Shown one piece after another: positions 1-64,000 of a DNA stretch of 64,000 nucleotides (position 1 is its first letter; each line of letters begins with the position of its first letter). A program made the position numbers and the translations under genes. This DNA comes from Streptococcus parasuis (lineage in GTDB: Bacteria; Bacillota; Bacilli; Lactobacillales; Streptococcaceae): contig NZ_AP024276.1 in the NCBI RefSeq assembly GCF_021654455.1, positions 496,001 through 560,000 of the forward strand, read 5' to 3'. The notes beneath the pieces are model-generated. The model saw nothing but the letters and a program-made list of their open reading frames with translations, was not told the origin of the DNA and made no database searches.

Positions 1-448
1 GAACAAATTGAAATGATAGAATCAAAGCGCCAATAGATTCTATTGCTAATGTAAAACCGAAGGCAGATTTGATAAAGCTACGAAAGTGCTTGGTATCAGA
101 ACGAGATAAGGCTTCTTGGAGCGTAGCCATATTCATAAAATCCATCTTTCGACCACCACGGAGAGCAAACAAACCAATGAAACCCATAAGACTAAGTCCA
201 CCGATTTGAATCAACAACATACAGATAATCTGTCCAAAGGTAGAATATGATTCGGAGACAGCTTGAGTGAACAGGCCTGTCACACAGACCATAGAAACAG
301 CTGTAAAAAGATGATCCCAATAGGTGGCGACGGAGCTATCAGCTTGCGAAATAGGTAAGCTTAGTAAGATGGAACCTACCAAAATCACGAATAGAAAGCT
401 AAACATAATTCGTTGACTTGGAGTCAGTTTGATAGATAAAAAAGACAT
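1..448 (-). CDS. ktrB: TrkH/KtrB family potassium uptake protein (partial, C-terminus off the window)
   Basis: The minus-strand reading frame opens at an ATG at 448-446 behind an AGGGAA ribosome binding site and stays open to the window edge, giving about 149 residues. The translation starts MSFLSIKLTPSQRIMF and has a hydrophobic helix, the loop DHLFTAVSMVCVTGLF and a second helix. The VTGL element matches the first selectivity-filter loop of the Trk/Ktr/HKT family. Such proteins form the membrane pore of a potassium (sometimes sodium-coupled) uptake system with a cytoplasmic TrkA/KtrA subunit, which is not in this window. An extended -10 (TGC TACAAT on the minus strand, near 481-489) lies just upstream. 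The family call is solid; KtrB rather than TrkH is inferred. Confidence 0.85.
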   Translation of the reverse strand, partial: MSFLSIKLTPSQRIMFSFLFVILVGSILLSLPISQADSSVATYWDHLFTAVSMVCVTGLFTQAVSESYSTFGQIICMLLIQIGGLSLMGFIGLFALRGGRKMDFMNMATLQEALSRSDTKHFRSFIKSAFGFTLAIESIGALILSFQFV

Positions 449-663
449 GATATTCCCTTTTGATAATTAAATATGAAGCTATTGTAGCACAAATAGTTGA
501 AAAAGGTAAGAAATAATGAATTAAAATGTTTATGAAATTATCAAGAAAATCAAGGGATTTTATAACCTGATGAATACCAGTTTTGTAAAGGGTTACATGC
601 AGAAAATTCAGACGATAGATTATCGATTATTCTGCTAAAATAGTAATAATAGGCCGCTTCATA
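449..663. other. Intergenic region with a probable ktrB promoter
   Basis: No convincing gene is present. On the minus strand an extended -10 (TGC then TACAAT, plus coordinates 481-489) sits about 33 bp before the ktrB start. The remainder is AT-rich, and I see no coding frame with a ribosome binding site. Confidence 0.4.
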
Positions 664-698
664 ACAAAAAAAGTCAATTCATTTTGTGAGCTGACTTT
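664..698 (-). terminator. Rho-independent terminator for eetB
   Basis: Read on the minus strand, AAAGTCA pairs with TGACTTT around a 15-nt loop and is followed by a run of seven Ts. It lies about 100 bp past the eetB stop. Confidence 0.65.
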
Positions 699-798
699 GT
701 ATCATATTAATCGAATCTGATTATCAAGTAATTGAATATATACTATTAGCTAATCTATATGCATTAGATTTTTTGTATTCAGATTAAAAAGAAGAGAG

Positions 799-1341
799 CT
801 ATTTCCACTCAGCTAATATTTTATAGTGATAGTAACGAAGAGGACCCACTTTTTCAAGCAAGTAAGTGGCGGCCAATCCTACCAAAAATCCAGAAAGTAT
901 TCCGCTAAAAGAGAGTATCGGAAGGTAGTTCAATACATAAAAAGAGCGAGCGATGGTAGCGAAAACAATCAATTGACCGACGTTGTGCATCATACCTCCC
1001 AGTATTGAAATGCCAATTGGGCTGACCCGACGAGGTCCGAGTTGTTTTGCAGATAACATTACAATATAGCTTAGAGTCACTCCTGCGAAACTATAGAGAA
1101 AAGTGGAGAAAGTACCACCTAGAAAAGTTGAAATAAGTAAGCGTAACGAAACCACTTTTACACTATCTTTCGCAGGGAGTGTAAATATTGCAATCAAGCT
1201 GATGAGGTTGCCAAGGCCTAGTTTAGCGCCAGGGGCAAAAGAGAAAGGTGTAGGGATTAATCGTTCAACTACCGAAATTACGACAGCTTGTGCAGCTAAC
1301 ATCGTAATAAAATTTAAGGTTTTACGTTTGGAATTCATCAT
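799..1341 (-). CDS. eetB: EetB-like membrane protein (Gx transporter / heptaprenyl diphosphate synthase component I family)
   Basis: A 180-residue, very hydrophobic protein with about five membrane segments. It carries the motifs common to the Gx transporter family: an N-terminal PTPFSFAPGAKLGLGN stretch and a central GxxLGGMMHNxGQ-like segment (here SILGGMMHNVGQLIVF). The family is often annotated as heptaprenyl diphosphate synthase subunit I. In the Listeria flavin-based EET locus the homologue is EetB, a membrane partner of EetA. Here it is divergent from ndh2 with about 180 bp between them, and eetA lies at the far end of the same locus. The EET role is inferred from this context. The ribosome binding site is weak, and the second Met of the MM start could be used. 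Confidence 0.82.
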   Translation of the reverse strand: MMNSKRKTLNFITMLAAQAVVISVVERLIPTPFSFAPGAKLGLGNLISLIAIFTLPAKDSVKVVSLRLLISTFLGGTFSTFLYSFAGVTLSYIVMLSAKQLGPRRVSPIGISILGGMMHNVGQLIVFATIARSFYVLNYLPILSFSGILSGFLVGLAATYLLEKVGPLRYYHYKILAEWK

Positions 1342-1521
1342 TGACTTTTGAAATATTCTTTCTTGGCATTATTTTCTTACTAGTTATCTTACATTTTTTT
1401 TCGTTACCATGCAAGTGTGCAGATATACCACTAATTATTGAAAAACGCTTGAAATGTATAAGATATTAAGATATAATGATTTTGTTATAAATTGTTGCTA
1501 TTTTCACAAGGAGGATTAATT

Positions 1522-3414
1522 GTGACGAAAAATATTGTGATTGTCGGTGCTGGCTACGCAGGGATTGCAGCAGCTCGACTATTAGGGAAAACGTTTAAGA
1601 AAAACAAAGATGTAAGCGTTACCTTGATTGATAAAAACTCTTTCCATACTTACATGACAGAGTTGCATGAAGTGGCTGCAGGACGTGTGGAAGCTAATGC
1701 GATTAAGTATGACTTACAACGAATCTTTAAAAAATATCCAAAGGTTCAGTTGGTAACAGATAAAGTTGTAGAAATTGACTACGATAAGAAACAAGTCGTT
1801 GCTGAACACCAAACCTTGGCATTTGATTATTTGCTTCTTTCTATGGGTGGTGAGGCGAATGACTTTGGTGTCAAAGGTGTCAAAGAACATGGTTTCACTT
1901 TATGGTCAATTGAGGCAGCTGAACGTTTGCATGATCACATGATTGATGCTTGCTACCGTGCCATGCGTGAACATGATGAAGCAAAACGACGTGCCCTTCT
2001 GACCTTTACAGTTATCGGTGCTGGCTTCACAGGTATTGAGATGATCGGTGAGTTGATTGACTGGGTACCGATTTTGGCGCGTGAGTTCAAGTTGGATCCA
2101 AAAGAATTCTCACTTAAGGTTGTTGAGGCAACGCCAAATATCTTGGCTATGGTTACTGAAAAAGAGCAAGTCAAGGCTCGCAAATACCTTGAGAAAAAAG
2201 GTGTTGAATTGGTTCTTGGCGATGGTGTAGCAAGTGTACAAGAAGATAGCTTAACATTGGCATCTGGCCGTCAAATTCAAACCTACACCTCTATTTGGAC
2301 TGCAGGTGTTCAAGCAAATTCTGATGCTAGTGAATTCGGTATTGAAAAAGCGCGTGCAGGTCGCCTAATTGCCAATGAATTCATGGAAGCCAAAGGCAAA
2401 GAAAATGTCTATGTGGCTGGTGACTTGGTTTACTTTGAAGAATCAGAAGGAAAACCAACCCCTCAAATCGTTCAAGCAGCTGAACAAACTGGTCATACTG
2501 CAGCAAGCAATATCATTGCAGCGATCAACGGCGGAGAAAAGCACAGTTATAAAGGCAAGTATGATGGTTTTATGGTATCTATCGGATCACGCTATGGTGT
2601 AGCATTCTTGATGGATAAGTACCATATGTCAGGGTTCTTTGCGATGGCTGTAAAACATATGGTCAACTTACTTTATTTCTTTACCATTCGCAGTTTCTTC
2701 TACATGGGATCCTATGTACGTCATGAATTCTTTGATATTAAGAATAAACGAAATATTTTTGGTGGTCATACATCTGGTAAAGGAAACCTTTTATGGACTG
2801 TGCCAATGCGCCTGTTATATGGCTCTGTTTGGCTCTATGAAGGGGTGAAAAAAGCATTTGGATTGTTCGGAACAACCTCATGGTTTGGGGATCAAGTTGT
2901 TTTCCCATTCCCATGGTTAGCTGATCCTGTATCTGGAGCGTCAGCAGCTGAAACAGTATCAAGCGCTTCACAAGCAGCTACTGCAGTAGCAGAAGCAGCT
3001 CATCCAATCTTTGGGTTGAGTTATGCTTATGGTGAGACACCAATGACGGTATTAGAAAAAATGCCTAACTGGTTTGCATCTATCATGGAATTCTTAATGC
3101 CAAACCAAGAAGTTGCACTATTTATGCAAAAATTCATGACTATTGCAGAAATTGGGATTGGTTTAGCCTTGATTGCAGGTGCATTTGTATGGATTGTCTC
3201 TGCTGCAACAGTCGCTTTGGTTGTGATGTTTAGTTTATCAGGAATGTTCTACTGGGTAAATATTTGGTTTATCCCAGCAGCAATCTCATTAATGAATGGT
3301 TCTGGTAGAGCATTTGGATTAGATTATTGGATTATGCCATGGTTAGGTCGCTTCCTTGATAAGACCATTTATGGGAAGCCCAAGCATATATACAGGATCA
3401 AGGATAATAAATAA
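1522..3414 (+). CDS. ndh2: Type II NADH dehydrogenase with C-terminal membrane domain (EET-type Ndh2)
   Basis: Single-subunit, non-proton-pumping NADH:quinone oxidoreductase. The start is GTG at 1522, behind AAGGAGG with 7-nt spacing. The FAD-binding GAGYAG lies near residues 8-13 and the NAD-binding GAGFTG near 165-172, followed by the family's AGD(L)VY segment around residue 300. Ordinary NDH-2 enzymes are about 400 residues. This one is 630, and the additional C-terminal part contains hydrophobic helices (about 370-400 and 540-610), the arrangement seen in Ndh2 proteins of extracellular electron transfer loci. It would pass electrons from cytosolic NADH to a membrane demethylmenaquinone pool. 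It is followed after 19 bp by the prenyl synthase gene dmkB. Confidence 0.92.
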   Translation: MTKNIVIVGAGYAGIAAARLLGKTFKKNKDVSVTLIDKNSFHTYMTELHEVAAGRVEANAIKYDLQRIFKKYPKVQLVTDKVVEIDYDKKQVVAEHQTLAFDYLLLSMGGEANDFGVKGVKEHGFTLWSIEAAERLHDHMIDACYRAMREHDEAKRRALLTFTVIGAGFTGIEMIGELIDWVPILAREFKLDPKEFSLKVVEATPNILAMVTEKEQVKARKYLEKKGVELVLGDGVASVQEDSLTLASGRQIQTYTSIWTAGVQANSDASEFGIEKARAGRLIANEFMEAKGKENVYVAGDLVYFEESEGKPTPQIVQAAEQTGHTAASNIIAAINGGEKHSYKGKYDGFMVSIGSRYGVAFLMDKYHMSGFFAMAVKHMVNLLYFFTIRSFFYMGSYVRHEFFDIKNKRNIFGGHTSGKGNLLWTVPMRLLYGSVWLYEGVKKAFGLFGTTSWFGDQVVFPFPWLADPVSGASAAETVSSASQAATAVAEAAHPIFGLSYAYGETPMTVLEKMPNWFASIMEFLMPNQEVALFMQKFMTIAEIGIGLALIAGAFVWIVSAATVALVVMFSLSGMFYWVNIWFIPAAISLMNGSGRAFGLDYWIMPWLGRFLDKTIYGKPKHIYRIKDNK

Positions 3415-3433
3415 AGGAAATTTTAACAGTTAA

Positions 3434-4423
3434 GTGGTACATCAAATTTGGGATGCCCACCCAGAAATAAAGAGAGGGCTTGAAGAGGTTAAAACCATCA
3501 TCTTATCAGAGATGATGGTTCTGCATCCAGCAGTAAAAAATAAGATTGTTGAGTATGTAGAGGCACCAGGTAAATACCTGCGTGCTGGCCTTTGTTTGCT
3601 CTTTGCACAGATGAAGGAAGGACAGATTAGCCAATCAAAGTTGTATTTTGCTGCGTATCTTGAAGTTTTACATCTAGCAACCCTTATACATGATGACGTG
3701 ATTGATGGGGCAGATAAAAGACGGGGAGTTATTACGGCCCATCAGCAATTTTCAAATCGGATTGCAATCTATACTGGTGATTATCTTTTGGCCTATTCAG
3801 GTCGTTTGTTGGCCCAGGGATTACGGTTACAAGATCTATCTCAGGAAGATATGAATTTAGGCAATGATAAACTCATGGAAACCATTTTAAGAGGAGAGCT
3901 GTCTCAATTAATGAATCAGTTTGATACAGAAATGACTATGAAAGCCTATCTCAAACAAATACAAGGGAAGACAGCATTTCTCTTTGGTTTGTCATGCCAA
4001 TTGGGAGCTTTTGTGCCAGGACAGTCTAAGAAAGAAAGTGGACTAGCTTTTCGAACAGGTCAAGCTCTTGGTATGGCATTCCAGATCCGAGATGATTTAA
4101 TTGATTACCAATTGGATGTTAGAGTATCTGGTAAGCCTCAATTGCAGGATCTTTAAAATGGTATTTATACTGCCCCATTGCTACTTGCTCTAAGAGAAAA
4201 AAAGGAAATTCGTCAGGATTTAAAAGCGTATATTGAAAATCCACAGACTGAAGCTCTGGATCAGTTGGCAATAAAAATCAAGGCTACGGGTGCTATTGAA
4301 AAAACGGAAAGCTTGATTTCTTCCTACCTTATTAAATGCAACAATTTTGCAAATAGAATGCAAATTTCAGAAAAAGAATCATTTGATCGAATCATAGAAA
4401 ACGTATTCAAAAATTACTTCTAA
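3434..4423 (+). pseudogene. dmkB: Polyprenyl diphosphate synthase (DmkB-like) interrupted by an in-frame TAA
   Basis: Trans-prenyl chain synthase that would make the side chain of demethylmenaquinone. The start is GTG at 3434 behind AAGGAAA. The first aspartate-rich motif (HDDVID) lies near residues 86-91 and the second (RDDLID) near 219-224. At codon 241 (4154-4156) the frame reads TAA and continues without a frameshift into NGIYTAPLLLALREKK and a further 80 or so residues to 4423. In homologues this position lies in a conserved DLxxGxxTLP segment, so the stop replaces one residue. CAA to TAA, a single C-to-T change, would explain it. The 240-residue product keeps both metal-binding motifs but loses the C-terminal helices. 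Sequencing error, readthrough or true loss cannot be separated here. Confidence 0.85.
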
Positions 4424-4517
4424 TTTGTGATTTTTTTGTCAATTTTGACTAGACAGATAGAAGAAAAAGTTATATCATTATAGTATAGTTATTAACATAA
4501 AACAAAGGAGTTTTATC

Positions 4518-5021
4518 ATGAAAAACACAAAATGGATGTTGAAAAGTTTGTTAGTTCTCGGCGCTGCTGTAACTTTGGTAGCATGTGGTGCTAAAGAAGA
4601 ATCATCTACAACAACATCATCAACAGCAGAAACAACTACTTCTGAATCTTCTACATCAGCTTGGAAAGATGGAACTTACAAAGCTGAGTCAGGATTTGAT
4701 GAACGCGGATGGAAATTTGTTCATGAAATTACAATTAAAGACGGAAAAATCACTGCTTCAACTGCTGACTATGAAGACAAAGATGGTAATTTGAAATCTG
4801 AAAATGCTGAATACAATACAACAATGAAAGAAAAATCAGGTATATCTTCTGCAGAAGCTACAGATAAACTTGATGAAGAACTTCTTGCAGCACAAAGTGC
4901 AGATGTAGAAGTGGTTTCAGGTGCAACCCATACTTCTGAAAACTTCAAAAAATCAACTGAAGCACTTTTGAAAGCTGCTGAAGAAGGAAAAACAGATACT
5001 ATCACACTTACATTTGAGTAA
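4518..5021 (+). CDS. pplA: FMN-binding domain lipoprotein (PplA-like)
   Basis: A 167-residue lipoprotein. The signal peptide ends in the lipobox LVACG (Cys near residue 23), followed by a Ser/Thr/Glu-rich linker (about 25-48) and one FMN-binding domain. The domain contains VVSGATHTS near residues 133-141. In this family the Thr of the SGAT motif accepts FMN covalently from an ApbE flavin transferase, and apbE is the next gene. In Listeria, PplA is the surface electron carrier of EET and has two such domains; here there is one. A ribosome binding site AAAGGAG lies 8 bp before the ATG, and a strong terminator follows, so this gene may be more highly expressed than its neighbours. The electron-carrier role is inferred from family and locus. 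Confidence 0.87.
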   Translation: MKNTKWMLKSLLVLGAAVTLVACGAKEESSTTTSSTAETTTSESSTSAWKDGTYKAESGFDERGWKFVHEITIKDGKITASTADYEDKDGNLKSENAEYNTTMKEKSGISSAEATDKLDEELLAAQSADVEVVSGATHTSENFKKSTEALLKAAEEGKTDTITLTFE

Positions 5022-5041
5022 CATCTGTCAGTAAATTATAG

Positions 5042-5075
5042 GCACAGTAGCCCTAGGCTGGCTACTGTGTTTTTC
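5042..5075 (+). terminator. Terminator between pplA and apbE
   Basis: CACAGTAGCC pairs with GGCTACTGTG around a 7-nt loop and is followed by TTTTTC. It probably limits transcription into apbE and makes pplA the more abundant message. Confidence 0.85.
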
Positions 5076-5094
5076 TATTAGAAAGGAAGAGTTA

Positions 5095-6144
5095 ATGAAA
5101 AAGGGAATCCGTTTATTTGTAATTTGTATTGCCACATTTCTCCTAGTAGCATGCGGAGCTAAGAAAACGGAAACGTTACCTGTCGTAAAAACTCCATTGA
5201 CTCGTAGCGAAAGTCTACTACATACAGTAGTGCAATTGAGTATCTATCACGATGATCAAGAGGAAGTGATGGATGAGGCAATCGCCTATATCAAGGAAAT
5301 GGAAAGTTTGCTGTCAACGAATTTGGAGGGATCAGATGTTTATCGGATCAATCAGGCGGCTGGAAAAGAAGCTGTCAAAGTAGATGATCGGACTTTTGAA
5401 GTAATTGAGAAGGCTATCGAGACCAGTGAAGAGAGTGATGGTTTATTTGATATTTCAATCGGTGCTGTGACTAATCTCTGGAAAATTGGGGATGAAGATG
5501 CACGTAAACCCAGTGATGAAGAAATACAGGCTGCTTTGCCATATATAAACTACAAGGATATCACTCTGGATAAGGAAAACCAAACAGTCTATATCAAGAA
5601 AGGAATGACCTTAGAACTTGGTGCCATTTCAAAAGGATATATTGCGGATAAAGTGAGAGAGTTGTTTGAAAGTAAAGGGATTACTACAGCCATTATCAAC
5701 CTTGGTGGGAATGTTGTGGTCATGGGTGACTCACCGAAAACACAAAAGGGTTGGAACGTTGGCGTTCAAGATCCGGATCAAGTTCGAGGGGTAACGGTTG
5801 GCTCCGTTCCTGAGACGCACGATTCAGTTGTTACTTCTGGTATCTATGAACGGTATATTGAGGTAGATGGTGTAAAATATCACCATATTTTAGATCCTAA
5901 AACAGGCTATCCTGTAGAGAATGACATTTCAGGAGTCACAGTTTTTTCAAAAACCTCGGTTCAAGGAGATGCCTTGTCTACAACTCTTTTCTTGCTCGGT
6001 GTTGAAAAAGGACTTGCATTCATCAACCAAATGGATGGAGTAGAAGCGGTCTTTATTGATAAGGAGCACGGTGTTCATCTGAGCGATGGACTTAAAGATA
6101 GCTTTGAATTAACGAATGAGGAGTATCATCTTGTCAGTGAATAA
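5095..6144 (+). CDS. apbE: FAD:protein FMN transferase, lipoprotein form (ApbE/FmnB)
   Basis: A 349-residue extracytoplasmic flavin transferase. The signal peptide ends in the lipobox LLVACG, so the enzyme should be anchored outside the membrane. ApbE family features visible are LGAISKGYIAD (near residue 179), the INLGGNV segment, HHILDPKTGYP (about 262-272) and GDALSTTLFLLG near 298-309. ApbE enzymes split FAD and attach FMN to a Thr in FMN-binding domains; the PplA-like lipoprotein immediately upstream is the obvious substrate. The homologue in Listeria EET is FmnB. The ribosome binding site is GAAAGGAAG. The 3' end overlaps the prenyltransferase gene. Confidence 0.92.
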   Translation: MKKGIRLFVICIATFLLVACGAKKTETLPVVKTPLTRSESLLHTVVQLSIYHDDQEEVMDEAIAYIKEMESLLSTNLEGSDVYRINQAAGKEAVKVDDRTFEVIEKAIETSEESDGLFDISIGAVTNLWKIGDEDARKPSDEEIQAALPYINYKDITLDKENQTVYIKKGMTLELGAISKGYIADKVRELFESKGITTAIINLGGNVVVMGDSPKTQKGWNVGVQDPDQVRGVTVGSVPETHDSVVTSGIYERYIEVDGVKYHHILDPKTGYPVENDISGVTVFSKTSVQGDALSTTLFLLGVEKGLAFINQMDGVEAVFIDKEHGVHLSDGLKDSFELTNEEYHLVSE

Positions 6145-7099
6145 ATCAAAGAACGGGCTCAGTTTACCCGTATTTCTAGAATTTGTCGAAATCAAAACAA
6201 AGGTCGCCAGTGTCTTTCCTATGACACTGGGGCTTCTATGGGCAGCTTATCGCTATCAGACTTTTAATTGGTTGAATACGCTGTTGTTTGTCCTGGCAGT
6301 ACTGAGTTTTGATATGTGCACGACCGCAATAAACAATAGTATGGATTATCATAAGGCAAAAGATGAAGCCTATCGTCAAGAAAGTAATGTGATTGGGAAG
6401 TTTTCGCTTGATTTTCAGCAAATGATTGGTATTGTTTTTACCTTACTTATTTTTTCCATCCTGATTTCTTTATTGCTTGTCTGGCGTACGAGCTGGCTCC
6501 TTTTGCCGATGGGAGCCTTATGTTTCTTGATTGGAATCTTTTACACATTTGGTCCGATTCCTTTGTCAAGAATGCCACTGGGTGAAGTTTTCTCGGGCGT
6601 AACCATGGGATTTGGCATCTTCTTTCTTGCTGTATTTATTCAGCAACCAGATTTGCTATTGATGAGCCAAGTAAGTGGTCAGTGGATGACCTTGCAATTC
6701 TCTTGGACAAGGATCCTCGAAATTGTTTTTATGTCCATTCCTTTGGTAAGCCTGATTGCTAATATCATGTTGGCGAACAACACTTGTGATTTGGAAGAAG
6801 ATATTCGCAACCATCGCTACACCTTGGTTTACTATATTGGCAAGAAAAATGCTTTGAAACTATACTTTGTCTTGGCAAGTTTACCATGGTTGCTGTGGCT
6901 GTTGTACTGTTTGACTGGTTTCTTGCCATTCTGGGCATTGATTGGTTTGCTTGGTCTAGTGCCTGCTTATCATAGTTTGGAACGATTCTTGAAAAAGCAA
7001 GTAAAGCGAGAAACTTTTATTGAAGCAGTAAAAAGTTTTGTTCTCTTTTCAGGAGTTCATGTTCTTACGTTACTAGTAGCCGTTATATTTAATAAATAA
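6131..7099 (+). CDS. menA: UbiA-family prenyltransferase, MenA/DmkA-like
   Basis: Integral membrane enzyme that would attach a polyprenyl chain to 1,4-dihydroxy-2-naphthoate, giving demethylmenaquinone. The two Asp-rich motifs of UbiA enzymes are present: NNSMDYHKAKD near residues 60-70 and NNTCDLEEDIRNHRYTL near 215-231. Eight or nine hydrophobic helices are apparent. I chose TTG at 6131 because GAGGAG (6118-6123) sits 7 nt upstream; an in-frame ATG at 6116 would place the binding site inside the gene, and GTG at 6137 is another option. The gene overlaps apbE. No other menaquinone biosynthesis gene is in the window, so the naphthoate may come from outside or from genes elsewhere. In EET loci this gene is called dmkA. 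Confidence 0.9.
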   Translation: MSVNKSKNGLSLPVFLEFVEIKTKVASVFPMTLGLLWAAYRYQTFNWLNTLLFVLAVLSFDMCTTAINNSMDYHKAKDEAYRQESNVIGKFSLDFQQMIGIVFTLLIFSILISLLLVWRTSWLLLPMGALCFLIGIFYTFGPIPLSRMPLGEVFSGVTMGFGIFFLAVFIQQPDLLLMSQVSGQWMTLQFSWTRILEIVFMSIPLVSLIANIMLANNTCDLEEDIRNHRYTLVYYIGKKNALKLYFVLASLPWLLWLLYCLTGFLPFWALIGLLGLVPAYHSLERFLKKQVKRETFIEAVKSFVLFSGVHVLTLLVAVIFNK

Positions 7100-7127
7100 G
7101 ACACAGCCTATTGACTGTGTCTTATTT
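7094..7127. terminator. Bidirectional terminator between menA and eetA
   Basis: A 13-bp stem (AAATAAGACACAG with CTGTGTCTTATTT) around an 8-nt loop separates two convergent genes. Its A-rich and T-rich flanks suit both strands. The menA stop codon lies inside the left arm. Confidence 0.85.
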
Positions 7128-7128
7128 A

Positions 7129-7557
7129 TTATAATGGTAAAATGAGTTCTTCTTCGTCAGAGTTGTCCCCACCGACAGCTTTAATTTCAATCAGGAGATT
7201 GTGTGGCAGACAAACGGAAAGTTCACCTGGTTGGCTAATCCAGCCAGTCATCACAGCAATCTGGTCAGGACTATTGTCCTCTTTGTCACGAATCCGTTCG
7301 CCATCGACTTCAATAATATTGTATTGTCCTTCGTTTGGATAATAGGTAATTTCTTGATGAGGAGTATCTTTTGATAATTCAAATTGATCGACGACCTCAC
7401 CGTTTATCCTAACATATGCAATGATTTTAGTTTCATTTGACTGTGACGTTAAATGCATGTATGTAAAAATCGCTGGGACAAAGGATAATAGAAGGGTCAG
7501 TCCAATTAATAGATAGTCAAATAATTTGAATTGTTTGAGAATGGATTTGAATGTCAT
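7129..7557 (-). CDS. eetA: NusG domain II-type membrane-anchored protein (EetA-like)
   Basis: About 142 residues: one N-terminal membrane helix (roughly residues 12-35) followed by an extracytoplasmic domain. That domain matches the NusG_II pattern: YVRINGEVV, an NIIEVDGERIR strand pair, then MTGWISQPGELSVCLPHNL leading into a final strand. In the Listeria EET locus this is EetA, which works with EetB in flavin-based electron export. The usual Cys of the CPD motif before the GWIS segment is Ser here (NSPDQ), whereas the later CLPH Cys is kept. The start could be ATG at 7557 or TTG at 7563; neither has a strong ribosome binding site. It is convergent with menA. Confidence 0.8.
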   Translation of the reverse strand: MTFKSILKQFKLFDYLLIGLTLLLSFVPAIFTYMHLTSQSNETKIIAYVRINGEVVDQFELSKDTPHQEITYYPNEGQYNIIEVDGERIRDKEDNSPDQIAVMTGWISQPGELSVCLPHNLLIEIKAVGGDNSDEEELILPL

Positions 7558-7609
7558 ATACAATCTATTGTATAGAAAAAAACTTACTTTGTAAAATGTT
7601 GGACACAGA

Positions 7610-7957
7610 TTACTTTTTCAATTGATTATAGAAGAGTAGGATGGCTAACATTCCCCAAAATCCAGCTTGAAGTGGCTGTATTTTCCCAGTGAAAAATACA
7701 ATGGAGAAAGTTAAGGCAAAACCTGCAAAGAGAAACCAGAGGAGTGGTTTATGATAAAGATTGATAGCTTTTTGGACAGCATTTGATTCTGGACTGGTAG
7801 TTTGCCAGTCACTATTTAAAATTGGAAGTATAGTGAACAGTAAGATAAAGATTGGTGGGTTGTCTCCAGTCAGGTAGCTATGTATATATAAGCTAAAAAT
7901 CGCTGTATAGAAGAGAACAATCAAAGTAAGAATGAGTTTCGGTTTGTCAACGTTCAT
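7610..7957 (-). CDS. Small four-helix membrane protein, function unknown
   Basis: 115 residues, starting at ATG 7957 behind AAGGAGA. A longer frame exists upstream, but the binding site and the overlap with the preceding gene favour this start. There are four hydrophobic segments, with a short hydrophilic stretch in the middle (about residues 48-68) and a basic C-terminus (NQLKK). It resembles the protein encoded just upstream in length, helix spacing and C-terminal pattern, suggesting tandem duplication. It is the last gene of the XRE-led operon and overlaps the preceding gene by 11 bp. I do not recognise a family. Confidence 0.7.
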   Translation of the reverse strand: MNVDKPKLILTLIVLFYTAIFSLYIHSYLTGDNPPIFILLFTILPILNSDWQTTSPESNAVQKAINLYHKPLLWFLFAGFALTFSIVFFTGKIQPLQAGFWGMLAILLFYNQLKK

Positions 7958-8291
7958 CCGGCTTCTCCTTTTTGAAATACAGTCGATAAAGAATAGCAAC
8001 AGCAAAGCCAGCAGGAAGGATGAGGACAAGTGGTTTGACATGCCCTAGCCAAATACCCACGGAATAGGTCAAGGTCATGGCAAACAGGGCAAAGATGGTT
8101 TGGATGATAAAGTAGCGTTTTCCTTCTGCGGTTTTATAGGATTTGATCATCTGAATGGTCGGTAGCATGAGCAAGAAGGAACCGCTAATCGGCTCATTGA
8201 CGATATAAGAGTAGATGAAGAGGGCAGAAAGTAAACTATAAAAGAGAACGAAAAATCGACAGGTTTGTTTTGGAGTAGGAGGTTTATTCAT
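7947..8291 (-). CDS. Small four-helix membrane protein, function unknown
   Basis: 114 residues with four predicted membrane helices, a short polar loop after helix 2 (SYKTAEGKR) and a charged tail (YFKKEKPDER). It starts 12 bp after the DUF3278-like gene ends, with an AGGAGC binding site. It looks paralogous to the next gene downstream. The position in a repressor-led operon of membrane proteins is the only clue to function. Confidence 0.72.
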   Translation of the reverse strand: MNKPPTPKQTCRFFVLFYSLLSALFIYSYIVNEPISGSFLLMLPTIQMIKSYKTAEGKRYFIIQTIFALFAMTLTYSVGIWLGHVKPLVLILPAGFAVAILYRLYFKKEKPDER

Positions 8292-8303
8292 GGTGTTAGC
8301 TCC

Positions 8304-9386
8304 TTATTTTTTCTTGGCAGAATCTGCTTCCAGTTTTTGCAGATAGGCAATGGCAGACAGGGCTAGACTGGCAAAGAGGCCCATCATGCCACCGAAGAGG
8401 AGGGATTTTACGTGGAAGATAGAATCCAGTAGGGGAAGATTGAGGCTAAAGAGGTCTGCCAGACCAGCAAAGAGGCTAGAGAGCAGGGCAACTCCCAGTC
8501 CCCAAACGAGTGGATTGAGGGTCTGTCCATGTCTTTCCTCAGGGCTGAGTTCGTCTATGTCATATTGGGGAAGGTCAGCATGGAGAGTACGCATATTAAC
8601 GATACCAATTAGGATAATACTGAAGAAGGTAATGATCATTGGATAGTAGGTGGCAACCTCTACAGGATAGCGGATAGCTAGGAAGTAGGCGACAGCATTT
8701 CCAAGAGCAAGGAAGAAGAAGTGATAGATAAGGGCCTGTCCGCCGATAGCATCAGCCTCGGTCCGTCGGTATTCATCTAAAGGACCGCGGATACCATAAA
8801 AACGTTTAATCATATTTTTGATCCACTTGGGTTCTTCTTTGGAAATAGCAGAGCTGACAGTTAGGTTTTCTGCCTTTTTCATGCGCTTGCGAAGTGTGAT
8901 TTCGATATAGATTCCCATGAAAACACCGACTAGACAGGCTGCTAGGAATTTTCGGAAGTCAAATAAATGGTCTAGTGGATTGAGTCCCTCCATCCAGGCA
9001 TTAAATCCCGTGTTCCAGATATACATACCACAGGTGAAATAGAGGGCGAATTTGATACTTGCTCCCTTGAATTTCTTTTGTTCCTTGTTAGTCAGTTCTT
9101 CTATATCTAAACTGTCCAGTTGACTGTGACGCAGTTTAAACATGATGTAGGTACTAGTCGCTAGATAGCTTAGGAGCAGGGCAACGGGGTAGCCAAATGC
9201 AACAACTTCTGGGAAGCGTTTGGATAGGGCAAGTGCCAGTAAGGTAAGAGCCATGGTGCCCCAAAAGAGCAGGATAAAGCAGGTATTGCCCAGTTGGAAG
9301 GCTTCTTTTTGGCGAAATTCATCCAAGGGACCTGTGATACCGTAAAAACGTTTGGTCAATTTTTCTCGAAAGGTTTCCTTTTTCAT
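8304..9386 (-). CDS. Tandem-duplicated DUF3278-like membrane protein
   Basis: 360 residues made of two homologous halves. Each half opens with the motif RFYGIxGPLDE(F/Y)R (about residues 12-25 and again near 190-204), followed by four hydrophobic helices with a cytoplasmic acidic loop (LDIEEL in half one, YDIDEL in half two). I recall the RFYGI-GPLDEYR signature from DUF3278, a streptococcal and lactococcal family of unknown function usually encoded beside a small XRE regulator; a profile search should confirm this. Single-domain family members are about half this length, so this is an internal duplication or fusion. It is translated from AAGGAGC, 10 bp after the preceding gene. Confidence 0.75.
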   Translation of the reverse strand: MKKETFREKLTKRFYGITGPLDEFRQKEAFQLGNTCFILLFWGTMALTLLALALSKRFPEVVAFGYPVALLLSYLATSTYIMFKLRHSQLDSLDIEELTNKEQKKFKGASIKFALYFTCGMYIWNTGFNAWMEGLNPLDHLFDFRKFLAACLVGVFMGIYIEITLRKRMKKAENLTVSSAISKEEPKWIKNMIKRFYGIRGPLDEYRRTEADAIGGQALIYHFFFLALGNAVAYFLAIRYPVEVATYYPMIITFFSIILIGIVNMRTLHADLPQYDIDELSPEERHGQTLNPLVWGLGVALLSSLFAGLADLFSLNLPLLDSIFHVKSLLFGGMMGLFASLALSAIAYLQKLEADSAKKK

Positions 9387-9396
9387 AAGCAGCTCC

Positions 9397-9597
9397 TTAT
9401 TTTTGATCGATCAATGGTAAGATGTAAACAAAGCCTAAGAAGTAGATGGTTCCAGTAATCAGCAATTGTAGCCAAAATTTTGCTTGGCTGATGATATGCA
9501 TGATGTCTGCTCCGCTATTGCCCCAAAGCTGAAAGAGGACAAAGAGCGGGATAAAAATAAGGGTAGAGATAAGAGCTTGGCGTGTATTCTTATTCAT
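9397..9597 (-). CDS. Small two-helix membrane protein, function unknown
   Basis: 66 residues with two hydrophobic segments (about 8-26 and 42-61) separated by a short polar loop. It lies 14 bp after the XRE regulator and 10 bp before the DUF3278-like gene, in an operon arrangement. The ribosome binding site is AAAGGAA. The family is not recognised. Confidence 0.65.
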   Translation of the reverse strand: MNKNTRQALISTLIFIPLFVLFQLWGNSGADIMHIISQAKFWLQLLITGTIYFLGFVYILPLIDQK

Positions 9598-9611
9598 GGG
9601 AGTATTCCTTT

Positions 9612-9800
9612 CTATTCATTCCAAAAGAGACTATTGAGATCGGTTTGTAAAGCTTTGGCTAGGTTGATGCAGAGGTCTAGCGAAGGGTTGTATTTGTTGT
9701 TTTCAATCATGTTGATGGTTTGCCTGGATACGCCGATGGCCTTGGCCAAATCTAGCTGGGAAATACCTTGCAATAGTCGGTAGTCTTTGACTCGGTTCAT
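9612..9800 (-). CDS. Small XRE/Cro-CI family transcriptional regulator
   Basis: 62 residues consisting almost entirely of one helix-turn-helix domain: ISQLDLAKAIGVSRQTIN near residues 13-30, followed by IENNKYNPSLDLCINLAKAL. Proteins of this size bind DNA as dimers and often repress their own operon. The start ATG at 9800 has AAGGAGG behind it. Its promoter has its -35 hexamer inside one of three matching 18-bp palindromes upstream, so autoregulation is likely. It is the first of five minus-strand genes, the other four encoding membrane proteins. Confidence 0.88.
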   Translation of the reverse strand: MNRVKDYRLLQGISQLDLAKAIGVSRQTINMIENNKYNPSLDLCINLAKALQTDLNSLFWNE

Positions 9801-9815
9801 GTACCCTCCTTTCTA

Positions 9816-9833
9816 TGTCAATTATATATGACA
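9816..9833. promoter_or_regulatory. Operator 1 for the XRE regulator (palindrome)
   Basis: TGTCAATTATATATGACA, an inverted repeat with TGTCA/TGACA arms. It lies in the leader between the promoter and the regulator start. It is the first of three copies. Confidence 0.7.
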
Positions 9834-9870
9834 TACTAGTGTAAAAAAATGTGGGAGACCTCCCTGTTGA

Positions 9871-9888
9871 TGTCAACTATATGTGACA
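9871..9888. promoter_or_regulatory. Operator 2 for the XRE regulator (palindrome)
   Basis: TGTCAACTATATGTGACA. It starts 55 bp from operator 1 and sits just downstream of the predicted transcription start, on the minus strand. Confidence 0.72.
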
Positions 9889-9903
9889 TGTTTCTTTACT
9901 GTT

Positions 9904-9932
9904 AGTATATACCTGTTTAAATAAGTTGTCAA
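9904..9932 (-). promoter_or_regulatory. Sigma-A promoter of the XRE/DUF3278 operon
   Basis: On the minus strand TTGACA (9932-9927) and TATACT (9909-9904) are separated by exactly 17 bp. The -35 hexamer is the end of operator 3, so a bound repressor would block polymerase. The predicted start is near 9897, about 97 nt before the regulator ATG. Confidence 0.75.
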
Positions 9933-9944
9933 CTATATTTGACA
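9927..9944. promoter_or_regulatory. Operator 3 for the XRE regulator (palindrome overlapping the -35)
   Basis: TGTCAACTATATTTGACA. It starts 56 bp from operator 2, and its left arm supplies the TTGACA of the operon promoter. Confidence 0.72.
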
Positions 9945-9987
9945 GATTTTTTGTAAAAAGTTTGCAACAACTTTTTGTTTTATTTTG

Positions 9988-9996
9988 TGGTACAAT
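9988..9996 (+). promoter_or_regulatory. Extended -10 promoter of rsmH
   Basis: TGG followed by TACAAT forms an extended -10. The expected start would be near 10003, only about 3 nt before the rsmH ATG at 10006. No good -35 lies at the right distance. Confidence 0.55.
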
Positions 9997-10005
9997 AGAA
10001 AAGAT

Positions 10006-10956
10006 ATGACCAAGGAATTTAATCACACAACTGTCCTCTTACATGAGACAGTGGATATGTTAGACATCAAACCAAATGGAATTTATGTGGATGCAACGCT
10101 GGGCGGGGCTGGTCACAGTGAGTACTTGTTGAGTCAGTTGACGGATGGAGGGCATCTCTATGCCTTTGATCAGGATCAGACAGCTATTGATCATGCTCAC
10201 ATTCGCTTAGCATCCTATATTGAAAAAGGACAAGTTACGTTTATTAAGGATAATTTCCGTCATCTCAAAGTGCGCTTGGCAGAACTAGGTGTAACAGAGA
10301 TTGATGGAATTTGTTATGATTTGGGGGTTTCGAGTCCTCAACTTGATGAAAGAGAGCGTGGTTTTTCCTATAAGCAAGATGCTCCGCTTGACATGCGCAT
10401 GAATCGTGAGGGACAGTTGACTGCCTATGATGTGGTCAATACATATGACTATCATGAGTTGGTCAAAATCTTCTTCAAGTATGGAGAAGATAAGTTTTCC
10501 AAACAAATTGCTCGTAAAATTGAGCAAGCGCGTGCAATAAAACCAATCGAAACAACGACAGAGTTGGCTGAATTAATCAAATCAGCTAAGCCTGCGAAAG
10601 AGCTAAAGAAAAAGGGGCACCCTGCCAAGCAGATTTTCCAAGCTATTCGGATTGAGGTCAACGATGAGTTGGGAGCGGCAGACGAATCTATCCAGCAGGC
10701 CATTGACTTATTGGCTCTGGATGGACGGATTTCGGTTATTACTTTCCATTCTTTAGAAGATAGGTTGACCAAACAACTCTTCAAAGAAGCAAGTACGATT
10801 GATGTTCCAAAAGGTTTGCCATTTATTCCAGATGACTTGAAGGCGCCACTTGAATTGGTCAATCGTAAGCCTATCTTACCGAGTCAAGAAGAATTAGAGG
10901 CAAATAATCGCGCGCATTCAGCCAAACTGCGTGTTGCTAAGAAAGTACATAAATAG
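10006..10956 (+). CDS. rsmH: 16S rRNA (cytosine(1402)-N(4))-methyltransferase
   Basis: 316 residues. Methylates N4 of C1402 in the ribosomal P site, using S-adenosylmethionine. The N-terminus [19 protein letters not shown], the SAM-binding [10 protein letters not shown] (near residues 30-39), the [19 protein letters not shown] block (about 103-121) and the C-terminal SFHSLEDR segment are standard for MraW/RsmH. A frame open from 9985 exists, but the conserved N-terminus begins at ATG 10006. No Shine-Dalgarno precedes that ATG, and the -10 is very close, so the message may be nearly leaderless. It heads the ftsL-pbpX-mraY division cluster. Confidence 0.95.
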
Positions 10957-10966
10957 GAGAGAGTCT

Positions 10967-11290
10967 ATGTTGCAAGAAAAACGTAGAGAAGCCACTATGC
11001 GGGTTATCGGTGATAAGATAAAAACATTTGATCGCGTTGAAAAAGCTTTCTATACTAGTATTATTTTGTCGGGTATTGTTTTAGCGATTGGAATTGTCTT
11101 TTTGCAAACAAGGCTCTTACAAGTTCAATCAGAAATGGCTAAGGTCAACCAAGAAATTAGTCAAAAGCAAGTTGAAATTGATGATGCAAAACAAGCTGCC
11201 AACGAATTATTGCGTTCGGCAAGATTGATGGAAATTGCTGAAAAGGCAGGCCTATCTTTTAATAATGATAATATTGGAGTAGCAGAGTAA
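10967..11290 (+). CDS. ftsL: Cell division protein FtsL
   Basis: 107 residues: a basic cytoplasmic tail, one membrane helix (about residues 27-47) and an extracellular coiled coil rich in Gln, Glu and Lys. This is the bitopic architecture of FtsL, which joins DivIB and DivIC in the divisome. ATG 10967 follows AGGAGAGA; a longer frame from 10931 is unlikely. It lies 10 bp after rsmH, and its TAA overlaps the pbpX ATG by one base. Identification rests on position and architecture because FtsL sequences diverge quickly. Confidence 0.9.
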   Translation: MLQEKRREATMRVIGDKIKTFDRVEKAFYTSIILSGIVLAIGIVFLQTRLLQVQSEMAKVNQEISQKQVEIDDAKQAANELLRSARLMEIAEKAGLSFNNDNIGVAE

Positions 11291-13539
11291 TGCCCAGAAG
11301 AAACAATAAACTCTTGCGATATGTCTTGAAAAATCGCTATATTCCTTCCAAAAATCGGCGGAGAGTAGGACAAAGTTTACTGATAGTGTCGATTTTTGTA
11401 TTTTTTATTTTCCTGATTAATTTTGCAATTATTATAGGAACAGATTCAAAGTTTGGTGTTGACCTTTCTGAAGGAGCGCAGGCAGTTCATCAAAAAGAAG
11501 TGACCATACAGGCGAAACGTGGAACCATTTATGACCGAACGGGTGTTCCCATTGCAGAAGATTCAACGACCTATACAGTTTATGCGATTATTGATAAGGA
11601 ATATGTTTCTGAGTTAAAAGATATTTTATATGTCCAATCTACACAATTTAAACAAGTTGCTCAGATATTTAATAAATATTTGGGAATGGAAGAGGACTAT
11701 GTTGTCCAGCAATTGAATCAGCCAGATTTAAAGCAAGTATATTTTGGAACGCTCGGAAAAAATATCTCTTATAATACGATGTCATCTATTCAGGAAGAGA
11801 TGAAAACTGCTGGAATTGAAGGGATTCATTTCAACGCTAGTCCAGGTCGAATGTATCCAAATGGGAATTTTGCTTCTATATTTGTTGGATTGGCTAATCC
11901 AGTCGAAAACTCTGATGGTAGCAATAGTTTGCAAGGAGTAAGCGGCTTAGAATATTATTTAAATGATATATTGGCTGGACAAGATGGTAAAGTTGTATAC
12001 GAGAAAGACAGTCAAGGACGCGTCTTGCCAGGGACAGAAAAAGTTGAGACTGAGACCGTAAATGGTCAGGATGTTTACACGACAATTTCTGCAGATTTGC
12101 AACGATCGCTTGAAACAAATATGGATACTTTCTTTAACAATGCTAAAGGTAAGTATGCAAATGCCACCTTGGTTTCTGCGAAAACTGGTGAAATATTAGC
12201 AACAACACAACGCCCAAGTTATGATCCAGATACAAAAGAAGGGCTTGGTGCTGAAGGACTGCTGGAACGCTCCTTGCTATATCAAGAAGCTTATGAACCA
12301 GGATCAACTATGAAAGTTCTTACTGTAGCGTCGTCTATTGATAACGGAACTTTCGACCCAAATGAAACTTATACCAACAATGAATATGTGATTGCTGACG
12401 CAAAAATTAATGACTGGACACTTAATGCAGGCTACTCTGCGGTCACACTAAACTTCGCACAAGGCTTCTCTCTGTCCAGTAACGTTGGAATGACACTGCT
12501 TCAACAAAAAATGGGTGACGAGAAATGGTTGAATTATTTAACCAAATTCCGCTATGGCTATCCAACTCGTTTTGGTATGGGGGACGAGGCACCAGGAATG
12601 GTACCAGAGGATAACATTGTTTCTATCGCCATGTCATCGTTTGGTCAGGGGATTTCTGCAAACCAAGCACAGATGCTTCGTAGTTTTACAGCCATTGCGA
12701 ACAATGGTATTATGCTAGAGCCTAAATTTATCTCAGCTCTTTATGATCCTAATACAGATACAGCTAGAGTTTCTTCGAAAGAAGAAGTGGGAAATCCTGT
12801 TTCAGAAAAAGCGGCGGACGATACTCTTGGATATATGATTAATGTCGGAACGGATCCTGTATTTGGGACACTCTATTCATACGATTTGCAGGGACCTTCA
12901 ATTGTTGTTGATGGATATGATGTTGCAGTCAAATCTGGTTCGGCGGAGATTGCCGGTGAAGATGGGCAAGGGTATATTAAGGGTGCCTATATTAACTCCG
13001 TTGTGGCAATGGTACCTGCTGAAGATCCAGAATTTATCATGTATGTAACTATTCGACAACCGGAATCACTTAATGTTATGTCGTGGCGTGATATTGTCAA
13101 TCCGACTTTAAAAGAGGCAATGTTACTAAAAGATAGCTTGAATCTCGATTCTGCAGCTCCTGCTTTGTCACAAGTAACGACAGAGACTGAATACAAATTA
13201 CCGGATCTGATCGGTAAATCTCCAGGGGAAACTGCTGAAGAACTTCGTCGGGAGTTAGTTCAACCTGTTATTCTAGGAAACGGTTCTGAAATCAAGAATG
13301 TTTCTGTGGAAAAAGGAAGCGTGGTCGCAGCCAATCAACAGATTCTCTTATTAACCAATAAATTTGAAACAATGCCAGACCTATATGCCTTAACTAAAGA
13401 GAATATGGACCTTTTTGCAGAATGGACGGGTATTGAGGTGACCTATAAGGGCACTGGTTCAAAAGTGGTTGATCAAAGTGTTGAAGTTGGAACTGCTTTG
13501 AAGAATACAAAGAAAATTACAATTACTTTAGGAGACTAA
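11290..13539 (+). CDS. pbpX: Penicillin-binding protein 2X (class B transpeptidase)
   Basis: 749 residues. Septal peptidoglycan transpeptidase and a main beta-lactam target in streptococci. A cytoplasmic tail and one membrane helix (about 28-50) are followed by a dimerisation domain, the transpeptidase domain and two C-terminal PASTA-type modules (about 640-749). Active-site motifs are S339-TMK, S396-SN and K548-SG. The residue after KSG is Ser551, where the usual motif is KSGT. Phe525 lies slightly upstream; M437, S445, T467 and V596 have what I believe are the common residues. As I recall, T551S and Y525F are reported among S. suis PBP2X variants in reduced penicillin susceptibility, but I cannot verify this here. 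It is co-transcribed with ftsL and mraY. Confidence 0.95.
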
Positions 13540-13540
13540 C

Positions 13541-14539
13541 ATGCAATTTGCACTTATGTCGGGATTAGTTGCCTTTTTGGCAACAGTAGTCTTAATCCCT
13601 CGATTTATTACTTTTTATCAAGCTAAACGCATTGAAGGCCAACAGATGCATGAAGATGTCAAGCAGCATCAATTCAAGGCAGGAACACCAACGATGGGGG
13701 GTACTGTTTTTCTAGTAGTTGCGATCCTGGTTAGTTTTATCTTCGTAGCAATGACTCACATGTTGACTGGTGGCGTTATTGCTATTCTATTCATTTTAGC
13801 CCTCTATGGTTTAGTGGGATTCTTGGATGATTTTCTGAAAATTTTCCGTAAAATTAATGAAGGCTTGAATCCTAAACAAAAATTGGCTTTGCAAATTTTG
13901 GGTGGTATCGTCTTCTACTTTGTGCATGTTCGAGGAGCTGGTGGGGGTGAACTAAACGCATTTGGCTATATGCTAAATCTGGGAGTTCTCTATTTTCCTT
14001 TTGTACTATTTTGGTTGGTTGGCTTTTCAAATGCTGTCAACTTGACCGATGGTATTGATGGACTTGCCTCTATCTCAGTCGTCATTAGTTTATTAGCGTA
14101 TTCTGTTATTGCTTATAAAGAGCAGAAGTTTGATATTCTTTTAGTCTGCTTGACCATGATTGGTGGTTTGCTTGGATTCTTTGTTTACAACCACAAACCT
14201 GCTAAAATTTTCATGGGGGACGTAGGAAGTTTAGCGCTCGGAGGTATGTTGGCGACAATTTCGATTGCTCTTCGTCAAGAATGGACCCTCCTCCTCATTG
14301 GTTTGGTTTATGTGCTTGAGACTTCTTCGGTGATGTTGCAAGTTTCATATTTCAAATTTACGAAGAAACGCTTTGGAGAAGGTCGTCGTATTTTCCGTAT
14401 GACTCCTTTCCATCACCATTTGGAGCTTGGAGGATTGACCGGTAAAGCTGAAAAATGGAGCGAATGGAAGGTGGATGCCTTTCTTTGGTCGGTAGGACTG
14501 GTTATGAGTTTAATTACCTTGGCTATACTTTATTTATAG
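13541..14539 (+). CDS. mraY: Phospho-N-acetylmuramoyl-pentapeptide-transferase
   Basis: 332 residues and ten membrane helices. Transfers phospho-MurNAc-pentapeptide from UDP to undecaprenyl phosphate, giving lipid I. Diagnostic segments are GTPTMGG (near residues 48-54), the DD pair in GFLDDFLKI (about 94-102), [10 protein letters not shown] (about 166-175), [12 protein letters not shown] (near 224-235) and the HHH cluster in [12 protein letters not shown]. It begins one base after the pbpX stop. A terminator follows at 14558. Confidence 0.96.
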
Positions 14540-14557
14540 ATTTACAATGAGTAGCAG

Positions 14558-14579
14558 AAACAGCAGAAATGCTGTTTTT
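14558..14579 (+). terminator. Terminator after mraY
   Basis: AAACAGCA pairs with TGCTGTTT around AGAA, followed by T residues. It ends the rsmH-ftsL-pbpX-mraY unit. Confidence 0.75.
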
Positions 14580-14580
14580 G

Positions 14581-14589
14581 TGCTATAAT
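14581..14589 (+). promoter_or_regulatory. Extended -10 promoter upstream of the DEAD-box helicase
   Basis: TGC followed by a consensus TATAAT directly downstream of the mraY terminator. A start near 14596 would give a leader of about 370 nt containing the BOX-like element. The 5' part of the leader includes GTCTC-AAT-GAGAC, a short hairpin. Confidence 0.55.
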
Positions 14590-14700
14590 AGAGGGTAATC
14601 TAAAAACGAACTTCATTCGCAAGGTTATTACTGTCTCAATGAGACTTGGTAGATTTTTACATATTGCAAAGCATAGAGAAAACAGAAATACATACTTTTA

Positions 14701-14908
14701 TACTCTTTGAAAATCAAAAGCAAACGTTGTTGACTTGATTTGATGAGTGAAAGGCTCCAGTGGAGCCTTTCAGCCTGTTACCTTAAAACAAAATAGTAAC
14801 AGGGTTCTATTTGCATCATATCGACACGAACTATGTTCGCTCAATTTACAACCTCCAAAGGTTCCCCGAATCTTTGGGGAGAGTCTAATTTTGATTTTCA
14901 TTGAGCAT
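14701..14908. repeat. BOX-like intergenic repeat element
   Basis: The left end TACTCTTTGAAAATCAAAA and the right end TTTTGATTTTCATTGAG are approximate inverted repeats and match the boxA and boxC ends of streptococcal BOX elements as I remember them. A second copy with the same ends and the shared core GCTCC(A/G)GTGGAGC, AGCCTGTTACCTT and AGTAACAG lies at 62286-62437. It sits in the leader of the DEAD-box helicase, starting about 120 bp from the predicted transcription start. The element can fold into a long stem because its ends pair. Confidence 0.7.
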
Positions 14909-14964
14909 GAGTATGATTCTGAAAATGATTTTGAATATTTCTTGCGACTGAATTAGAGGAAACT

Positions 14965-16308
14965 ATGAAATTTACAGATATGAAGCTCAAGCCTTATCTT
15001 CAAGAGGCATTGAAAGAAATAAACTTTGTCCAGCCGACAGAAGTACAGGAAAAATTGATTCCGGTAGTTTTGTCAGGGCGTGACTTGATTGGAGAATCAA
15101 AGACAGGATCAGGGAAAACCCACACTTTTTTGATTCCAATATTTCAAAAATTAGATGAAGAAGTAGACCAAGTTCAAGCAGTTATTACGGCACCATCGCG
15201 CGAATTGTCAACCCAAATCTATCAGGCAGCTCGTCAGCTGGCTAGTCATTCTGAGACCGAAATTCGAGTCAGCAATTATGTAGGTGGTACAGACAAGAAT
15301 CGCCAGATTGACAAGCTCCAAGCTGGGCAACCTCACATAGTCGTTGGAACACCGGGGCGGATTTATGATTTGGTGCAATCAGGAGATCTTGCTATTCACA
15401 AGGCGAAAATCTTTGTAGTAGATGAGGCTGATATGACACTGGATATGGGCTTCTTAGAAACAGTGGATAAAATTGCTGGAAGTTTGCCTAAAGATCTGCA
15501 ATTTATGGTCTTCTCAGCGACTATTCCGCAAAAACTGCAGCCATTTTTGAAAAAATACTTGTCCAACCCTGTTATGGAACAAATCAAGACCCACACTGTG
15601 ATTTCTGACACGATTGAAAATTGGTTGATTTCGACAAAGGGTCGTGACCGTAATGCTCAGGTTTTAGAGGCAACTAAGCTCATGCAACCTTATTTGGCAA
15701 TGATTTTTGTGAATACTAAGACGCGTGCGGATGAATTGCATAGCTATCTGACAGAAAACGGTCTTCGTGTTGCAAAGATTCATGGGGACATTCCGCCACG
15801 TGAGCGGAAGCGAATCATGAATCAGGTGAAAAACTTAGACTATCAATACATTGTAGCGACCGACTTGGCTGCTCGTGGTATAGATATTGAGGGTGTCAGC
15901 CATGTCATTAATGATGCCATTCCACAAGACCTTTCTTTCTTTGTACACCGTGTCGGACGTACAGGACGTAACGGTTTACCAGGTATTGCCATTACCCTTT
16001 ATCAACCGAGTGATGATGAAGATATTCGAGAATTAGAAAAACTAAATATCAAATTCTTACCGAAAGAAATGAAAAATGGTGAGTTTGTTGATACCTATGA
16101 CCGTGATCGTCGTGTAAATCGTGAAAAGTCTCGTGAAAAGCTAGATTTGGAAATGATTGGTTTGGTCAAGAAGAAAAAGAAAAAAGTCAAACCAGGCTAC
16201 AAAAAGAAAATTCAGTGGGCTGTTGATGAGAAGCGTCGGAAGAACAAACGAGTTGAAGCGCGTGCTAAAGGCCGTGCGGAACGGAAGGCAAAACGTCAAA
16301 CCTTTTAA
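14965..16308 (+). CDS. DEAD-box RNA helicase (CshB-like)
   Basis: 447 residues. ATP-dependent RNA unwinding, with likely roles in ribosome assembly, mRNA turnover and growth in the cold. Motifs in order: Q motif region FVQPTEVQ (about 20-27), Walker A TGSGKT, PSREL, GTPGRI, DEAD, SAT, then ATDLAARGID and HRVGRTGR in the second RecA domain. A strongly basic C-terminal tail (about 395-447) suits RNA binding. Length and tail fit CshB-type proteins, but I cannot exclude another subgroup. The leader is long and contains a BOX-like repeat. Confidence 0.93.
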   Translation: MKFTDMKLKPYLQEALKEINFVQPTEVQEKLIPVVLSGRDLIGESKTGSGKTHTFLIPIFQKLDEEVDQVQAVITAPSRELSTQIYQAARQLASHSETEIRVSNYVGGTDKNRQIDKLQAGQPHIVVGTPGRIYDLVQSGDLAIHKAKIFVVDEADMTLDMGFLETVDKIAGSLPKDLQFMVFSATIPQKLQPFLKKYLSNPVMEQIKTHTVISDTIENWLISTKGRDRNAQVLEATKLMQPYLAMIFVNTKTRADELHSYLTENGLRVAKIHGDIPPRERKRIMNQVKNLDYQYIVATDLAARGIDIEGVSHVINDAIPQDLSFFVHRVGRTGRNGLPGIAITLYQPSDDEDIRELEKLNIKFLPKEMKNGEFVDTYDRDRRVNREKSREKLDLEMIGLVKKKKKKVKPGYKKKIQWAVDEKRRKNKRVEARAKGRAERKAKRQTF

Positions 16309-16326
16309 GAGTACTGAGGGAATACA

Positions 16327-16551
16327 ATGTTACAAAATATTTTAAGCTTTTATTTACAAGGACTCTTGATTGCAGCGATTTTTGTTATTGTGATTAGTTT
16401 TATTTGGTTTGTAATCCGCGCTAGCAAGGGCGTAGATAAGACCTTACAAGAACGACACGACTTTTTATTTGATTTACTGATGATTAATGTTATGACGATT
16501 CCGATTGTGGCTTTTGGATTCGTCAGTATCATTTTGATGATAAAAGTATAG
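16327..16551 (+). CDS. DUF4059-type small membrane protein
   Basis: 74 residues with two hydrophobic helices (about 10-30 and 48-72) and a charged loop ASKGVDKTLQERHDF between them. I recall DUF4059 proteins just upstream of trxB in many streptococci, and this one is 12 bp before trxB. Function is unknown. ATG 16327 follows a weak GAGGGAA binding site. Confidence 0.75.
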   Translation: MLQNILSFYLQGLLIAAIFVIVISFIWFVIRASKGVDKTLQERHDFLFDLLMINVMTIPIVAFGFVSIILMIKV

Positions 16552-16563
16552 AGGGAAAGAATC

Positions 16564-17481
16564 ATGTACGATACAATTGTAATTGGTGCAGGCCCAGCCG
16601 GGATGACAGCAGCGCTGTATGCGGGGCGGAGCAATCTAAAAGTGGCCTTATTAGAACGTGGTATTTATGGCGGACAGATGAACAATACCGCTGAAATCGA
16701 AAACTATCCGGGTTACGACCATATCTCAGGTCCCGCCTTGGCGGAAAAGATGTTTGAGCCTCTGGAAAAATTTGGAGTGGATCATATTTTTGGATCCTTG
16801 ATTCGAATTGAAGAGAATGGTCCTATTAAAAAAGTTATCACTGAAGATGGCGTTTTGGAAACCAAGTCAATCATTCTGGCTATGGGTGCAAAACATCGCT
16901 TGCTTGGTGTGCCTGGAGAAGATACATACAATAGTCGTGGTGTTTCATACTGTGCAGTTTGTGACGGTGCTTTCTTTAGAGGTCAAAAACTCTTGGTTGT
17001 CGGAGGTGGCGATTCTGCGGTAGAAGAAGCTTTATTCTTGACTCAATTTGCCGAGTCAGTGACCATTGTTCACCGAAGAGACCAGCTTCGTGCCCAAAAG
17101 GTCATTCAAGACCGTGCATTTGCCAACGAAAAAATAAATTTCATATGGGATAGCGTAGTGGAAGAAATCAAGGGTGATGACCTTCGTTTGCAAAGTGTTG
17201 TTATTAAAAATGTAAAAACAGAAGAAGTCAGTGAACTTGATTTTGGTGGCGTCTTTATCTATGTTGGTTTGGATCCGATGACAGAATCGGTTGCAGATTT
17301 AGGAATTACGGATGAAGCTGGCTGGGTCGTTACAAATGAAAAAATGGAAACGAGCAAGGCTGGTATTTATGCCATCGGCGATATTCGCCAAAATCAACTT
17401 CGTCAAATTGCAACTGCAGTTGGAAATGGAGCAGTTGCTGGACAAGAAGTTTACAACTACATCACAGAACTAGCTGAATAG
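16564..17481 (+). CDS. trxB: Thioredoxin-disulfide reductase
   Basis: 305 residues. NADPH-dependent flavoenzyme that reduces thioredoxin. The FAD-binding GAGPAGMTAA is at the N-terminus, the redox CAVC at residues 130-133, the NADPH-binding GGGDSAVEEA follows, and the C-terminal FAD motif is near YAIGDIR. Length is typical. The binding site GAGGGAAAG is 7 bp before the ATG. It lies 9 bp before the DUF177-type gene, probably in one operon. Confidence 0.96.
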   Translation: MYDTIVIGAGPAGMTAALYAGRSNLKVALLERGIYGGQMNNTAEIENYPGYDHISGPALAEKMFEPLEKFGVDHIFGSLIRIEENGPIKKVITEDGVLETKSIILAMGAKHRLLGVPGEDTYNSRGVSYCAVCDGAFFRGQKLLVVGGGDSAVEEALFLTQFAESVTIVHRRDQLRAQKVIQDRAFANEKINFIWDSVVEEIKGDDLRLQSVVIKNVKTEEVSELDFGGVFIYVGLDPMTESVADLGITDEAGWVVTNEKMETSKAGIYAIGDIRQNQLRQIATAVGNGAVAGQEVYNYITELAE

Positions 17482-17490
17482 GGGAATACA

Positions 17491-18030
17491 ATGTTTCATA
17501 TTTATGATATTCAGAAAAATCCAGATGGTATTTCCTTTGAAAAGACCTTGGATTTACAGGAAGAATTGCAGGCACGAAATAGTGAAGTTCTAGGATTGTC
17601 ACCTGTACAAGTATCTGGTAATGTTCGATTTGAGTCTGGCTTCTTTTTCTTAGATTATCAGATGACCTATGATATCACCTTGGCTTCTAGTCGTTCACTA
17701 CAACCAGTGGTTTTACATGAGGTTCAAGAGGTCAATGAGCTGTTTGTAGCTAACGAAGCCGTACTCAAAGAACAAGATTTGATTGATGAAGATATGGTTT
17801 TAGTGGTGGAAAATGATCAGATTGTCCTAGATGAAAGCGTGGCGGATAATATCTTGCTAGCTATTCCAATCAAGGTATTGTCACCTGATGAAGAAGCTGA
17901 AAAGGACTTACCGTCAGGTCAATCATGGACATTGATGACAGAAGAAACCTTCCAGCAGCAAGCGCAAGAAAAGAAAGAGGCTAATAGCCCCTTTGCTCAA
18001 TTGCAAGGACTATTTGAAGAGGATGAGTAG
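17491..18030 (+). CDS. YceD/DUF177 family protein
   Basis: 179 residues, acidic and without membrane segments. The pattern fits DUF177: an N-terminal [11 protein letters not shown] segment, [19 protein letters not shown] near residues 40-58, a strand-rich middle, and an acidic C-terminal region with DEEAEKDLP and FAQLQGLFE. In many bacteria this gene precedes rpmF and is linked to 23S rRNA accumulation; here it follows trxB instead. The exact role in streptococci is not known to me. Confidence 0.75.
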
Positions 18031-18066
18031 TCCGAGCCTTTGAATGGTTAAATTATCAGAAAATTC

Positions 18067-18095
18067 TTGTCAATTTTGGGATTTCGGTGTATAAT
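18067..18095 (+). promoter_or_regulatory. Sigma-A promoter of gnd
   Basis: TTGTCA and TATAAT with a 17-bp spacer, about 30 bp before the gnd ATG at 18126. Confidence 0.75.
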
Positions 18096-18125
18096 GAAAA
18101 AGATATTAACAAGAGGAGTAAACTA

Positions 18126-19553
18126 ATGACAAAAGCAAATTTTGGTGTTGTAGGGATGGCTGTTATGGGCCGCAACCTTGCGCTTAACGTTGAATCACGT
18201 GGCTATACAGTAGCCATTTATAACCGTTCTGCTGATAAGACTGAGGATGTTGTGGCAAGCAACCCTGGAAAAAACTTGGTACCTAGTTATGATGTAGAAA
18301 GCTTTGTTGCTTCTATTGAAAAACCTCGCCGTATCATGTTGATGGTTCAAGCTGGACCTGGTACAGATGCAACAATCCAAGCATTGTTACCACACTTGGA
18401 TGAAGGCGATATCTTGATTGATGGCGGTAACACTTTCTATGAAGACACAATCCGTCGTTCTAAAGAATTAGCAAACTCAGGAATTAACTTTATCGGAACA
18501 GGTGTATCTGGTGGTGAAAAAGGTGCCCTTGAGGGTCCTTCTATCATGCCTGGTGGTCAAAAAGAAGCCTATGACTTGGTAGCAGACGTTTTAGAAGAAA
18601 TTTCAGCAAAAGCACCAGAAGATGGTGCGCCATGTGTTACATACATTGGTCCGGATGGTGCTGGTCATTATGTTAAAATGGTTCACAACGGTATCGAGTA
18701 TGGAGATATGCAATTGATTGCTGAATCATATGATTTGATGCAACATTTGCTCGGCTTGTCTGTTGATGAAATGGCTGATATTTTCACTGAGTGGAATAAG
18801 GGTGAATTAGATAGCTACCTGATTGAAATCACTGCGGATATCTTGAAACGCAAAGATGATGAAGGCCAAGATGGACCAATCGTTGACTACATTTTGGATG
18901 CGGCTGGTAACAAGGGAACTGGTAAATGGACAAGCCAATCATCACTTGACTTGGGTGTGCCATTGTCATTGATTACAGAATCTGTATTTGCTCGTTATAT
19001 TTCTACATACAAAGAAGAACGTGTGGCTGCAAGTAAAGTTCTTCCAAAACCAGCTCCGTTTGCCTATGAAGGGGATAAGGCTGAATTGGTCGAAAAAATC
19101 CGTCAAGCCCTTTACTTCTCAAAAATTATGTCTTATGCACAAGGCTTTGCACAATTACGCGTAGCATCTAAAGAAAACAACTGGAACCTACCATTTGGTG
19201 AAATCGCAAAAATCTGGCGTGCGGGTTGTATCATTCGTGCTCGCTTCTTGCAAAAAATTACAGATGCATACGGCCGTGATGAAGATTTGGCAAACTTGCT
19301 TTTGGACGAATACTTCCTTGATGTAACAGCGAAATACCAACAGGCTGTTCGTGATGTTGTTGCTTTGGCAGTTCAAGCAGGAGTTCCTGTACCAACTTTC
19401 TCTGCAGCGATTACATACTTTGATAGCTATCGTGCTGAAAACTTACCAGCCAACTTGATTCAAGCACAACGTGACTATTTTGGTGCTCACACATATAACC
19501 GTAAAGACAAAGAAGGTGTCTTCCATTACGACTGGTATAGCGAATCAAAATAA
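18126..19553 (+). CDS. gnd: 6-phosphogluconate dehydrogenase, decarboxylating
   Basis: 475 residues. Oxidises 6-phosphogluconate to ribulose 5-phosphate with NADP in the oxidative pentose phosphate pathway. The N-terminal nucleotide-binding [15 protein letters not shown], the [10 protein letters not shown] segment, [19 protein letters not shown] and the catalytic-Lys region [16 protein letters not shown] are all present. The start ATG 18126 follows AGAGGAG; the frame opens earlier without support. The gene is followed by ritR, the same order as in S. pneumoniae. Confidence 0.96.
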
Positions 19554-19634
19554 GAATAGATGGGCGTGAGAGCGCTCTTCTTTCTAGTCATGATTCGATT
19601 CCTAAACCATGCAACTATAGAAAAAGGATGAACA

Positions 19635-20324
19635 ATGGCTAAGAAAATTTTGATTGCTGGGAAAGAGCGTAATCTTTCACATTTTGTTTCCATGGAACTT
19701 CAGAAGAAGGAGTATATCGTTGATTATGCTTCAACAGGGAAAGAAGCTTTATCACTAGCTCATGAGACAGACTTTGATTTGGTTTTGATGAGTTTCCAAT
19801 TATCCGATATGTCCAGCAAGGAGTTGGCTAAGGAGCTTCTTGCAATCAAACCTGCTACGGTGATGATTGTAGTTGTCGAACCAACAGAAGTGGCTGAACA
19901 TGGGGAAGATGTATTGACGTATGCGGTATTTTACGTTGTGAAGCCATTTGTTATTAGTGACTTGGTGGAACAAATTTCCGATATTTTCCGTGGTAGAGAT
20001 TTTATTGAAACAAATTGTAAACAGGTTCATTTGCATGCGGCCTATCGAGATTTAAAAGTTGATTTTCAAAACCGAACGGTCACACGGGGAGATGAGTTAA
20101 TCAACTTGACGCGTCGAGAATATGATTTGCTGGCGACATTGATGAATAGTCCAGAACCAGTTAGCCGAGAACAGCTTCTTGAACGAGTCTGGAAGTATGA
20201 AGCGGCCTCTGAAACCAATGTTGTGGATGTCTATATCCGTTATCTTCGTGGAAAATTAGATGTTCCAGGACAGGCTTCCTATATTCGGACGGTACGTGGT
20301 GTTGGCTATACCATGAGAGATTAG
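19635..20324 (+). CDS. ritR: Orphan OmpR-type response regulator, RitR-like
   Basis: 229 residues: a receiver-like domain (1-120), a linker and a winged-helix DNA-binding domain (about 130-229, with the end of recognition TNVVDVYIRYLRGKL and RTVRGVGYTMR). The phospho-acceptor Asp is missing: residue 53 is Ser. The usual acidic pair near residues 8-9 is AGKE. Lys103 remains. Cys128 is in the linker (ETNC), the position of the redox-sensing Cys of pneumococcal RitR, which represses iron uptake. The location after gnd supports orthology. No histidine kinase gene is adjacent. Regulation by thiol oxidation rather than phosphorylation is inferred from the family. Confidence 0.87.
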   Translation: MAKKILIAGKERNLSHFVSMELQKKEYIVDYASTGKEALSLAHETDFDLVLMSFQLSDMSSKELAKELLAIKPATVMIVVVEPTEVAEHGEDVLTYAVFYVVKPFVISDLVEQISDIFRGRDFIETNCKQVHLHAAYRDLKVDFQNRTVTRGDELINLTRREYDLLATLMNSPEPVSREQLLERVWKYEAASETNVVDVYIRYLRGKLDVPGQASYIRTVRGVGYTMRD

Positions 20325-20403
20325 AGACAAGAGAGAGTGTAAAGCTCTTTCTTTTTGTTTCTACCTATGTTAGAATGGTATGGATTATAAGGAGTATGAA
20401 TCT

Positions 20404-21531
20404 ATGAATTCGAAATTGAAAGAGCAGTTGATTTTGCTCATTTTTGCTGGGCTGGTCTTATTAACAGTTTTAAATTGGTCAACAGTTTATAGCGGAATCT
20501 TAACGGTACTTGGGAGCATGAACTCACTTCTTATTGGTGGACTTCTTGCCTTTATATTAAATGTTCCAATGAAAAAAATAGAGGACTTGATTGAAAAAGT
20601 TTCTTTTTTAAAAAAATCCAAGCGAGCTCTTGCCATCTTGAGTGTACTCATTGCGTTCATCTTAATTGTCACAGGACTGGTTCTTATTGTTCTACCAACG
20701 CTTGTAACAACTTTATCGGAATTAGTTTCTGTTAGTAGTACAGCCGTTCCAAAATCGATCAATGCTTTAACATCATTTTTACAGTCTTATGGTCTGCTAT
20801 CTGGTCAGATAGGCGAACAAGTTTCGAGTCTATTGGATCAATTGAAGAATTTGACCTTTGTATCCAGTCTCGTGGCGCCGATACTTTCTGGACTTGTCTC
20901 AAATGTGACAGGGATTTTCTCGAACACAATGACCTTAGTCATGGCTTTCTTCTTTACCTTAGCCATTTTGGGTAGCAAGGAACATTTACTATCTATGACA
21001 CAAAAATTATTACAAGCTATCCTACCAACTAAAGCCGTCAAGGTAGTCAATTATATTGGAGAAGTGATTATTGATACCTACGATCGATTCTTGATGAGTC
21101 AGATTGTAGAAGCGTGTATCATCGGGGTTTTGGTATTTGTAAGTTACTCTGTTTCAGGAATCCCTTATGCAAGCATGGCTGGAATTTTAGCAGGTGTATT
21201 GTCCTTTGTGCCCTATATTGGTCCATTTTCAGCATGTCTAATCAGTGCTCTCTTTGTTGCTGTTCAAAATCCATTGCTGGCTCTGTGGTCTATTGTACTT
21301 TTCCAAATCATACAATTAATCGAAGGAAATGTGATATACCCCCGTGTTGTCGGGCAGTCTGTAGGACTTCCTACTGTATTTACTTTGGCAGCAGCATTGA
21401 TAGGTGGTAATTTATTTGGTCTGTTAGGTATGATCTTCTTCACACCGATCTTTGCAGTTGTTTATCGATTGGTAAAAGAATGGGTATATAGTCGATTGAA
21501 GATGAAAAATCAGATTGTTGAAGGAAAGTGA
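20404..21531 (+). CDS. AI-2E family transporter (TqsA/PerM-like)
   Basis: 375 residues and about eight hydrophobic segments. The C-terminal conserved region contains GILAGVLSFVPYIGPF (about residues 260-275) and the EGNVIYPRVVGQSVGLP segment (about 308-324), typical of the AI-2E/PerM superfamily. Substrates are rarely known; proposals include autoinducer-2 export and cation antiport. The start at ATG 20404 follows AAGGAG; an upstream ATG at 20380 would place that binding site within the gene. It is probably monocistronic. Confidence 0.88.
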   Translation: MNSKLKEQLILLIFAGLVLLTVLNWSTVYSGILTVLGSMNSLLIGGLLAFILNVPMKKIEDLIEKVSFLKKSKRALAILSVLIAFILIVTGLVLIVLPTLVTTLSELVSVSSTAVPKSINALTSFLQSYGLLSGQIGEQVSSLLDQLKNLTFVSSLVAPILSGLVSNVTGIFSNTMTLVMAFFFTLAILGSKEHLLSMTQKLLQAILPTKAVKVVNYIGEVIIDTYDRFLMSQIVEACIIGVLVFVSYSVSGIPYASMAGILAGVLSFVPYIGPFSACLISALFVAVQNPLLALWSIVLFQIIQLIEGNVIYPRVVGQSVGLPTVFTLAAALIGGNLFGLLGMIFFTPIFAVVYRLVKEWVYSRLKMKNQIVEGK

Positions 21532-21604
21532 TTTATTCGCTTTCTTTTGTTTTTGTTCAAATTATGCTATACTGAGATGATAAAGTTTTTGTAGGAGAGT
21601 GAGT

Positions 21605-22096
21605 ATGCGTTGTCCAAAATGTCATAGTTTAAAATCAAGTGTAATAGACAGCCGTCAAGCAGAAGATGGCAACACAATTCGTCGTCGTCGCTCGTGTGAC
21701 CAATGTGGTCAACGTTTTACCACATATGAACGGATTGAGGAAAAAACCTTAGTTGTAGTTAAAAAAGATGGTACCAGAGAACAATTTTCTCGCGAAAAAA
21801 TCTTTAATGGAATCATTCGTTCTGCCCAAAAGCGTCCTGTATCAACCAGTGATATCGACGAAGTGGTTAACCGCGTAGAACAAAAGGTCCGCTCAATTAG
21901 TGATGCTGAAATTGAAAGTGACGTAATTGGTAATTTTGTGATGGAAGAATTGGTTGAATTAGATGAAATTACCTATGTACGTTTTGCTTCAGTCTATCGT
22001 TCGTTCAAGGATGTTGGTGAATTAGAAAATCTGCTCAAACAGATGATTTCGAAGGGGAGCAAGGTAAAAACGGGAATAAAAGATGAAGCCAAATGA
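21605..22096 (+). CDS. nrdR: Transcriptional repressor NrdR
   Basis: 163 residues. Zinc-ribbon and ATP-cone repressor of ribonucleotide reductase genes. The zinc ligands are C3-PKC and CDQC near residue 31, followed by [11 protein letters not shown], and the ATP-cone spans about 47-137. ATG 21605 is preferred over GTG 21599 because AGGAG lies too close to the latter. The 3' end overlaps dnaB by 14 bp, indicating translational coupling with the replication genes. Confidence 0.95.
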
Positions 22097-23234
22097 TTTA
22101 TTTACCTATATAAAAACAAATGCCTTCATTCCAGATGTTGTCAGTTTGAGTCAATGTTACCAACCCATCATTGGGTTTGATGCTTTAGCGCTTTATTATT
22201 ACTTTTATAGTTTTTCCGACCAGGGGCAAGGACGTTATAAATGGGCTTCGATTCTCAACCATATGGATTTTGGTATGAATCGATTGGAAAAGGCCTTAGA
22301 TGTCTTGACAGCCATGGAACTTTTGGAACTCTATCGTGCGGATGAGTTGACTGGAATAGCTGTACAGGCTCCTTTAACTGTAAAAAACTTTTTAACCAAG
22401 CCCTTGTATAAGAATTTGTTGGCTAAAAAGATTGGGGAAGCTAGTGTGGATAGCTTACTGGTCCATATTCCAAAACAGGAACAAAATATTTCCAAGAATT
22501 TTTCACAAGTGTTTACAATGGATGGACAGATTCCTCTTACTTTTGAACCCAATCGTGATTTTGATTGGTCAGCATTTAAAGCTCTGATGGCTAAAGATAA
22601 ATTGCATTTTCAAGATGAAACTGAGGATATTATCGCACTTAGTTACATAGCAGAGCAGGCAGGTTGGACCTGGTTGGAAACCTATCGTCAGGCTAAAACA
22701 ACAGCTATTGGACAGACGATTTCAACCAAACGATTGCAGCAGTCACGTCAGTCATTGCCAAAAGAAAAAATCGACCTCACTGGCCAGGAAAAAGCTATTG
22801 TTCGGGAAGCGAAATCGAAATCCAGTCTTGTATTTCTGTCTATCTTAAAGGATCAGCGCAAAGCAACTATAACCATGGCTGAGCGGAAATGCTTAACGGA
22901 TTTGGCAAACATAGGGTTGCTTGATGAGGTGATTAATATCTTGGTTCTCTATACTTTCAATAAGGTTGACTCTGCCAATCTCAATGAAAAGTATGCAATG
23001 AAGCTTGGAAATGATTTTTCTTACAAGGGAATTGGCAGTGCAGAGGCGGCTGTTGTCTATCTCAGGGATTTGAAGTCCAGCCAATCACAAAGCAAACCAA
23101 AACAAGAAACAAAAACCAATGTACCTGAGTGGAGTAAGGAAGAGGTTCAACAAGAACAAACACAAGAAGGTCAAGCCAAGTTGGCGGCTCTTTATCGTGA
23201 GTTAGAAGAAATGGAAAATAAAGGAGGTAGCTGA
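22083..23234 (+). CDS. dnaB: Replication initiation protein DnaB (DnaD-domain helicase loader)
   Basis: 383 residues. Firmicute DnaB (not the helicase) helps load the replicative helicase at oriC and on stalled forks, together with DnaD and DnaI. The N-terminal part contains the [12 protein letters not shown] segment, and the DnaD-like C-terminal domain spans about 250-340 with [14 protein letters not shown], followed by a Gln/Lys/Glu-rich tail. It is in the nrdR-dnaB-dnaI order common in Streptococcus and directly abuts dnaI. Confidence 0.92.
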
Positions 23235-24133
23235 TGAAATCAGTTCAAGATAAGTTGTCGCAGGCAACAAACCCAAGCCCAAAATCTTATCAGCAACTCT
23301 ATCAAGAGATAGTGAGTGATGCTGAAGTTGCTGCCTTTATTAAGAAAGAAGGGTTGACTCAAAAGGAGATAACCCTGTCCATTTCCAAATTTTTGGAATA
23401 TATTAGCCAGCGTGATTTGTTTGTAAAACAAGATGAGGCCTATATCGCCAAAGGTTACCAACCTGTTTTGGTCATGAATGAAGGCTATGCGGATGTTTCC
23501 TATCTCGAAACAGAGGAATTGGTCGAATACCGTCGTTTGGAAGCTATCAAGAATCGAATTCAGCTTATCAATATGCCGGCAAGTTTGAAAAATGTCACTG
23601 TGGCAGATATTGATAAGAATGATGAAAATCGTGTGGAAGTCATGCTAGCCATTACGGATTTTGTCAAACGCTTTGAAGAAAAACCAAAAGGTCTTTATAT
23701 CTATGGTAACTTTGGTATTGGTAAAAGCTATTTGATGGCCTATTTAGCCAATTTGTTATCAAAAACCCATCTTCAATCAACCACCATGCTCCATTATCCA
23801 ACCTTTGTTGTCGATATAAAAAATGCCATCAAAGATGGTTCTGTCAAGGAGCGAATTGACGAAATCAAGATGGCTCAAGTCTTGGTATTAGACGATATCG
23901 GAGCGGAACAACATAGCCCGTGGGTGCGAGATGATGTTTTACAGGTCATTCTTCAGTACCGTATGCAGGAAAATCTGCCGACCTTCTTTACTTCCAATTT
24001 CTCCTTTGATGATTTGGAACGTCATTTTGCATCTGGCAAGTCTGGTGATGAGACCTGGCAGGCCAAGCGGGTTATGGAGCGGATTCGTTATTTAGCACGT
24101 GATTTACATTTGAAAGGAAATAACCGCCGATGA
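23234..24133 (+). CDS. dnaI: Primosomal protein DnaI (helicase loader ATPase)
   Basis: 299 residues. An N-terminal helicase-binding region precedes an AAA+ domain with Walker A GNFGIGKS (near residues 157-164), Walker B VLVLDDIGAE (about 217-226) and an arginine-rich C-terminus (RVMERIRYLARD). It loads the replicative helicase. Its ATG shares a base with the dnaB stop (TGATG), and it ends overlapping the nitroreductase gene by 4 bp. Confidence 0.94.
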   Translation: MKSVQDKLSQATNPSPKSYQQLYQEIVSDAEVAAFIKKEGLTQKEITLSISKFLEYISQRDLFVKQDEAYIAKGYQPVLVMNEGYADVSYLETEELVEYRRLEAIKNRIQLINMPASLKNVTVADIDKNDENRVEVMLAITDFVKRFEEKPKGLYIYGNFGIGKSYLMAYLANLLSKTHLQSTTMLHYPTFVVDIKNAIKDGSVKERIDEIKMAQVLVLDDIGAEQHSPWVRDDVLQVILQYRMQENLPTFFTSNFSFDDLERHFASGKSGDETWQAKRVMERIRYLARDLHLKGNNRR

Positions 24134-24843
24134 ATGAAACGATTGATTTAATGTTGAACCATAGCTCTGTTCGTCGTTTTACAGAGGAGCCTCTTGTAGC
24201 AGAAGATCTTGAAGCAATCATCGCAGCTGGTAGAGCTGCCTCTAGCTGGAAGAATTTCCAGTCCTATTCCATTGTTGTCGTCCAAACAGAAGCGAAAAAA
24301 CAAGCACTATATGACTTGGTACCACAGCCTGCCATTCTACAAGCTCAGGCAATTCTTGTTTTTGTGGGGGACCACAATCGTGCCAGCAAGGCGGCGGTGC
24401 TTCATGGTTCAGACTTTGATGCCAAAGGACCAGAGAATCTCCTGATTTCATCAGTTGATGCTTCCTTGGCCGGTCAGAATACCTTATTAGCGGCAGAAAG
24501 CTTGGGCTACGGCGGAGTGTTTATTGGACTGATTCGCCATAAGGCTTTAGCAATAGCGGAGCTGTTCAATTTGCCGGATTATACCTATCCCATTTTCTGT
24601 ATTGCTCTAGGGCGGCCTGCTCAGCATCATCCAGTTAAACCACGTTTGGCAAAAGAAGCTATTGTTTTCCATAAAGAATATGTAGAACAAGGCGTGGAAG
24701 CAATTGAAACATATGACTTAGTACAGACTGAATATGCAGGAGCTCGCCAAACAGAAACCTGGTCTGAGCGCCTAATTGCTCAATTTGGTCAGCCAGAGCA
24801 GCCTGAAACGAGGGCTGTATTAGAAAAAAATAAACTATTGTAA
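24130..24843 (+). CDS. NADPH-dependent nitroreductase family oxidoreductase
   Basis: 237 residues. FMN-dependent NfsA/FRP-type enzyme. The N-terminal HSSVRRFTEEPL matches the family's R-S/x-R-F FMN phosphate-binding segment, AAGRAASSWKNFQSY follows, and a central LGYGGVFIGLIRH segment (about 120-132) matches the flavin-binding core. The probable substrate is a nitro compound or quinone; the true one is unknown. It overlaps dnaI by 4 bp and precedes der by 18 bp, so it appears co-transcribed with replication and ribosome-assembly genes. Confidence 0.85.
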   Translation: MNETIDLMLNHSSVRRFTEEPLVAEDLEAIIAAGRAASSWKNFQSYSIVVVQTEAKKQALYDLVPQPAILQAQAILVFVGDHNRASKAAVLHGSDFDAKGPENLLISSVDASLAGQNTLLAAESLGYGGVFIGLIRHKALAIAELFNLPDYTYPIFCIALGRPAQHHPVKPRLAKEAIVFHKEYVEQGVEAIETYDLVQTEYAGARQTETWSERLIAQFGQPEQPETRAVLEKNKLL

Positions 24844-24861
24844 ACTAGAAGAGGAGGAGCT

Positions 24862-26172
24862 ATGGCTCTACCAACTATTGCCATCGTTGGACGTCCCAAT
24901 GTTGGTAAATCAACCTTATTTAACCGTATTGCGGGGGAACGCATTTCTATCGTAGAAGACGTGGAAGGTGTGACCCGTGATCGTATTTATGCTACTGGTG
25001 AGTGGCTGAATCGTAAGTTTTCCTTGATTGATACAGGCGGTATTGATGATGTGGATGCACCTTTCATGGAGCAAATCAAGCATCAGGCTGAGATTGCCAT
25101 GGATGAAGCGGACGTTATCGTCTTTGTCGTATCAGGCAAAGAAGGTGTGACGGATGCTGACGAGTATGTATCGCGTATCCTTTATAAGACAAACAAACCA
25201 GTTATTTTGGTTGTCAATAAAGTTGATAACCCTGAAATGCGTAATGACATCTACGATTTCTATTCACTCGGTCTTGGCGATCCTTATCCAGTATCTTCTG
25301 TACATGGTATCGGAACAGGGGATGTCCTGGACGCTATCATTGAAAACCTACCAGCTCAGGAAGCAGAAGAAAATCCAGATATTATCAAGTTCAGCTTGAT
25401 TGGTCGTCCAAACGTTGGTAAATCCAGCTTGATTAACGCTATTTTGGGTGAAGAGCGCGTGATTGCGTCGCCTGTTGCTGGAACGACTCGTGATGCCATT
25501 GATACGCACTTTACAGACCCAGAAGGTCAAGAATTTACCATGATTGATACCGCAGGGATGCGCAAGTCTGGTAAGGTCTATGAAAATACGGAGAAATACT
25601 CTGTTATGCGTGCCATGCGTGCCATTGAACGTTCGGATGTCATATTAATGGTCATCAATGCTGAAGAGGGTATTCGTGAGTATGACAAACGCATCGCAGG
25701 TTTTGCCCATGAAGCTGGCAAGGGAATGATTATCGTGGTCAACAAGTGGGATACGCTTGAAAAAGACAACCATACCATGAAACAGTGGGAAGACGACATT
25801 CGTGACCAATTCCAATACTTGTCTTATGCACCAATTATCTTTGTATCGGCTTTAACAAAACAACGTTTGAATAAGTTGCCTGAGATGATCAAGGCTATTA
25901 GTGAAAGCCAGAATACTCGTATTCCATCGGCTGTTCTCAACGATGTCATCATGGATGCCATTGCTATCAATCCAACACCGACTGATAAGGGGAAACGCCT
26001 CAAGATTTTCTACGCGACACAGGTTGCGACCAAGCCACCGACATTTGTGGTCTTTGTCAATGAAGAAGAACTCATGCATTTTTCTTACATGCGTTTCTTG
26101 GAAAATCAAATCCGTAAGGCCTTTGTCTTTGAAGGAACACCGATTCATTTAATCGCTAGAAAGCGGAAGTAA
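24862..26172 (+). CDS. der: Ribosome biogenesis GTPase Der (EngA)
   Basis: 436 residues. Two tandem GTPase domains act in 50S subunit maturation. Domain 1 has [13 protein letters not shown] and NKVD; domain 2 has GRPNVGKSS (about 181-189), [11 protein letters not shown] and NKWD. A KH-like C-terminal domain ends in HLIARKRK. The length is normal for the family, and AGGAGGAG precedes the ATG. A terminator follows. Confidence 0.97.
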
Positions 26173-26182
26173 AGTTCCGAAT

Positions 26183-26206
26183 AAAAAGAGGGTAACCTCT
26201 TTTTTC
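26183..26206 (+). terminator. Terminator after der
   Basis: AAAAAGAGG pairs with CCTCTTTTT around GTAA, ending in T residues. Confidence 0.85.
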
Positions 26207-26254
26207 TTTGCAAGCATTCACAAATATGCTAGAATGAAAGTAGGAGGAATTTGT

Positions 26255-26593
26255 ATGATATCAATTCCAATATGGCGATTATTCTTTCTATTGCTTGCAA
26301 TCTCAGCTTTCTATTTTATTTTCTATGAAGACAGTCAGTATAAACCTTTCGGCTTTCGGTATTGGCTGGGTCTGGTAGCCTGTCTTTGGGTTACTTTTGC
26401 GACCTTTATTTCCTATTTTATTGCTTTTACATGTGGTTCCACCATGGTCTATAATCGATTTGAACAGCCTACGGTTTTGCTTTTCATCTTCATTTTGTTA
26501 TTTGCAATTGGCCTTAGCTTCCTATCCCTACATGCAATTAAAACCCTTGTCCGACGAACAAAGTATTACCGACAGGTCAGAAAGGAAGAATAG
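26255..26593 (+). CDS. Small membrane protein of a tandem pair (PFGFRYWLG motif)
   Basis: 112 residues with three hydrophobic segments (about 8-20, 36-58 and 74-96). The loop after the first helix has YKPFGFRYWLG, and the C-terminus is basic. The start at ATG 26255 follows AGGAGG. The downstream gene encodes a second protein with PPFGFRYWLGW in the same position, so the two are paralogous. I do not recognise a named family. Confidence 0.7.
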   Translation: MISIPIWRLFFLLLAISAFYFIFYEDSQYKPFGFRYWLGLVACLWVTFATFISYFIAFTCGSTMVYNRFEQPTVLLFIFILLFAIGLSFLSLHAIKTLVRRTKYYRQVRKEE

Positions 26594-26594
26594 T

Positions 26595-26903
26595 GTGGAT
26601 TTTTTTAGTGAGTTGTTGGTTGAGTTTTTGACTGGTCTAGCAGACTTTGATGAAAGGAAACACCCTCCCTTTGGATTTCGCTACTGGCTAGGTTGGTTAG
26701 GAGTTCTGATTCATGTCTTACTCTTTGCCTTGCTTACTTGTGTAACCGTCTTCTTTTTCGTATTTTTCTTGGAAGGAAAAGGCTTGATGAACGTAGTAGT
26801 AGCGATTGTTTTCTTGTTGCTTGCTTTATTTTGGCTTTGGAAATGCGGAAAAACTATCTTGAAAATGTGGCAAGTAACGATTTATTATTCTACTATTTAT
26901 TAG
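26595..26903 (+). CDS. Small membrane protein, paralogue of the preceding gene
   Basis: About 102 residues starting at GTG 26595 behind AAAGGAAG, one base after the previous stop. The N-terminal stretch is acidic (VEFLTGLADFDERKH), then PPFGFRYWLGW, then two or three hydrophobic helices. The open frame extends upstream to 26397, but that part overlaps the previous gene. It is translationally coupled to its paralogue and followed by a terminator. Confidence 0.62.
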   Translation: MDFFSELLVEFLTGLADFDERKHPPFGFRYWLGWLGVLIHVLLFALLTCVTVFFFVFFLEGKGLMNVVVAIVFLLLALFWLWKCGKTILKMWQVTIYYSTIY

Positions 26904-26904
26904 A

Positions 26905-26936
26905 GACATCAGTTTAACAGCTGATGTTTTTTTTTG
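26905..26936 (+). terminator. Terminator after the small membrane protein pair
   Basis: ACATCAG pairs with CTGATGT around an 8-nt loop, followed by a run of nine Ts. Confidence 0.85.
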
Positions 26937-26967
26937 ATGTCTAGTCGGAGAAAATTCCCCTAAAATC

Positions 26968-27199
26968 TGCTATAATGGAATGATAATGATTTTGATATAG
27001 TTAGTATTGTCATTTTGTTTACAAGAGGGTTTGGGTAACCTTATGAGGTTGAAAATAGGGAGTGTAGTTTGCAATAGTCGTAATGGTCAGACTTGCAGTG
27101 AGAAGCAGGATTGTAGAAATTTGCTACGGAAATCGATTCTCCAGCTTTTCACACTTTGCATTTATAAAAAGACAAATGACAAAAAGAAAAGGAGCTTGA
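26968..27199 (+). promoter_or_regulatory. Promoter and long leader of the SNF2 helicase gene
   Basis: TGC plus TATAAT (26968-26976) forms an extended -10, so transcription should begin near 26983 and leave a leader of about 217 nt before the ATG at 27200. I see no riboswitch family I recognise and no T-run terminator hairpin in it. AAAAGGAGC precedes the ATG. Confidence 0.5.
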
Positions 27200-30100
27200 A
27201 TGGGTCGTATGATGCCGGGGCGGATTCGCCAAGAAGGAATTGATTTATACGAGGCTGGACAATTGACAGTTCTTCAAAGTAAGAATGGCAAAATGGAGCT
27301 TGATATTGCCGGAGAACACTTTGTGTATGGAGATGAGGATAGCGATTTACAATGTAGCTGTCAATTATTTCAGAGCAAGGGTTATTGCCAACATTTAGCT
27401 GCCACGGAGTATTTCTTGAAAAATGATACGTCGGGCAAGGATATAAGTCAATCCATGAAAGAAGAGGGGGATGAACATAAAGAAACCGTTCGTCGAACCT
27501 ATTTTGGTGGTCTGTTTTTAGATGAGATTCTTCGTCCAAAGCCAGAAATGGGGATTAAGTATCAGTTATCTGTGGAAGGAAGTTTGTTGCCTTTTGATCG
27601 TCAGATTGATTGGACTTTGAAAATTTCCCGTCTGCCAGATAGTCGTTCTTATATTGTAAGAGATATTGGTGCATTTTTGCGTCTGGTAAAGGTTAATGGT
27701 TATTACCAAATTGGGAAAAATTATTATGAGCTGGTTGCGTATGAAAATTTTGATGAGCCTAGTCAGGCTTTGTTAGATTTTCTATGGAATTTGGTACCAG
27801 AGAAAGTTGGATTGGACTCAGATATTCTCATACATTTTGGAAGACATTTTCGCTTACCTCAGGCCTATTTTGAAGAAGGGCTGGAATTGCTGAACCAGCT
27901 AGCTGTATTTGAATTTTCGTATCAGCAGCAATCTTATCGTTCTATGAACGTTTTTCCATTGAGTGAAGATGCAGGTTTGTTTCACTTTGATGTAACGGTC
28001 CACACGCACATGATTGAAATGGTCATTCATGAGAAATCTTATCGACAGCTATTTCAAGGGCGTTTTCTATTGGTGGATGGGATTGTTTATAGTGTCAATC
28101 GCTGGCAAGAAAATCTGATTCGCCATCTATCAGAATTAGTCCCAACTGAATCTGGCCATAAAAAAGTTCAAGTTGATTTCAGCGATCAAGATCGACTGGC
28201 ACTGAGTTTATTAGATTTGCAAACGATTGGTAGTGTGTCAGCTCCAAAACGGTTTAGGATATATGATTTTAAGCCAGAGTTTTACATTAAGATGGAAGCA
28301 GATGGTCGTCTATGTTTGCAATTGCTGTTAAACTTTGGTGGTAGAATGGTAAGCAGTGAAGAGGAATTAGCTCTATTACCATTTGCGAGCCATTTCCAAC
28401 ACTTGGAGGCTGTTTTTCAAACAATCCATCTGGCTGGTTTTCATGGAACCTATAAGGCTTATAGGGCTTCGCTTAGTCAAACAGAGTTATATCCTTTTTT
28501 CCGTCAGCAAGTACCAGCTTTGCAAAAAATGGGGAAAGTGGTCTTATCAGATGATATTCAAGATTTACTCATTGAAGCTAAGCCACAAATAGAGGTGACT
28601 CGTAATGGTTCACTTTTGGATATTTCTTTTGATTTGTCCGGAGTTGATCCGATTGAAATTGATCAGGCCATTCAGGCTTTATTAAATCAAGAAGACTATT
28701 ATACTAGTACCAGTGGAAAGGTCTTAGTCTTTGATGAAGACACAAAGAAAATTAGTCAAACTCTTATTAACTTACGAGCCCGCCACAATCAAACTGGACA
28801 ACTTCAGGTCCATGCTTTAGCGGGATACCAATTGTCTCAATCTTTTGCAAACTTTGAACAAGTCCAATTTACGAAAGAGTTTTTAGAAATGGCAACCTAT
28901 CTCGCTCAGCCAGAACGTTTCCCACTTCCTGAATTGAGAGTCACTACCCCGCTTAGAGATTATCAACAGATTGGTGTTAAATGGTTATCTATGTTAGATA
29001 CTTATGGTTTTGGAGGGATTCTAGCTGATGATATGGGATTAGGAAAGACCTTACAAACCATCTCTTTTTTGACTAGTCGACTAAGTGAAGACTCAAAAGT
29101 ATTGATATTAGCACCTTCCAGTCTCATTTATAATTGGTTAGAGGAGTGTAACAGATTTGCACCTGAACTTGATGTGGCTGTTGTTCATGGTACCAGAGAA
29201 CAACGTGAAGAGATTATTGCAAATAGAAAGCAAATTTTAGTGACATCTTATCCGTCCTTTAGGCAGGATGTAGAGCTATACAAGCAGGAGCGATTTGATT
29301 ACCTCATTTTGGATGAGGCTCAGGTCATGAAAAATGCCCAATCAAAAATTGCCCAATTACTTCGTGAATTTGAAGTAGGGAACTGTTTTGCCTTATCTGG
29401 AACACCGATCGAAAATCACTTAACAGAATTATGGTCTATTTTCCAAATCGTTCTTCCAGGATTGCTACCCAATAAGCAAGCCTTTAGTAAGATGACAGCT
29501 AAAGAATTAGCTCGAACTATACAACCATTTGTGTTGAGGCGTCATAAAGAAGATGTTCTCAGAGAGTTACCAGATTTAATTGAAGTCAATGTTCTGAATG
29601 AATTAACTGATGAACAAAAGACAGTTTATTTAGCACAACTTCAACAAATGCAATCACAAGTTCTTGGTGCAACTGATGCGCAAATTAATCGAAGTAAAAT
29701 CGAAATACTGTCGGGAATCACTCGATTAAGGCAAATTTGCGATACTCCAAGCCTATTTTTGGATTCCTACAAGGGGGAAAGTGGCAAGTTAAATAGTTTG
29801 AGAGAATTATTAATTCAATTAAAAGAAGGGAATCGGCGAGTTCTTATTTTTTCTCAGTTTCGAAATATGTTAGAGCAAATTGAGTCTCAACTGGAAGAAA
29901 TTGGATTGACATCCTATACCTTAACTGGCTCAACTCCTGCAAATCAACGACAGGAAATGACTCAAGCATTTAATGCAGGTAGTCGAGATGCCTTTCTTAT
30001 TTCATTGAAAGCAGGCGGTGTTGGCCTGAATTTAACAGGAGCTGATACAGTCATATTGGTAGACTTATGGTGGAATCCAGCTGTTGAAGCACAAGCCATC

Positions 30101-30292
30101 AGTCGTGCCCACAGAATGGGTCAAACAGAGATGGTTGAATGTTACCGATTGATTACTCGTGGGACTATTGAAGAAAAAATTCTAGAGCTACAAGAGAATA
30201 AAAGAAATCTTGTAAAGACAGTACTTGATGGAAATGAAAGCCGCTCACAATTAACTGCAGAGGATATCCGCGAGATTTTAGGAATCCAATAG
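27200..30292 (+). CDS. SNF2-family helicase with SWIM zinc finger
   Basis: 1030 residues. The N-terminal SWIM-type zinc finger (CSC near residues 50-52, then CQH about residues 62-64) is followed by a long linker domain and a SNF2 ATPase in the C-terminal half. The ATPase has DDMGLGKTLQT near residue 612, LAPSSLIYNW, DEAQ, the SGTP motif, then FSQFRNMLEQ and QAISRAHRMGQ of the second RecA domain. Such proteins translocate on double-stranded DNA or remodel RNA polymerase complexes (compare RapA); the streptococcal role is not defined. The gene is next to a conserved unknown gene and murC. Confidence 0.93.
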   Translation: MGRMMPGRIRQEGIDLYEAGQLTVLQSKNGKMELDIAGEHFVYGDEDSDLQCSCQLFQSKGYCQHLAATEYFLKNDTSGKDISQSMKEEGDEHKETVRRTYFGGLFLDEILRPKPEMGIKYQLSVEGSLLPFDRQIDWTLKISRLPDSRSYIVRDIGAFLRLVKVNGYYQIGKNYYELVAYENFDEPSQALLDFLWNLVPEKVGLDSDILIHFGRHFRLPQAYFEEGLELLNQLAVFEFSYQQQSYRSMNVFPLSEDAGLFHFDVTVHTHMIEMVIHEKSYRQLFQGRFLLVDGIVYSVNRWQENLIRHLSELVPTESGHKKVQVDFSDQDRLALSLLDLQTIGSVSAPKRFRIYDFKPEFYIKMEADGRLCLQLLLNFGGRMVSSEEELALLPFASHFQHLEAVFQTIHLAGFHGTYKAYRASLSQTELYPFFRQQVPALQKMGKVVLSDDIQDLLIEAKPQIEVTRNGSLLDISFDLSGVDPIEIDQAIQALLNQEDYYTSTSGKVLVFDEDTKKISQTLINLRARHNQTGQLQVHALAGYQLSQSFANFEQVQFTKEFLEMATYLAQPERFPLPELRVTTPLRDYQQIGVKWLSMLDTYGFGGILADDMGLGKTLQTISFLTSRLSEDSKVLILAPSSLIYNWLEECNRFAPELDVAVVHGTREQREEIIANRKQILVTSYPSFRQDVELYKQERFDYLILDEAQVMKNAQSKIAQLLREFEVGNCFALSGTPIENHLTELWSIFQIVLPGLLPNKQAFSKMTAKELARTIQPFVLRRHKEDVLRELPDLIEVNVLNELTDEQKTVYLAQLQQMQSQVLGATDAQINRSKIEILSGITRLRQICDTPSLFLDSYKGESGKLNSLRELLIQLKEGNRRVLIFSQFRNMLEQIESQLEEIGLTSYTLTGSTPANQRQEMTQAFNAGSRDAFLISLKAGGVGLNLTGADTVILVDLWWNPAVEAQAISRAHRMGQTEMVECYRLITRGTIEEKILELQENKRNLVKTVLDGNESRSQLTAEDIREILGIQ

Positions 30293-30329
30293 GTGGACAT
30301 ATACAGGATAAGGAAAAATTACAAAAATG

Positions 30330-30338
30330 TGGTATAAT
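30330..30338 (+). promoter_or_regulatory. Extended -10 promoter upstream of the unknown gene and murC
   Basis: TGTGG followed by TATAAT: an extended -10 about 22 bp before the ATG at 30361. Confidence 0.6.
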
Positions 30339-30360
30339 ATGTCTTTGAAAGGAATGACTT

Positions 30361-31038
30361 ATGATTCGACAAGAGAGAAGATTTCCATTAGTTGCAGATA
30401 ACGAGATTCTGATTGGTGCCAACCCTGTAATGAGTTTATATGATGAAAGTGATTTAATCAGTAATATTAAAGGGCCGTATCAGGAGCGAGATTTCGTAAT
30501 GGCTACAGAAAAAAAGAAGTCAGCTCAAGATAGTTCTAGCTCCCAGTCAGAAGACGAGCTATTACCACCACTTTTTGAAGCTACACCGAGTCGATACTCA
30601 AGAAAAGATCGGCAACAGTTTGTAAGGGCCAAATCACCTGCTGAAAAAACTCAAGGACAACTGGCTCGCGAAAAAGCAAGAGAGGATTTAAAGAAAAAAC
30701 GGTCGGCTGGTTATTTGAGAGATGAGAAGACTGTGATTCAACCATCTCGTGTCCGACCAGTTGTTGTTCCATCTGAAACTACAGTTGGAACAAAAGTGGA
30801 TAGACTGACTCGCTTGGCTAATAATTTACGTCAGTCAGAGTATATTTTAGCGGATATGCCAACTGTCTATTCACTCAAGAAAGAGGATCGTGAACAAGTT
30901 CAATCTGTAAAAAAGAATTCTTACGATTTTTTGAAAAAAAGCCAAGTCTATAATTATCCAGAACGGACTATTCAGAGAGAACGTCAGCTTGCACAGGAAT
31001 TGAATTTAACACATATAGAAGAGGAACGAAATGTCTAA
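30361..31038 (+). CDS. Conserved hypothetical protein upstream of murC
   Basis: 225 residues, hydrophilic, no membrane helix. It is rich in Lys, Arg, Ser and Glu in the middle (about 55-125) and probably largely disordered. The N-terminus [19 protein letters not shown] and the C-terminal region with [19 protein letters not shown] and [18 protein letters not shown] look structured and likely conserved. It overlaps murC by 8 bp, so translation is coupled to a wall-synthesis gene. I do not recognise a family or know a function. Confidence 0.75.
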
Positions 31039-32362
31039 AGTCTATCATTTTATTGGAATAAAAGGGTCTGGTATGAGTGCGCTCGCTTTGATGTTACATC
31101 AAATGGGGCACAAGGTACAGGGGAGTGATGTAGAAAAGTATTACTTTACTCAAAGAGGGCTGGAACAAGCTGGCATTCCAATCTTGCCATTTGATGAAAA
31201 AAACATCACAGCGGATGTTGAATTAATTGCAGGTAACGCCTTCCGTCCAGACAATAATGTTGAAATCGCATTTGCTGATGAACATGGATATACCTATAAA
31301 CGCTACCATGAATTCTTGGGCGAATTTATGAAAGGCTTTACAAGTCTTGGTGTTGCAGGAGCCCATGGTAAGACCTCAACAACAGGGCTCTTAGCGCATG
31401 TTATGCGTAATATTACGGATACATCGTTTCTAATTGGTGATGGTACTGGCCGTGGTTCAGCAAATGCACAGTATTTTGTATTTGAGTCAGATGAATATGA
31501 ACGTCATTTTGCACCCTACAATCCGGAATATAGCATCATCACAAATATTGACTTTGACCACCCAGATTACTTTACAAGTCTTGAAGATGTATTTAACGCT
31601 TTCAATGATTATGCAAAACAGGTTAAAAAAGGTCTCTTTGTATATGGTGAAGACGAGCAACTCCGAAGAATTACTGCAAATGCTCCCATCTTTTACTATG
31701 GTTTAAAGGAAAACAATGATTTTATTGCCTATGACCTCAAACCTTCTACTACAGGATCACAGTTTAAGGTGCGTCACGGTGAGGAAGAGTTGGGTGAATT
31801 CCAAATTCCGACATTTGGTAAGCATAATGTGATGAATGCAACAGCTGTTATTGCTACCCTCTATGTCGCTGGTTTCGATTTGCAGTTGGTTGCAGAGCAT
31901 TTGAAGACTTTTGGTGGTGTAAAACGTCGCTTCACTGAAAAAGTGGTCAATAACACAGTCATTATTGATGACTTTGCTCACCATCCAACTGAAATCATTG
32001 CGACGATTGATGCCGCTCGTCAAAAATATCCTAGTAAAGAATTGGTTGCCATTTTCCAACCACATACCTTTACTCGCACCATTGCCCTCTTGGATGAATT
32101 TGCAGATGCTTTGAATGGTGCTGATGCAGTATACCTTGCTCAAATTTATGGTTCAGCACGTGAAACAGATAATGGTCAAGTTAAGGTAGAAGATTTGGCA
32201 GCTAAAATCAATAAAAAAGGTGGCTTAGTTACTGTTGAAAATACATCACCACTGTTGGATCATGACAACGCAGTCTATGTATTTATGGGAGCAGGGGACA
32301 TTCAGTCATATGAGTACTCATTTGAAAGACTTTTGTCCAACCTTACAAATAATGTTCAATAA
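31031..32362 (+). CDS. murC: UDP-N-acetylmuramate--L-alanine ligase
   Basis: 443 residues. Adds L-Ala to UDP-MurNAc, the first amino acid of the peptidoglycan stem peptide. The N-terminal [14 protein letters not shown] binds [12 protein letters not shown] (near residues 114-122) is the ATP-binding P-loop, DEYERHF follows, and [10 protein letters not shown] (about 315-324) is a further family motif. The start at 31031 follows GAGGAACG. Confidence 0.97.
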
Positions 32363-32416
32363 AGTGGGAGACGGAGGCTTTTAGCCCCTGTTTTTCCGCT
32401 ATTTAAGGGAAAATAT

Positions 32417-32902
32417 ATGGAAATTCGTTTTGCAAAATTCTCAGATTTAGAGCAAGTAGTGGAGCTTGAACAAGCTAATTTTTCAAGCCAGGAACAAATT
32501 TCGGAAGCTGTCCTTGCTACCTATCTTGACAGGCTTCAAAAAACATGTCTTGTAATGGAAAACAATGGTGAATTAGTGGGCTTTATCCTCTCATGCCCAT
32601 GCACCACGCCTAAGGTGACAGATGCGATTTTTTATTTATCTTCTGATACGATTCCAGTTGGTAATTATCTAGCTATTGCTAGTTTATCTGTGTCGAAAAA
32701 TTATCAAGGACAGGGAATTGGAACACTATTATTAGCAGCGTTGAAAGAAGTTGCTCTTCAAGAAGGTTATGTGGGAATTGCTTTAACTTGTAAAGAAGTT
32801 TTAGTCGGTTATTATGAAATAAATCATTTTACAGATTTCGGACCTTCTGAGTCAGAATTTGGTGGTACTTCATGGTTTGATATGTACTGGAATGCTCCCT
32901 AA
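32417..32902 (+). CDS. GNAT family N-acetyltransferase
   Basis: 161 residues. A GNAT fold with the acetyl-CoA-binding segment LSVSKNYQGQGIGTLLLAAL (Q/R-x-x-G-x-G/A pattern, about residues 93-112) and a preceding beta strand. A double Cys segment (LSCPCTTP) near residue 58 is unusual. The substrate is unknown. It lies between murC and mltG in the order seen in other streptococci. Confidence 0.85.
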   Translation: MEIRFAKFSDLEQVVELEQANFSSQEQISEAVLATYLDRLQKTCLVMENNGELVGFILSCPCTTPKVTDAIFYLSSDTIPVGNYLAIASLSVSKNYQGQGIGTLLLAALKEVALQEGYVGIALTCKEVLVGYYEINHFTDFGPSESEFGGTSWFDMYWNAP

Positions 32903-32973
32903 AACAGGAATTTCTTGCATTTATAAATGCTTTAAGTTATAATGAATGGTAACTGTGTGAAAGGAGTGTAATT

Positions 32974-34767
32974 GTGACAAAAGAGAATGATAACAATGCA
33001 CAGCCTTCAAGTTTTCGTGATCAAATTTTACGTGAACTAGAAGAATTGAAAGCCCAGCGCCTTGAAGGACAACCGGAAGAGACCTTGTCTCAAGTAAATG
33101 ATAAAGTTGTTGAGGAGATTGAGGCAATCGCTTCTGTTGCGAAAAATGAAGTTGATCATAGTGAAGTCGCTGAATTCGAACCTGAAGAGCTTCCAAAAGT
33201 ATTAGAAGAGAGTGCTGATGAGAGTATTTCAGAAGAAATAATAGTATTTGATGAAAAACAAACTGATAGCAATGTGGGAGATCAACCACAACCTGTATTA
33301 CAAGATACAGTTGAACGTAATTTGGAAGAACTTAGAAATTTCATTTCAGCTAATCCAGAACTTTTAGGAGATCAGTTGCTTGAATCTGAAAAAATGGGTT
33401 CTACTTCAGTTCAGTCTGAAGAGAGTTTTGATGCTCATTCAACAAGTCCATCGTTAGAGGACACATTTATTGACTTCCCTAAAGAAGATGTTTCGACTGT
33501 TACTGGTGATACAGAAATTATTCCACTAGAAGCGACTTTGATAGCCCCTTCAGTGGCAGTTTCAAAAGAGCCAATAAAAGTCGAAGAAAGTCAACCAAGA
33601 CGCCGTACACATAGTAAAAATAAGCAAAAACGAAAGAAACAGGACAGAACGGCCAAAAGAATTGTTGCGGTGGTTATGTCATTAGTAGTTGTCTTCTTTT
33701 TAGCTACTTGTACGTTTGGTTTCTTCTGGGTAAAATCAAGCTTGGAGCCTGTTAATACTGAAGCCACAAAAACGATTCAAGTGGAGATTCCTGAAGGATC
33801 ATCTACTAAGGAAATCGCAAATATTCTCTTTGAGAATGACCTAATAAAAAATGCTACTGTTTTTAATTATTACTCAAAAATTAAGAGTTATAATAATTAC
33901 CAGAGTGGATTTTATAACCTATCACAAAGTATGTCAGTAGATGATCTTGCGAAAGCTTTGCAAGAAAGTGGAACACCGACTGCTCAAGAGGAACCTGCAG
34001 GAAAAGTGTTAATCGTTGAAGGTTATACCCTTACACAAATTGCGAATTCAGTTACATTGAATGCAAAAACGGATGATAAAACTGATAAAACACCATTTAC
34101 CAGTGAGGAATTTTTAACTACAGTAACAAATCAAGAATTCATTGATCGAATGGTTGCAACCTATCCAAACTTATTTGCTAGTCTACCTGCTGCGGATAGT
34201 GGAGCTATTTACAGATTAGAGGGATACCTCTTCCCAGCTGTTTATGATTATTATGACGATACAACAATCGAAGACTTGGTTGAGCAGATGATTTCAACTA
34301 CAGATGCTCGCCTTCAACCTTATTATGAAGCGATTGCTAATAAAAACCTAACTGTAAATGAAGTACTGACACTTGCTTCTCTTGTTGAAAAAGAGGGATC
34401 AACAGATGAAGATCGTCGTAATATTGCAAGTGTATTCTTTAATCGCTTAAATGCAGAAATGCCTCTTCAGTCCAATATTGCAATTCTCTATGCCCAAGGT
34501 AAACTAGGAGAGGAAACAACTCTGGCCGAGGATACGAATATTGACACTTCAATCGAATCTCCTTATAATATTTATTGGAGGACTGGACTGATGCCAGGAC
34601 CAGTTGATAGTCCAAGTCTGGCTGCGATTGATGCAGTTATTAATGCGAATACAACGGACTATCTCTACTTTGTAGCTGATGTTACAACAGGAACTGTTTA
34701 CTTTGCTAAGACGATTGAAGAACATGATCAAAATGTTGCAAATTATGTCAATGCGCATTTAGAATAA
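32974..34767 (+). CDS. mltG: Endolytic transglycosylase MltG
   Basis: 597 residues, with start GTG 32974 behind AAAGGAG. The long acidic cytoplasmic region (about 1-200) ends in a basic patch, then comes one membrane helix (about 230-252), a LysM-like subdomain and the YceG/MltG catalytic domain. Visible catalytic-domain landmarks are [12 protein letters not shown] near residues 410-421, LASLVEKEG (about 468-476), [14 protein letters not shown] and the final [13 protein letters not shown]. The enzyme cuts nascent glycan strands and belongs to peripheral wall synthesis in ovoid bacteria. The catalytic Glu is in the VEKE segment. Confidence 0.94.
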
Positions 34768-34783
34768 ATTAGTCTTTACTAGA

Positions 34784-34820
34784 ACAAAATTATGTGGTAT
34801 TCCACATAATTTTGTTTTCT
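34784..34820 (+). terminator. Terminator between mltG and greA
   Basis: A 15-bp stem (AACAAAATTATGTGG with CCACATAATTTTGTT) and a 4-nt loop, followed by TTCTTG. It is strong, although the T-run is short. Confidence 0.7.
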
Positions 34821-34846
34821 TGAAAAAAATGAAAAAGGAAAAGAAC

Positions 34847-35329
34847 ATGGCAGAAAAAACATATCCAATGACCTTGGAAGAAAAAGAAAAATTAGAAAAA
34901 GAATTAGAAGAATTAAAACTCGTTCGTCGTCCAGAAATTGTGGAACGTATAAAAATTGCACGTTCATATGGTGACCTTTCAGAGAACTCTGAATATGAAG
35001 CAGCAAAAGATGAACAAGCATTTGTTGAAGGTCAAATTTCAACAATTGAAACCAAAATTCGCTATGCTGAAATTGTAAATAGTGATGCAGTTGCTGCAGA
35101 CGAAGTGGCAATTGGTAAAACTGTAACAGTTCAAGAAGTTGGTGAGACTGAAGAGGAAGTTTACCATATTGTCGGTGCAGCTGGAGCTGATGCTTTTGCT
35201 AATAAAATTTCTAACGAAAGTCCAATTGGCAGAGCCTTGATTGGTAAGAAGACAGGGGATGTAGCTACAATTGAAACACCAGCAGGTAGCTATGATGTGA
35301 AAATTCTAGGTGTTGAAAAAACTAAATAA
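34847..35329 (+). CDS. greA: Transcription elongation factor GreA
   Basis: 160 residues. Rescues backtracked RNA polymerase by stimulating transcript cleavage. The N-terminal coiled coil has the acidic tip segment [20 protein letters not shown] (about 44-63), followed by the FKBP-like C-terminal domain with [15 protein letters not shown]. The start MAEKTYPM at 34847 follows AAAGGAAAAG; the frame opens upstream, but the length and binding site support this one. Confidence 0.96.
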
Positions 35330-35336
35330 TAGTGTG

Positions 35337-35363
35337 GAGAGAGTCGTAAGATTCTCTCTTTTT
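35337..35363 (+). terminator. Terminator after greA
   Basis: GAGAGAGTC pairs with GATTCTCTC (one G-U) around GTAA, followed by TTTTTATT. Confidence 0.8.
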
Positions 35364-35377
35364 ATTCGCGAAGGTAC

Positions 35378-35407
35378 TAAAAAAGATTGGGAATCCCAAT
35401 CTTTTAG
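35378..35407. terminator. Terminator for yidC (minus strand)
   Basis: AAAAGATTGGG pairs with CCCAATCTTTT around AAT. On the minus strand the stem is followed by T residues just after the yidC stop. It can also serve as a backup for greA. Confidence 0.75.
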
Positions 35408-35413
35408 TATTTA

Positions 35414-36328
35414 TTATCTAGAACGTTGTTTTCCAGAATTACGATTTTTCTTCTTATTGTTTGTTTTTCCTTCAATGACTGCTGAAGCAGTTGGAGTAAC
35501 ATCCTTTGTTTTACGAGGAGTTGCTGTCACTGTGATATTTTTGAATTCCTCTTCCACTTGTTTACGAATACGAGGTTTCAAAATGAAGTTTGTAATAGCT
35601 TGTTGAAGAATACCGAAGAGACCACCGACAACCCAGTAGAGAGTCACTCCAGCAGGAGACCCAAATGAGAACATCATGATCATAATTGGATTCATCAGAG
35701 CCATGGTTTTCATTTGTTTTTTCTGTTCTTCATCCATGCCGACTTGCATTAAGAGCGATTGGGCATAGTACAAAATACCAGCAACGACTGTCAAAATCAG
35801 GCTAGTTGAACCTAAATTAATACCAAGGAAAGTGGCTTCAGAAATTCCTGGTGTGTGGCGAGCCGCAAAGTAGATCGCAGAGAAGAATGGCATTTGAATC
35901 AGCATCGGCAAACAACCGATTCCGCCGAGCATGCTCACACCGTATTGTTTTTGAGTTGCAAAATACTCTTGTTGCGCAGCAAGTTGCTCTTCTTGAGAGC
36001 TTGCATTTTTCATGCGCTCCTGGATTGGGCCTAAAATCGGTTTGAGATAATTCATCTTCTCAGATTGGATAGCAGCTTTCCAAGATTGGTAAATTCCCAA
36101 TGGGAGGATGATGAATCGAACCAATAAGGTGACGATGATAATAGCAAGACCAAATCCTAGAGCTTGATCTTCTGCAAAGAAGCGAATTAAGTTGGACATT
36201 GGTTGTCCCAACCAATCCCAAATGAGACCTGTAGGATTTCCGCTTTTATCAGTTTGAACACAACCAGATAAGAAAAGAAGTGTTGATAAGGCCATGCCTG
36301 ACAACATGAGTAGACGTTTATTTTTCAA
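35414..36328 (-). CDS. yidC: Membrane protein insertase YidC (lipoprotein form)
   Basis: About 304 residues. Inserts and folds membrane proteins, with or without SecYEG. The signal peptide ends in the lipobox LFLSGC (Cys about 22), then five membrane helices, with the GxGxAIIIVTLLVRFIILPL segment bearing the essential Arg near residue 80. A basic C-terminal tail (KNRNSGKQRSR) can contact ribosomes. I chose TTG 36328 because AAGGAACG precedes it; an ATG further upstream would disrupt the signal peptide. It lies 3 bp from the acylphosphatase stop region and is probably co-transcribed. Confidence 0.93.
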   Translation of the reverse strand: MKNKRLLMLSGMALSTLLFLSGCVQTDKSGNPTGLIWDWLGQPMSNLIRFFAEDQALGFGLAIIIVTLLVRFIILPLGIYQSWKAAIQSEKMNYLKPILGPIQERMKNASSQEEQLAAQQEYFATQKQYGVSMLGGIGCLPMLIQMPFFSAIYFAARHTPGISEATFLGINLGSTSLILTVVAGILYYAQSLLMQVGMDEEQKKQMKTMALMNPIMIMMFSFGSPAGVTLYWVVGGLFGILQQAITNFILKPRIRKQVEEEFKNITVTATPRKTKDVTPTASAVIEGKTNNKKKNRNSGKQRSR

Positions 36329-36397
36329 TTTTTTTCGTTCCTTTATTTTTTTCAGTATACTCTCTATTTTACTTTTTTTGACGGAAATATACAAGTT

Positions 36398-36679
36398 TTA
36401 TCTATAGCTAACCTGAAAATCCTTATAGTCCTCAAAATTGGCCAGGGTAACATCTAGGTAGGTCACTTTGGCCATACGAGAGGGCCCTTTTCGTATTTCA
36501 TGAATAAAATGGCTGAGCTTCTCAGCATTTTCTGATTGGGCGAGGATGGTTACAGTACCATCTTCGTTGTTCCAGACCCTTCCAGTTATATCACCAATTT
36601 CCATAGCAAGGTATTGGACAGACCATCGAAAACCAACTCCTTGGACAATACCAGATGCAATCATTTTTACCTTACGCAT
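36398..36679 (-). CDS. acyP: Acylphosphatase
   Basis: 93 residues. Hydrolyses acyl phosphates. The active-site Arg and Asn are in QGVGFRWSV (near residues 13-21) and GRVWNNEDG (about 33-41). AAGGAGA precedes the ATG on the minus strand. In streptococci acyP sits between yidC and a TrmH-type methyltransferase, as here. Confidence 0.95.
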   Translation of the reverse strand: MRKVKMIASGIVQGVGFRWSVQYLAMEIGDITGRVWNNEDGTVTILAQSENAEKLSHFIHEIRKGPSRMAKVTYLDVTLANFEDYKDFQVSYR

Positions 36680-36843
36680 AAGCTTCTCCTTTTGACAAGA
36701 CCTTTACTTTATTATATCATGGTTGGGTAATCCTGTTCACCATCTTGATGATGATTTCTTGACGGAATAAGATATATTTGGTATCAAGAGTACCTGGTAT
36801 TTTATTAATAAAGTTGTTGAACAGTAAAAGAAAAGGGACAAAC

Positions 36844-37584
36844 ATGGACATTATTCGCTCAAAGGCCAATCATTTGGTCAAGCAAGTTAAAAAATTACAT
36901 CAGAAAAAATATCGGACCTCTTCCTATCTGATTGAAGGCTGGCATTTGCTGGAGGAAGCGATGGAGTCTGGAGCCAATATTGAGCATATTTTTGTGGTGG
37001 AAGAGTATTTTGAAAAGGTTGTAGGTTTAGCCAATGTGACTGTTGTCAGTCCTGAAATTATGCAAGATTTAGCTGATTCTAAGACACCTCAGGGGGTAGT
37101 AGCTCAACTTGCTTTGCCGAGCCAACTTTTACCTGAGACTTTGGTTGGAAAATTTTTGGTTCTGGAAGATGTGCAGGACCCTGGAAATGTTGGGACAATG
37201 ATTCGTACAGCTGATGCAGCTGGTTTTGATGGAGTATTTCTATCGGATAAGTCGGCTGATATTTATAATATGAAAGTGCTTCGTTCCATGCAGGGGAGTC
37301 ACTTCCATTTACCAGTTTATCGAATGCCGATGGCAGCGATCCTTTCGGCTTTAAAAAGCAATCAGATACAAATCTTGGCAACAACCCTCTCTAGTCAGTC
37401 GGTTGACTATAAGGAAATTACGCCAAAATCGAGTTTTGCCTTGGTAATGGGAAACGAAGGTCAGGGAATTTCTGATTTAGTGGCTGAAGAAGCGGATCAA
37501 CTTGTCCACATCACCATGCCAGGTCAAGCTGAAAGTCTCAATGTGGCGATTGCAGCAGGAATTTTACTGTTTAGCTTTATTTAA
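36844..37584 (+). CDS. TrmH/SpoU family RNA 2'-O-methyltransferase
   Basis: 246 residues. A SPOUT methyltransferase with an N-terminal substrate-binding domain and the C-terminal knot. VLEDVQDPGNVGTMIRTADA (near residues 107-126) is motif 1, VMGNEGQGIS motif 2 and QAESLNVAIAAGILLF motif 3. It probably methylates rRNA or tRNA; the target is unknown. MDIIRSKAN at 36844 is the supported start (AAAAGGGACAA precedes it); a longer open frame begins at 36778. Confidence 0.92.
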   Translation: MDIIRSKANHLVKQVKKLHQKKYRTSSYLIEGWHLLEEAMESGANIEHIFVVEEYFEKVVGLANVTVVSPEIMQDLADSKTPQGVVAQLALPSQLLPETLVGKFLVLEDVQDPGNVGTMIRTADAAGFDGVFLSDKSADIYNMKVLRSMQGSHFHLPVYRMPMAAILSALKSNQIQILATTLSSQSVDYKEITPKSSFALVMGNEGQGISDLVAEEADQLVHITMPGQAESLNVAIAAGILLFSFI

Positions 37585-37602
37585 GCCAATTGTACTATAG
37601 TG

Positions 37603-37611
37603 TGGTATAAT
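37603..37611 (+). promoter_or_regulatory. Extended -10 promoter of the HD-domain gene
   Basis: TGG followed by TATAAT, about 20 bp before the ATG at 37632. Confidence 0.55.
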
Positions 37612-37631
37612 AATCCAACGAGGTTCAAAGA

Positions 37632-38114
37632 ATGGTTGCATATAAACAAGATAAAGAATACATGGACTATGTGGGGCATTTAATTGCTACACCTAAAGTT
37701 CAAAAATTGGGGAAGATTCCTCATCATTATTACTCCACACGGTTGGAACATTCCATTAACGTATCTTATACAAGTTATAAAATTGCGAAAAAGTTCGGAT
37801 GGGATGCAAAATCGACCGCTCGCGGTGGACTATTACACGATCTCTTTTTCTATGACTGGAGAGATACTAAGTTTAATAAAAGTCATGCTTGGGTTCATCC
37901 ACGGATTGCTAAGCGCAATGCTCAAAAACTCATTCAACTTAATAAATTAGAAGAAGATATTATTGTGAAGCACATGTTTGGTGCAACGATTGCTCCTCCT
38001 CGCTATAAAGAGTCTTGGATTGTGACTTGTGTTGACAAGTATTGGGCAGTAAGAGAATGGAGTCTGCCTATGCAACACAAGTGGAAAAATCGCAAGGTCT
38101 TTCGTTTTCAATAA
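37632..38114 (+). CDS. HD-domain phosphohydrolase-like protein
   Basis: 160 residues. The HD motif appears as the spaced pattern TRLEHSINVSY (His near residue 38) and RGGLLHDLFFYDW (HD near residue 71), plus later His-containing segments (KHMFGAT). Such enzymes are metal-dependent phosphohydrolases acting on nucleotides or phospholipids, but the substrate of this streptococcal family is not known to me. It lies 21 bp upstream of a Bax-inhibitor-1-like gene. Confidence 0.82.
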   Translation: MVAYKQDKEYMDYVGHLIATPKVQKLGKIPHHYYSTRLEHSINVSYTSYKIAKKFGWDAKSTARGGLLHDLFFYDWRDTKFNKSHAWVHPRIAKRNAQKLIQLNKLEEDIIVKHMFGATIAPPRYKESWIVTCVDKYWAVREWSLPMQHKWKNRKVFRFQ

Positions 38115-38135
38115 GATGATTTAAAGGAGAATATC

Positions 38136-38837
38136 ATGAATAACGATTCTTTTATTATTAATCAGGTGGATAACACCGCCCTTAACCGTTTCTTTGGCAA
38201 GATTTACGGAGTGGTTGCTATGGGAATTGGACTATCAGCATTAGTATCACTCCTAGCTGTGACAGTATTTCAACCTTTGCTACTTAGTTTGCTTAGTGCA
38301 GGTTCCCTCTTCATGATGCTGATCATGATTGGACAGCTTGCCTTGGTTGTTTCTGCTTCAGCAATGGCAGCTAAAAATAGTCCAATGGCTTTACCAATGT
38401 TTCTTGCTTACTCAGTGACAAATGGTATCACCATTAGCATGATTTTGATGTTCTATACTAGTGAAACAGTTGTGCTTGCCTTTGTGTCAGCGGCTCTCAT
38501 GTTTGCTATCATGGCTGTAATTGGGATGACAACGAAGAGAAACCTTTCTGGTATGGCTCAGGCATTGCGTGCAGCTCTTTGGGGAATTATTATTGCAAGC
38601 GTTATTAATATCTTCCTTCGTAGCTCAGGTCTAAGCTTTATGATGTCTATCATTTCTGTTTTGGTATTCTCAGGTTTGATTGCTTATGACAACCAACGTA
38701 TCCGCAATGTTTTCGAACAAACTGGTGGTAATGTTGGTCAAGGTTGGGTCGTATCTATGGCGCTTCAGCTCTATCTTGACTTTATTAACCTTTTCCTCAA
38801 CTTACTCCGTATCTTTGGTGGATTGAGTCGAGACTAA
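38136..38837 (+). CDS. Bax inhibitor-1/YccA family membrane protein
   Basis: 233 residues with seven membrane helices. Conserved elements are the N-terminal LNRFFGKIYGVVAMGIGLSA, the mid-protein GMTTKRNLSGM and the C-terminal LIAYDNQRIRN followed by ALQLYLDFINLFLNLLRIFG. Bacterial members may act as pH-sensitive calcium leak channels (compare BsYetJ). ATG 38136 has AAAGGAG. A long terminator follows. Confidence 0.92.
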   Translation: MNNDSFIINQVDNTALNRFFGKIYGVVAMGIGLSALVSLLAVTVFQPLLLSLLSAGSLFMMLIMIGQLALVVSASAMAAKNSPMALPMFLAYSVTNGITISMILMFYTSETVVLAFVSAALMFAIMAVIGMTTKRNLSGMAQALRAALWGIIIASVINIFLRSSGLSFMMSIISVLVFSGLIAYDNQRIRNVFEQTGGNVGQGWVVSMALQLYLDFINLFLNLLRIFGGLSRD

Positions 38838-38841
38838 TTAT

Positions 38842-38880
38842 GACATATAAAAAAGAGGGTTGCCCTCTTTTTTATATGTC
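38842..38880. terminator. Bidirectional terminator between the Bax-inhibitor gene and pepC
   Basis: An 18-bp perfect stem (GACATATAAAAAAGAGGG with its complement) with a 3-nt loop separates convergent genes. Confidence 0.85.
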
Positions 38881-38885
38881 GTTTG

Positions 38886-40217
38886 TTATGCTAGAGCTCC
38901 CATTGGATCCCATGGGGCAAGGATTTGTGGTTGAGCTTGATAAGCTGCTAGTTCTTCTGGTGTGAGGAATTCTTTTCGGACAACAATTTGATAAGTGTAT
39001 TCGTCCATCCAGCTATCTGATGCGACGAAGTATCCCTTGTCACCAACCTTGTCACCCCAAGAGTTTTCCACTTTCCATTTGAGAGGTTGCTCATTGTCGT
39101 CTAAATCAACTCCAGTTAAGACCATAGCGTGGGTCATCAAACTTTCGGAGTAGTCTAATCTTCCAGCCTTGTCTTGATGGAAATGGATACCCAGACCTGA
39201 AGAGAAGTCGTAGGTGTTGGTTGCCATAATACCAGTTTGACGATTGCTACTTTGACCGACATCGGAACCAAACCAAACGGATTCACCAGCTTTGAGTTGG
39301 GCAATAGCCAGTTCTTTAAACCTGTTCATTTCTACATTGAGGTAGCGGACAGCAGGGGCGCCAACAACGTTCCCCAACAATTCGACTGTATATGATTTAT
39401 TGTAGGGTTTGTCAGTTGTAGGAGCATTGATAATGGAGACATAGTCAGATAGTTTCAAACCAACGTATTTCTCGTAGAATGCCTGAGGTGTGACATTTGT
39501 ATCACGGTGATAGACATTGTCTTTATCTCTATATGCAAAATCAAAGCTGCGTGGAGGGAGTCCAAGGTTGACGGCTAGGAAGTTAAAGATTTCTTGAAGT
39601 AAGTTTTCTTTTTGTACTTGAACTTCTTCTGAGGAAGCTCCTTTGGCAAGGAGGTCTCGCAAGATTTGTGCATCTTGACGGAGCAATTTGTTAAGGTACT
39701 GATTGAGCTCACGGCTGGCACTGGATGAGATTGATTCTGGATAGACGGATTTCGGTACCACACCATATTTTTCAAATAAGGCAACAACCATATCCCATTG
39801 ACCGCCATCTTGTTGCGGGGTATCCAATAAGAATTTTACCTTACGGCTACCAATTTCTTGGTCAGCTGTGGCGATGATTTGTTCGAGGAACCAGTTGGAC
39901 TTTTCATATTTATCCCAAAAGAAGGTATGGGCCTGTGATAGCTCAAAATTTTCCAGCTTGAAGTCTGAGATGAGTTTGTGGCGGAAGGTATTCAATGCAG
40001 CAAACATCCAGCAACGTCCAGAAGCCTTTTGGTTTGAAACAGCGTCCTTGGTCAAGTCGATTGAAAAGACATAGTCATTGTCAATGGCGCTTTGGCGTGT
40101 TTCTAAGGATTTCAAAAGTCCGTTGTGGCTCACGGTATTTTCGGTTGCCTGTAGGCTTGGATTAGCTAGATAATTGGCATACAAGCGTTCTGTAAAATCA
40201 AAATCTAATGTTGACAT
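38886..40217 (-). CDS. pepC: Aminopeptidase C (bleomycin hydrolase family)
   Basis: 443 residues. A cytosolic cysteine aminopeptidase that trims peptides. The active site has Cys69 in KASGRCWMF, His in the MTHAMVLTGVD segment (about 360-370) and Asn in VENSWGD near residue 385. The C-terminus ends in PWDPMGALA, matching the family, in which the C-terminal residues enter the active site. The ribosome binding site is AAAAGGAG. It is convergent with the preceding gene and divergent from lysA. Confidence 0.96.
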   Translation of the reverse strand: MSTLDFDFTERLYANYLANPSLQATENTVSHNGLLKSLETRQSAIDNDYVFSIDLTKDAVSNQKASGRCWMFAALNTFRHKLISDFKLENFELSQAHTFFWDKYEKSNWFLEQIIATADQEIGSRKVKFLLDTPQQDGGQWDMVVALFEKYGVVPKSVYPESISSSASRELNQYLNKLLRQDAQILRDLLAKGASSEEVQVQKENLLQEIFNFLAVNLGLPPRSFDFAYRDKDNVYHRDTNVTPQAFYEKYVGLKLSDYVSIINAPTTDKPYNKSYTVELLGNVVGAPAVRYLNVEMNRFKELAIAQLKAGESVWFGSDVGQSSNRQTGIMATNTYDFSSGLGIHFHQDKAGRLDYSESLMTHAMVLTGVDLDDNEQPLKWKVENSWGDKVGDKGYFVASDSWMDEYTYQIVVRKEFLTPEELAAYQAQPQILAPWDPMGALA

Positions 40218-40350
40218 ATATTACTCCTTTTTTAATGATATTCACATTATAACGCTCATAATTTATTTTGCAAGTATTTGGTGGAGTTGAAAGCTACAGT
40301 TCCTCACATATTTGTGATATAATAGGAAAAATATTTGATGAGGTAGCGAC

Positions 40351-41598
40351 ATGACCAAGACACCATTTGTTAGTAAAGAAATTTTGGATACCATTACGGA
40401 GCAATTTCCGACTCCTTTCCATTTGTATGATGAAAAAGGCATTCGTGAGAAGGCGCGTGCCCTCAATGCAGCTTTTTCATGGAACAAGGGCTTTAAGGAA
40501 TATTTTGCGGTCAAGGCGACTCCGACACCCGCTATTTTGAAAATTCTACAAGAAGAAGGCTGTGGAGTGGACTGTGCAACAGATGTAGAAGTGCTGATGA
40601 GTGAAAAATTGGGCTTTAAAGACATCATGTTTACATCCAATGATACCCAAGCGCAAGAATTTGTCTATGCTCGAAAAGTTGGGGCGACCATTAACCTTGA
40701 TGCCTATGAACACATTGAGTTTTTGAAAAATGTTGCTGGTATCCCAGAAACGGTCTGCCTCCGTTACAATCCTGGAGGAGTCTTCTCACTGGGAACGGAC
40801 ATTATGGACCACCCAGAAGAGTCTAAGTTTGGGATGACCAAAGACCAGCTCATGAAAGGCTATAAGGAGCTGAAAGAACTGGGTGTAAAGCAGTTTGGTA
40901 TTCATGCCTTTTTAGCTTCGAATACAGTAACAAATGACTATTATCCTGTCTTAGCTCGTCAACTCTTTGAATTGGCCTTGGAAATTCGTGAGGAAACAGG
41001 TGTGACCTTGGACTTCATCAACCTATCAGGTGGGATTGGGGTCAACTATCGTCCTGAGCAAGAACCAAACGATATTGCTATCATTGGTGAGGGTGTTCGA
41101 AAGGTTTACGAGGAAATTCTCACGCCAGCTGGTATGGGACATGTTAAAATTTTTACAGAATTGGGTCGCTTTATGTTGGCGCCACACGGTCACTTGATTA
41201 CAAAGGTGCTTCATCGTAAGGAAACCTATCGGACTTATATTGGTGTCGATGCATCAGCTGCCAATCTCATGCGTCCAGCCTTTTACGGTGCTTACCATCA
41301 CATCACAAATGTGACACGTCCAGATGCCCCAATCGAAGTGGTGGATGTGGCTGGTTCCCTCTGTGAAAACAACGACAAGTTTGCAGTTAATCGTGAATTA
41401 CCACGGGCAGAAGTAGGAGACACCTTGGTCATTCATGACAGTGGTGCCCACGGCTTCTCCATGGGCTACAACTACAATGGTCGTCTGCGTTCCTCTGAAA
41501 TTCTTTTACAGGAAGATGGCACAGCGCGTATGATTCGTCGTGCAGAAAGACCTGAGGATTATTTCGCAACCATTTACGGTTTTGATTTTGACAGGTAA
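40351..41598 (+). CDS. lysA: Diaminopimelate decarboxylase
   Basis: 415 residues. PLP enzyme of fold type III that converts meso-diaminopimelate to lysine, which also supplies Lys for the wall stem peptide. PLP Lys55 lies in YFAVKATP, the phosphate-binding LSGGIGVNY is near residues 227-235, and the partner Cys is in SLCENNDKF. It appears monocistronic. GAGGTAGC is a weak binding site upstream. Confidence 0.93.
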   Translation: MTKTPFVSKEILDTITEQFPTPFHLYDEKGIREKARALNAAFSWNKGFKEYFAVKATPTPAILKILQEEGCGVDCATDVEVLMSEKLGFKDIMFTSNDTQAQEFVYARKVGATINLDAYEHIEFLKNVAGIPETVCLRYNPGGVFSLGTDIMDHPEESKFGMTKDQLMKGYKELKELGVKQFGIHAFLASNTVTNDYYPVLARQLFELALEIREETGVTLDFINLSGGIGVNYRPEQEPNDIAIIGEGVRKVYEEILTPAGMGHVKIFTELGRFMLAPHGHLITKVLHRKETYRTYIGVDASAANLMRPAFYGAYHHITNVTRPDAPIEVVDVAGSLCENNDKFAVNRELPRAEVGDTLVIHDSGAHGFSMGYNYNGRLRSSEILLQEDGTARMIRRAERPEDYFATIYGFDFDR

Positions 41599-41601
41599 GT
41601 C

Positions 41602-41630
41602 TTGGAAAAGACTAGGGAATTTGGTATAAT
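41602..41630 (+). promoter_or_regulatory. Sigma-A promoter of yneF
   Basis: TTGGAA and TATAAT with a 17-bp spacer; TGG also precedes the -10. It overlaps the end of the lysA region. Confidence 0.65.
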
Positions 41631-41698
41631 AGGGATATTGAAAGATTGTTAAAAACAATCCAGAATTATACTTTTTAGAAAAGTCAGGAGATTGACAG

Positions 41699-41935
41699 AT
41701 GAACTTAGGTTTAGCTATTTTACTAATTGTATTGGCATTTGCAGGTGGTGTGGCCTTGGGGATTTACTTGTCACGCAGACAGGTGGAAAACTACATTGCT
41801 GATAAACCAATTTTGGATGAGAATGCTTTGCGTTTGATGATGAGCCAAATGGGTCAAAAACCAAGTGAAGCAAAAGTTCAACAAGTGCTTCGCCAAATCA
41901 AGAGCCAACAAAAAGTAGCAAGCAAGAAAAAATAA
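41699..41935 (+). CDS. yneF: YneF/UPF0154 family small membrane protein
   Basis: 78 residues. One N-terminal membrane helix (about 3-24, with GGVALGIYLSRR) and a cytoplasmic tail with PILDENALRLMMSQMGQKPSEAKVQQVLRQ, the UPF0154 signature. Function is unknown. AGGAGAT precedes the ATG. Confidence 0.9.
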   Translation: MNLGLAILLIVLAFAGGVALGIYLSRRQVENYIADKPILDENALRLMMSQMGQKPSEAKVQQVLRQIKSQQKVASKKK

Positions 41936-42025
41936 TCAAACTGGGACTGGGATATTCATTCCCAGATCCCATTTTTTGAGTAGGAAAAGAAAGGCTAGTC
42001 AGATTATCTGGCTAATCTCAGTATT

Positions 42026-42820
42026 ATGGATAATCGACCAATTGGTTTTTTAGATTCAGGTGTGGGAGGATTAACGGTTGCACGTGAATTGATGCGCCAG
42101 CTTCCCCACGAAGAAATCGTTTATATCGGTGATTCCGCAAGGGCTCCTTATGGACCACGACCAGCGGAACAAATCAAAGAATACACTTGGCAGTTGGTCA
42201 ATTTTCTATTGACAAAGAATGTGAAAATGATTGTTTTTGCATGTAACACGGCGACTGCAGTAGCTTGGGAAGAAGTCAAAGAAAAATTAGATATTCCTGT
42301 TTTGGGTGTTATTTTACCAGGGACTTCGGCTGCCATTAAGGCAACAAAAACTGGCAAAATAGGCGTCTTGGGGACTGTTATGACCATTCAGTCTGATATT
42401 TATCGAGAAAAAATTCAAACGCTATCTCCAGAGACACAGGTGGAAAGTCTGGCATGTCCAAAGTTTGTCCCTCTGGTGGAGTCCAATAGTCATCAGTCTA
42501 GCTTAGCAAAGAAAGTTGTTTATGAGACCTTACGTCCGCTTTTAGGAAAGGTGGATACATTGGTTTTGGGCTGTACTCATTTTCCATTGTTGCGTCCGAT
42601 TATTCAGAATGCGATGGGGAAAGATGTTAAACTGATTGATAGTGGGGCAGAATGTGCGCGGGATATTTCAGTTTTGTTAAATTATTTTGAAATCAACCAT
42701 AGCCGCACAGAAAAGGATATTCAGCACCGTTTTTACACAACTGCCAGCCCAGCGGCCTTTAAGGAAATTGCTGAGAGCTGGATGGGCATTGATATTCATG
42801 TGGAGCACGTAGCATTATGA
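42026..42820 (+). CDS. murI: Glutamate racemase
   Basis: 264 residues. Makes D-glutamate for peptidoglycan. Two catalytic Cys are present: Cys73 in FACNTATAV and Cys183 in LGCTHFPLL; the N-terminal [12 protein letters not shown] is typical. The start ATG 42026 has no strong binding site, and upstream ATTs and GTTs do not help. Its TGA overlaps the rdgB ATG by 4 bp, opening a long overlapping operon. Confidence 0.95.
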
Positions 42821-43827
42821 CAGAAAAAATTTATGAATACAGAGATGAGCAGAATTGGTTTATCGGAAAGGCTAGTTTTGCCAACCTATTTGGTTCCTTT
42901 GGAGAAAATGGAAGAGAGCAGGAAATTTACCAGATTGGTCAGTTGTTTGATAAACTGATTGCAGGTAATTATGAAGATGAGAATTTCAACCAGTGTGTTA
43001 ACATTGAAGTGATCAAACTTCAGTCTGAATTTGCCCTCTTTCAATTTGCCTGTGATATTTTGAATGAGTTAAACAATCGCCAGTTCAAGGTTCTCCAACA
43101 CCAAGGAGCTATTCTGGTAACAGAAAATGACAAGCTTCTCTTGGTTCATCTGCCCCAAGCAGGGGTTAGCACGGCAGATTTCTTCGGTCAAGACAAGGGA
43201 TTGGCAAGCGTGGGAGATACCATCTTAATCGCTACAAAAAATGAAGGTAAGACTAAGGAATTCCGTAAGTTTTTTGAGCGTTTTGGTTACCAGGTCGAGA
43301 ATCTCAACAACTATCCAGATCTTCCAGATGTAGCAGAAACAGGTATGACTTTTGAGGAAAATGCACGGCTCAAGGCTGAAACCATAGCAGAGCTGACAGG
43401 CAAGATGGTCTTGGCAGATGATTCAGGTCTGAAAGTGGATGCTTTAGGTGGCTTGCCAGGAGTTTGGTCTGCTCGTTTTTCAGGACCAGAAGCAACGGAT
43501 GAACGCAATAATTCTAAATTGTTGCACGAGTTGGCGATGGTATTTGAACTAAAAGATCGTTCTGCACAATTCCATTGTACCCTAGTTATGGCTGCTCCAA
43601 ATCGTGAGAGTTTGGTTGTTGAAGCTGACTGGGATGGATATATCGGAATGGAGCGACGCGGTGAAAATGGGTTTGGATATGATCCACTTTTCCTCGTAGG
43701 CGAAACAGGTAAGACCTCGGCAGAATTGACCCTAGAAGAAAAAAATAAGATTTCCCACCGTGCACAAGCACTAGAAAAATTAGTGGAGGCATTTCCAGTA
43801 TGGCAGGAGCAAGCAAAACAATCCTAG
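42817..43827 (+). CDS. rdgB: Non-canonical purine NTP pyrophosphatase with N-terminal extension
   Basis: 336 residues, where most RdgB/HAM1 enzymes are about 195-200. The catalytic domain begins near residue 130 with [14 protein letters not shown] and contains [13 protein letters not shown] (near 200-212), [10 protein letters not shown] and the C-terminal SHRAQAL. It removes ITP, XTP and dITP from nucleotide pools. The additional N-terminal part (about 1-125) looks like an unrelated domain seen in streptococcal orthologues. It overlaps murI by 4 bp and the phosphodiesterase gene by 28 bp. Confidence 0.93.
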
Positions 43828-44327
43828 TCATGAGCGACTCTCATGGGGATAGACAGATCGTAGAAGAAATTAAAAACCGTTATCTAGGTAAGGTCGATGC
43901 AATCTTTCATAACGGAGATTCTGAACTAGATAGTCAAGATAGTCTTTGGGATGGAGTTTACGTTGTCAACGGGAATTGTGACTACTTTGGTGGTTACCCA
44001 GATCAATTGGTTACCAATTTGGACGAAGTGACTATTGCACAGACGCATGGTCATCTTTATGGTATTAATCATGGCTGGCAACGGTTGGATTATTGGGCAC
44101 AGGAAGTTGACGCGGATATTTGTTTGTATGGGCATCTGCATGTACCTGATGCTGAAGTTCGTGGCAAGACACTTTTTCTCAATCCAGGTTCCGTTAGCCA
44201 ACCACGTGGTCTGGTCAGAGAATGTCTCTATGCCCTTGTAACCATCTATGAAGATCATTTTCATATTGATTATTATAACCGCCAGCACCAACTTTACCCA
44301 GCATTGACAAAGGATATTTCAAGATGA
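43800..44327 (+). CDS. YfcE/MJ0936-type metallophosphoesterase
   Basis: 175 residues. A calcineurin-like metal-binding fold with MSDSHGD, the FHNGDSE block, NGNCD (about 58-62), a TQTHGH-like AQTHGHLYG and YGHLHVP, followed by [12 protein letters not shown]. Such enzymes cleave phosphodiesters; the physiological substrate is unknown. It starts within the 3' end of rdgB, with TGGAGG upstream, and overlaps the CBS gene by 4 bp. Confidence 0.92.
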
Positions 44328-44782
44328 TTGCACGTGAATTTGAAGCCTTCTTGTTAGAACAGGAAGAAACCTTCCTTACTCCTGCTGAAAAATTGGCAGT
44401 TTTGGTGGAGAGTCACAATATTGACCATGCAAAACTGTTGCTTAGCCACACAACCTACTCGCGTGTACCTGTAGTGACAGAAGATGGAAACTATTTTGGA
44501 ACAATTGGTTTAACTGAAATTATCAAATACCAGTCAGATAATGTACTGACCGATGATGAATTAAATGAAGATATCTCCCTCATTGCAAAAACAGATGAAG
44601 AAACCGTTGGCCTAGATTATGACTTAACGGAAGTAATGCGAAAATTGGTAGATCAATCTTTCTTACCCGTCCTTGGAGAAAACAGGAAATTCGTAGGTAT
44701 CATTACTCGAAAATCCATTTTAAAAGCAATCAATGCTCTTCTGCATAATTTTCCACTCGCGTCAAAAGAAGGAAAGAAATGA
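44324..44782 (+). CDS. cbpB: Two-CBS-domain protein (CbpB-like)
   Basis: 152 residues composed of two CBS domains. The first has YSRVPVVTEDGNYFGTIGLTE-like strands near residues 45-65, and the second ends in FLPVLGENRKFVGIITRK. Homologues (CbpB, B. subtilis DarB) bind cyclic di-AMP and modulate other enzymes. Binding is inferred from the family. Its ATG overlaps the previous gene by 4 bp, and the downstream gene overlaps its stop by 4 bp. Confidence 0.84.
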   Translation: MIAREFEAFLLEQEETFLTPAEKLAVLVESHNIDHAKLLLSHTTYSRVPVVTEDGNYFGTIGLTEIIKYQSDNVLTDDELNEDISLIAKTDEETVGLDYDLTEVMRKLVDQSFLPVLGENRKFVGIITRKSILKAINALLHNFPLASKEGKK

Positions 44783-45510
44783 AACAAGCGATTGAAACCT
44801 TTATCAAGAGCAAAAAAATCAGCCTAAATAGCCAAAAATCTTATACCTATGATTTACAGCAATTTTTGACCGTGACCAAGGCAGAGATTTCCCAGCAGTC
44901 CCTACTGCTTTATCAACAGTTTCTCTTGGATCTGAAACCTGCTGCTCAGAAAAGAAAAGTATCAACTATCAATCAATTTCTCTATTTCCTTTATGAAAGT
45001 GGGCACATAGACCGTTTCTATAAATTGCAGGCAATGGCAAGCTCTGGTCGTGTCAAAAAGCGGATGGAACGTAAGGATTTATCACTGCTTTTTCGGGAAT
45101 CACCATTTCTTGATGGACAGCTCATTGCACTTTTGATTGCATTGCTAGGGCTTACGCCTAGTGAAATAGCAGAGCTAAAGAGTGAGCAGATTAACCTAAA
45201 CTTTCAAGTTATGACAGTTGAGAAGGGAGCTACCAAACGGGTTCTTAGTTTGCCAAAGGAACTTCTTTCCTATGTAGAAGACCATCTAACTGGAAAATAT
45301 GTATTCGATAAGAAAGGGTACCCATACTCTCGTCAATGGTTCTTTAATCGGTTGAGTGAATATCTACAATCTATAGGAAAAACCGATTGGACTGCCCAAA
45401 AATTGCGAGAACAATTTATTCTACAACAGATAGATGAAGGAAAATCTTTGGACCAAATCGCCAAGGAGTTAGGACTGAAAACAAGCGTGAGTTTGGATAA
45501 ATTTAGATAA
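44779..45510 (+). CDS. xerD: XerD-like tyrosine recombinase lacking catalytic residues
   Basis: 243 residues. An N-terminal SAM-like core-binding domain (about 1-85) and a C-terminal domain of integrase fold. The catalytic set is not conserved. The first Arg position reads LTPSEIAE rather than LRxSEL. The H-x-x-R box reads AQKLREQ, with no His. The second His (LGH) is LGL, and the nucleophile Tyr position ends in DKFR. The streptococcal XerD-like proteins are known to lack dif recombination activity. It lies in the operon just before scpA with a 1-bp overlap, so a role in chromosome segregation is plausible, but not by strand exchange. Confidence 0.87.
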
Positions 45511-46229
45511 TGGATATTAAATTAAAAGATTTTGAAGGACCCTTAGATCTCTTGCTCCACTTGGTATCCAAGTATCAGGTAGATATTTACGAGGTTCCAA
45601 TTACGGAAGTTATTGAGCAATATTTAGCCTACATTGCGACCTTACAGGCCATGCGATTAGAAGTAGCGGGAGAATATATGCTGATGGCTAGCCAATTGAT
45701 GGTGATCAAAAGCCGTCGTTTATTGCCGAAGGTCGTTGAACAGACAGATCCTGAAGATGATCCGGAAATGGATCTCTTGGATCAATTAGAAGAATACCGA
45801 AAATTTAAGCTTCTTAGTGAAAAAATGGGGGAGCAACATAATGAACGGGCACATTATTTTTCAAAACCAAAGCTAGATTTAGTCTATGAGGATGTCCAAC
45901 TAGCGCAAGATAAAACGGTGATTGATATTTTCCTAGCATTTTCAAAAGTAATGGCAGAAAAACAAGCCAGTTTGCGCCAGTCTCATGCAACAATTGCACG
46001 GGATGAATACAAAATTGAAGATATGATGGACTTTGTACGTAATCGTTTTCAGAGTCATCCACGCATCGAACTTCGTCAGCTGTTTCAGGAAAGTCAGGAT
46101 ATTAACGAAGTGATTACGATGTTTCTCGCAACCCTGGAATTGGTCAAGGTTCATGAAATTGTATTGGAACAAGCTGAAATATTTGGGGATATTTATCTAG
46201 TAAGGAGAGAAAATGAATCGCTTAGCTGA
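45510..46229 (+). CDS. scpA: Segregation and condensation protein A
   Basis: 239 residues. The kleisin subunit of the SMC-ScpAB condensin. The N-terminal [22 protein letters not shown] and the [14 protein letters not shown] segment (about 61-74) are typical, and the C-terminal winged-helix has ELRQLFQES and [14 protein letters not shown]. The overlap TAATG with the XerD-like stop and the 17-bp overlap with scpB show translational coupling. Confidence 0.95.
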
Positions 46230-46782
46230 AATCGAAGTCCTGCTCTTTGTGGCTGGAGAAGAAGGGTTGACCTTACGCAATCTTGCAGAGATGTTGGAAT
46301 TACAACCAACAGCGGTTAATCAGCAATTAGAGAAACTCAGTGAGAAGTACCAAGCGGATTCCGATTCAGGCTTAGCTCTCTTGGAATCATCTAACCGATT
46401 TAAATTGGTTACCAAAAAAGAATATGCTGAGCTTCTAAGAATCTATGCCAAAACACCGATCAATCAGACTATGTCGCGAGCACTTTTAGAAACATTGTCT
46501 ATTGTTGCCTATAAGCAGCCGATTACACGGATAGAAGTTGATGATATTCGAGGGGTTAATTCGAGCGGTGCGATTAGTAAATTACAAGCCTTTGATTTGA
46601 TTCGTGAGAATGGTAAGAAAGAAGTGCTTGGAAGGCCCAATCTTTATGTAACGACGGATTATTTCCTTGATTACATGGGAATAAACAGCTTAGAAGAATT
46701 GCCAGATGTATCTGATTTGGAAATTGTCCAAGAGGAGACTGAGTTGTTCTTAGAAAGAAATGAGTTAGAAAATGAGAATTAA
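46213..46782 (+). CDS. scpB: Segregation and condensation protein B
   Basis: 189 residues. Two winged-helix domains, partner of ScpA and SMC. The N-terminal [15 protein letters not shown] and the middle [25 protein letters not shown] block are characteristic, followed by [17 protein letters not shown]. The start ATG lies inside scpA behind AAGGAGAG. Confidence 0.95.
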
Positions 46783-47503
46783 TAAATATATTGCCCATGC
46801 TGGTGTAGCCAGTCGTCGAAAGGCAGAAGAGCTGATAAAACAAGGGCTAGTGACTGTCAATGGTCAGGTGGTTCGAGAACTAGGGACCCTTATCAAGTCA
46901 GGGGATAAGGTTGAAGTAGAAGGTCAGCCAATTTATAATGAAGAAAAAGTCTATTACTTACTAAATAAACCACGTGGTGTTATTTCTAGTGTATCTGATG
47001 ACAAGGGCCGTAAGACTGTTATAGACTTACTGCCTATGGTCAAGGAACGCATCTATCCTGTTGGTCGGCTAGACTGGGATACGTCTGGGGTCTTGATATT
47101 GACCAATGATGGTGACTTCACTGATGAAATGATTCACCCACGAAATGAGATTGATAAGGTATATTTGGCGCGTGTAAAAGGCATTGCCAACAAGGAGGTC
47201 TTACGTCCCTTGACTCGTGGGGTGGTCATTGATGGTAAGAAAACCAAGCCAGCTGTCTATGAAATCATTAAGGTGGATCCTGTCAAAAACCGTTCTGTAG
47301 TTGAGTTGACAATTCATGAAGGACGCAATCATCAAGTGAAGAAGATGTTTGAAGCTGTGGGCTTGCAGGTGGATAAACTATCTCGAACCCGTTTTGGCAA
47401 TCTGGATTTGACCGGCTTACGTCCTGGGGAATACCGCAAGCTGAATAAGAAAGATATTAGTAAGCTCCACACACTGGCTGTTACTAAGACTGTTAAAAAA
47501 TAA
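46772..47503 (+). CDS. rluB: Ribosomal large subunit pseudouridine synthase B
   Basis: 243 residues. An S4 RNA-binding domain ([20 protein letters not shown]) and the RsuA-type catalytic domain with [19 protein letters not shown]; the catalytic Asp is the first D (about residue 103). It forms pseudouridine in 23S rRNA helix 89-region sites. ATG 46772 overlaps scpB by 11 bp, and its TAATG stop overlaps the yidD start. Confidence 0.94.
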
Positions 47504-47742
47504 TGGTTAGACTATTGATCGGCCTAGTACGGCTTTATCAAAAATGGATTTCTCCCCTCTTTCCACCATCTTGTCGCTATCAGCCGACCTGTTCAAATTA
47601 CATGATTGAAGCTTTGAATAAACATGGACTCAAGGGCTTATTAATGGGACTAGCTCGAATTGGTCGCTGTCATCCCTTTGTAGAAGGCGGCGATGATCCA
47701 GTTCCAGACACATTTAGTTTACGAAGAAACAAGCAGATGTAG
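47503..47742 (+). CDS. yidD: Membrane protein insertion efficiency factor YidD
   Basis: 79 residues. A small amphipathic protein with the three-Cys pattern [15 protein letters not shown] and a later GRCHPF, typical of the UPF0161/YidD family that aids YidC-dependent insertion. It is the last gene of the murI-to-yidD series. Confidence 0.94.
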
Positions 47743-47764
47743 GTTAATTGCTTGTTTTTTTGAT
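47727..47764 (+). terminator. Terminator overlapping the yidD stop
   Basis: AAACAAGCA pairs with TGCTTGTTT, followed by a run of Ts; the stop codon is in the loop. It ends the murI-yidD operon. Confidence 0.8.
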
Positions 47765-48130
47765 TCCCCATGTTTTTTTCTACGATGTTATCAGTCATTT
47801 GAATTAACTTTGATACATCATCGCTTTCGGCTTACCGTACTCTACAAAAGTGACTTGTTTCGCAAGTCTTATTTCCAGTCTAGACTGTGCAAAAGTCCAG
47901 CCTCGCTTCTCAGAGTTCGTGTCAACATCTCAGCGTAGTAGTTGATTGGCAGATTTGTTCGTGTTTCACACTCCAAATCTGACCACTACGGCTGATGCGA
48001 ACGAGTTCACTTCATTTCCAACCTCCAACCGTCACTACTCTGACTGTTGGAGCTGTGCGGGGGTGGGAAGACGAACATCTTAGACGACCATTGACGGATA
48101 AAGAAGCAAAAAAATTTTTTCTATATAACT
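47765..48130. repeat. Repeat-like intergenic stretch, streptococcal type
   Basis: No coding frame with a binding site. The stretch contains pieces such as CATCTCAGCGTAGTAG, AACCTCCAACCGTCACTA and GCTGTGCGGGGGTGGGAAGA. I recall similar pieces (a GTCCCACCCCCGCACAG-like core and an ATCAGCGTAGTAG core) from a widespread streptococcal intergenic repeat. Several short inverted repeats are visible: CAAATCTG near 47949-47983, and AGTGACTTG with CAAGTC near 47849-47870. The assignment is from memory and needs a genome comparison. Confidence 0.45.
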
Positions 48131-48240
48131 ATTTATTCAAAATGCATGAAAAAAATAAAAAATAGATTTGCAACTTTCACATTTTCTCTCAAATTTTCCC
48201 AAATTTTCTGCGAAAAATTGAAAAAAATGAGTCAAAACAC

Positions 48241-48269
48241 TTGATTTTCAGTTTTATTTAAGTTACAAT
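48241..48269 (+). promoter_or_regulatory. Promoter with CiaR-type direct repeat
   Basis: TTGATT and TACAAT with a 17-bp spacer. The spacer holds TTTCAG-N5-TTTAAG (48246-48251 and 48257-48262), one mismatch from the CiaR consensus TTTAAG-N5-TTTAAG, ending one base before the -10. Confidence 0.65.
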
Positions 48270-48275
48270 AATAAC

Positions 48276-48380
48276 ACGATTTCATTTATTTACCTCAAAC
48301 CTGTTGTGAGTTAAGTGAATGAATCATCATTCACCATGCTGTTTGCTGAGCTAGACTCCGGGCAGTGTGGCTATTTTTTT
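48276..48380 (+). ncRNA. Candidate CiaR-dependent small RNA (csRNA-like)
   Basis: The transcript predicted from the upstream promoter is about 105 nt. It has a hairpin CTCA/TGAG (48295-48310 area), a perfect 8-bp hairpin GTGAATGA-ATCA-TCATTCAC (48316-48335), then CCATGCTG pairing with CAGTGTGG (two G-U pairs) and a terminal T-run 48374-48380. No open reading frame of note is inside. Size, terminator and promoter type fit the csRNAs of other streptococci, which pair with the translation start region of target mRNAs. Known csRNA sequences could not be aligned here. Confidence 0.6.
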
Positions 48381-48467
48381 GTCTTCTTTCGATATTGAAA
48401 AGAAAAGAATAGAATGAATTGTTTTTTATTGAAGTCAACCAATCGTTGCCAAGTTAGAGAGGCTATC

Positions 48468-49019
48468 ATGAATATAGAAGAATTAGATTATATTGAAGAA
48501 ACTGCAAAAAATCATGTGGTTTTGTTTGAACCACAGATTCCACAAAATACAGGGAATATTGCTCGGACTTGTGCTGCGACAAACAGTCCTTTACATATCA
48601 TAAAACCGATGGGTTTTCCAATTGATGATCGTAAAATGAAGCGAGCAGGGTTGGATTATTGGGATAAATTAGATGTTCGTTTTTATGAAAATCTGGAAGA
48701 ATTTATGCAGTATGCTAGTCAACAGGGAGTCGTGCACCTGGTGTCAAAATTTGCAAATAAAACATACTCAGATGAACAGTATGATGATGGAAAAATCCAT
48801 TATTTTCTTTTTGGTAGAGAAGACAAAGGGTTACCTGAGGAGTTTATGCGAAAACATCCAGATAAAGCAATTCGCATACCGATGAATGATGAGCATGTGC
48901 GGAGTCTGAATGTGTCCAATACGGTTTGTATGATAGTATATGAGGCATTGCGCCAACAAGAATTTGCTGGTCTTGAGTTGGTGCATACCTATGAACAGGA
49001 TAAATTGAAATCATATTAG
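48468..49019 (+). CDS. trmL: tRNA (cytidine(34)-2'-O)-methyltransferase TrmL
   Basis: 183 residues. A SPOUT methyltransferase that modifies the wobble base of tRNA-Leu. [19 protein letters not shown] (about 22-40) and [12 protein letters not shown] near residue 114 are family motifs, and the C-terminal [19 protein letters not shown] is the knot. The start ATG 48468 follows AGAGAGG; the frame extends upstream to 48414 without support. The N-terminal extension of about 15 residues before the core is longer than in E. coli. Confidence 0.92.
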
Positions 49020-49075
49020 TAGCTAAATCATCTTAAGGTCTTGCATTTGCAAGGCTTTTTTGGTATGATGGTAGT

Positions 49076-49280
49076 GTCTTCAGGGCAGGGTGTGATTCCC
49101 GACCGGCAGTGAAAAATCGGCTGTTTTTACTAGGTTTTTAAAGTAAATCTACGATGGATTAAGAGGCTATCGAGACGAGCGAGTAAAGGCTTAGAAAAAA
49201 ACAATCTATTGGAAGTCTGCGAGCGAAAGCTGATGTGGTGCAATTCCACAACCGACAGTATAGTCTGGATGGGAGAAGAC
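49076..49280 (+). promoter_or_regulatory. FMN riboswitch (RFN element) upstream of ribU
   Basis: Closing helix GTCTTC (49076-49081) with GAAGAC (49275-49280). Conserved pieces in order: AGGGCAGGGTG, GATTCCCGACCGGCAGTG, TCTGCGAGCGAAAGCTGATG, TGGTGCAATTCCACA, ACCGACAGTATAGTCTGGAT, GGGAGAAGAC. About 150 nt lie between the GACCGGC and CCGACAG segments, against roughly 87 in the B. subtilis ribD element, so one arm is much enlarged. It would reduce ribU expression when FMN is plentiful. Confidence 0.93.
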
Positions 49281-49346
49281 GAAGTGCACGGTTTTTTAGC
49301 CTGCTCTTTTGGACTTCTTCAATTTTCAATAATTGGAGGAACCTTT

Positions 49347-49904
49347 ATGACAAACACACGCAAAATGACGATTATCGCCATTCTTTCAGCAGTATCTTTT
49401 CTGCTCATGTACTTGAAATTTCCCCTTATTCCAACGGCGAATTTCTTAGAGGTGGATTTTTCACTAGTACCAATCTTGTTTGGTCTGTTAATTTTAGATA
49501 CCAAGGCTAGTTTTGCTATCCTTTTGGTTCGAACCTTTCTCAAGCTGATTTTAAATAATCAGGGACCGTCCACAATCATCGGCTTGCCGATGAATATTGC
49601 AGCTATGTCAGTGTTTATTTTGGCGGTGGCCTATTTCTGGAAAAATGATCAAACGATAAAAAATTATATTAAAACCGCAGTCATTGCAACCATAGGTTCA
49701 ACGTTAATGATGTTGCTATTGAATTATGTTTATGCAGTGCCAGTCTATGCTGCATTTGCAAACTTTGATATTAAAGAAATTTTAGGCTTGTGGAATTACC
49801 TATTGATGATGGTATTGCCATTTAATCTGTTACAAGGGGTTGTCCTATCAGCGGTATTTTACATTTGCCAAAAAGCTGCACAGCCGATTTTAAAGAAAGT
49901 TTAA
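49347..49904 (+). CDS. ribU: Riboflavin ECF transporter substrate-binding subunit RibU
   Basis: 185 residues and six membrane helices. The S component of an energy-coupling factor transporter. The riboflavin-type features are KFPLIPTANFLEVDFSLVP (about 25-43), a LRT FLKLILN segment and GIPMNI-like GLPMNI. It works with the shared EcfA-EcfA'-EcfT module, which is not in this window. MTNTRKM at 49347 is the start (GGAGGAACC precedes it); the longer frame runs through the riboswitch. Control is by the upstream FMN riboswitch. It could also serve flavin supply for the EET genes at the left end. Confidence 0.94.
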   Translation: MTNTRKMTIIAILSAVSFLLMYLKFPLIPTANFLEVDFSLVPILFGLLILDTKASFAILLVRTFLKLILNNQGPSTIIGLPMNIAAMSVFILAVAYFWKNDQTIKNYIKTAVIATIGSTLMMLLLNYVYAVPVYAAFANFDIKEILGLWNYLLMMVLPFNLLQGVVLSAVFYICQKAAQPILKKV

Positions 49905-49927
49905 CCTTTTTAAGGTAAACTATTGGT

Positions 49928-50581
49928 ATGAAGAACAAACAAAAACATTTACAAAATGCATCCTTTTTTGCCTTAGCCTTTGTTATCTTAGGTTATACGG
50001 CAAAATTTTTTCCAACTACCTTAGCGGGGTTTGATTCAACCATTCAAACAGCCATTCGTGGCAATCTACCGAGTGGAGCAACCCAGTTTTGGACATCAAT
50101 TACCGTTTTAGGAAATACAGTTATTATATTAGCCATTTCCTTGCTTGTGGCGGCATTCTTTTATTTCTATAAGAAATGGAAGATTGAAGCGTATTTTTTA
50201 CTTGCTAGCTTTGCGGCGATGGGGGTAGCATCAACAGCCCTGAAATATGTCTACCAACGTCCACGCCCTAGCATCCAATGGTTAATTGATACAATAGGCT
50301 ATTCATTTCCAAGTTGGCACACAGCGTCAACCATGATGATTGCAGGAGCAGTTGTCATCGTGATGCAGCAACGTATGAGAAAGGGGTTGGCCCGAACTGC
50401 TATGCAAGTCCTTCTCATTATCATTGCTATCTTGGTTGCCATATCTCGTATCTATATTGGCGTACACTACCCAACTGATATTATCGGTGGTTGGTTACTG
50501 GCTATCACACTTTTACAAGCCATGTACCCATTTTATGATCAGAAACGGTTTGAATGGCGATTCCAAAGCAAGCAGAAATAA
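49928..50581 (+). CDS. PAP2-family membrane phosphatase
   Basis: 217 residues with about six membrane helices. Phosphatase motifs are KYVYQRPRPS (about 102-111), PSWHT near residue 127, and SRIYIGVHYPTDIIGG (about 182-197). The family includes undecaprenyl pyrophosphate phosphatase (PgpB/BcrC type) and phosphatidylglycerophosphatase; which applies is uncertain. It lies 23 bp after ribU and ends at a strong terminator. Confidence 0.9.
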   Translation: MKNKQKHLQNASFFALAFVILGYTAKFFPTTLAGFDSTIQTAIRGNLPSGATQFWTSITVLGNTVIILAISLLVAAFFYFYKKWKIEAYFLLASFAAMGVASTALKYVYQRPRPSIQWLIDTIGYSFPSWHTASTMMIAGAVVIVMQQRMRKGLARTAMQVLLIIIAILVAISRIYIGVHYPTDIIGGWLLAITLLQAMYPFYDQKRFEWRFQSKQK

Positions 50582-50621
50582 ATAATACCCCAGATCAAGA
50601 CTCTGGGGTATTATTTTTTTA
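50581..50621 (+). terminator. Terminator after the PAP2 gene
   Basis: A stem of about 14 bp from AATAATACCCCAG pairing with CTGGGGTATTATT, with a short loop, followed by TTTTTT. Confidence 0.85.
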
Positions 50622-51031
50622 AAATAGCAAATATAAAATAACTTTAAAAATAGGGAATAGTAAGAAACGATAGAAAATATGAATAATAAAAAAATCCAAG
50701 GAGGTGGTCTATAATAGTTTCGCTTGACTTTCCTTGGTATGTATTAGAAAATAGAGTCATATGGACAAATTTTATTTTCTACGGTCTAAAAACAAACAAA
50801 ATGAATCTTATGCAATCGTTTTAATAAGTAAGCTGTTAGCATTGTAAAATGAGGTTAACATGTGCCGAAAATGCTTGATTTATAAGGGTTTTTGGATCGA
50901 TATTTATGAAAACTATAACAAAAAACAAACAGGTTTGCGTAAAATTCTGAAAATTCCATGAAAGTTCACATCGTATATAATAATATAACCATATATCCAT
51001 AGAATGATTAGTAAAAACTATAATAAGACAG
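50622..51031. other. AT-rich intergenic region without a supported gene
   Basis: CCAAGGA (from 50696) and TCCTTGG (from 50731) form an inverted repeat around a 31-nt spacer. A TATAAT at 50976 could be a -10, although no -35 fits. The minus-strand frame 50836-51102 lacks a binding site. The stretch runs into a strong plus-strand terminator, so a short untranslated transcript is possible. Confidence 0.4.
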
Positions 51032-51070
51032 GCAAATTTGATCAAAAAATCAACATTTGCTTTTTTTTTT
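51032..51070 (+). terminator. Strong terminator in the gap before the surface protein gene
   Basis: GCAAAT-TTGA pairs with TCAA-ATTTGC (one bulged C), followed by ten Ts. No gene ends nearby on this strand, since the PAP2 gene has its own terminator 430 bp earlier. Confidence 0.75.
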
Positions 51071-51141
51071 AGGAATTCACAATCATATTGTTGGACATAC
51101 AAAAAATTTTGAGGTATACTTATGGTAAGTTATTGTGCGGA

Positions 51142-51150
51142 TGGTATAGT
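51142..51150 (+). promoter_or_regulatory. Extended -10 promoter of the surface protein gene
   Basis: TGG followed by TATAGT, about 50 bp before the ATG at 51200. No clear -35 hexamer. Confidence 0.45.
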
Positions 51151-51199
51151 TTGTGTCTATAACTTGTAACTATTTACATTTTTTAAAGGAGAAAAGACT

Positions 51200-54100
51200 A
51201 TGGATAAGAAAAATCTTTCCAAGACGGACCAGAAAAAATGGTATGCACCACAGCAAAGATTTTCGATTCGTAAGTACCATTTTGGTGCGGCCAGTGTATT
51301 ACTCGGTGTTGCACTTGCTTTGACGGGGGGCGCCGAAGCATCAGCAACTACGACTGATACGAGTGCATCCACAACACCAAGTTCAGCGGTTGAAACGACA
51401 AGTTCAACTACGGACTCAACAATGCCTACAAGTGACGCAACAACAGCTACGTCTACAAGCGAGACAACTTCATCGTCTGCGACTGAAGAAGTTTCAACTA
51501 CTACAACTGCTACTGAGCGTGTAGCAACAATTGAATATACTGTTGAGTATCAAGATGAATTTGGGGAAGTTGTAGCCTCTACTGTTAAGTCAATTGAAAC
51601 AAAAACAACTGATAGAACTGCTATTGCAATTGTTACTGAAACAGCAACAGTTCCTGCAGATTATGAACTTGTTGCGAACGAATTGACAACCTCCACTACA
51701 GGAGTTGTAGAAGGTGCTAATACAAAAGTTGTCTTCAAAGTTGTGAAAAAAGTAGTAGCAGACACTACAAGCACAACTACAACTACTAGCGTAACTGATA
51801 CTGCAAGTACATCTACATCATCTAGCACAGCAGTTGCACCAACAACTGCAACTGCAACTGCTTCTGCTCCAAAGGTAGCAGTACCAACAACTGTTGAAGA
51901 AGCAAAAGTTGTTCTTGAACAAATTGTTTCAGAAGCAGAAGTATTGGCTAATGAAGGTAACCGCATTGTGGCTACTGATACAACAACTGATACAGGTGCT
52001 TTGAAGGCTGCAGCAGTTGCAACAAAATTGGCCGTTACAGATGCAACGTCTGTATTACAAGATACAGTTGCTACTTTAGATGCACTGAATACACAAATCA
52101 ATGCAGTTCGTACAAACGTAGAAGCTCTAGTCTTAGAATTGCGTAGATTTTTAGGTACAGATGTTATTGAAATCTCTTTGAATAATACTCTTTCAACTTT
52201 GCAAGTCGGTGAAGGTCTAGGTGTTCTTGTTGAAGCTTCAACTACTGCGACACCTTCTATGGATGATGCGAATGGAGCAGGAATTAAAACACATACTCTT
52301 AGAACAGGTGTGGCTGCAACTTCTCAAGCAGGTTGGTACACATTTGAAAGCTATGATTTCTATTCATATAATGCAAACCAGCCAACTGTATATATTAACG
52401 GTACCGCAATTCCTGCCTATATCCGATACTCATTAGATTCAAATGCTAATACATCAACAATCTTAGCTGAAGTGGTAAGTACTACCAACGGTAACGTATT
52501 GGAAACTCATACAATTGAGCAAGGAGCGAGTGTAACACTAACGTATCCTCAAACAGTAAATCCTGAAAATGAAACTGTTACTATTACTTATGATACTACC
52601 TTGGAAAATGATGGTAGTACACAAGGTATGTTAGTACTTACAGCCGCTAAAGATGGCAGAGTAGTGGACTATAGTACTATAATTGTTCCTGATTATCAGA
52701 TCAATACAACTAGATATGTTGTGGAAGATGGGACAGTATTAGCGACTTATAGCCTTCAAACCATTGCGGGTCAACCAGTAACCCCTTCAGGACAGCGTGA
52801 ATTTGCTGGTTACACCTATAAAACGACAACTAAAGAGGTTGTTCAAGGAGGCTTACCAGCAGGAACTGTTTATATGCCTGGTAAGGTTGATCAAAGTACA
52901 GTTCATTATAAAGCAATTCGTAAAGTTATTTCGAATACTCAGACCGTAACAGAGTATTATTTCTTGGATCCTACCTACACAGGTCCAGTTGATTGGAACG
53001 GAATTGATACTACAGGATTTATCAAACTCATCGAGACCAGTCCGTTAGTTTATACAGATGGTAAAACGTATGACTATAACAAGAGCTCGACAATTTATGC
53101 TCCTTATACATACGATGAAGAATCTGGCTATATGGTCTTTAAAGAAAGTTATTTTAATGAACAAGGCTCTAAGTACCGAGTTGTAGCACAATGGTCTGGA
53201 GGCACAACAGAAGGTACATATGGTAAAATTTTTATTGGTACTCAAGTATATACAACTGCTCAAGAATTGGGTGACAATGAGTTTAAATGGAGAGGTGTTA
53301 CTGATAAATTTGATAATAAGGGATATGTTCCATTCGGTATTCAACAAAATTTGAGAAATGCCACAATTGCCACAGCGTTCGCAACAACGCATATTTATAC
53401 ACCAGTTCCACAGGAAGCTATCATCCGTTACCAAGTTGAAGGTGCGACAGACTTCTTGGAAGATTCAGGTACCTTGACAGGTAACCCAGGTACAGACATC
53501 ACTTACTCCACTGAAAATACCATTAACAAGTATAAGAAATTGGGTTATGAGCTTGTATCTGACAATTTCACTACTGACGCTGGTCAAGACTATGACTACG
53601 ATACAGCTGTGAAGCAAGAATTCCTTGTTGTCATCAAGCCTCGTGTCGTTGACGTTCCTAAAGGTGTTGTACCTGGGGAACCAGTGGATCCAACAGATCC
53701 TAACTCACCAGTCTGGCCAGATACAGTAAACAATCTGGAAACAACCCAAGAAGTAACGCGTACTGTTGAGTACAAGTATGAAGATGGAACACCAGTCCGT
53801 GTAGATGCCGCAGGCAATGTCTTGCCAAAAGGTTCTACTGAAGGGACTCCATTTGTTAAGACTGAAACAGTAAGCTTCACTCGCCCAGCTCAAGTCAACC
53901 TTGTAACTGGTGAAGTGACTTATGGAGATTGGGTGGCAGATACGACAGATACTCTTCAGGGTAATGTCCTTCCAGAAGTTCCAGGCTACAGTGCAAGTCG
54001 TACGACTCTTGAAGGTGCTGAGGCACCAATGACAGAAACAGTAAAAGATAAGACTGTTACTGCAACTGATGCAGACATTAATGAAGTGGTTTACTTCAAA

Positions 54101-57100
54101 GAAAATCCTAAGTATGGTGACGTAGTTGTAAATTATGTTAATACAGACGGAAAAGTGATTGCAACTCCAGTGGTGGATACTAATGATGCTCTTGTAGGAA
54201 CAGATTACTCCACTGCTGATCGTGTACCAGAGAAGATTGTTGAAGATGAAACAGGTGATGTCTACTACTACAAAGAAGTCAAAGCTGAAGATGCAGCTAA
54301 AGAAACTGGTAAAGTAGTAGAGGGCACAACAGAAGTTACTTATGTGTATGAAAAAGCTGGTAACGTTGTTGTTAACTACATTACAGAAGATGGTAAAGTC
54401 ATCAAGACACCTGTTAATGACGAAACAAACGCAAAACCAGATAGTCCATACGACACAACTGATAACAAGCCAACAGAAATCGTTACAGAAGATGGTTCAC
54501 GTTATGTCTTGATTCCGTCTAAGACAATTGGTACAGAAAACGGTACAGTTGAAGGTGGTAAGCCAACAGAAATCACTTATGTATATAAGAAAGTTGCGAA
54601 CTGGGTTCCACAAATTCCAGGTGTTCCAGAAGGACAAGAACCAAAAGTTCCATATCCATTTGATCCAAACAACCCAGACGTACCAGTAACACCAAATCCA
54701 GGTACAGTGATTCCAAACGTTCCAGGCTACACACCAGTAGATCCTAAGGACAACACACCACTGAAACCAGTTGATCCAAATGATCCAGGTAAAGGTTATG
54801 TGCCACCAACACCAGATGAAACTGGAAAAGATACACCAATTCCTTACGTTCAAAATGGTAATGTTGTGGTTAACTACGTAACAGAAGATGGTACAGTTAT
54901 TAAATCACCAGTTCAAGATGAAACAAACGTTCCTGCTGGTAAGTCTTATGACACAACAGATAACAAACCAACAGAAATTGTTACAGAAGACGGTTCACGT
55001 TATGTATTGGTTCCATCTAAGACAATTGGTACAGAAAATGGTACAGTTGAAGGTGGTAAGACAACAGAAATCACTTATGTGTATAATAAGGTTGCGAACT
55101 GGATTCCAGAAATTCCAGGTGTTCCAGAAAACGAACGCCCAGTAGTTCCATATCCGTTTGATCCAAACAACCCAGACGTACCAGTAACACCAAATCCAGG
55201 TACAGTGATTCCAAACGTTCCAGGCTACACACCAGTAGATCCTAAGGACAATACACCATTGAAACCAGTAGATCCAAACGATCCAGGTAAAGGTTATGTG
55301 CCACCAACACCAGATGAAACTGGAAAAGATACACCAATTCCTTACGTTCAAAATGGTAATGTTGTGGTTAACTACGTAACAGAAGATGGTACAGTTATCA
55401 AAGCACCAGTTCAAGATGAAACAAACGTTCCTGCTGGTAAGTCTTATGACACAACAGATAACAAACCAACAGAAATTGTTACAGAAGACGGTTCACGTTA
55501 TGTATTGGTTCCATCTAAGACAATTGGTACAGAAAATGGTACAGTTGAAGGTGGTAAGACAACAGAAATCACTTATGTGTATAAGAAGGTTGCGAACTGG
55601 ATTCCAGAAATTCCAGGTGTTCCAGAAAACGAACGCCCAGTAGTTCCATATCCGTTTGATCCAAACAACCCAGACGTACCAGTAACACCAAATCCAGGTA
55701 CAGTGATTCCAAACGTTCCAGGCTACACACCAGTAGATCCTAAGGACAATACACCATTGAAACCAGTAGATCCAAACGATCCAGGTAAAGGTTATGTGCC
55801 ACCAACACCAGATGAAACTGGAAAAGATACACCAATTCCTTACGTTCAAAATGGTAATGTTGTGGTTAACTACGTAACAGAAGATGGTACAGTTATCAAA
55901 GTACCAGTTCAAGATGAAACAAACGTTCCTGCTGGTAAGTCTTATGACACAACAGATAACAAACCAACAGAAATTGTTACAGAAGACGGTTCACGTTATG
56001 TATTGGTTCCATCTAAGACAATTGGTACAGAAAATGGTACAGTTGAAGGTGGTAAGACAACAGAAATCACTTATGTGTATAAGAAGGTTGCGAACTGGAT
56101 TCCAGAAATTCCAGGTGTTCCAGAAAACGAACGCCCAGTAGTTCCATATCCGTTTGATCCAAACAACCCAGACGTACCAGTAACACCAAATCCAGGTACA
56201 GTGATTCCAAACGTTCCAGGCTACACACCAGTAGATCCTAAGGACAATACACCATTGAAACCAGTAGATCCAAACGATCCAGGTAAAGGTTATGTGCCAC
56301 CAACACCAGATGAAACTGGAAAAGATACACCAATTCCTTACGTTCAAAATGGTAATGTTGTGGTTAACTACGTAACAGAAGATGGTACAGTTATCAAAGT
56401 ACCAGTTCAAGATGAAACAAACGTTCCTGCTGGTAAGTCTTATGACACAACAGATAACAAACCAACAGAAATTGTTACAGAAGACGGTTCACGTTATGTA
56501 TTGGTTCCATCTAAGACAATTGGTACAGAAAATGGTACAGTTGAAGGTGGTAAGACAACAGAAATCACTTATGTGTATAAGAAGGTTGCGAACTGGATTC
56601 CAGAAATTCCAGGTGTTCCAGAAAACGAACGCCCAGTAGTTCCATATCCGTTTGATCCAAACAACCCAGACGTACCAGTAACACCAAATCCAGGTACAGT
56701 GATTCCAAACGTTCCAGGCTACACACCAGTAGATCCTAAGGACAATACACCATTGAAACCAGTAGATCCAAACGATCCAGGTAAAGGTTATGTGCCACCA
56801 ACACCAGATGAAACTGGAAAAGATACACCAATTCCTTACGTTCAAAATGGTAATGTTGTGGTTAACTACGTAACAGAAGATGGTACAGTTATCAAAGTAC
56901 CAGTTCAAGATGAAACAAACGTTCCTGCTGGTAAGTCTTATGACACAACAGATAACAAACCAACAGAAATTGTTACAGAAGACGGTTCACGTTATGTATT
57001 GGTTCCATCTAAGACAATTGGTACAGAAAATGGTACAGTTGAAGGTGGTAAGACAACAGAAATCACTTATGTGTATAAGAAGGTTGCGAACTGGATTCCA

Positions 57101-58099
57101 GAAATTCCAGGTGTTCCAGAAAACGAACGCCCAGTAGTTCCATATCCGTTTGATCCAAACAACCCAGACGTACCAGTAACACCAAATCCAGGTACAGTGA
57201 TTCCAAACGTTCCAGGCTACACACCAGTAGATCCTAAGGACAATACACCATTGAAACCAGTAGATCCAAACGATCCAGGTAAAGGTTATGTGCCACCAAC
57301 ACCAGATGAAACTGGAAAAGATACACCAATTCCTTACGTTCAAAATGGTAATGTTGTGGTTAACTACGTAACAGAAGATGGTACAGTTATCAAAGCACCA
57401 GTTCAAGATGAAACAAACGTTCCTGCTGGTAAGTCTTATGACACAACAGATAACAAACCAAATACTATCACGACAGAAGATGGTACAACTTATGAGCTTG
57501 TTCGTGTTGATGGTTCAGAGACAGGTACAGTTGTGGGTGGTAATACTACTGAAGTAACCTACGTTTACCGTAAAGTGACACCAGCTAAGAAAGTTGTAAC
57601 AAACCACGTTGATGAAGATGGTAACCCAATTGCACCGCAAGAAGACGGTACAACACCTAACAAGTCAATTCCAGGATACGAGTTCACAGGTAAGACTGTA
57701 ACAGATCCAGATGGTAATACAACACACATCTACCGCAAGGTTAAGAAAGTTGTAACAAACCACGTTGATGAAGATGGTAACCCAATTGCACCGCAAGAAG
57801 ATGGTACAACACCTAACAAGTCAATTCCAGGTTATGAATTTACTGGTAAGACAATTACCGATAAAGATGGCAACACAACTCATATCTATCGTAAGATTAA
57901 TGATTCTGTTAAGCCAACACCACCAGCAGCTAAGACACCTTCTGCACCGAAACCTAACGCTCCTGCGAAGGCTTCAGGTATGGCTCAATTGCCAAACACA
58001 GGTGAATCTAGCTCTGCTGTAGTAACAGCACTTGGTGCAGGTATGCTTCTAGCAAGTCTCGGATTAGTAGGAAAACGCCGTAAAGAAAACGAAGAGTAA
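51200..58099 (+). CDS. LPXTG-anchored surface protein with MucBP-type tandem repeats
   Basis: 2299 residues. The signal peptide is of the YSIRK/G-S type (FSIRKYHFGAASVLLGVALAL, split here as FSIRKYHF and GAASVLLG), with cleavage near residue 49. Then come a Ser/Thr-rich linker (about 47-85), a beta-strand module (about 95-175), an alpha-helical stretch (about 230-315), a large N-terminal region (about 330-800) and strand modules. From residue 1054 six 166-residue repeats follow, plus a partial one. Each repeat has a MucBP-like core (GNVVVNYVTEDGTVIK) and a Pro-rich spacer. Two 52-residue repeats lie near 2130-2233. LPNTG is at 2264-2268, then a membrane helix and basic tail KRRKENEE. Sortase A would anchor it. 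An adhesin to mucin or another glycoprotein is inferred. Confidence 0.95.
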   Translation: MDKKNLSKTDQKKWYAPQQRFSIRKYHFGAASVLLGVALALTGGAEASATTTDTSASTTPSSAVETTSSTTDSTMPTSDATTATSTSETTSSSATEEVSTTTTATERVATIEYTVEYQDEFGEVVASTVKSIETKTTDRTAIAIVTETATVPADYELVANELTTSTTGVVEGANTKVVFKVVKKVVADTTSTTTTTSVTDTASTSTSSSTAVAPTTATATASAPKVAVPTTVEEAKVVLEQIVSEAEVLANEGNRIVATDTTTDTGALKAAAVATKLAVTDATSVLQDTVATLDALNTQINAVRTNVEALVLELRRFLGTDVIEISLNNTLSTLQVGEGLGVLVEASTTATPSMDDANGAGIKTHTLRTGVAATSQAGWYTFESYDFYSYNANQPTVYINGTAIPAYIRYSLDSNANTSTILAEVVSTTNGNVLETHTIEQGASVTLTYPQTVNPENETVTITYDTTLENDGSTQGMLVLTAAKDGRVVDYSTIIVPDYQINTTRYVVEDGTVLATYSLQTIAGQPVTPSGQREFAGYTYKTTTKEVVQGGLPAGTVYMPGKVDQSTVHYKAIRKVISNTQTVTEYYFLDPTYTGPVDWNGIDTTGFIKLIETSPLVYTDGKTYDYNKSSTIYAPYTYDEESGYMVFKESYFNEQGSKYRVVAQWSGGTTEGTYGKIFIGTQVYTTAQELGDNEFKWRGVTDKFDNKGYVPFGIQQNLRNATIATAFATTHIYTPVPQEAIIRYQVEGATDFLEDSGTLTGNPGTDITYSTENTINKYKKLGYELVSDNFTTDAGQDYDYDTAVKQEFLVVIKPRVVDVPKGVVPGEPVDPTDPNSPVWPDTVNNLETTQEVTRTVEYKYEDGTPVRVDAAGNVLPKGSTEGTPFVKTETVSFTRPAQVNLVTGEVTYGDWVADTTDTLQGNVLPEVPGYSASRTTLEGAEAPMTETVKDKTVTATDADINEVVYFKENPKYGDVVVNYVNTDGKVIATPVVDTNDALVGTDYSTADRVPEKIVEDETGDVYYYKEVKAEDAAKETGKVVEGTTEVTYVYEKAGNVVVNYITEDGKVIKTPVNDETNAKPDSPYDTTDNKPTEIVTEDGSRYVLIPSKTIGTENGTVEGGKPTEITYVYKKVANWVPQIPGVPEGQEPKVPYPFDPNNPDVPVTPNPGTVIPNVPGYTPVDPKDNTPLKPVDPNDPGKGYVPPTPDETGKDTPIPYVQNGNVVVNYVTEDGTVIKSPVQDETNVPAGKSYDTTDNKPTEIVTEDGSRYVLVPSKTIGTENGTVEGGKTTEITYVYNKVANWIPEIPGVPENERPVVPYPFDPNNPDVPVTPNPGTVIPNVPGYTPVDPKDNTPLKPVDPNDPGKGYVPPTPDETGKDTPIPYVQNGNVVVNYVTEDGTVIKAPVQDETNVPAGKSYDTTDNKPTEIVTEDGSRYVLVPSKTIGTENGTVEGGKTTEITYVYKKVANWIPEIPGVPENERPVVPYPFDPNNPDVPVTPNPGTVIPNVPGYTPVDPKDNTPLKPVDPNDPGKGYVPPTPDETGKDTPIPYVQNGNVVVNYVTEDGTVIKVPVQDETNVPAGKSYDTTDNKPTEIVTEDGSRYVLVPSKTIGTENGTVEGGKTTEITYVYKKVANWIPEIPGVPENERPVVPYPFDPNNPDVPVTPNPGTVIPNVPGYTPVDPKDNTPLKPVDPNDPGKGYVPPTPDETGKDTPIPYVQNGNVVVNYVTEDGTVIKVPVQDETNVPAGKSYDTTDNKPTEIVTEDGSRYVLVPSKTIGTENGTVEGGKTTEITYVYKKVANWIPEIPGVPENERPVVPYPFDPNNPDVPVTPNPGTVIPNVPGYTPVDPKDNTPLKPVDPNDPGKGYVPPTPDETGKDTPIPYVQNGNVVVNYVTEDGTVIKVPVQDETNVPAGKSYDTTDNKPTEIVTEDGSRYVLVPSKTIGTENGTVEGGKTTEITYVYKKVANWIPEIPGVPENERPVVPYPFDPNNPDVPVTPNPGTVIPNVPGYTPVDPKDNTPLKPVDPNDPGKGYVPPTPDETGKDTPIPYVQNGNVVVNYVTEDGTVIKAPVQDETNVPAGKSYDTTDNKPNTITTEDGTTYELVRVDGSETGTVVGGNTTEVTYVYRKVTPAKKVVTNHVDEDGNPIAPQEDGTTPNKSIPGYEFTGKTVTDPDGNTTHIYRKVKKVVTNHVDEDGNPIAPQEDGTTPNKSIPGYEFTGKTITDKDGNTTHIYRKINDSVKPTPPAAKTPSAPKPNAPAKASGMAQLPNTGESSSAVVTALGAGMLLASLGLVGKRRKENEE
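54359..57457 (+). repeat. 498-bp in-frame tandem repeats within the surface protein gene
   Basis: Copies begin at 54359, 54857, 55355, 55853, 56351 and 56849 at an exact 498-bp period, with a partial copy from 57347. The first is divergent; the following five are nearly identical in DNA. The residue after VIK varies by copy: T, S, A, V, V, V, then A in the partial copy. Near identity indicates recent duplication or gene conversion and likely copy-number variation. Confidence 0.95.
57587..57894 (+). repeat. 156-bp repeat pair near the surface protein C-terminus
   Basis: Two copies (from 57587 and 57743) of a 52-codon module opening with KKVVTNHVDEDGNPIAP and ending in THIYRK. They are nearly identical in DNA. 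Confidence 0.85.
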
Positions 58100-58204
58100 T
58101 TCTAGGTTATTATCAACTGTAACAGGAAAGAGCAAGATTAATGTCTAGCATATGGCAAAATCTCTACTTAGAGTTTACCCCTGTTCATGAAATAATAAAA
58201 TAGG

Positions 58205-58247
58205 CCCAAACCTTTGCTAGGGGGATATTCTTAGCAAAGGTTTAGGG
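58205..58247 (+). terminator. Long hairpin after the surface protein gene
   Basis: AAACCTTTGCTA (58208-58219) pairs perfectly with TAGCAAAGGTTT (58232-58243), with further pairs outside. No T-run follows, so it may be a 3' end stabiliser or a weak terminator. The remaining gap 58100-58377 shows nothing else. Confidence 0.5.
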
Positions 58248-58377
58248 GTTGTTAGGGATAGTCATTTAGTTTTTCTTTTAATGTTTCGTTAACTCGCTTT
58301 GCTGTATTCCTGCATGGTCTGTAGCTTGTTGACTAGTACTAACCGTTAAACATCTAGCCTTACTAGCAATAAATATA

Positions 58378-58426
58378 CAAGTAAAAACGATTTCCGTTTG
58401 TAGGAAATCGTTTTTACTTGTTTAAT
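58378..58426. terminator. Terminator for the OatA-like gene
   Basis: An 18-bp perfect stem (CAAGTAAAAACGATTTCC with its complement, loop GTTTGTA). On the minus strand it follows the stop codon of the acetyltransferase. Confidence 0.85.
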
Positions 58427-60221
58427 TTTTGATCGGTCCATTTGCACTGGCTTCTACAGCATCCTTAATGGTTGTTGCAAAGATTGTTGCTCCATCTGTT
58501 TCGAGATTGAAATGCACAAGGTCTGTATTGATCCAGATGTTTGGGTTGTCTTTCGCAGCTTGGTACCAGTCAGCAATCGAAATATAATCATATTTGTTTG
58601 CCAATTCTTTTTCGTATTGGCCTGTCTGATAAGCAAGTGAATTGCTTGGAGTATAATTTCCATCATAGGGTGTGACAAAGATGAGTCTGTGCCCTTTAGG
58701 AAATTCTTTGACAAGCTGATCTAATAATTCTTGATAATTATCACTTGTATTGGTCCCTAAGGCAACCACAACAGTTTGTTTCAGGGTATTATTTTTCTTG
58801 TATAAGCTGATTAGACCGGAAATCTCAGTTAGATGTCGGCTGACAGTTCCATCGATTTGTGCGTCAGGTAGAGCTGTTTGAACAGCTGTGCTAGCACGGA
58901 CAGTAACAGAGTCACCGAAAATGGTTACCCCCTCTTGAATCTCATAACTGGTTGCTTGAGCATTTTCTACACCAGCTCGAGTGGTGGCCAATTGCGTTTG
59001 AGCTTGATAAAGTGAACTTACCATGTTTTCTTTGTCAAAATTTCCAAGTTTAGGAGCAAATAGGCAGATAGCGAAGTTTAGTAGGGTTAGAATCGAAAAG
59101 CCAATGGTAATATGTTTCTTATAAGGCTTTAAGTCGACCGCTAGACCAAATAATTTTCCTACTTTACCTACAACATATGGCTCCAAAACATAGAAGGAAA
59201 TAGTTGATAGGATAGTAGAAAAAATGAGAGATAGAATAACAGCCACGATACTTGGGAGTAATTGAGAAAAGATGATGAGAAATGGCCAATGGAAGAGATA
59301 CATCCCATAAGAAATGTTGGCAATGAACAAGATGGCCTTTGGCTCAGTAATATGAGGTGTTTTCTCATGAAGGATTCGAGCTGCGAAGATCATTGCAGCT
59401 GTTGCCAAACCGGACAAGAGGAAACCAAAAAGGTAAGTCCAAATAGAGCTGAATTGAAGGAAAAATAGAAGGAGTAATTCAATGCCGAAACCACCTGCAA
59501 AAATGAGTAATAGATTTCGGATAGAGAATTGCTCAACTAGTTTGTGGAAGGAGTGCGTTGTTTGTTTTACACCAACTATTGTAGCTAAGATGCTTCCGAT
59601 AAAGAATGGGAATATATGTGTAAAGGTTGAGTAGTAGATTGCTGAATAGTTGCTGACAAAGAAAGCCGAAATGAACATTCCCAAGAAACTGAAGAGAAAT
59701 AGAATACTTGAACTGAGGAAAATGGTTCCTCTCAATTGTCCAATTGATCGAGCAGTTCGTGCCATGAACCAAATGAATCCTGCCCAGATGATATAGAATT
59801 GCATCTCAATAGCGAGCGTCCAAGTGTGTACGAACAAATGAGGAGAAAATTGGTTTTCATAGCTTCCACCAGATAGGATTTCAAAAAAGTTTGTTACAAA
59901 ACCTAATGCAGCAGTAATTTGACTACCGATATTAGCGATGAAGTCATTCCGAATGGTCAATGCAAGTGGAACGACGAGCAAGATAGTCAACACTAAAGGT
60001 GGTAAAATGCGATAGATTCTACGACGGAAAAAGGCAATGATGTCAATTTTTTTGTGTGCTGCAAATTCATCAATAAGCAGTGCAGTTGTCAGATAACCAG
60101 ACAGGGTAAAGAATAGGTCGACCCCAACAAAGCCACCTGGAAATTGTTTAATAAAATAGTGATAGAGTAAGACAAATAATAGTCCAATGACCCTAATAAC
60201 CGATAACCATTTAATTCGCAT
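58422..60221 (-). CDS. oatA: OatA-like peptidoglycan O-acetyltransferase (acyltransferase-3 plus SGNH domain)
   Basis: 599 residues. The N-terminal membrane part (about 1-380) is an acyltransferase-3 domain with about ten helices and the loop RRRIYRILPPL near residue 66. The extracellular C-terminal SGNH domain (about 430-590) has the Ser in FGDSVTVRAS, ALGTNTSDN and the catalytic pair DLVHFN near the end. The family transfers acetyl groups to MurNAc C6 and gives lysozyme resistance; acetylation of another polymer cannot be excluded. It overlaps the upstream MORN gene by 11 bp, so the two are co-expressed. Confidence 0.9.
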   Translation of the reverse strand: MRIKWLSVIRVIGLLFVLLYHYFIKQFPGGFVGVDLFFTLSGYLTTALLIDEFAAHKKIDIIAFFRRRIYRILPPLVLTILLVVPLALTIRNDFIANIGSQITAALGFVTNFFEILSGGSYENQFSPHLFVHTWTLAIEMQFYIIWAGFIWFMARTARSIGQLRGTIFLSSSILFLFSFLGMFISAFFVSNYSAIYYSTFTHIFPFFIGSILATIVGVKQTTHSFHKLVEQFSIRNLLLIFAGGFGIELLLLFFLQFSSIWTYLFGFLLSGLATAAMIFAARILHEKTPHITEPKAILFIANISYGMYLFHWPFLIIFSQLLPSIVAVILSLIFSTILSTISFYVLEPYVVGKVGKLFGLAVDLKPYKKHITIGFSILTLLNFAICLFAPKLGNFDKENMVSSLYQAQTQLATTRAGVENAQATSYEIQEGVTIFGDSVTVRASTAVQTALPDAQIDGTVSRHLTEISGLISLYKKNNTLKQTVVVALGTNTSDNYQELLDQLVKEFPKGHRLIFVTPYDGNYTPSNSLAYQTGQYEKELANKYDYISIADWYQAAKDNPNIWINTDLVHFNLETDGATIFATTIKDAVEASANGPIKN

Positions 60222-60618
60222 GCTGATAAATCCCCTGTTTAAATGTTCCTTCGTATGTTGCTTGTCCTTCGGTGGTTAGTTTTCCTTTTCCATCCGCATA
60301 GCCATTTTTGAATTGACCGGTGTAGGTCCATCCTTGAGCTGACTTATAGGTTCCTTTTCCATTGAAAATCCCATTGGAGAATTCCCCTTCATAAGTATCT
60401 CCATTTTCAAAGGTAAGTTTTCCTTGACCATTCATTTTTGATGCAACAACATCCCCTTCATACTTTATTTTACCATTATCTAGGGTTAGGACTTCTTTGC
60501 TACTCATTCGTCCAATAAAGGTAAGAAATGCGAACAATAGGGTAAGTATAACAATAACCAACTCAATATTTTTACGAGTTAGATAAGGTTTGATCTTTGT
60601 AAATATAAACTCTCTCAT
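60211..60618 (-). CDS. MORN-repeat membrane protein
   Basis: 135 residues. A membrane helix (about 18-38) followed by about four MORN repeats: GKIKYEGDVVASKMNGQGKL, then GDTYEGEFSNGIFNGKGTY, then GWTYTGQFKNGYADGKGKL and a final copy. MORN units are beta hairpins that bind lipid or protein partners. The gene precedes oatA in the same operon, so it may help position or regulate the acetyltransferase. The role is inferred. Confidence 0.88.
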   Translation of the reverse strand: MREFIFTKIKPYLTRKNIELVIVILTLLFAFLTFIGRMSSKEVLTLDNGKIKYEGDVVASKMNGQGKLTFENGDTYEGEFSNGIFNGKGTYKSAQGWTYTGQFKNGYADGKGKLTTEGQATYEGTFKQGIYQHAN

Positions 60619-60726
60619 AGATATCCACTTTCAACTAATTTTGACTCTAAAAAGGTATCATATAATAATTTTATGCCAATAGAATCAAATATATTTTACC
60701 ATTATTTTACAAATATTACAAAAATA

Positions 60727-61173
60727 TTACACAGAGTCTTTGTTAGAATTCATTGATAAAATCTTATTCAACCAATGTTGGCAGCCTTTCGAAACAATCC
60801 TATAGGTTTCGTCAAAATCGCCAGTATACCATGGGTCGGGGACTGATTCATCTGTAAACTGAAAAATTTTATTTTGGGCAGAAGAGGGAGCCATTCTTTT
60901 CAAATCTTGGACATTCTGACTATCCATTCCTATGATAAAATCAAATGTTTCAAAGTCATTCTGACTGATTTGTTGCGAAGTCTTCGTGCCATCATAGCTG
61001 ATATTGTGTTTTCTGAAAATATTTTGCGTTCCAGGATGAATGGGATTTCCGTGTTCCCAGCTAGATGTTGCTCGACTTTCAATATATACTTGATTTGTTA
61101 AATCTTTCATAACGAACTCTGCCATTGGACTGCGACAAATATTTCCAAGGCAGACAAAAACTATTTTTTGCAT
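60727..61173 (-). CDS. Low-molecular-weight protein-tyrosine phosphatase
   Basis: 148 residues. The catalytic P-loop has Cys8 and Arg14 in VCLGNICRS, and the general acid Asp is in VPDPWYTGDF near residue 115. These small phosphatases often act on tyrosine kinases of polysaccharide export, but no such genes are nearby. It appears monocistronic, followed on the same strand by the MORN gene after 108 bp. A secreted role has been proposed for pathogens but is not shown here. Confidence 0.94.
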   Translation of the reverse strand: MQKIVFVCLGNICRSPMAEFVMKDLTNQVYIESRATSSWEHGNPIHPGTQNIFRKHNISYDGTKTSQQISQNDFETFDFIIGMDSQNVQDLKRMAPSSAQNKIFQFTDESVPDPWYTGDFDETYRIVSKGCQHWLNKILSMNSNKDSV

Positions 61174-61302
61174 ACTATTCCTTTCGCTACAGAAGAAAAA
61201 GGAGTTGGATAGAATTCATACTAATTTGTCTGAATTCCCCACAACCCCTTATTTTCACATTGAGTAATTAACTATAGGAAGTCAACCTATATGAATTATA
61301 TG

Positions 61303-61515
61303 TTATTTGTCTTCCTTGTCAAATGCATTTTTTATGCCCTGTACTGCACCTTCGATACTGTCTTTTGCATCTTCAACCAGTTCTTTAGCTTTTCCGATTC
61401 CTTTTTCGACAATTCCTTCGACTTCGATTTCCTTGTCACCTGTTAATTTACCAAGTCCTTCTTTCACTGATCCTGATAATTGTTCCAATTTTGCACTTAA
61501 TTTATCTTCTGACAT
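61303..61515 (-). CDS. CsbD-family stress response protein
   Basis: 70 residues, highly charged and helical, matching the CsbD family ([20 protein letters not shown] near residues 10-29, then [17 protein letters not shown]). CsbD proteins are induced by stress; their function is not known. AGGAGGAAA precedes the ATG. Confidence 0.92.
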
Positions 61516-61687
61516 AAGATTTCCTCCTTATAAATCAGCTTGGGGGCGATGATTTTCCTATATAAGAAAATCACATGATACTCTTATTAAATAGTTTAAC
61601 CCATATAAATTAATATAGCAAGAAATTTGTCTGTTGATAAGCCAGCATTTGCTGAGGGGTAATTCTTGCAATTTTTCCTTCTTTTAT

Positions 61688-61702
61688 TTATAATTATTAT
61701 AA
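61688..61702. promoter_or_regulatory. PerR box upstream of dpr
   Basis: TTATAATTATTATAA matches the PerR/Per-box consensus TTATAATNATTATAA perfectly, and the palindrome extends a few bases either side. It lies 20 bp before the dpr start, so PerR would repress dpr until peroxide stress. Confidence 0.88.
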
Positions 61703-61721
61703 ATAAAAGAAAGGGTGATAT

Positions 61722-62240
61722 ATGATGAAACAAAAATATTATCAATCTCCAGCAGAAATTGCGTCTTTCAGCCCGCGTCCATCATTGGCTGATTCTAAGG
61801 CTGTTTTGAATCAAGCGGTGGCCGATTTATCAGTAGCCCATTCTATCCTCCATCAAGTTCATTGGTATATGCGTGGTCGTGGCTTTATGATTTGGCATCC
61901 AAAGATGGATGAGTATATGGAAGAAATCGATGGCTATTTGGATGAGATGAGTGAGCGCTTAATTACCTTAGGTGGGGCACCATTTTCTACCCTTAAAGAG
62001 TTTAGTGAAAATAGTCAGCTCAAGGAAGTTCCTGGTGATTACAATGTAACGATTGAAGAGCAATTGGCGCGTGTGGTAGTGGTGTTCCGCTATCTGTCTG
62101 CTCTTTTCCAAAAGGGATTTGATGTTAGTGATGAAGAAGGTGACAGCGTAACCAACGATATTTTCAATGTGGCTAAGGCTAGTATTGAAAAACATATTTG
62201 GATGCTACAGGCAGAACTTGGTCAGGCACCAAAATTGTAA
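61722..62240 (+). CDS. dpr: Dps-like peroxide resistance protein Dpr
   Basis: 172 residues. A ferritin-like dodecamer subunit that stores iron and prevents Fenton chemistry. The Dps ferroxidase signature is present: [20 protein letters not shown] followed by a [11 protein letters not shown] helix (His and Asp/Glu ligands about 47-78). An N-terminal extension of about 25 residues precedes the fold. The sequence closely matches the S. suis Dpr I remember, differing at a few sites. The start is the first of two ATGs (61722, 61725); GAAAGGG precedes it. A perfect PerR box lies upstream. Confidence 0.96.
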
Positions 62241-62248
62241 ATAGATGA

Positions 62249-62271
62249 AGGGTCCAGTAGGACTCTTTTTT
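62249..62271 (+). terminator. Terminator after dpr
   Basis: GGGTCC pairs with GGACTC (one G-U) around AGTA, followed by TTTTTT. Confidence 0.75.
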
Positions 62272-62285
62272 GCTGCATTATTTAA

Positions 62286-62437
62286 TACTCTTCGAAAATC
62301 AAAATTATCCGTTGTCAAGAGCCTTGATGAGTGAAAAGCTCCGGTGGAGCTTTTCAGCCTGTTACCTTGAAACAAGATAGTAACAGAGTTCTATCTTCGA
62401 CTTCGTTTCCTAGGCTACTTTTGATTTTCATTGAGTA
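62286..62437. repeat. BOX-like intergenic repeat element, second copy
   Basis: The left end TACTCTTCGAAAATCAAAA and right end TTTTGATTTTCATTGAGTA are near-perfect inverted repeats. The internal pieces match the copy at 14701-14908 (GCTCCGGTGGAGC, AGCCTGTTACCTTGAAAC, AGTAACAGAGTTCTAT), but this copy is about 55 bp shorter in the middle. Confidence 0.75.
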
Positions 62438-62551
62438 TAATATGACATTTGTCACATGAGTCCATGACAAAGGCTTCTAGTGGGTTTGTTTGGGATAGGT
62501 TATATTGAATGTGTAAAAGAAATTCAATCAATCATTTGTAAGGAGACTATT

Positions 62552-62734
62552 ATGAAAGCAGCTGTTCAAACAGGTATTTCCTATTTCACTAGAGCCTTTG
62601 TGCTTGTCTATGCTTCCTGCATTTTGTTTGGGCAAGGATTGCGACCACTGACCTACTTGGCTTGGTCCTTACCAGCAAGTATCATCATTGGGATTGTCGG
62701 AGCGGTGATGTGCCAGAAAGGAGGCCAAGAATGA
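62552..62734 (+). CDS. Small membrane protein upstream of an ABC transporter
   Basis: 60 residues with two hydrophobic segments (about 13-30 and 33-54) and a short polar end. AAGGAG precedes ATG 62552, and it overlaps the ATPase gene by 4 bp, so it is part of the same operon. No family is recognised. It may be a small subunit or a residual. Confidence 0.6.
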   Translation: MKAAVQTGISYFTRAFVLVYASCILFGQGLRPLTYLAWSLPASIIIGIVGAVMCQKGGQE

Positions 62735-63609
62735 TTCAAGTCAATCAGTTAGAAAAAATCATCAAAGGTCGGACAATCTTGTCCAATATTTCCTTTGAAA
62801 TCAAGTCTGGGGAATGTGTAGCTTTGATTGGTCCAAATGGGGCTGGGAAAACGACGCTTATGTCCTGTTTGTTGGGAGATAGGAAGGCGACGAAAGGTCA
62901 GGTTTTGTTGGATGGTCTGGCTCCACAGGCTCGGTCCAATAAAGAAACTGTAGCAGTCTTACCACAAGAAAATGCTATCCCGACAGACCTGAATGTCAAG
63001 GAATTGCTCCGCTTTTTCCAAGCCATCTACAAGGATAGTCTGACAGATGTGGAAATCGACAGCCTGCTCTGCTTTTCCCCAGAGCAAAAAAATCAACTGG
63101 CCGGCAAGCTATCGGGTGGTCAGAAGCGGCTCTTGGCTTTCGTCATCTGTCTGATTGGAAAGCCAAAGTTGCTCTTCTTGGACGAGCCGACGGCGGGCAT
63201 GGATACTTCGACCCGCCAGCGTTTTTGGGAGATTGTCCATGAACTTAAGGCTCAGGGTGTGACTATTTTTTATAGCAGCCACTATATCGAGGAAGTGGAG
63301 CATACGGCGGAGCGGATTTTGGTCTTGCACCAGGGGCGGTTACTAAGAGATACCACGCCATTTGCCATGCGGAGTGAGGAGCAAGAAAAAGAAGTGACAT
63401 TGCCGATTGCTTTTGCGGCGGTGGTGGAGAGCTTGGCTGAAATCAATGAAATCAGCTATAAACAAGACACGGTCAGCTTTAAGACCCGATCTATTGAGCA
63501 GGTTTGGGCAAATTTGCAGGAAGCAGGCTGTCGGATTTCAGACTTAGAAGTGCAGAACAAGACCCTACTCAACAGTTTATTTGACAAGACGAGGGAGGAA
63601 GAATCATGA
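62731..63609 (+). CDS. ABC transporter ATP-binding protein
   Basis: 292 residues. Walker A GPNGAGKTT (near residues 36-44), the Q-loop QEN, the signature LSGGQKRLLAF (about 127-137), Walker B LLFLDEPTAGMD (about 149-160) and the H-loop SSHYIEE are present. The C-terminal extension of about 70 residues is usual in ABC-2 exporters. The start ATG 62731 overlaps the preceding stop as ATGA. Substrate unknown. Confidence 0.93.
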   Translation: MIQVNQLEKIIKGRTILSNISFEIKSGECVALIGPNGAGKTTLMSCLLGDRKATKGQVLLDGLAPQARSNKETVAVLPQENAIPTDLNVKELLRFFQAIYKDSLTDVEIDSLLCFSPEQKNQLAGKLSGGQKRLLAFVICLIGKPKLLFLDEPTAGMDTSTRQRFWEIVHELKAQGVTIFYSSHYIEEVEHTAERILVLHQGRLLRDTTPFAMRSEEQEKEVTLPIAFAAVVESLAEINEISYKQDTVSFKTRSIEQVWANLQEAGCRISDLEVQNKTLLNSLFDKTREEES

Positions 63610-64000
63610 AAGCATTGGTGCAAGTAGAAGCGGTCAAATTATCTAGAAGTTTGGGAGTTTTTCTCCTATCTATCGGCATGCCCGTCATCTTTTTCCTGAT
63701 TTTTTCATCAACCGTCCAGTTTGATGATGCAGCCATGCAAAAGGCCTTCATCCAGTCCTATATGCTGACCATGACAGGATTTTCCATGTCGGGCTTTGCC
63801 CTCTTTACCTTTCCCATGATGCTGGCTGAGGATAGAAACAATAGCTGGCTGACCTTTATCCAGCATTCGCCTCTGCCAATCTGGCAATACTATCTTTCCA
63901 AACTCGTGCGGGTCTTGCTCTGCTTTGTGTCTTCTATTGCCATTGTTTTTGCGGTGGGTGGCTTAGTTAAGGGTGTAGAGATGACAGCTCAAGAATGGGT
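63606..64000 (+). CDS. ABC-2 type permease (partial, runs off the window)
   Basis: About 131 residues to the window end. Hydrophobic helices near residues 15-35, 52-72 and 100-125, with the pattern MKALVQVEAVKLSRS at the N-terminus, fit an ABC-2 permease. Its start overlaps the ATPase stop by 4 bp (ATGA). Its C-terminus is outside the window. Confidence 0.85.
   Translation, partial: MKALVQVEAVKLSRSLGVFLLSIGMPVIFFLIFSSTVQFDDAAMQKAFIQSYMLTMTGFSMSGFALFTFPMMLAEDRNNSWLTFIQHSPLPIWQYYLSKLVRVLLCFVSSIAIVFAVGGLVKGVEMTAQEW

Follow-up and report, generated by a model that had tools for sequence, protein, structure and literature searches.

A probable DHNA-scavenging member of the flavin-based extracellular electron transfer family in Streptococcus parasuis

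Results

The window, a 64,000-nucleotide stretch of Streptococcus parasuis DNA (NZ_AP024276.1, positions 496,001 to 560,000), carries seven genes for flavin-based extracellular electron transfer (EET), and we consider it probable that they constitute a DHNA-scavenging streptococcal system within the known family of flavin-based EET (FLEET) systems, with a PplA of single-FMN form and with fmnA absent from the locus. Profile searches identified eetB, ndh2, dmkB, pplA, fmnB, dmkA and eetA in this order, the first and the last on the minus strand and those between them on the plus strand, and the family matches of all seven are far above chance (Pfam and NCBIfam). The first-pass annotation had placed these genes within about 7 kb, with eetA and eetB at opposite ends and each on the minus strand, and had likened the set to that of Listeria; genes, families, arrangement and approximate coordinates were all borne out, and none of the outcomes that it had named as refuting (no NusG_II match, no FMN_bind match, no co-occurrence across relatives) was seen. 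Its description of the locus as nearly complete agrees with the presence of seven of the eight proteins named for Listeria EET in PMC8906456, but it overlooked a stop codon in dmkB, and fmnA is not in the locus.

The product of ndh2 (1522..3414, plus strand; Pyr_redox_2, E 5.2e-40) is a type II NADH dehydrogenase whose C-terminal part is hydrophobic; the gene likely starts at the GTG at 1522, as read from the sequence, with GGAGG upstream at 1510-1514. Against type II NADH dehydrogenases in the PDB its best match (E 1.6e-63) covers residues 5-398; the C-terminal DoxX match is weak (24 bits against a Pfam cut-off of 23.6), and the one hydrophobic stretch lies at 549-567. The operational definition of FLEET in PMC8238504 asks for an NADH dehydrogenase that has a membrane helix and is encoded within a flavinylation-associated gene cluster; such a protein is found here, the helix being called by hydropathy only. 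The flavin transferase of the cluster, FmnB (5095..6144, plus strand; ApbE PF02424, 303.9 bits, E 1.3e-90), is a lipoprotein with the lipobox LVAC, and its best PDB match is Listeria FmnB (7esa, E 3.1e-98). A second ApbE in the same genome was rejected as a part of the system because it lies next to NrnA and a flavodoxin and because no FMN_bind match other than PplA exceeds the cut-off in that genome. The gene dmkA (6116..7099, plus strand; UbiA, E 3.3e-23) encodes a MenA-type DHNA polyprenyltransferase that matches PRK13387 from residue 16 with 333.4 bits (cut-off 316); translation probably begins slightly downstream of 6116. A terminator-like hairpin stands 3' of pplA (5040..5072, plus strand). 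Between 600 and 8000, 12 terminator-like sites were found against 4.2 expected from shuffling, and the promoter scan was near chance (22 promoter-like sites against 20.6 expected).

PplA (4518..5021, plus strand), a predicted surface lipoprotein of 167 aa with the lipobox LVAC, has one FMN domain (FMN_bind PF04205, 28.2 bits, cut-off 22, E 3e-6) and one flavinylation motif, SGATHT; it also matches PDB 3o6u (E 1.2e-18). It aligns with positions 6-174 of the 302 of the two-domain PplA model NF041941 (E 3.3e-37) and, at 128 bits, stays below the cut-off of 325 bits, which is reached in 0 of the 247 Streptococcus genomes sampled. Exactly one [ST]GA[ST] motif was present in each of 41 streptococcal PplA rows from 40 genomes. 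The Enterococcus cAD1 precursor is a PplA orthologue, and PMC7074142 treats the cad-apbE neighbourhood and has Streptococcus ictaluri in a figure legend; PplA might accordingly be mainly a source of a cAD1-like pheromone, with the redox genes incidental. That would be very surprising, as the motif is kept in the mature domain in all 41 rows, pplA tracks ndh2 and dmkB across genomes, and the tail of the signal peptide differs between species.

At the two ends of the locus stand eetB (799..1341, minus strand; PF07456, 159.9 bits, E 5.6e-47), for an ECF S-component-like protein, and eetA (7129..7563, minus strand, ATG at 7557; NusG_II PF07009, 89.9 bits, E 1.4e-25), whose product has one N-terminal hydrophobic helix and matches PDB 2kpp (E 3.9e-23); both Pfam matches exceed their cut-offs. 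The statement in the first-pass annotation that the two genes are usually adjacent agrees with counts across bacteria, where eetB colocalises with eetA in 3,328 of 4,214 genomes (PMC9973259), whereas in this streptococcal lineage their separation is the usual arrangement. The eighth Listeria gene, fmnA, was not found in the locus: the ORF list holds no further gene-sized frame from eetB to eetA, and a dedicated ECF-T protein of the Listeria type is absent there. With PF02361, which we take to recognise FmnA, two ECF-T matches were obtained in the window's genome, both inside other ECF modules; five of the 42 sampled genomes with EetA yield just one ECF-T match. The idea that fmnA lies hidden next to the locus was rejected from related loci: Pfam found no ECF-T among the two Desemzia and five Abiotrophia ORFs flanking the EET genes, none was seen beside the Enterococcus caccae locus, where flank translations were read by eye, and tblastn of the two ECF-T proteins of the window's genome against 266 loci, a search that a divergent ECF-T could escape, matched only their own ECF loci.

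Among the 247 Streptococcus genomes, about a sixth (42) have EetA. Ndh2 (41 genomes), strong PplA (41) and strong DmkB (40) are all confined to those 42, and the full seven-gene order is present in 33 of them, the window included; the co-occurrence across relatives that the first-pass annotation had proposed to survey is thus found. Co-occurrence and shared order led us to reject a fortuitous row of unrelated genes. The confinement of Ndh2, PplA and DmkB holds at set match thresholds: NF041941 is unspecific at E 0.001, where 183 of 247 genomes match, and strong PplA means E 1.3e-34 or better, the next match being at E 1.4e-9. The streptococcal Ndh2 rows form one clade, with a change count of 1 (2 with the S. 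suis row L054 unlabelled), in a tree that contains neither exact duplicates nor G122, G213 and the Ndh2 of the window, which is 97% identical to the row L003. The nearest rows outside Streptococcus, Abiotrophia defectiva and Desemzia incerta, are both on long branches.

In the window, dmkB (3434..4156, plus strand; polyprenyl_synt PF00348, E 1.9e-47) encodes a polyprenyl diphosphate synthase that an in-frame TAA at 4154-4156 ends at 240 aa, against about 330 aa in relatives. Both DDxxD motifs are kept in this part, and the frame runs on past the stop for about 88 codons (4157..4423, plus strand), the piece at 4178-4423 matching TIGR02748 positions 240-312 (E 3.3e-4). The failing of dmkB belongs to the strain and not to the lineage: strong matches occur in 40 Streptococcus genomes, and the other 39 have no internal stop, which excludes the TAA as a lineage-wide trait. 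It probably weakens long-chain quinone synthesis in this strain, which may be impaired in EET. By analogy with Lactiplantibacillus plantarum, whose dmkA and dmkB mutants are reported to retain DHNA-dependent EET (PMC10746273), EET with soluble DHNA may persist despite the stop.

The locus as a type is not a relic, though a few other genomes are damaged or have lost parts, because the order is complete in 33 of 42 genomes, Ndh2 forms one clade and dN/dS is low. Between the window and G075 it is 0.03-0.25 over the seven genes; higher values between G075 and G173 (0.51 for the 3' part of dmkB, 0.36 for fmnB) come with few changes, and several of the comparisons have a saturated dS. Of the first-pass suggestion of a remnant there remains the interrupted dmkB of this strain, and a dead system in which that stop marks the onset of decay is a rather unlikely but serious alternative. 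The TAA has no counterpart in the 39 other strong matches, and separate losses have occurred in G122 (ndh2 split over two frames), G229 (ndh2 and dmkB missing between eetB and pplA), G150 (no eetB seen beside ndh2) and perhaps G022 (DmkB of only 301 aa), which suggests that parts are dispensable or being lost. Nevertheless, the other six genes of the window have full-length frames and low dN/dS, no second stop was counted in its dmkB, and the L. plantarum dmkB mutants argue that EET need not end with this gene.

MenD was found above cut-off in 0 of the 247 Streptococcus genomes, that of the window included, and a CydA match is lacking in 31 of the 42 genomes with EetA, the window's again among them. 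Scavenged DHNA is therefore the probable source of the quinone, which probably does not serve cytochrome bd; what the first-pass annotation called a full set is full in its seven genes, with a quinone precursor that is probably external. All 23 genomes with CydA, 12 without the EET locus and 11 with both, have a match to a divergent polyprenyl synthase with 34-42% identity to the EET DmkB. Given this separate synthase in 23 of 23 CydA genomes, and no CydA match in the window's genome, an assignment of the locus to a cytochrome bd chain was rejected.

Discussion

Streptococci of the S. suis group, to which the window's genome belongs, are usually regarded as fermentative. From the genes described above we infer a route in which Ndh2 would oxidise NADH and pass the electrons to a membrane (demethyl)menaquinone, which DmkA would form from DHNA acquired from other microbes, prenylating it with a polyprenyl chain supplied by DmkB. 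FmnB would link FMN to the SGATHT motif of PplA, the quinol would reduce this bound FMN, and PplA would in turn reduce an acceptor outside the cell, for instance ferric iron or a soluble shuttle. EetA would be an accessory part. EetB, which in Listeria is an S subunit for FAD export (PMC9973259), would supply FAD to FmnB and, because the locus has no fmnA, would be docked on a general ECF module. The Listeria EcfT, as the same paper has it, does not seem to replace FmnA in FAD export, an observation that counts against a general module serving EetB. Extending the scheme to the whole lineage, so that EET there runs only on the quinone precursor of others, mostly without cytochrome bd, and with FAD delivered through EetB on the housekeeping ECF module, is a tentative step for which we would claim somewhat less than an even chance.

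The locus might instead serve the handling of oxygen or redox stress, with Ndh2 and either the quinone or PplA passing electrons to O2 or peroxide. A non-cytochrome electron sink would help the 31 of 42 carriers without a CydA match, and 'Physiological Benefits of Oxygen-Terminating Extracellular Electron Transfer' is the title of PMC9765408; but the locus holds nothing that indicates O2 chemistry, and ndh2 together with pplA marks iron-reducing LAB, the only species reported in PMC8837199 to reduce iron in a DHNA assay being those with both genes. We judge an oxygen role unlikely. Roles with O2 and with iron or another extracellular acceptor are mutually compatible.

If the proposed electron export works, S. 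suis-group streptococci could balance their redox state whenever a neighbour provides DHNA, and their growth would be tied to the surrounding flora; were the lineage-wide reading also true, these streptococci would depend on their community for electron export. The lineage also offers a natural test of which FLEET parts are dispensable, with its single-FMN PplA, its lack of fmnA and its damaged or missing dmkB, ndh2 and eetB.

Seven of eight gene families are shared with Listeria EET, the comparison being made at gene level for FmnB, through its PDB entry, and by family for the remaining genes. Unlike Listeria, the window has no fmnA in the locus, eetA and eetB stand at opposite ends, and PplA has one FMN domain and aligns with only half of the NCBIfam model; moreover, its genome has no MenD above cut-off and its dmkB is interrupted. 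Reliance on external DHNA is likewise described for the FLEET of L. plantarum (PMC8837199, PMC10746273). According to PMC8837199, L. plantarum strains may be inactive even when every FLEET gene is present, which counts against the electron export proposed here. The gene order in the LAB systems of L. plantarum and Enterococcus is unlike that of the window; Ndh2 of the Enterococcus loci found is 53-59% identical to the window's, and the E. caccae PplA (309 aa) has two FMN_bind stretches, whereas the window's is single-domain. Abiotrophia defectiva shares the run ndh2-dmkB-pplA-fmnB-dmkA, with a PplA of 281 aa and two motifs, and with eetA and eetB unmatched in the stretch examined; in Desemzia incerta, eetA sits between ndh2 and dmkB, and PplA is 161 aa long with a single motif. 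A scavenged quinone precursor is also what the proposed EET has in common with the DHNA-fed aerobic respiration of Group B Streptococcus, for which cross-feeding is cited in PMC10746273, but the 23 genomes with CydA match a polyprenyl synthase that is divergent from the DmkB of EET.

Results

The first-pass annotation had proposed a seven-gene extracellular electron transfer (EET) locus in this Streptococcus, and profile searches of the window bore out the families of all seven genes. The products are EetB (PF07456), a type II NADH dehydrogenase (ndh2) that matches DoxX weakly and has a hydrophobic segment close to its C-terminus, a polyprenyl synthase (dmkB), a PplA-like FMN_bind protein (pplA), an ApbE family protein (fmnB), a MenA-type protein scoring above cut-off (dmkA), and a NusG_II protein from the minus strand (eetA). 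PplA has a lipobox and a single SGATHT motif, and its match to the PplA model covers just the first half of that model. For FmnB, the nearest solved structure is 7esa, described in PMC8906456 as Listeria monocytogenes FmnB with FAD. The genome is one contig of 2,197,342 bases, with the window at 496,001-560,000. Among the 80 loci kept, the nearest named relative is that of Streptococcus suis HCJ31 (L003), whose Ndh2 is 97% identical to the window's; the DNA of window 1-7111 is 94.8% identical to that of survey genome G075 and about 93.3% to L003. The window is treated here as belonging to the S. suis group.

The accompanying claim of a nearly complete Listeria-like set held, with two corrections: fmnA, the eighth Listeria gene, was not found in the window's locus, and dmkB is interrupted in this strain. 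The dmkB product ends at an in-frame TAA (4154-4156), past the second DDxxD motif, beyond which the frame stays open to 4423. Among the 40 of 247 Streptococcus genomes in which DmkB is matched strongly (at least 49% identity), this TAA is the only stop inside DmkB, with none in the other 39; the frame of G022 is shorter (301 aa). Against other S. suis-group genomes, the 3' part of dmkB and pplA (window 4157-5021) have diverged much further than ndh2 (in G120, for instance, 51% and 59% identity against 95%); the segment looks as if it had been exchanged or were fast-evolving.

Co-occurrence across relatives was seen for the four proteins surveyed throughout the genus; EetB, FmnB and DmkA were sought in fetched stretches only. 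EetA occurs in 42 of the 247 genomes. Ndh2 (E 1e-60 or better) was found in 41, all within those 42, and is absent from G229; PplA is matched strongly (E no higher than 1.3e-34) in 41 genomes but not in G213, and strong DmkB is missing from G213 and G229 among the EetA genomes. The Ndh2 match is a 134-residue fragment in G213 (74% complete), lies in two pieces in G122, and has one TAA counted in G126, with an open frame of 635 aa. Weaker DmkB matches (35-42%) occur in 13 genomes without EetA.

The order eetB-, ndh2+, dmkB+, pplA+, fmnB+, dmkA+, eetA- is found in full on a single stretch in 33 of the 42, window included. Among these are G004 and G186, with eetA several kb away, G122, with ndh2 in two frames, and G013, with two pplA copies. 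The copies adjoin each other (L225; G013:C2, 265941-267236), an arrangement that may restore a second FMN carrier. In the remaining nine, the run is split into two places (G057, G072, G180), lacks ndh2 and dmkB (G229), or ends at a contig end (G010, G173); G117 (same contig as L006) has six genes together, its eetA being on a separate contig, G150 (on the contig of L004; also L249) is truncated where its contig ends and showed no eetB match within the 10 kb searched upstream of ndh2, and G213 was left out of the comparison. A quick-method Ndh2 tree groups the streptococcal sequences in a single clade (SH-aLRT 99); the nearest sequences outside it are from Abiotrophia and next from Desemzia, each on a long branch. 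A single origin in Streptococcus, with subsequent losses or transfers inside the genus, fits this tree.

Beside eetA, window 7610-9800 (minus strand) encodes a pair of small hydrophobic proteins, a protein matched to DUF3278 over two stretches, and a small regulator of the helix-turn-helix type. The make-up of this flank differs among S. suis-group genomes; in G075, DUF3278 is absent and about 1.4 kb of additional DNA separates dmkA from eetA. Elsewhere, the window carries a 23S-methyl RNA motif (48279-48377, plus strand) ahead of a 201-aa ORF, and a YSIRK/LPXTG surface protein of 2,299 aa in which mucin-binding (MucBP) domains are repeated (51200-58099, plus strand).

Pairwise dN/dS (NG86) between the window and G075 was 0.03 for ndh2, 0.05 for dmkA, 0.08 for eetA, 0.10 and 0.25 for the two parts of dmkB, 0.14 for fmnB, 0.16 for eetB and 0.23 for pplA; as pairwise averages, these values give no date for the dmkB stop. 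Other pairs were mostly below 0.32, apart from several in which dS was saturated and from G075 versus G173, a pair with few changes between them, which gave 0.51 for the dmkB 3' part and 0.36 for fmnB.

Discussion

No dedicated FAD-export subunit was found in the locus, which amends the first-pass interpretation. The genome has two ECF-T matches: one adjoins two general ECF ATPases, and the other belongs to a module that also includes a fused ATPase and an S component of the riboflavin type. If PF02361 recognises FmnA, as we assume, a dedicated FmnA is unlikely at least in G131, G142, G180, G202 and G219, since each of these five of the 42 EetA genomes has a single ECF-T match. According to passages of PMC9973259, EetB binds FAD and exports it together with FmnA, EcfT seems unable to replace FmnA in this role, and deletion of eetA gave no EET phenotype. 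An FMN riboswitch precedes an ECF S component (window 49072-49904, plus strand) that, among solved structures, best matches RibU riboflavin uptake proteins; the two are predicted to be the import side of the same flavin economy. A second ApbE lies far from the locus (L221:6460-7488; from about 688,460 in the genome); genome-wide, no protein other than PplA matches FMN_bind above cut-off.

The menaquinone pathway was judged from MenD alone, which scored above its curated cut-off in 0 of 247 Streptococcus genomes and in 7 of 14 controls; weak matches in 238 genomes (here 70 bits against a cut-off of 244) are presumably other thiamine-diphosphate enzymes. CydA, the one oxidase searched for, was matched in 23 of the 247 genomes and 11 of the 42 with EetA, in pieces in three of the latter (G107, G125, G175), and had no match in the window's genome. 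Two of the 31 EetA genomes without a CydA match are incomplete (G006, 86%; G213, 74%). In the 11 with both proteins, a further polyprenyl synthase match was also present, divergent at 34-40% identity. Given these MenD, CydA and polyprenyl synthase results, DmkA and DmkB would most likely serve the EET chain, using scavenged DHNA in the manner demonstrated for L. plantarum (PMC8837199); the quinone precursor thus probably comes from outside the cell, a further amendment.

The founding paper (Light 2018) reportedly lists a Streptococcus among the carriers, which bears on the novelty of the locus, here modest. A display in PMC7074142 of the cad-apbE neighbourhood includes Streptococcus ictaluri; therefore, a streptococcal locus has been shown before. 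Searches of open-access literature showed no report of the locus for S. suis (EET or flavinylation) or S. dysgalactiae (EET), and some of the papers found mention S. suis for unrelated reasons.

We regard the locus as a new member of a known system type, with some variant features, and electron export by the streptococci carrying it is a prediction. According to PMC8837199, the complete FLEET (flavin-based EET) locus occurs in 11 of 38 genera of lactic acid bacteria, iron reduction was confined to species in which ndh2 and pplA are both present, little or no iron was reduced by Streptococcus agalactiae, and L. plantarum lacks a complete DHNA pathway.
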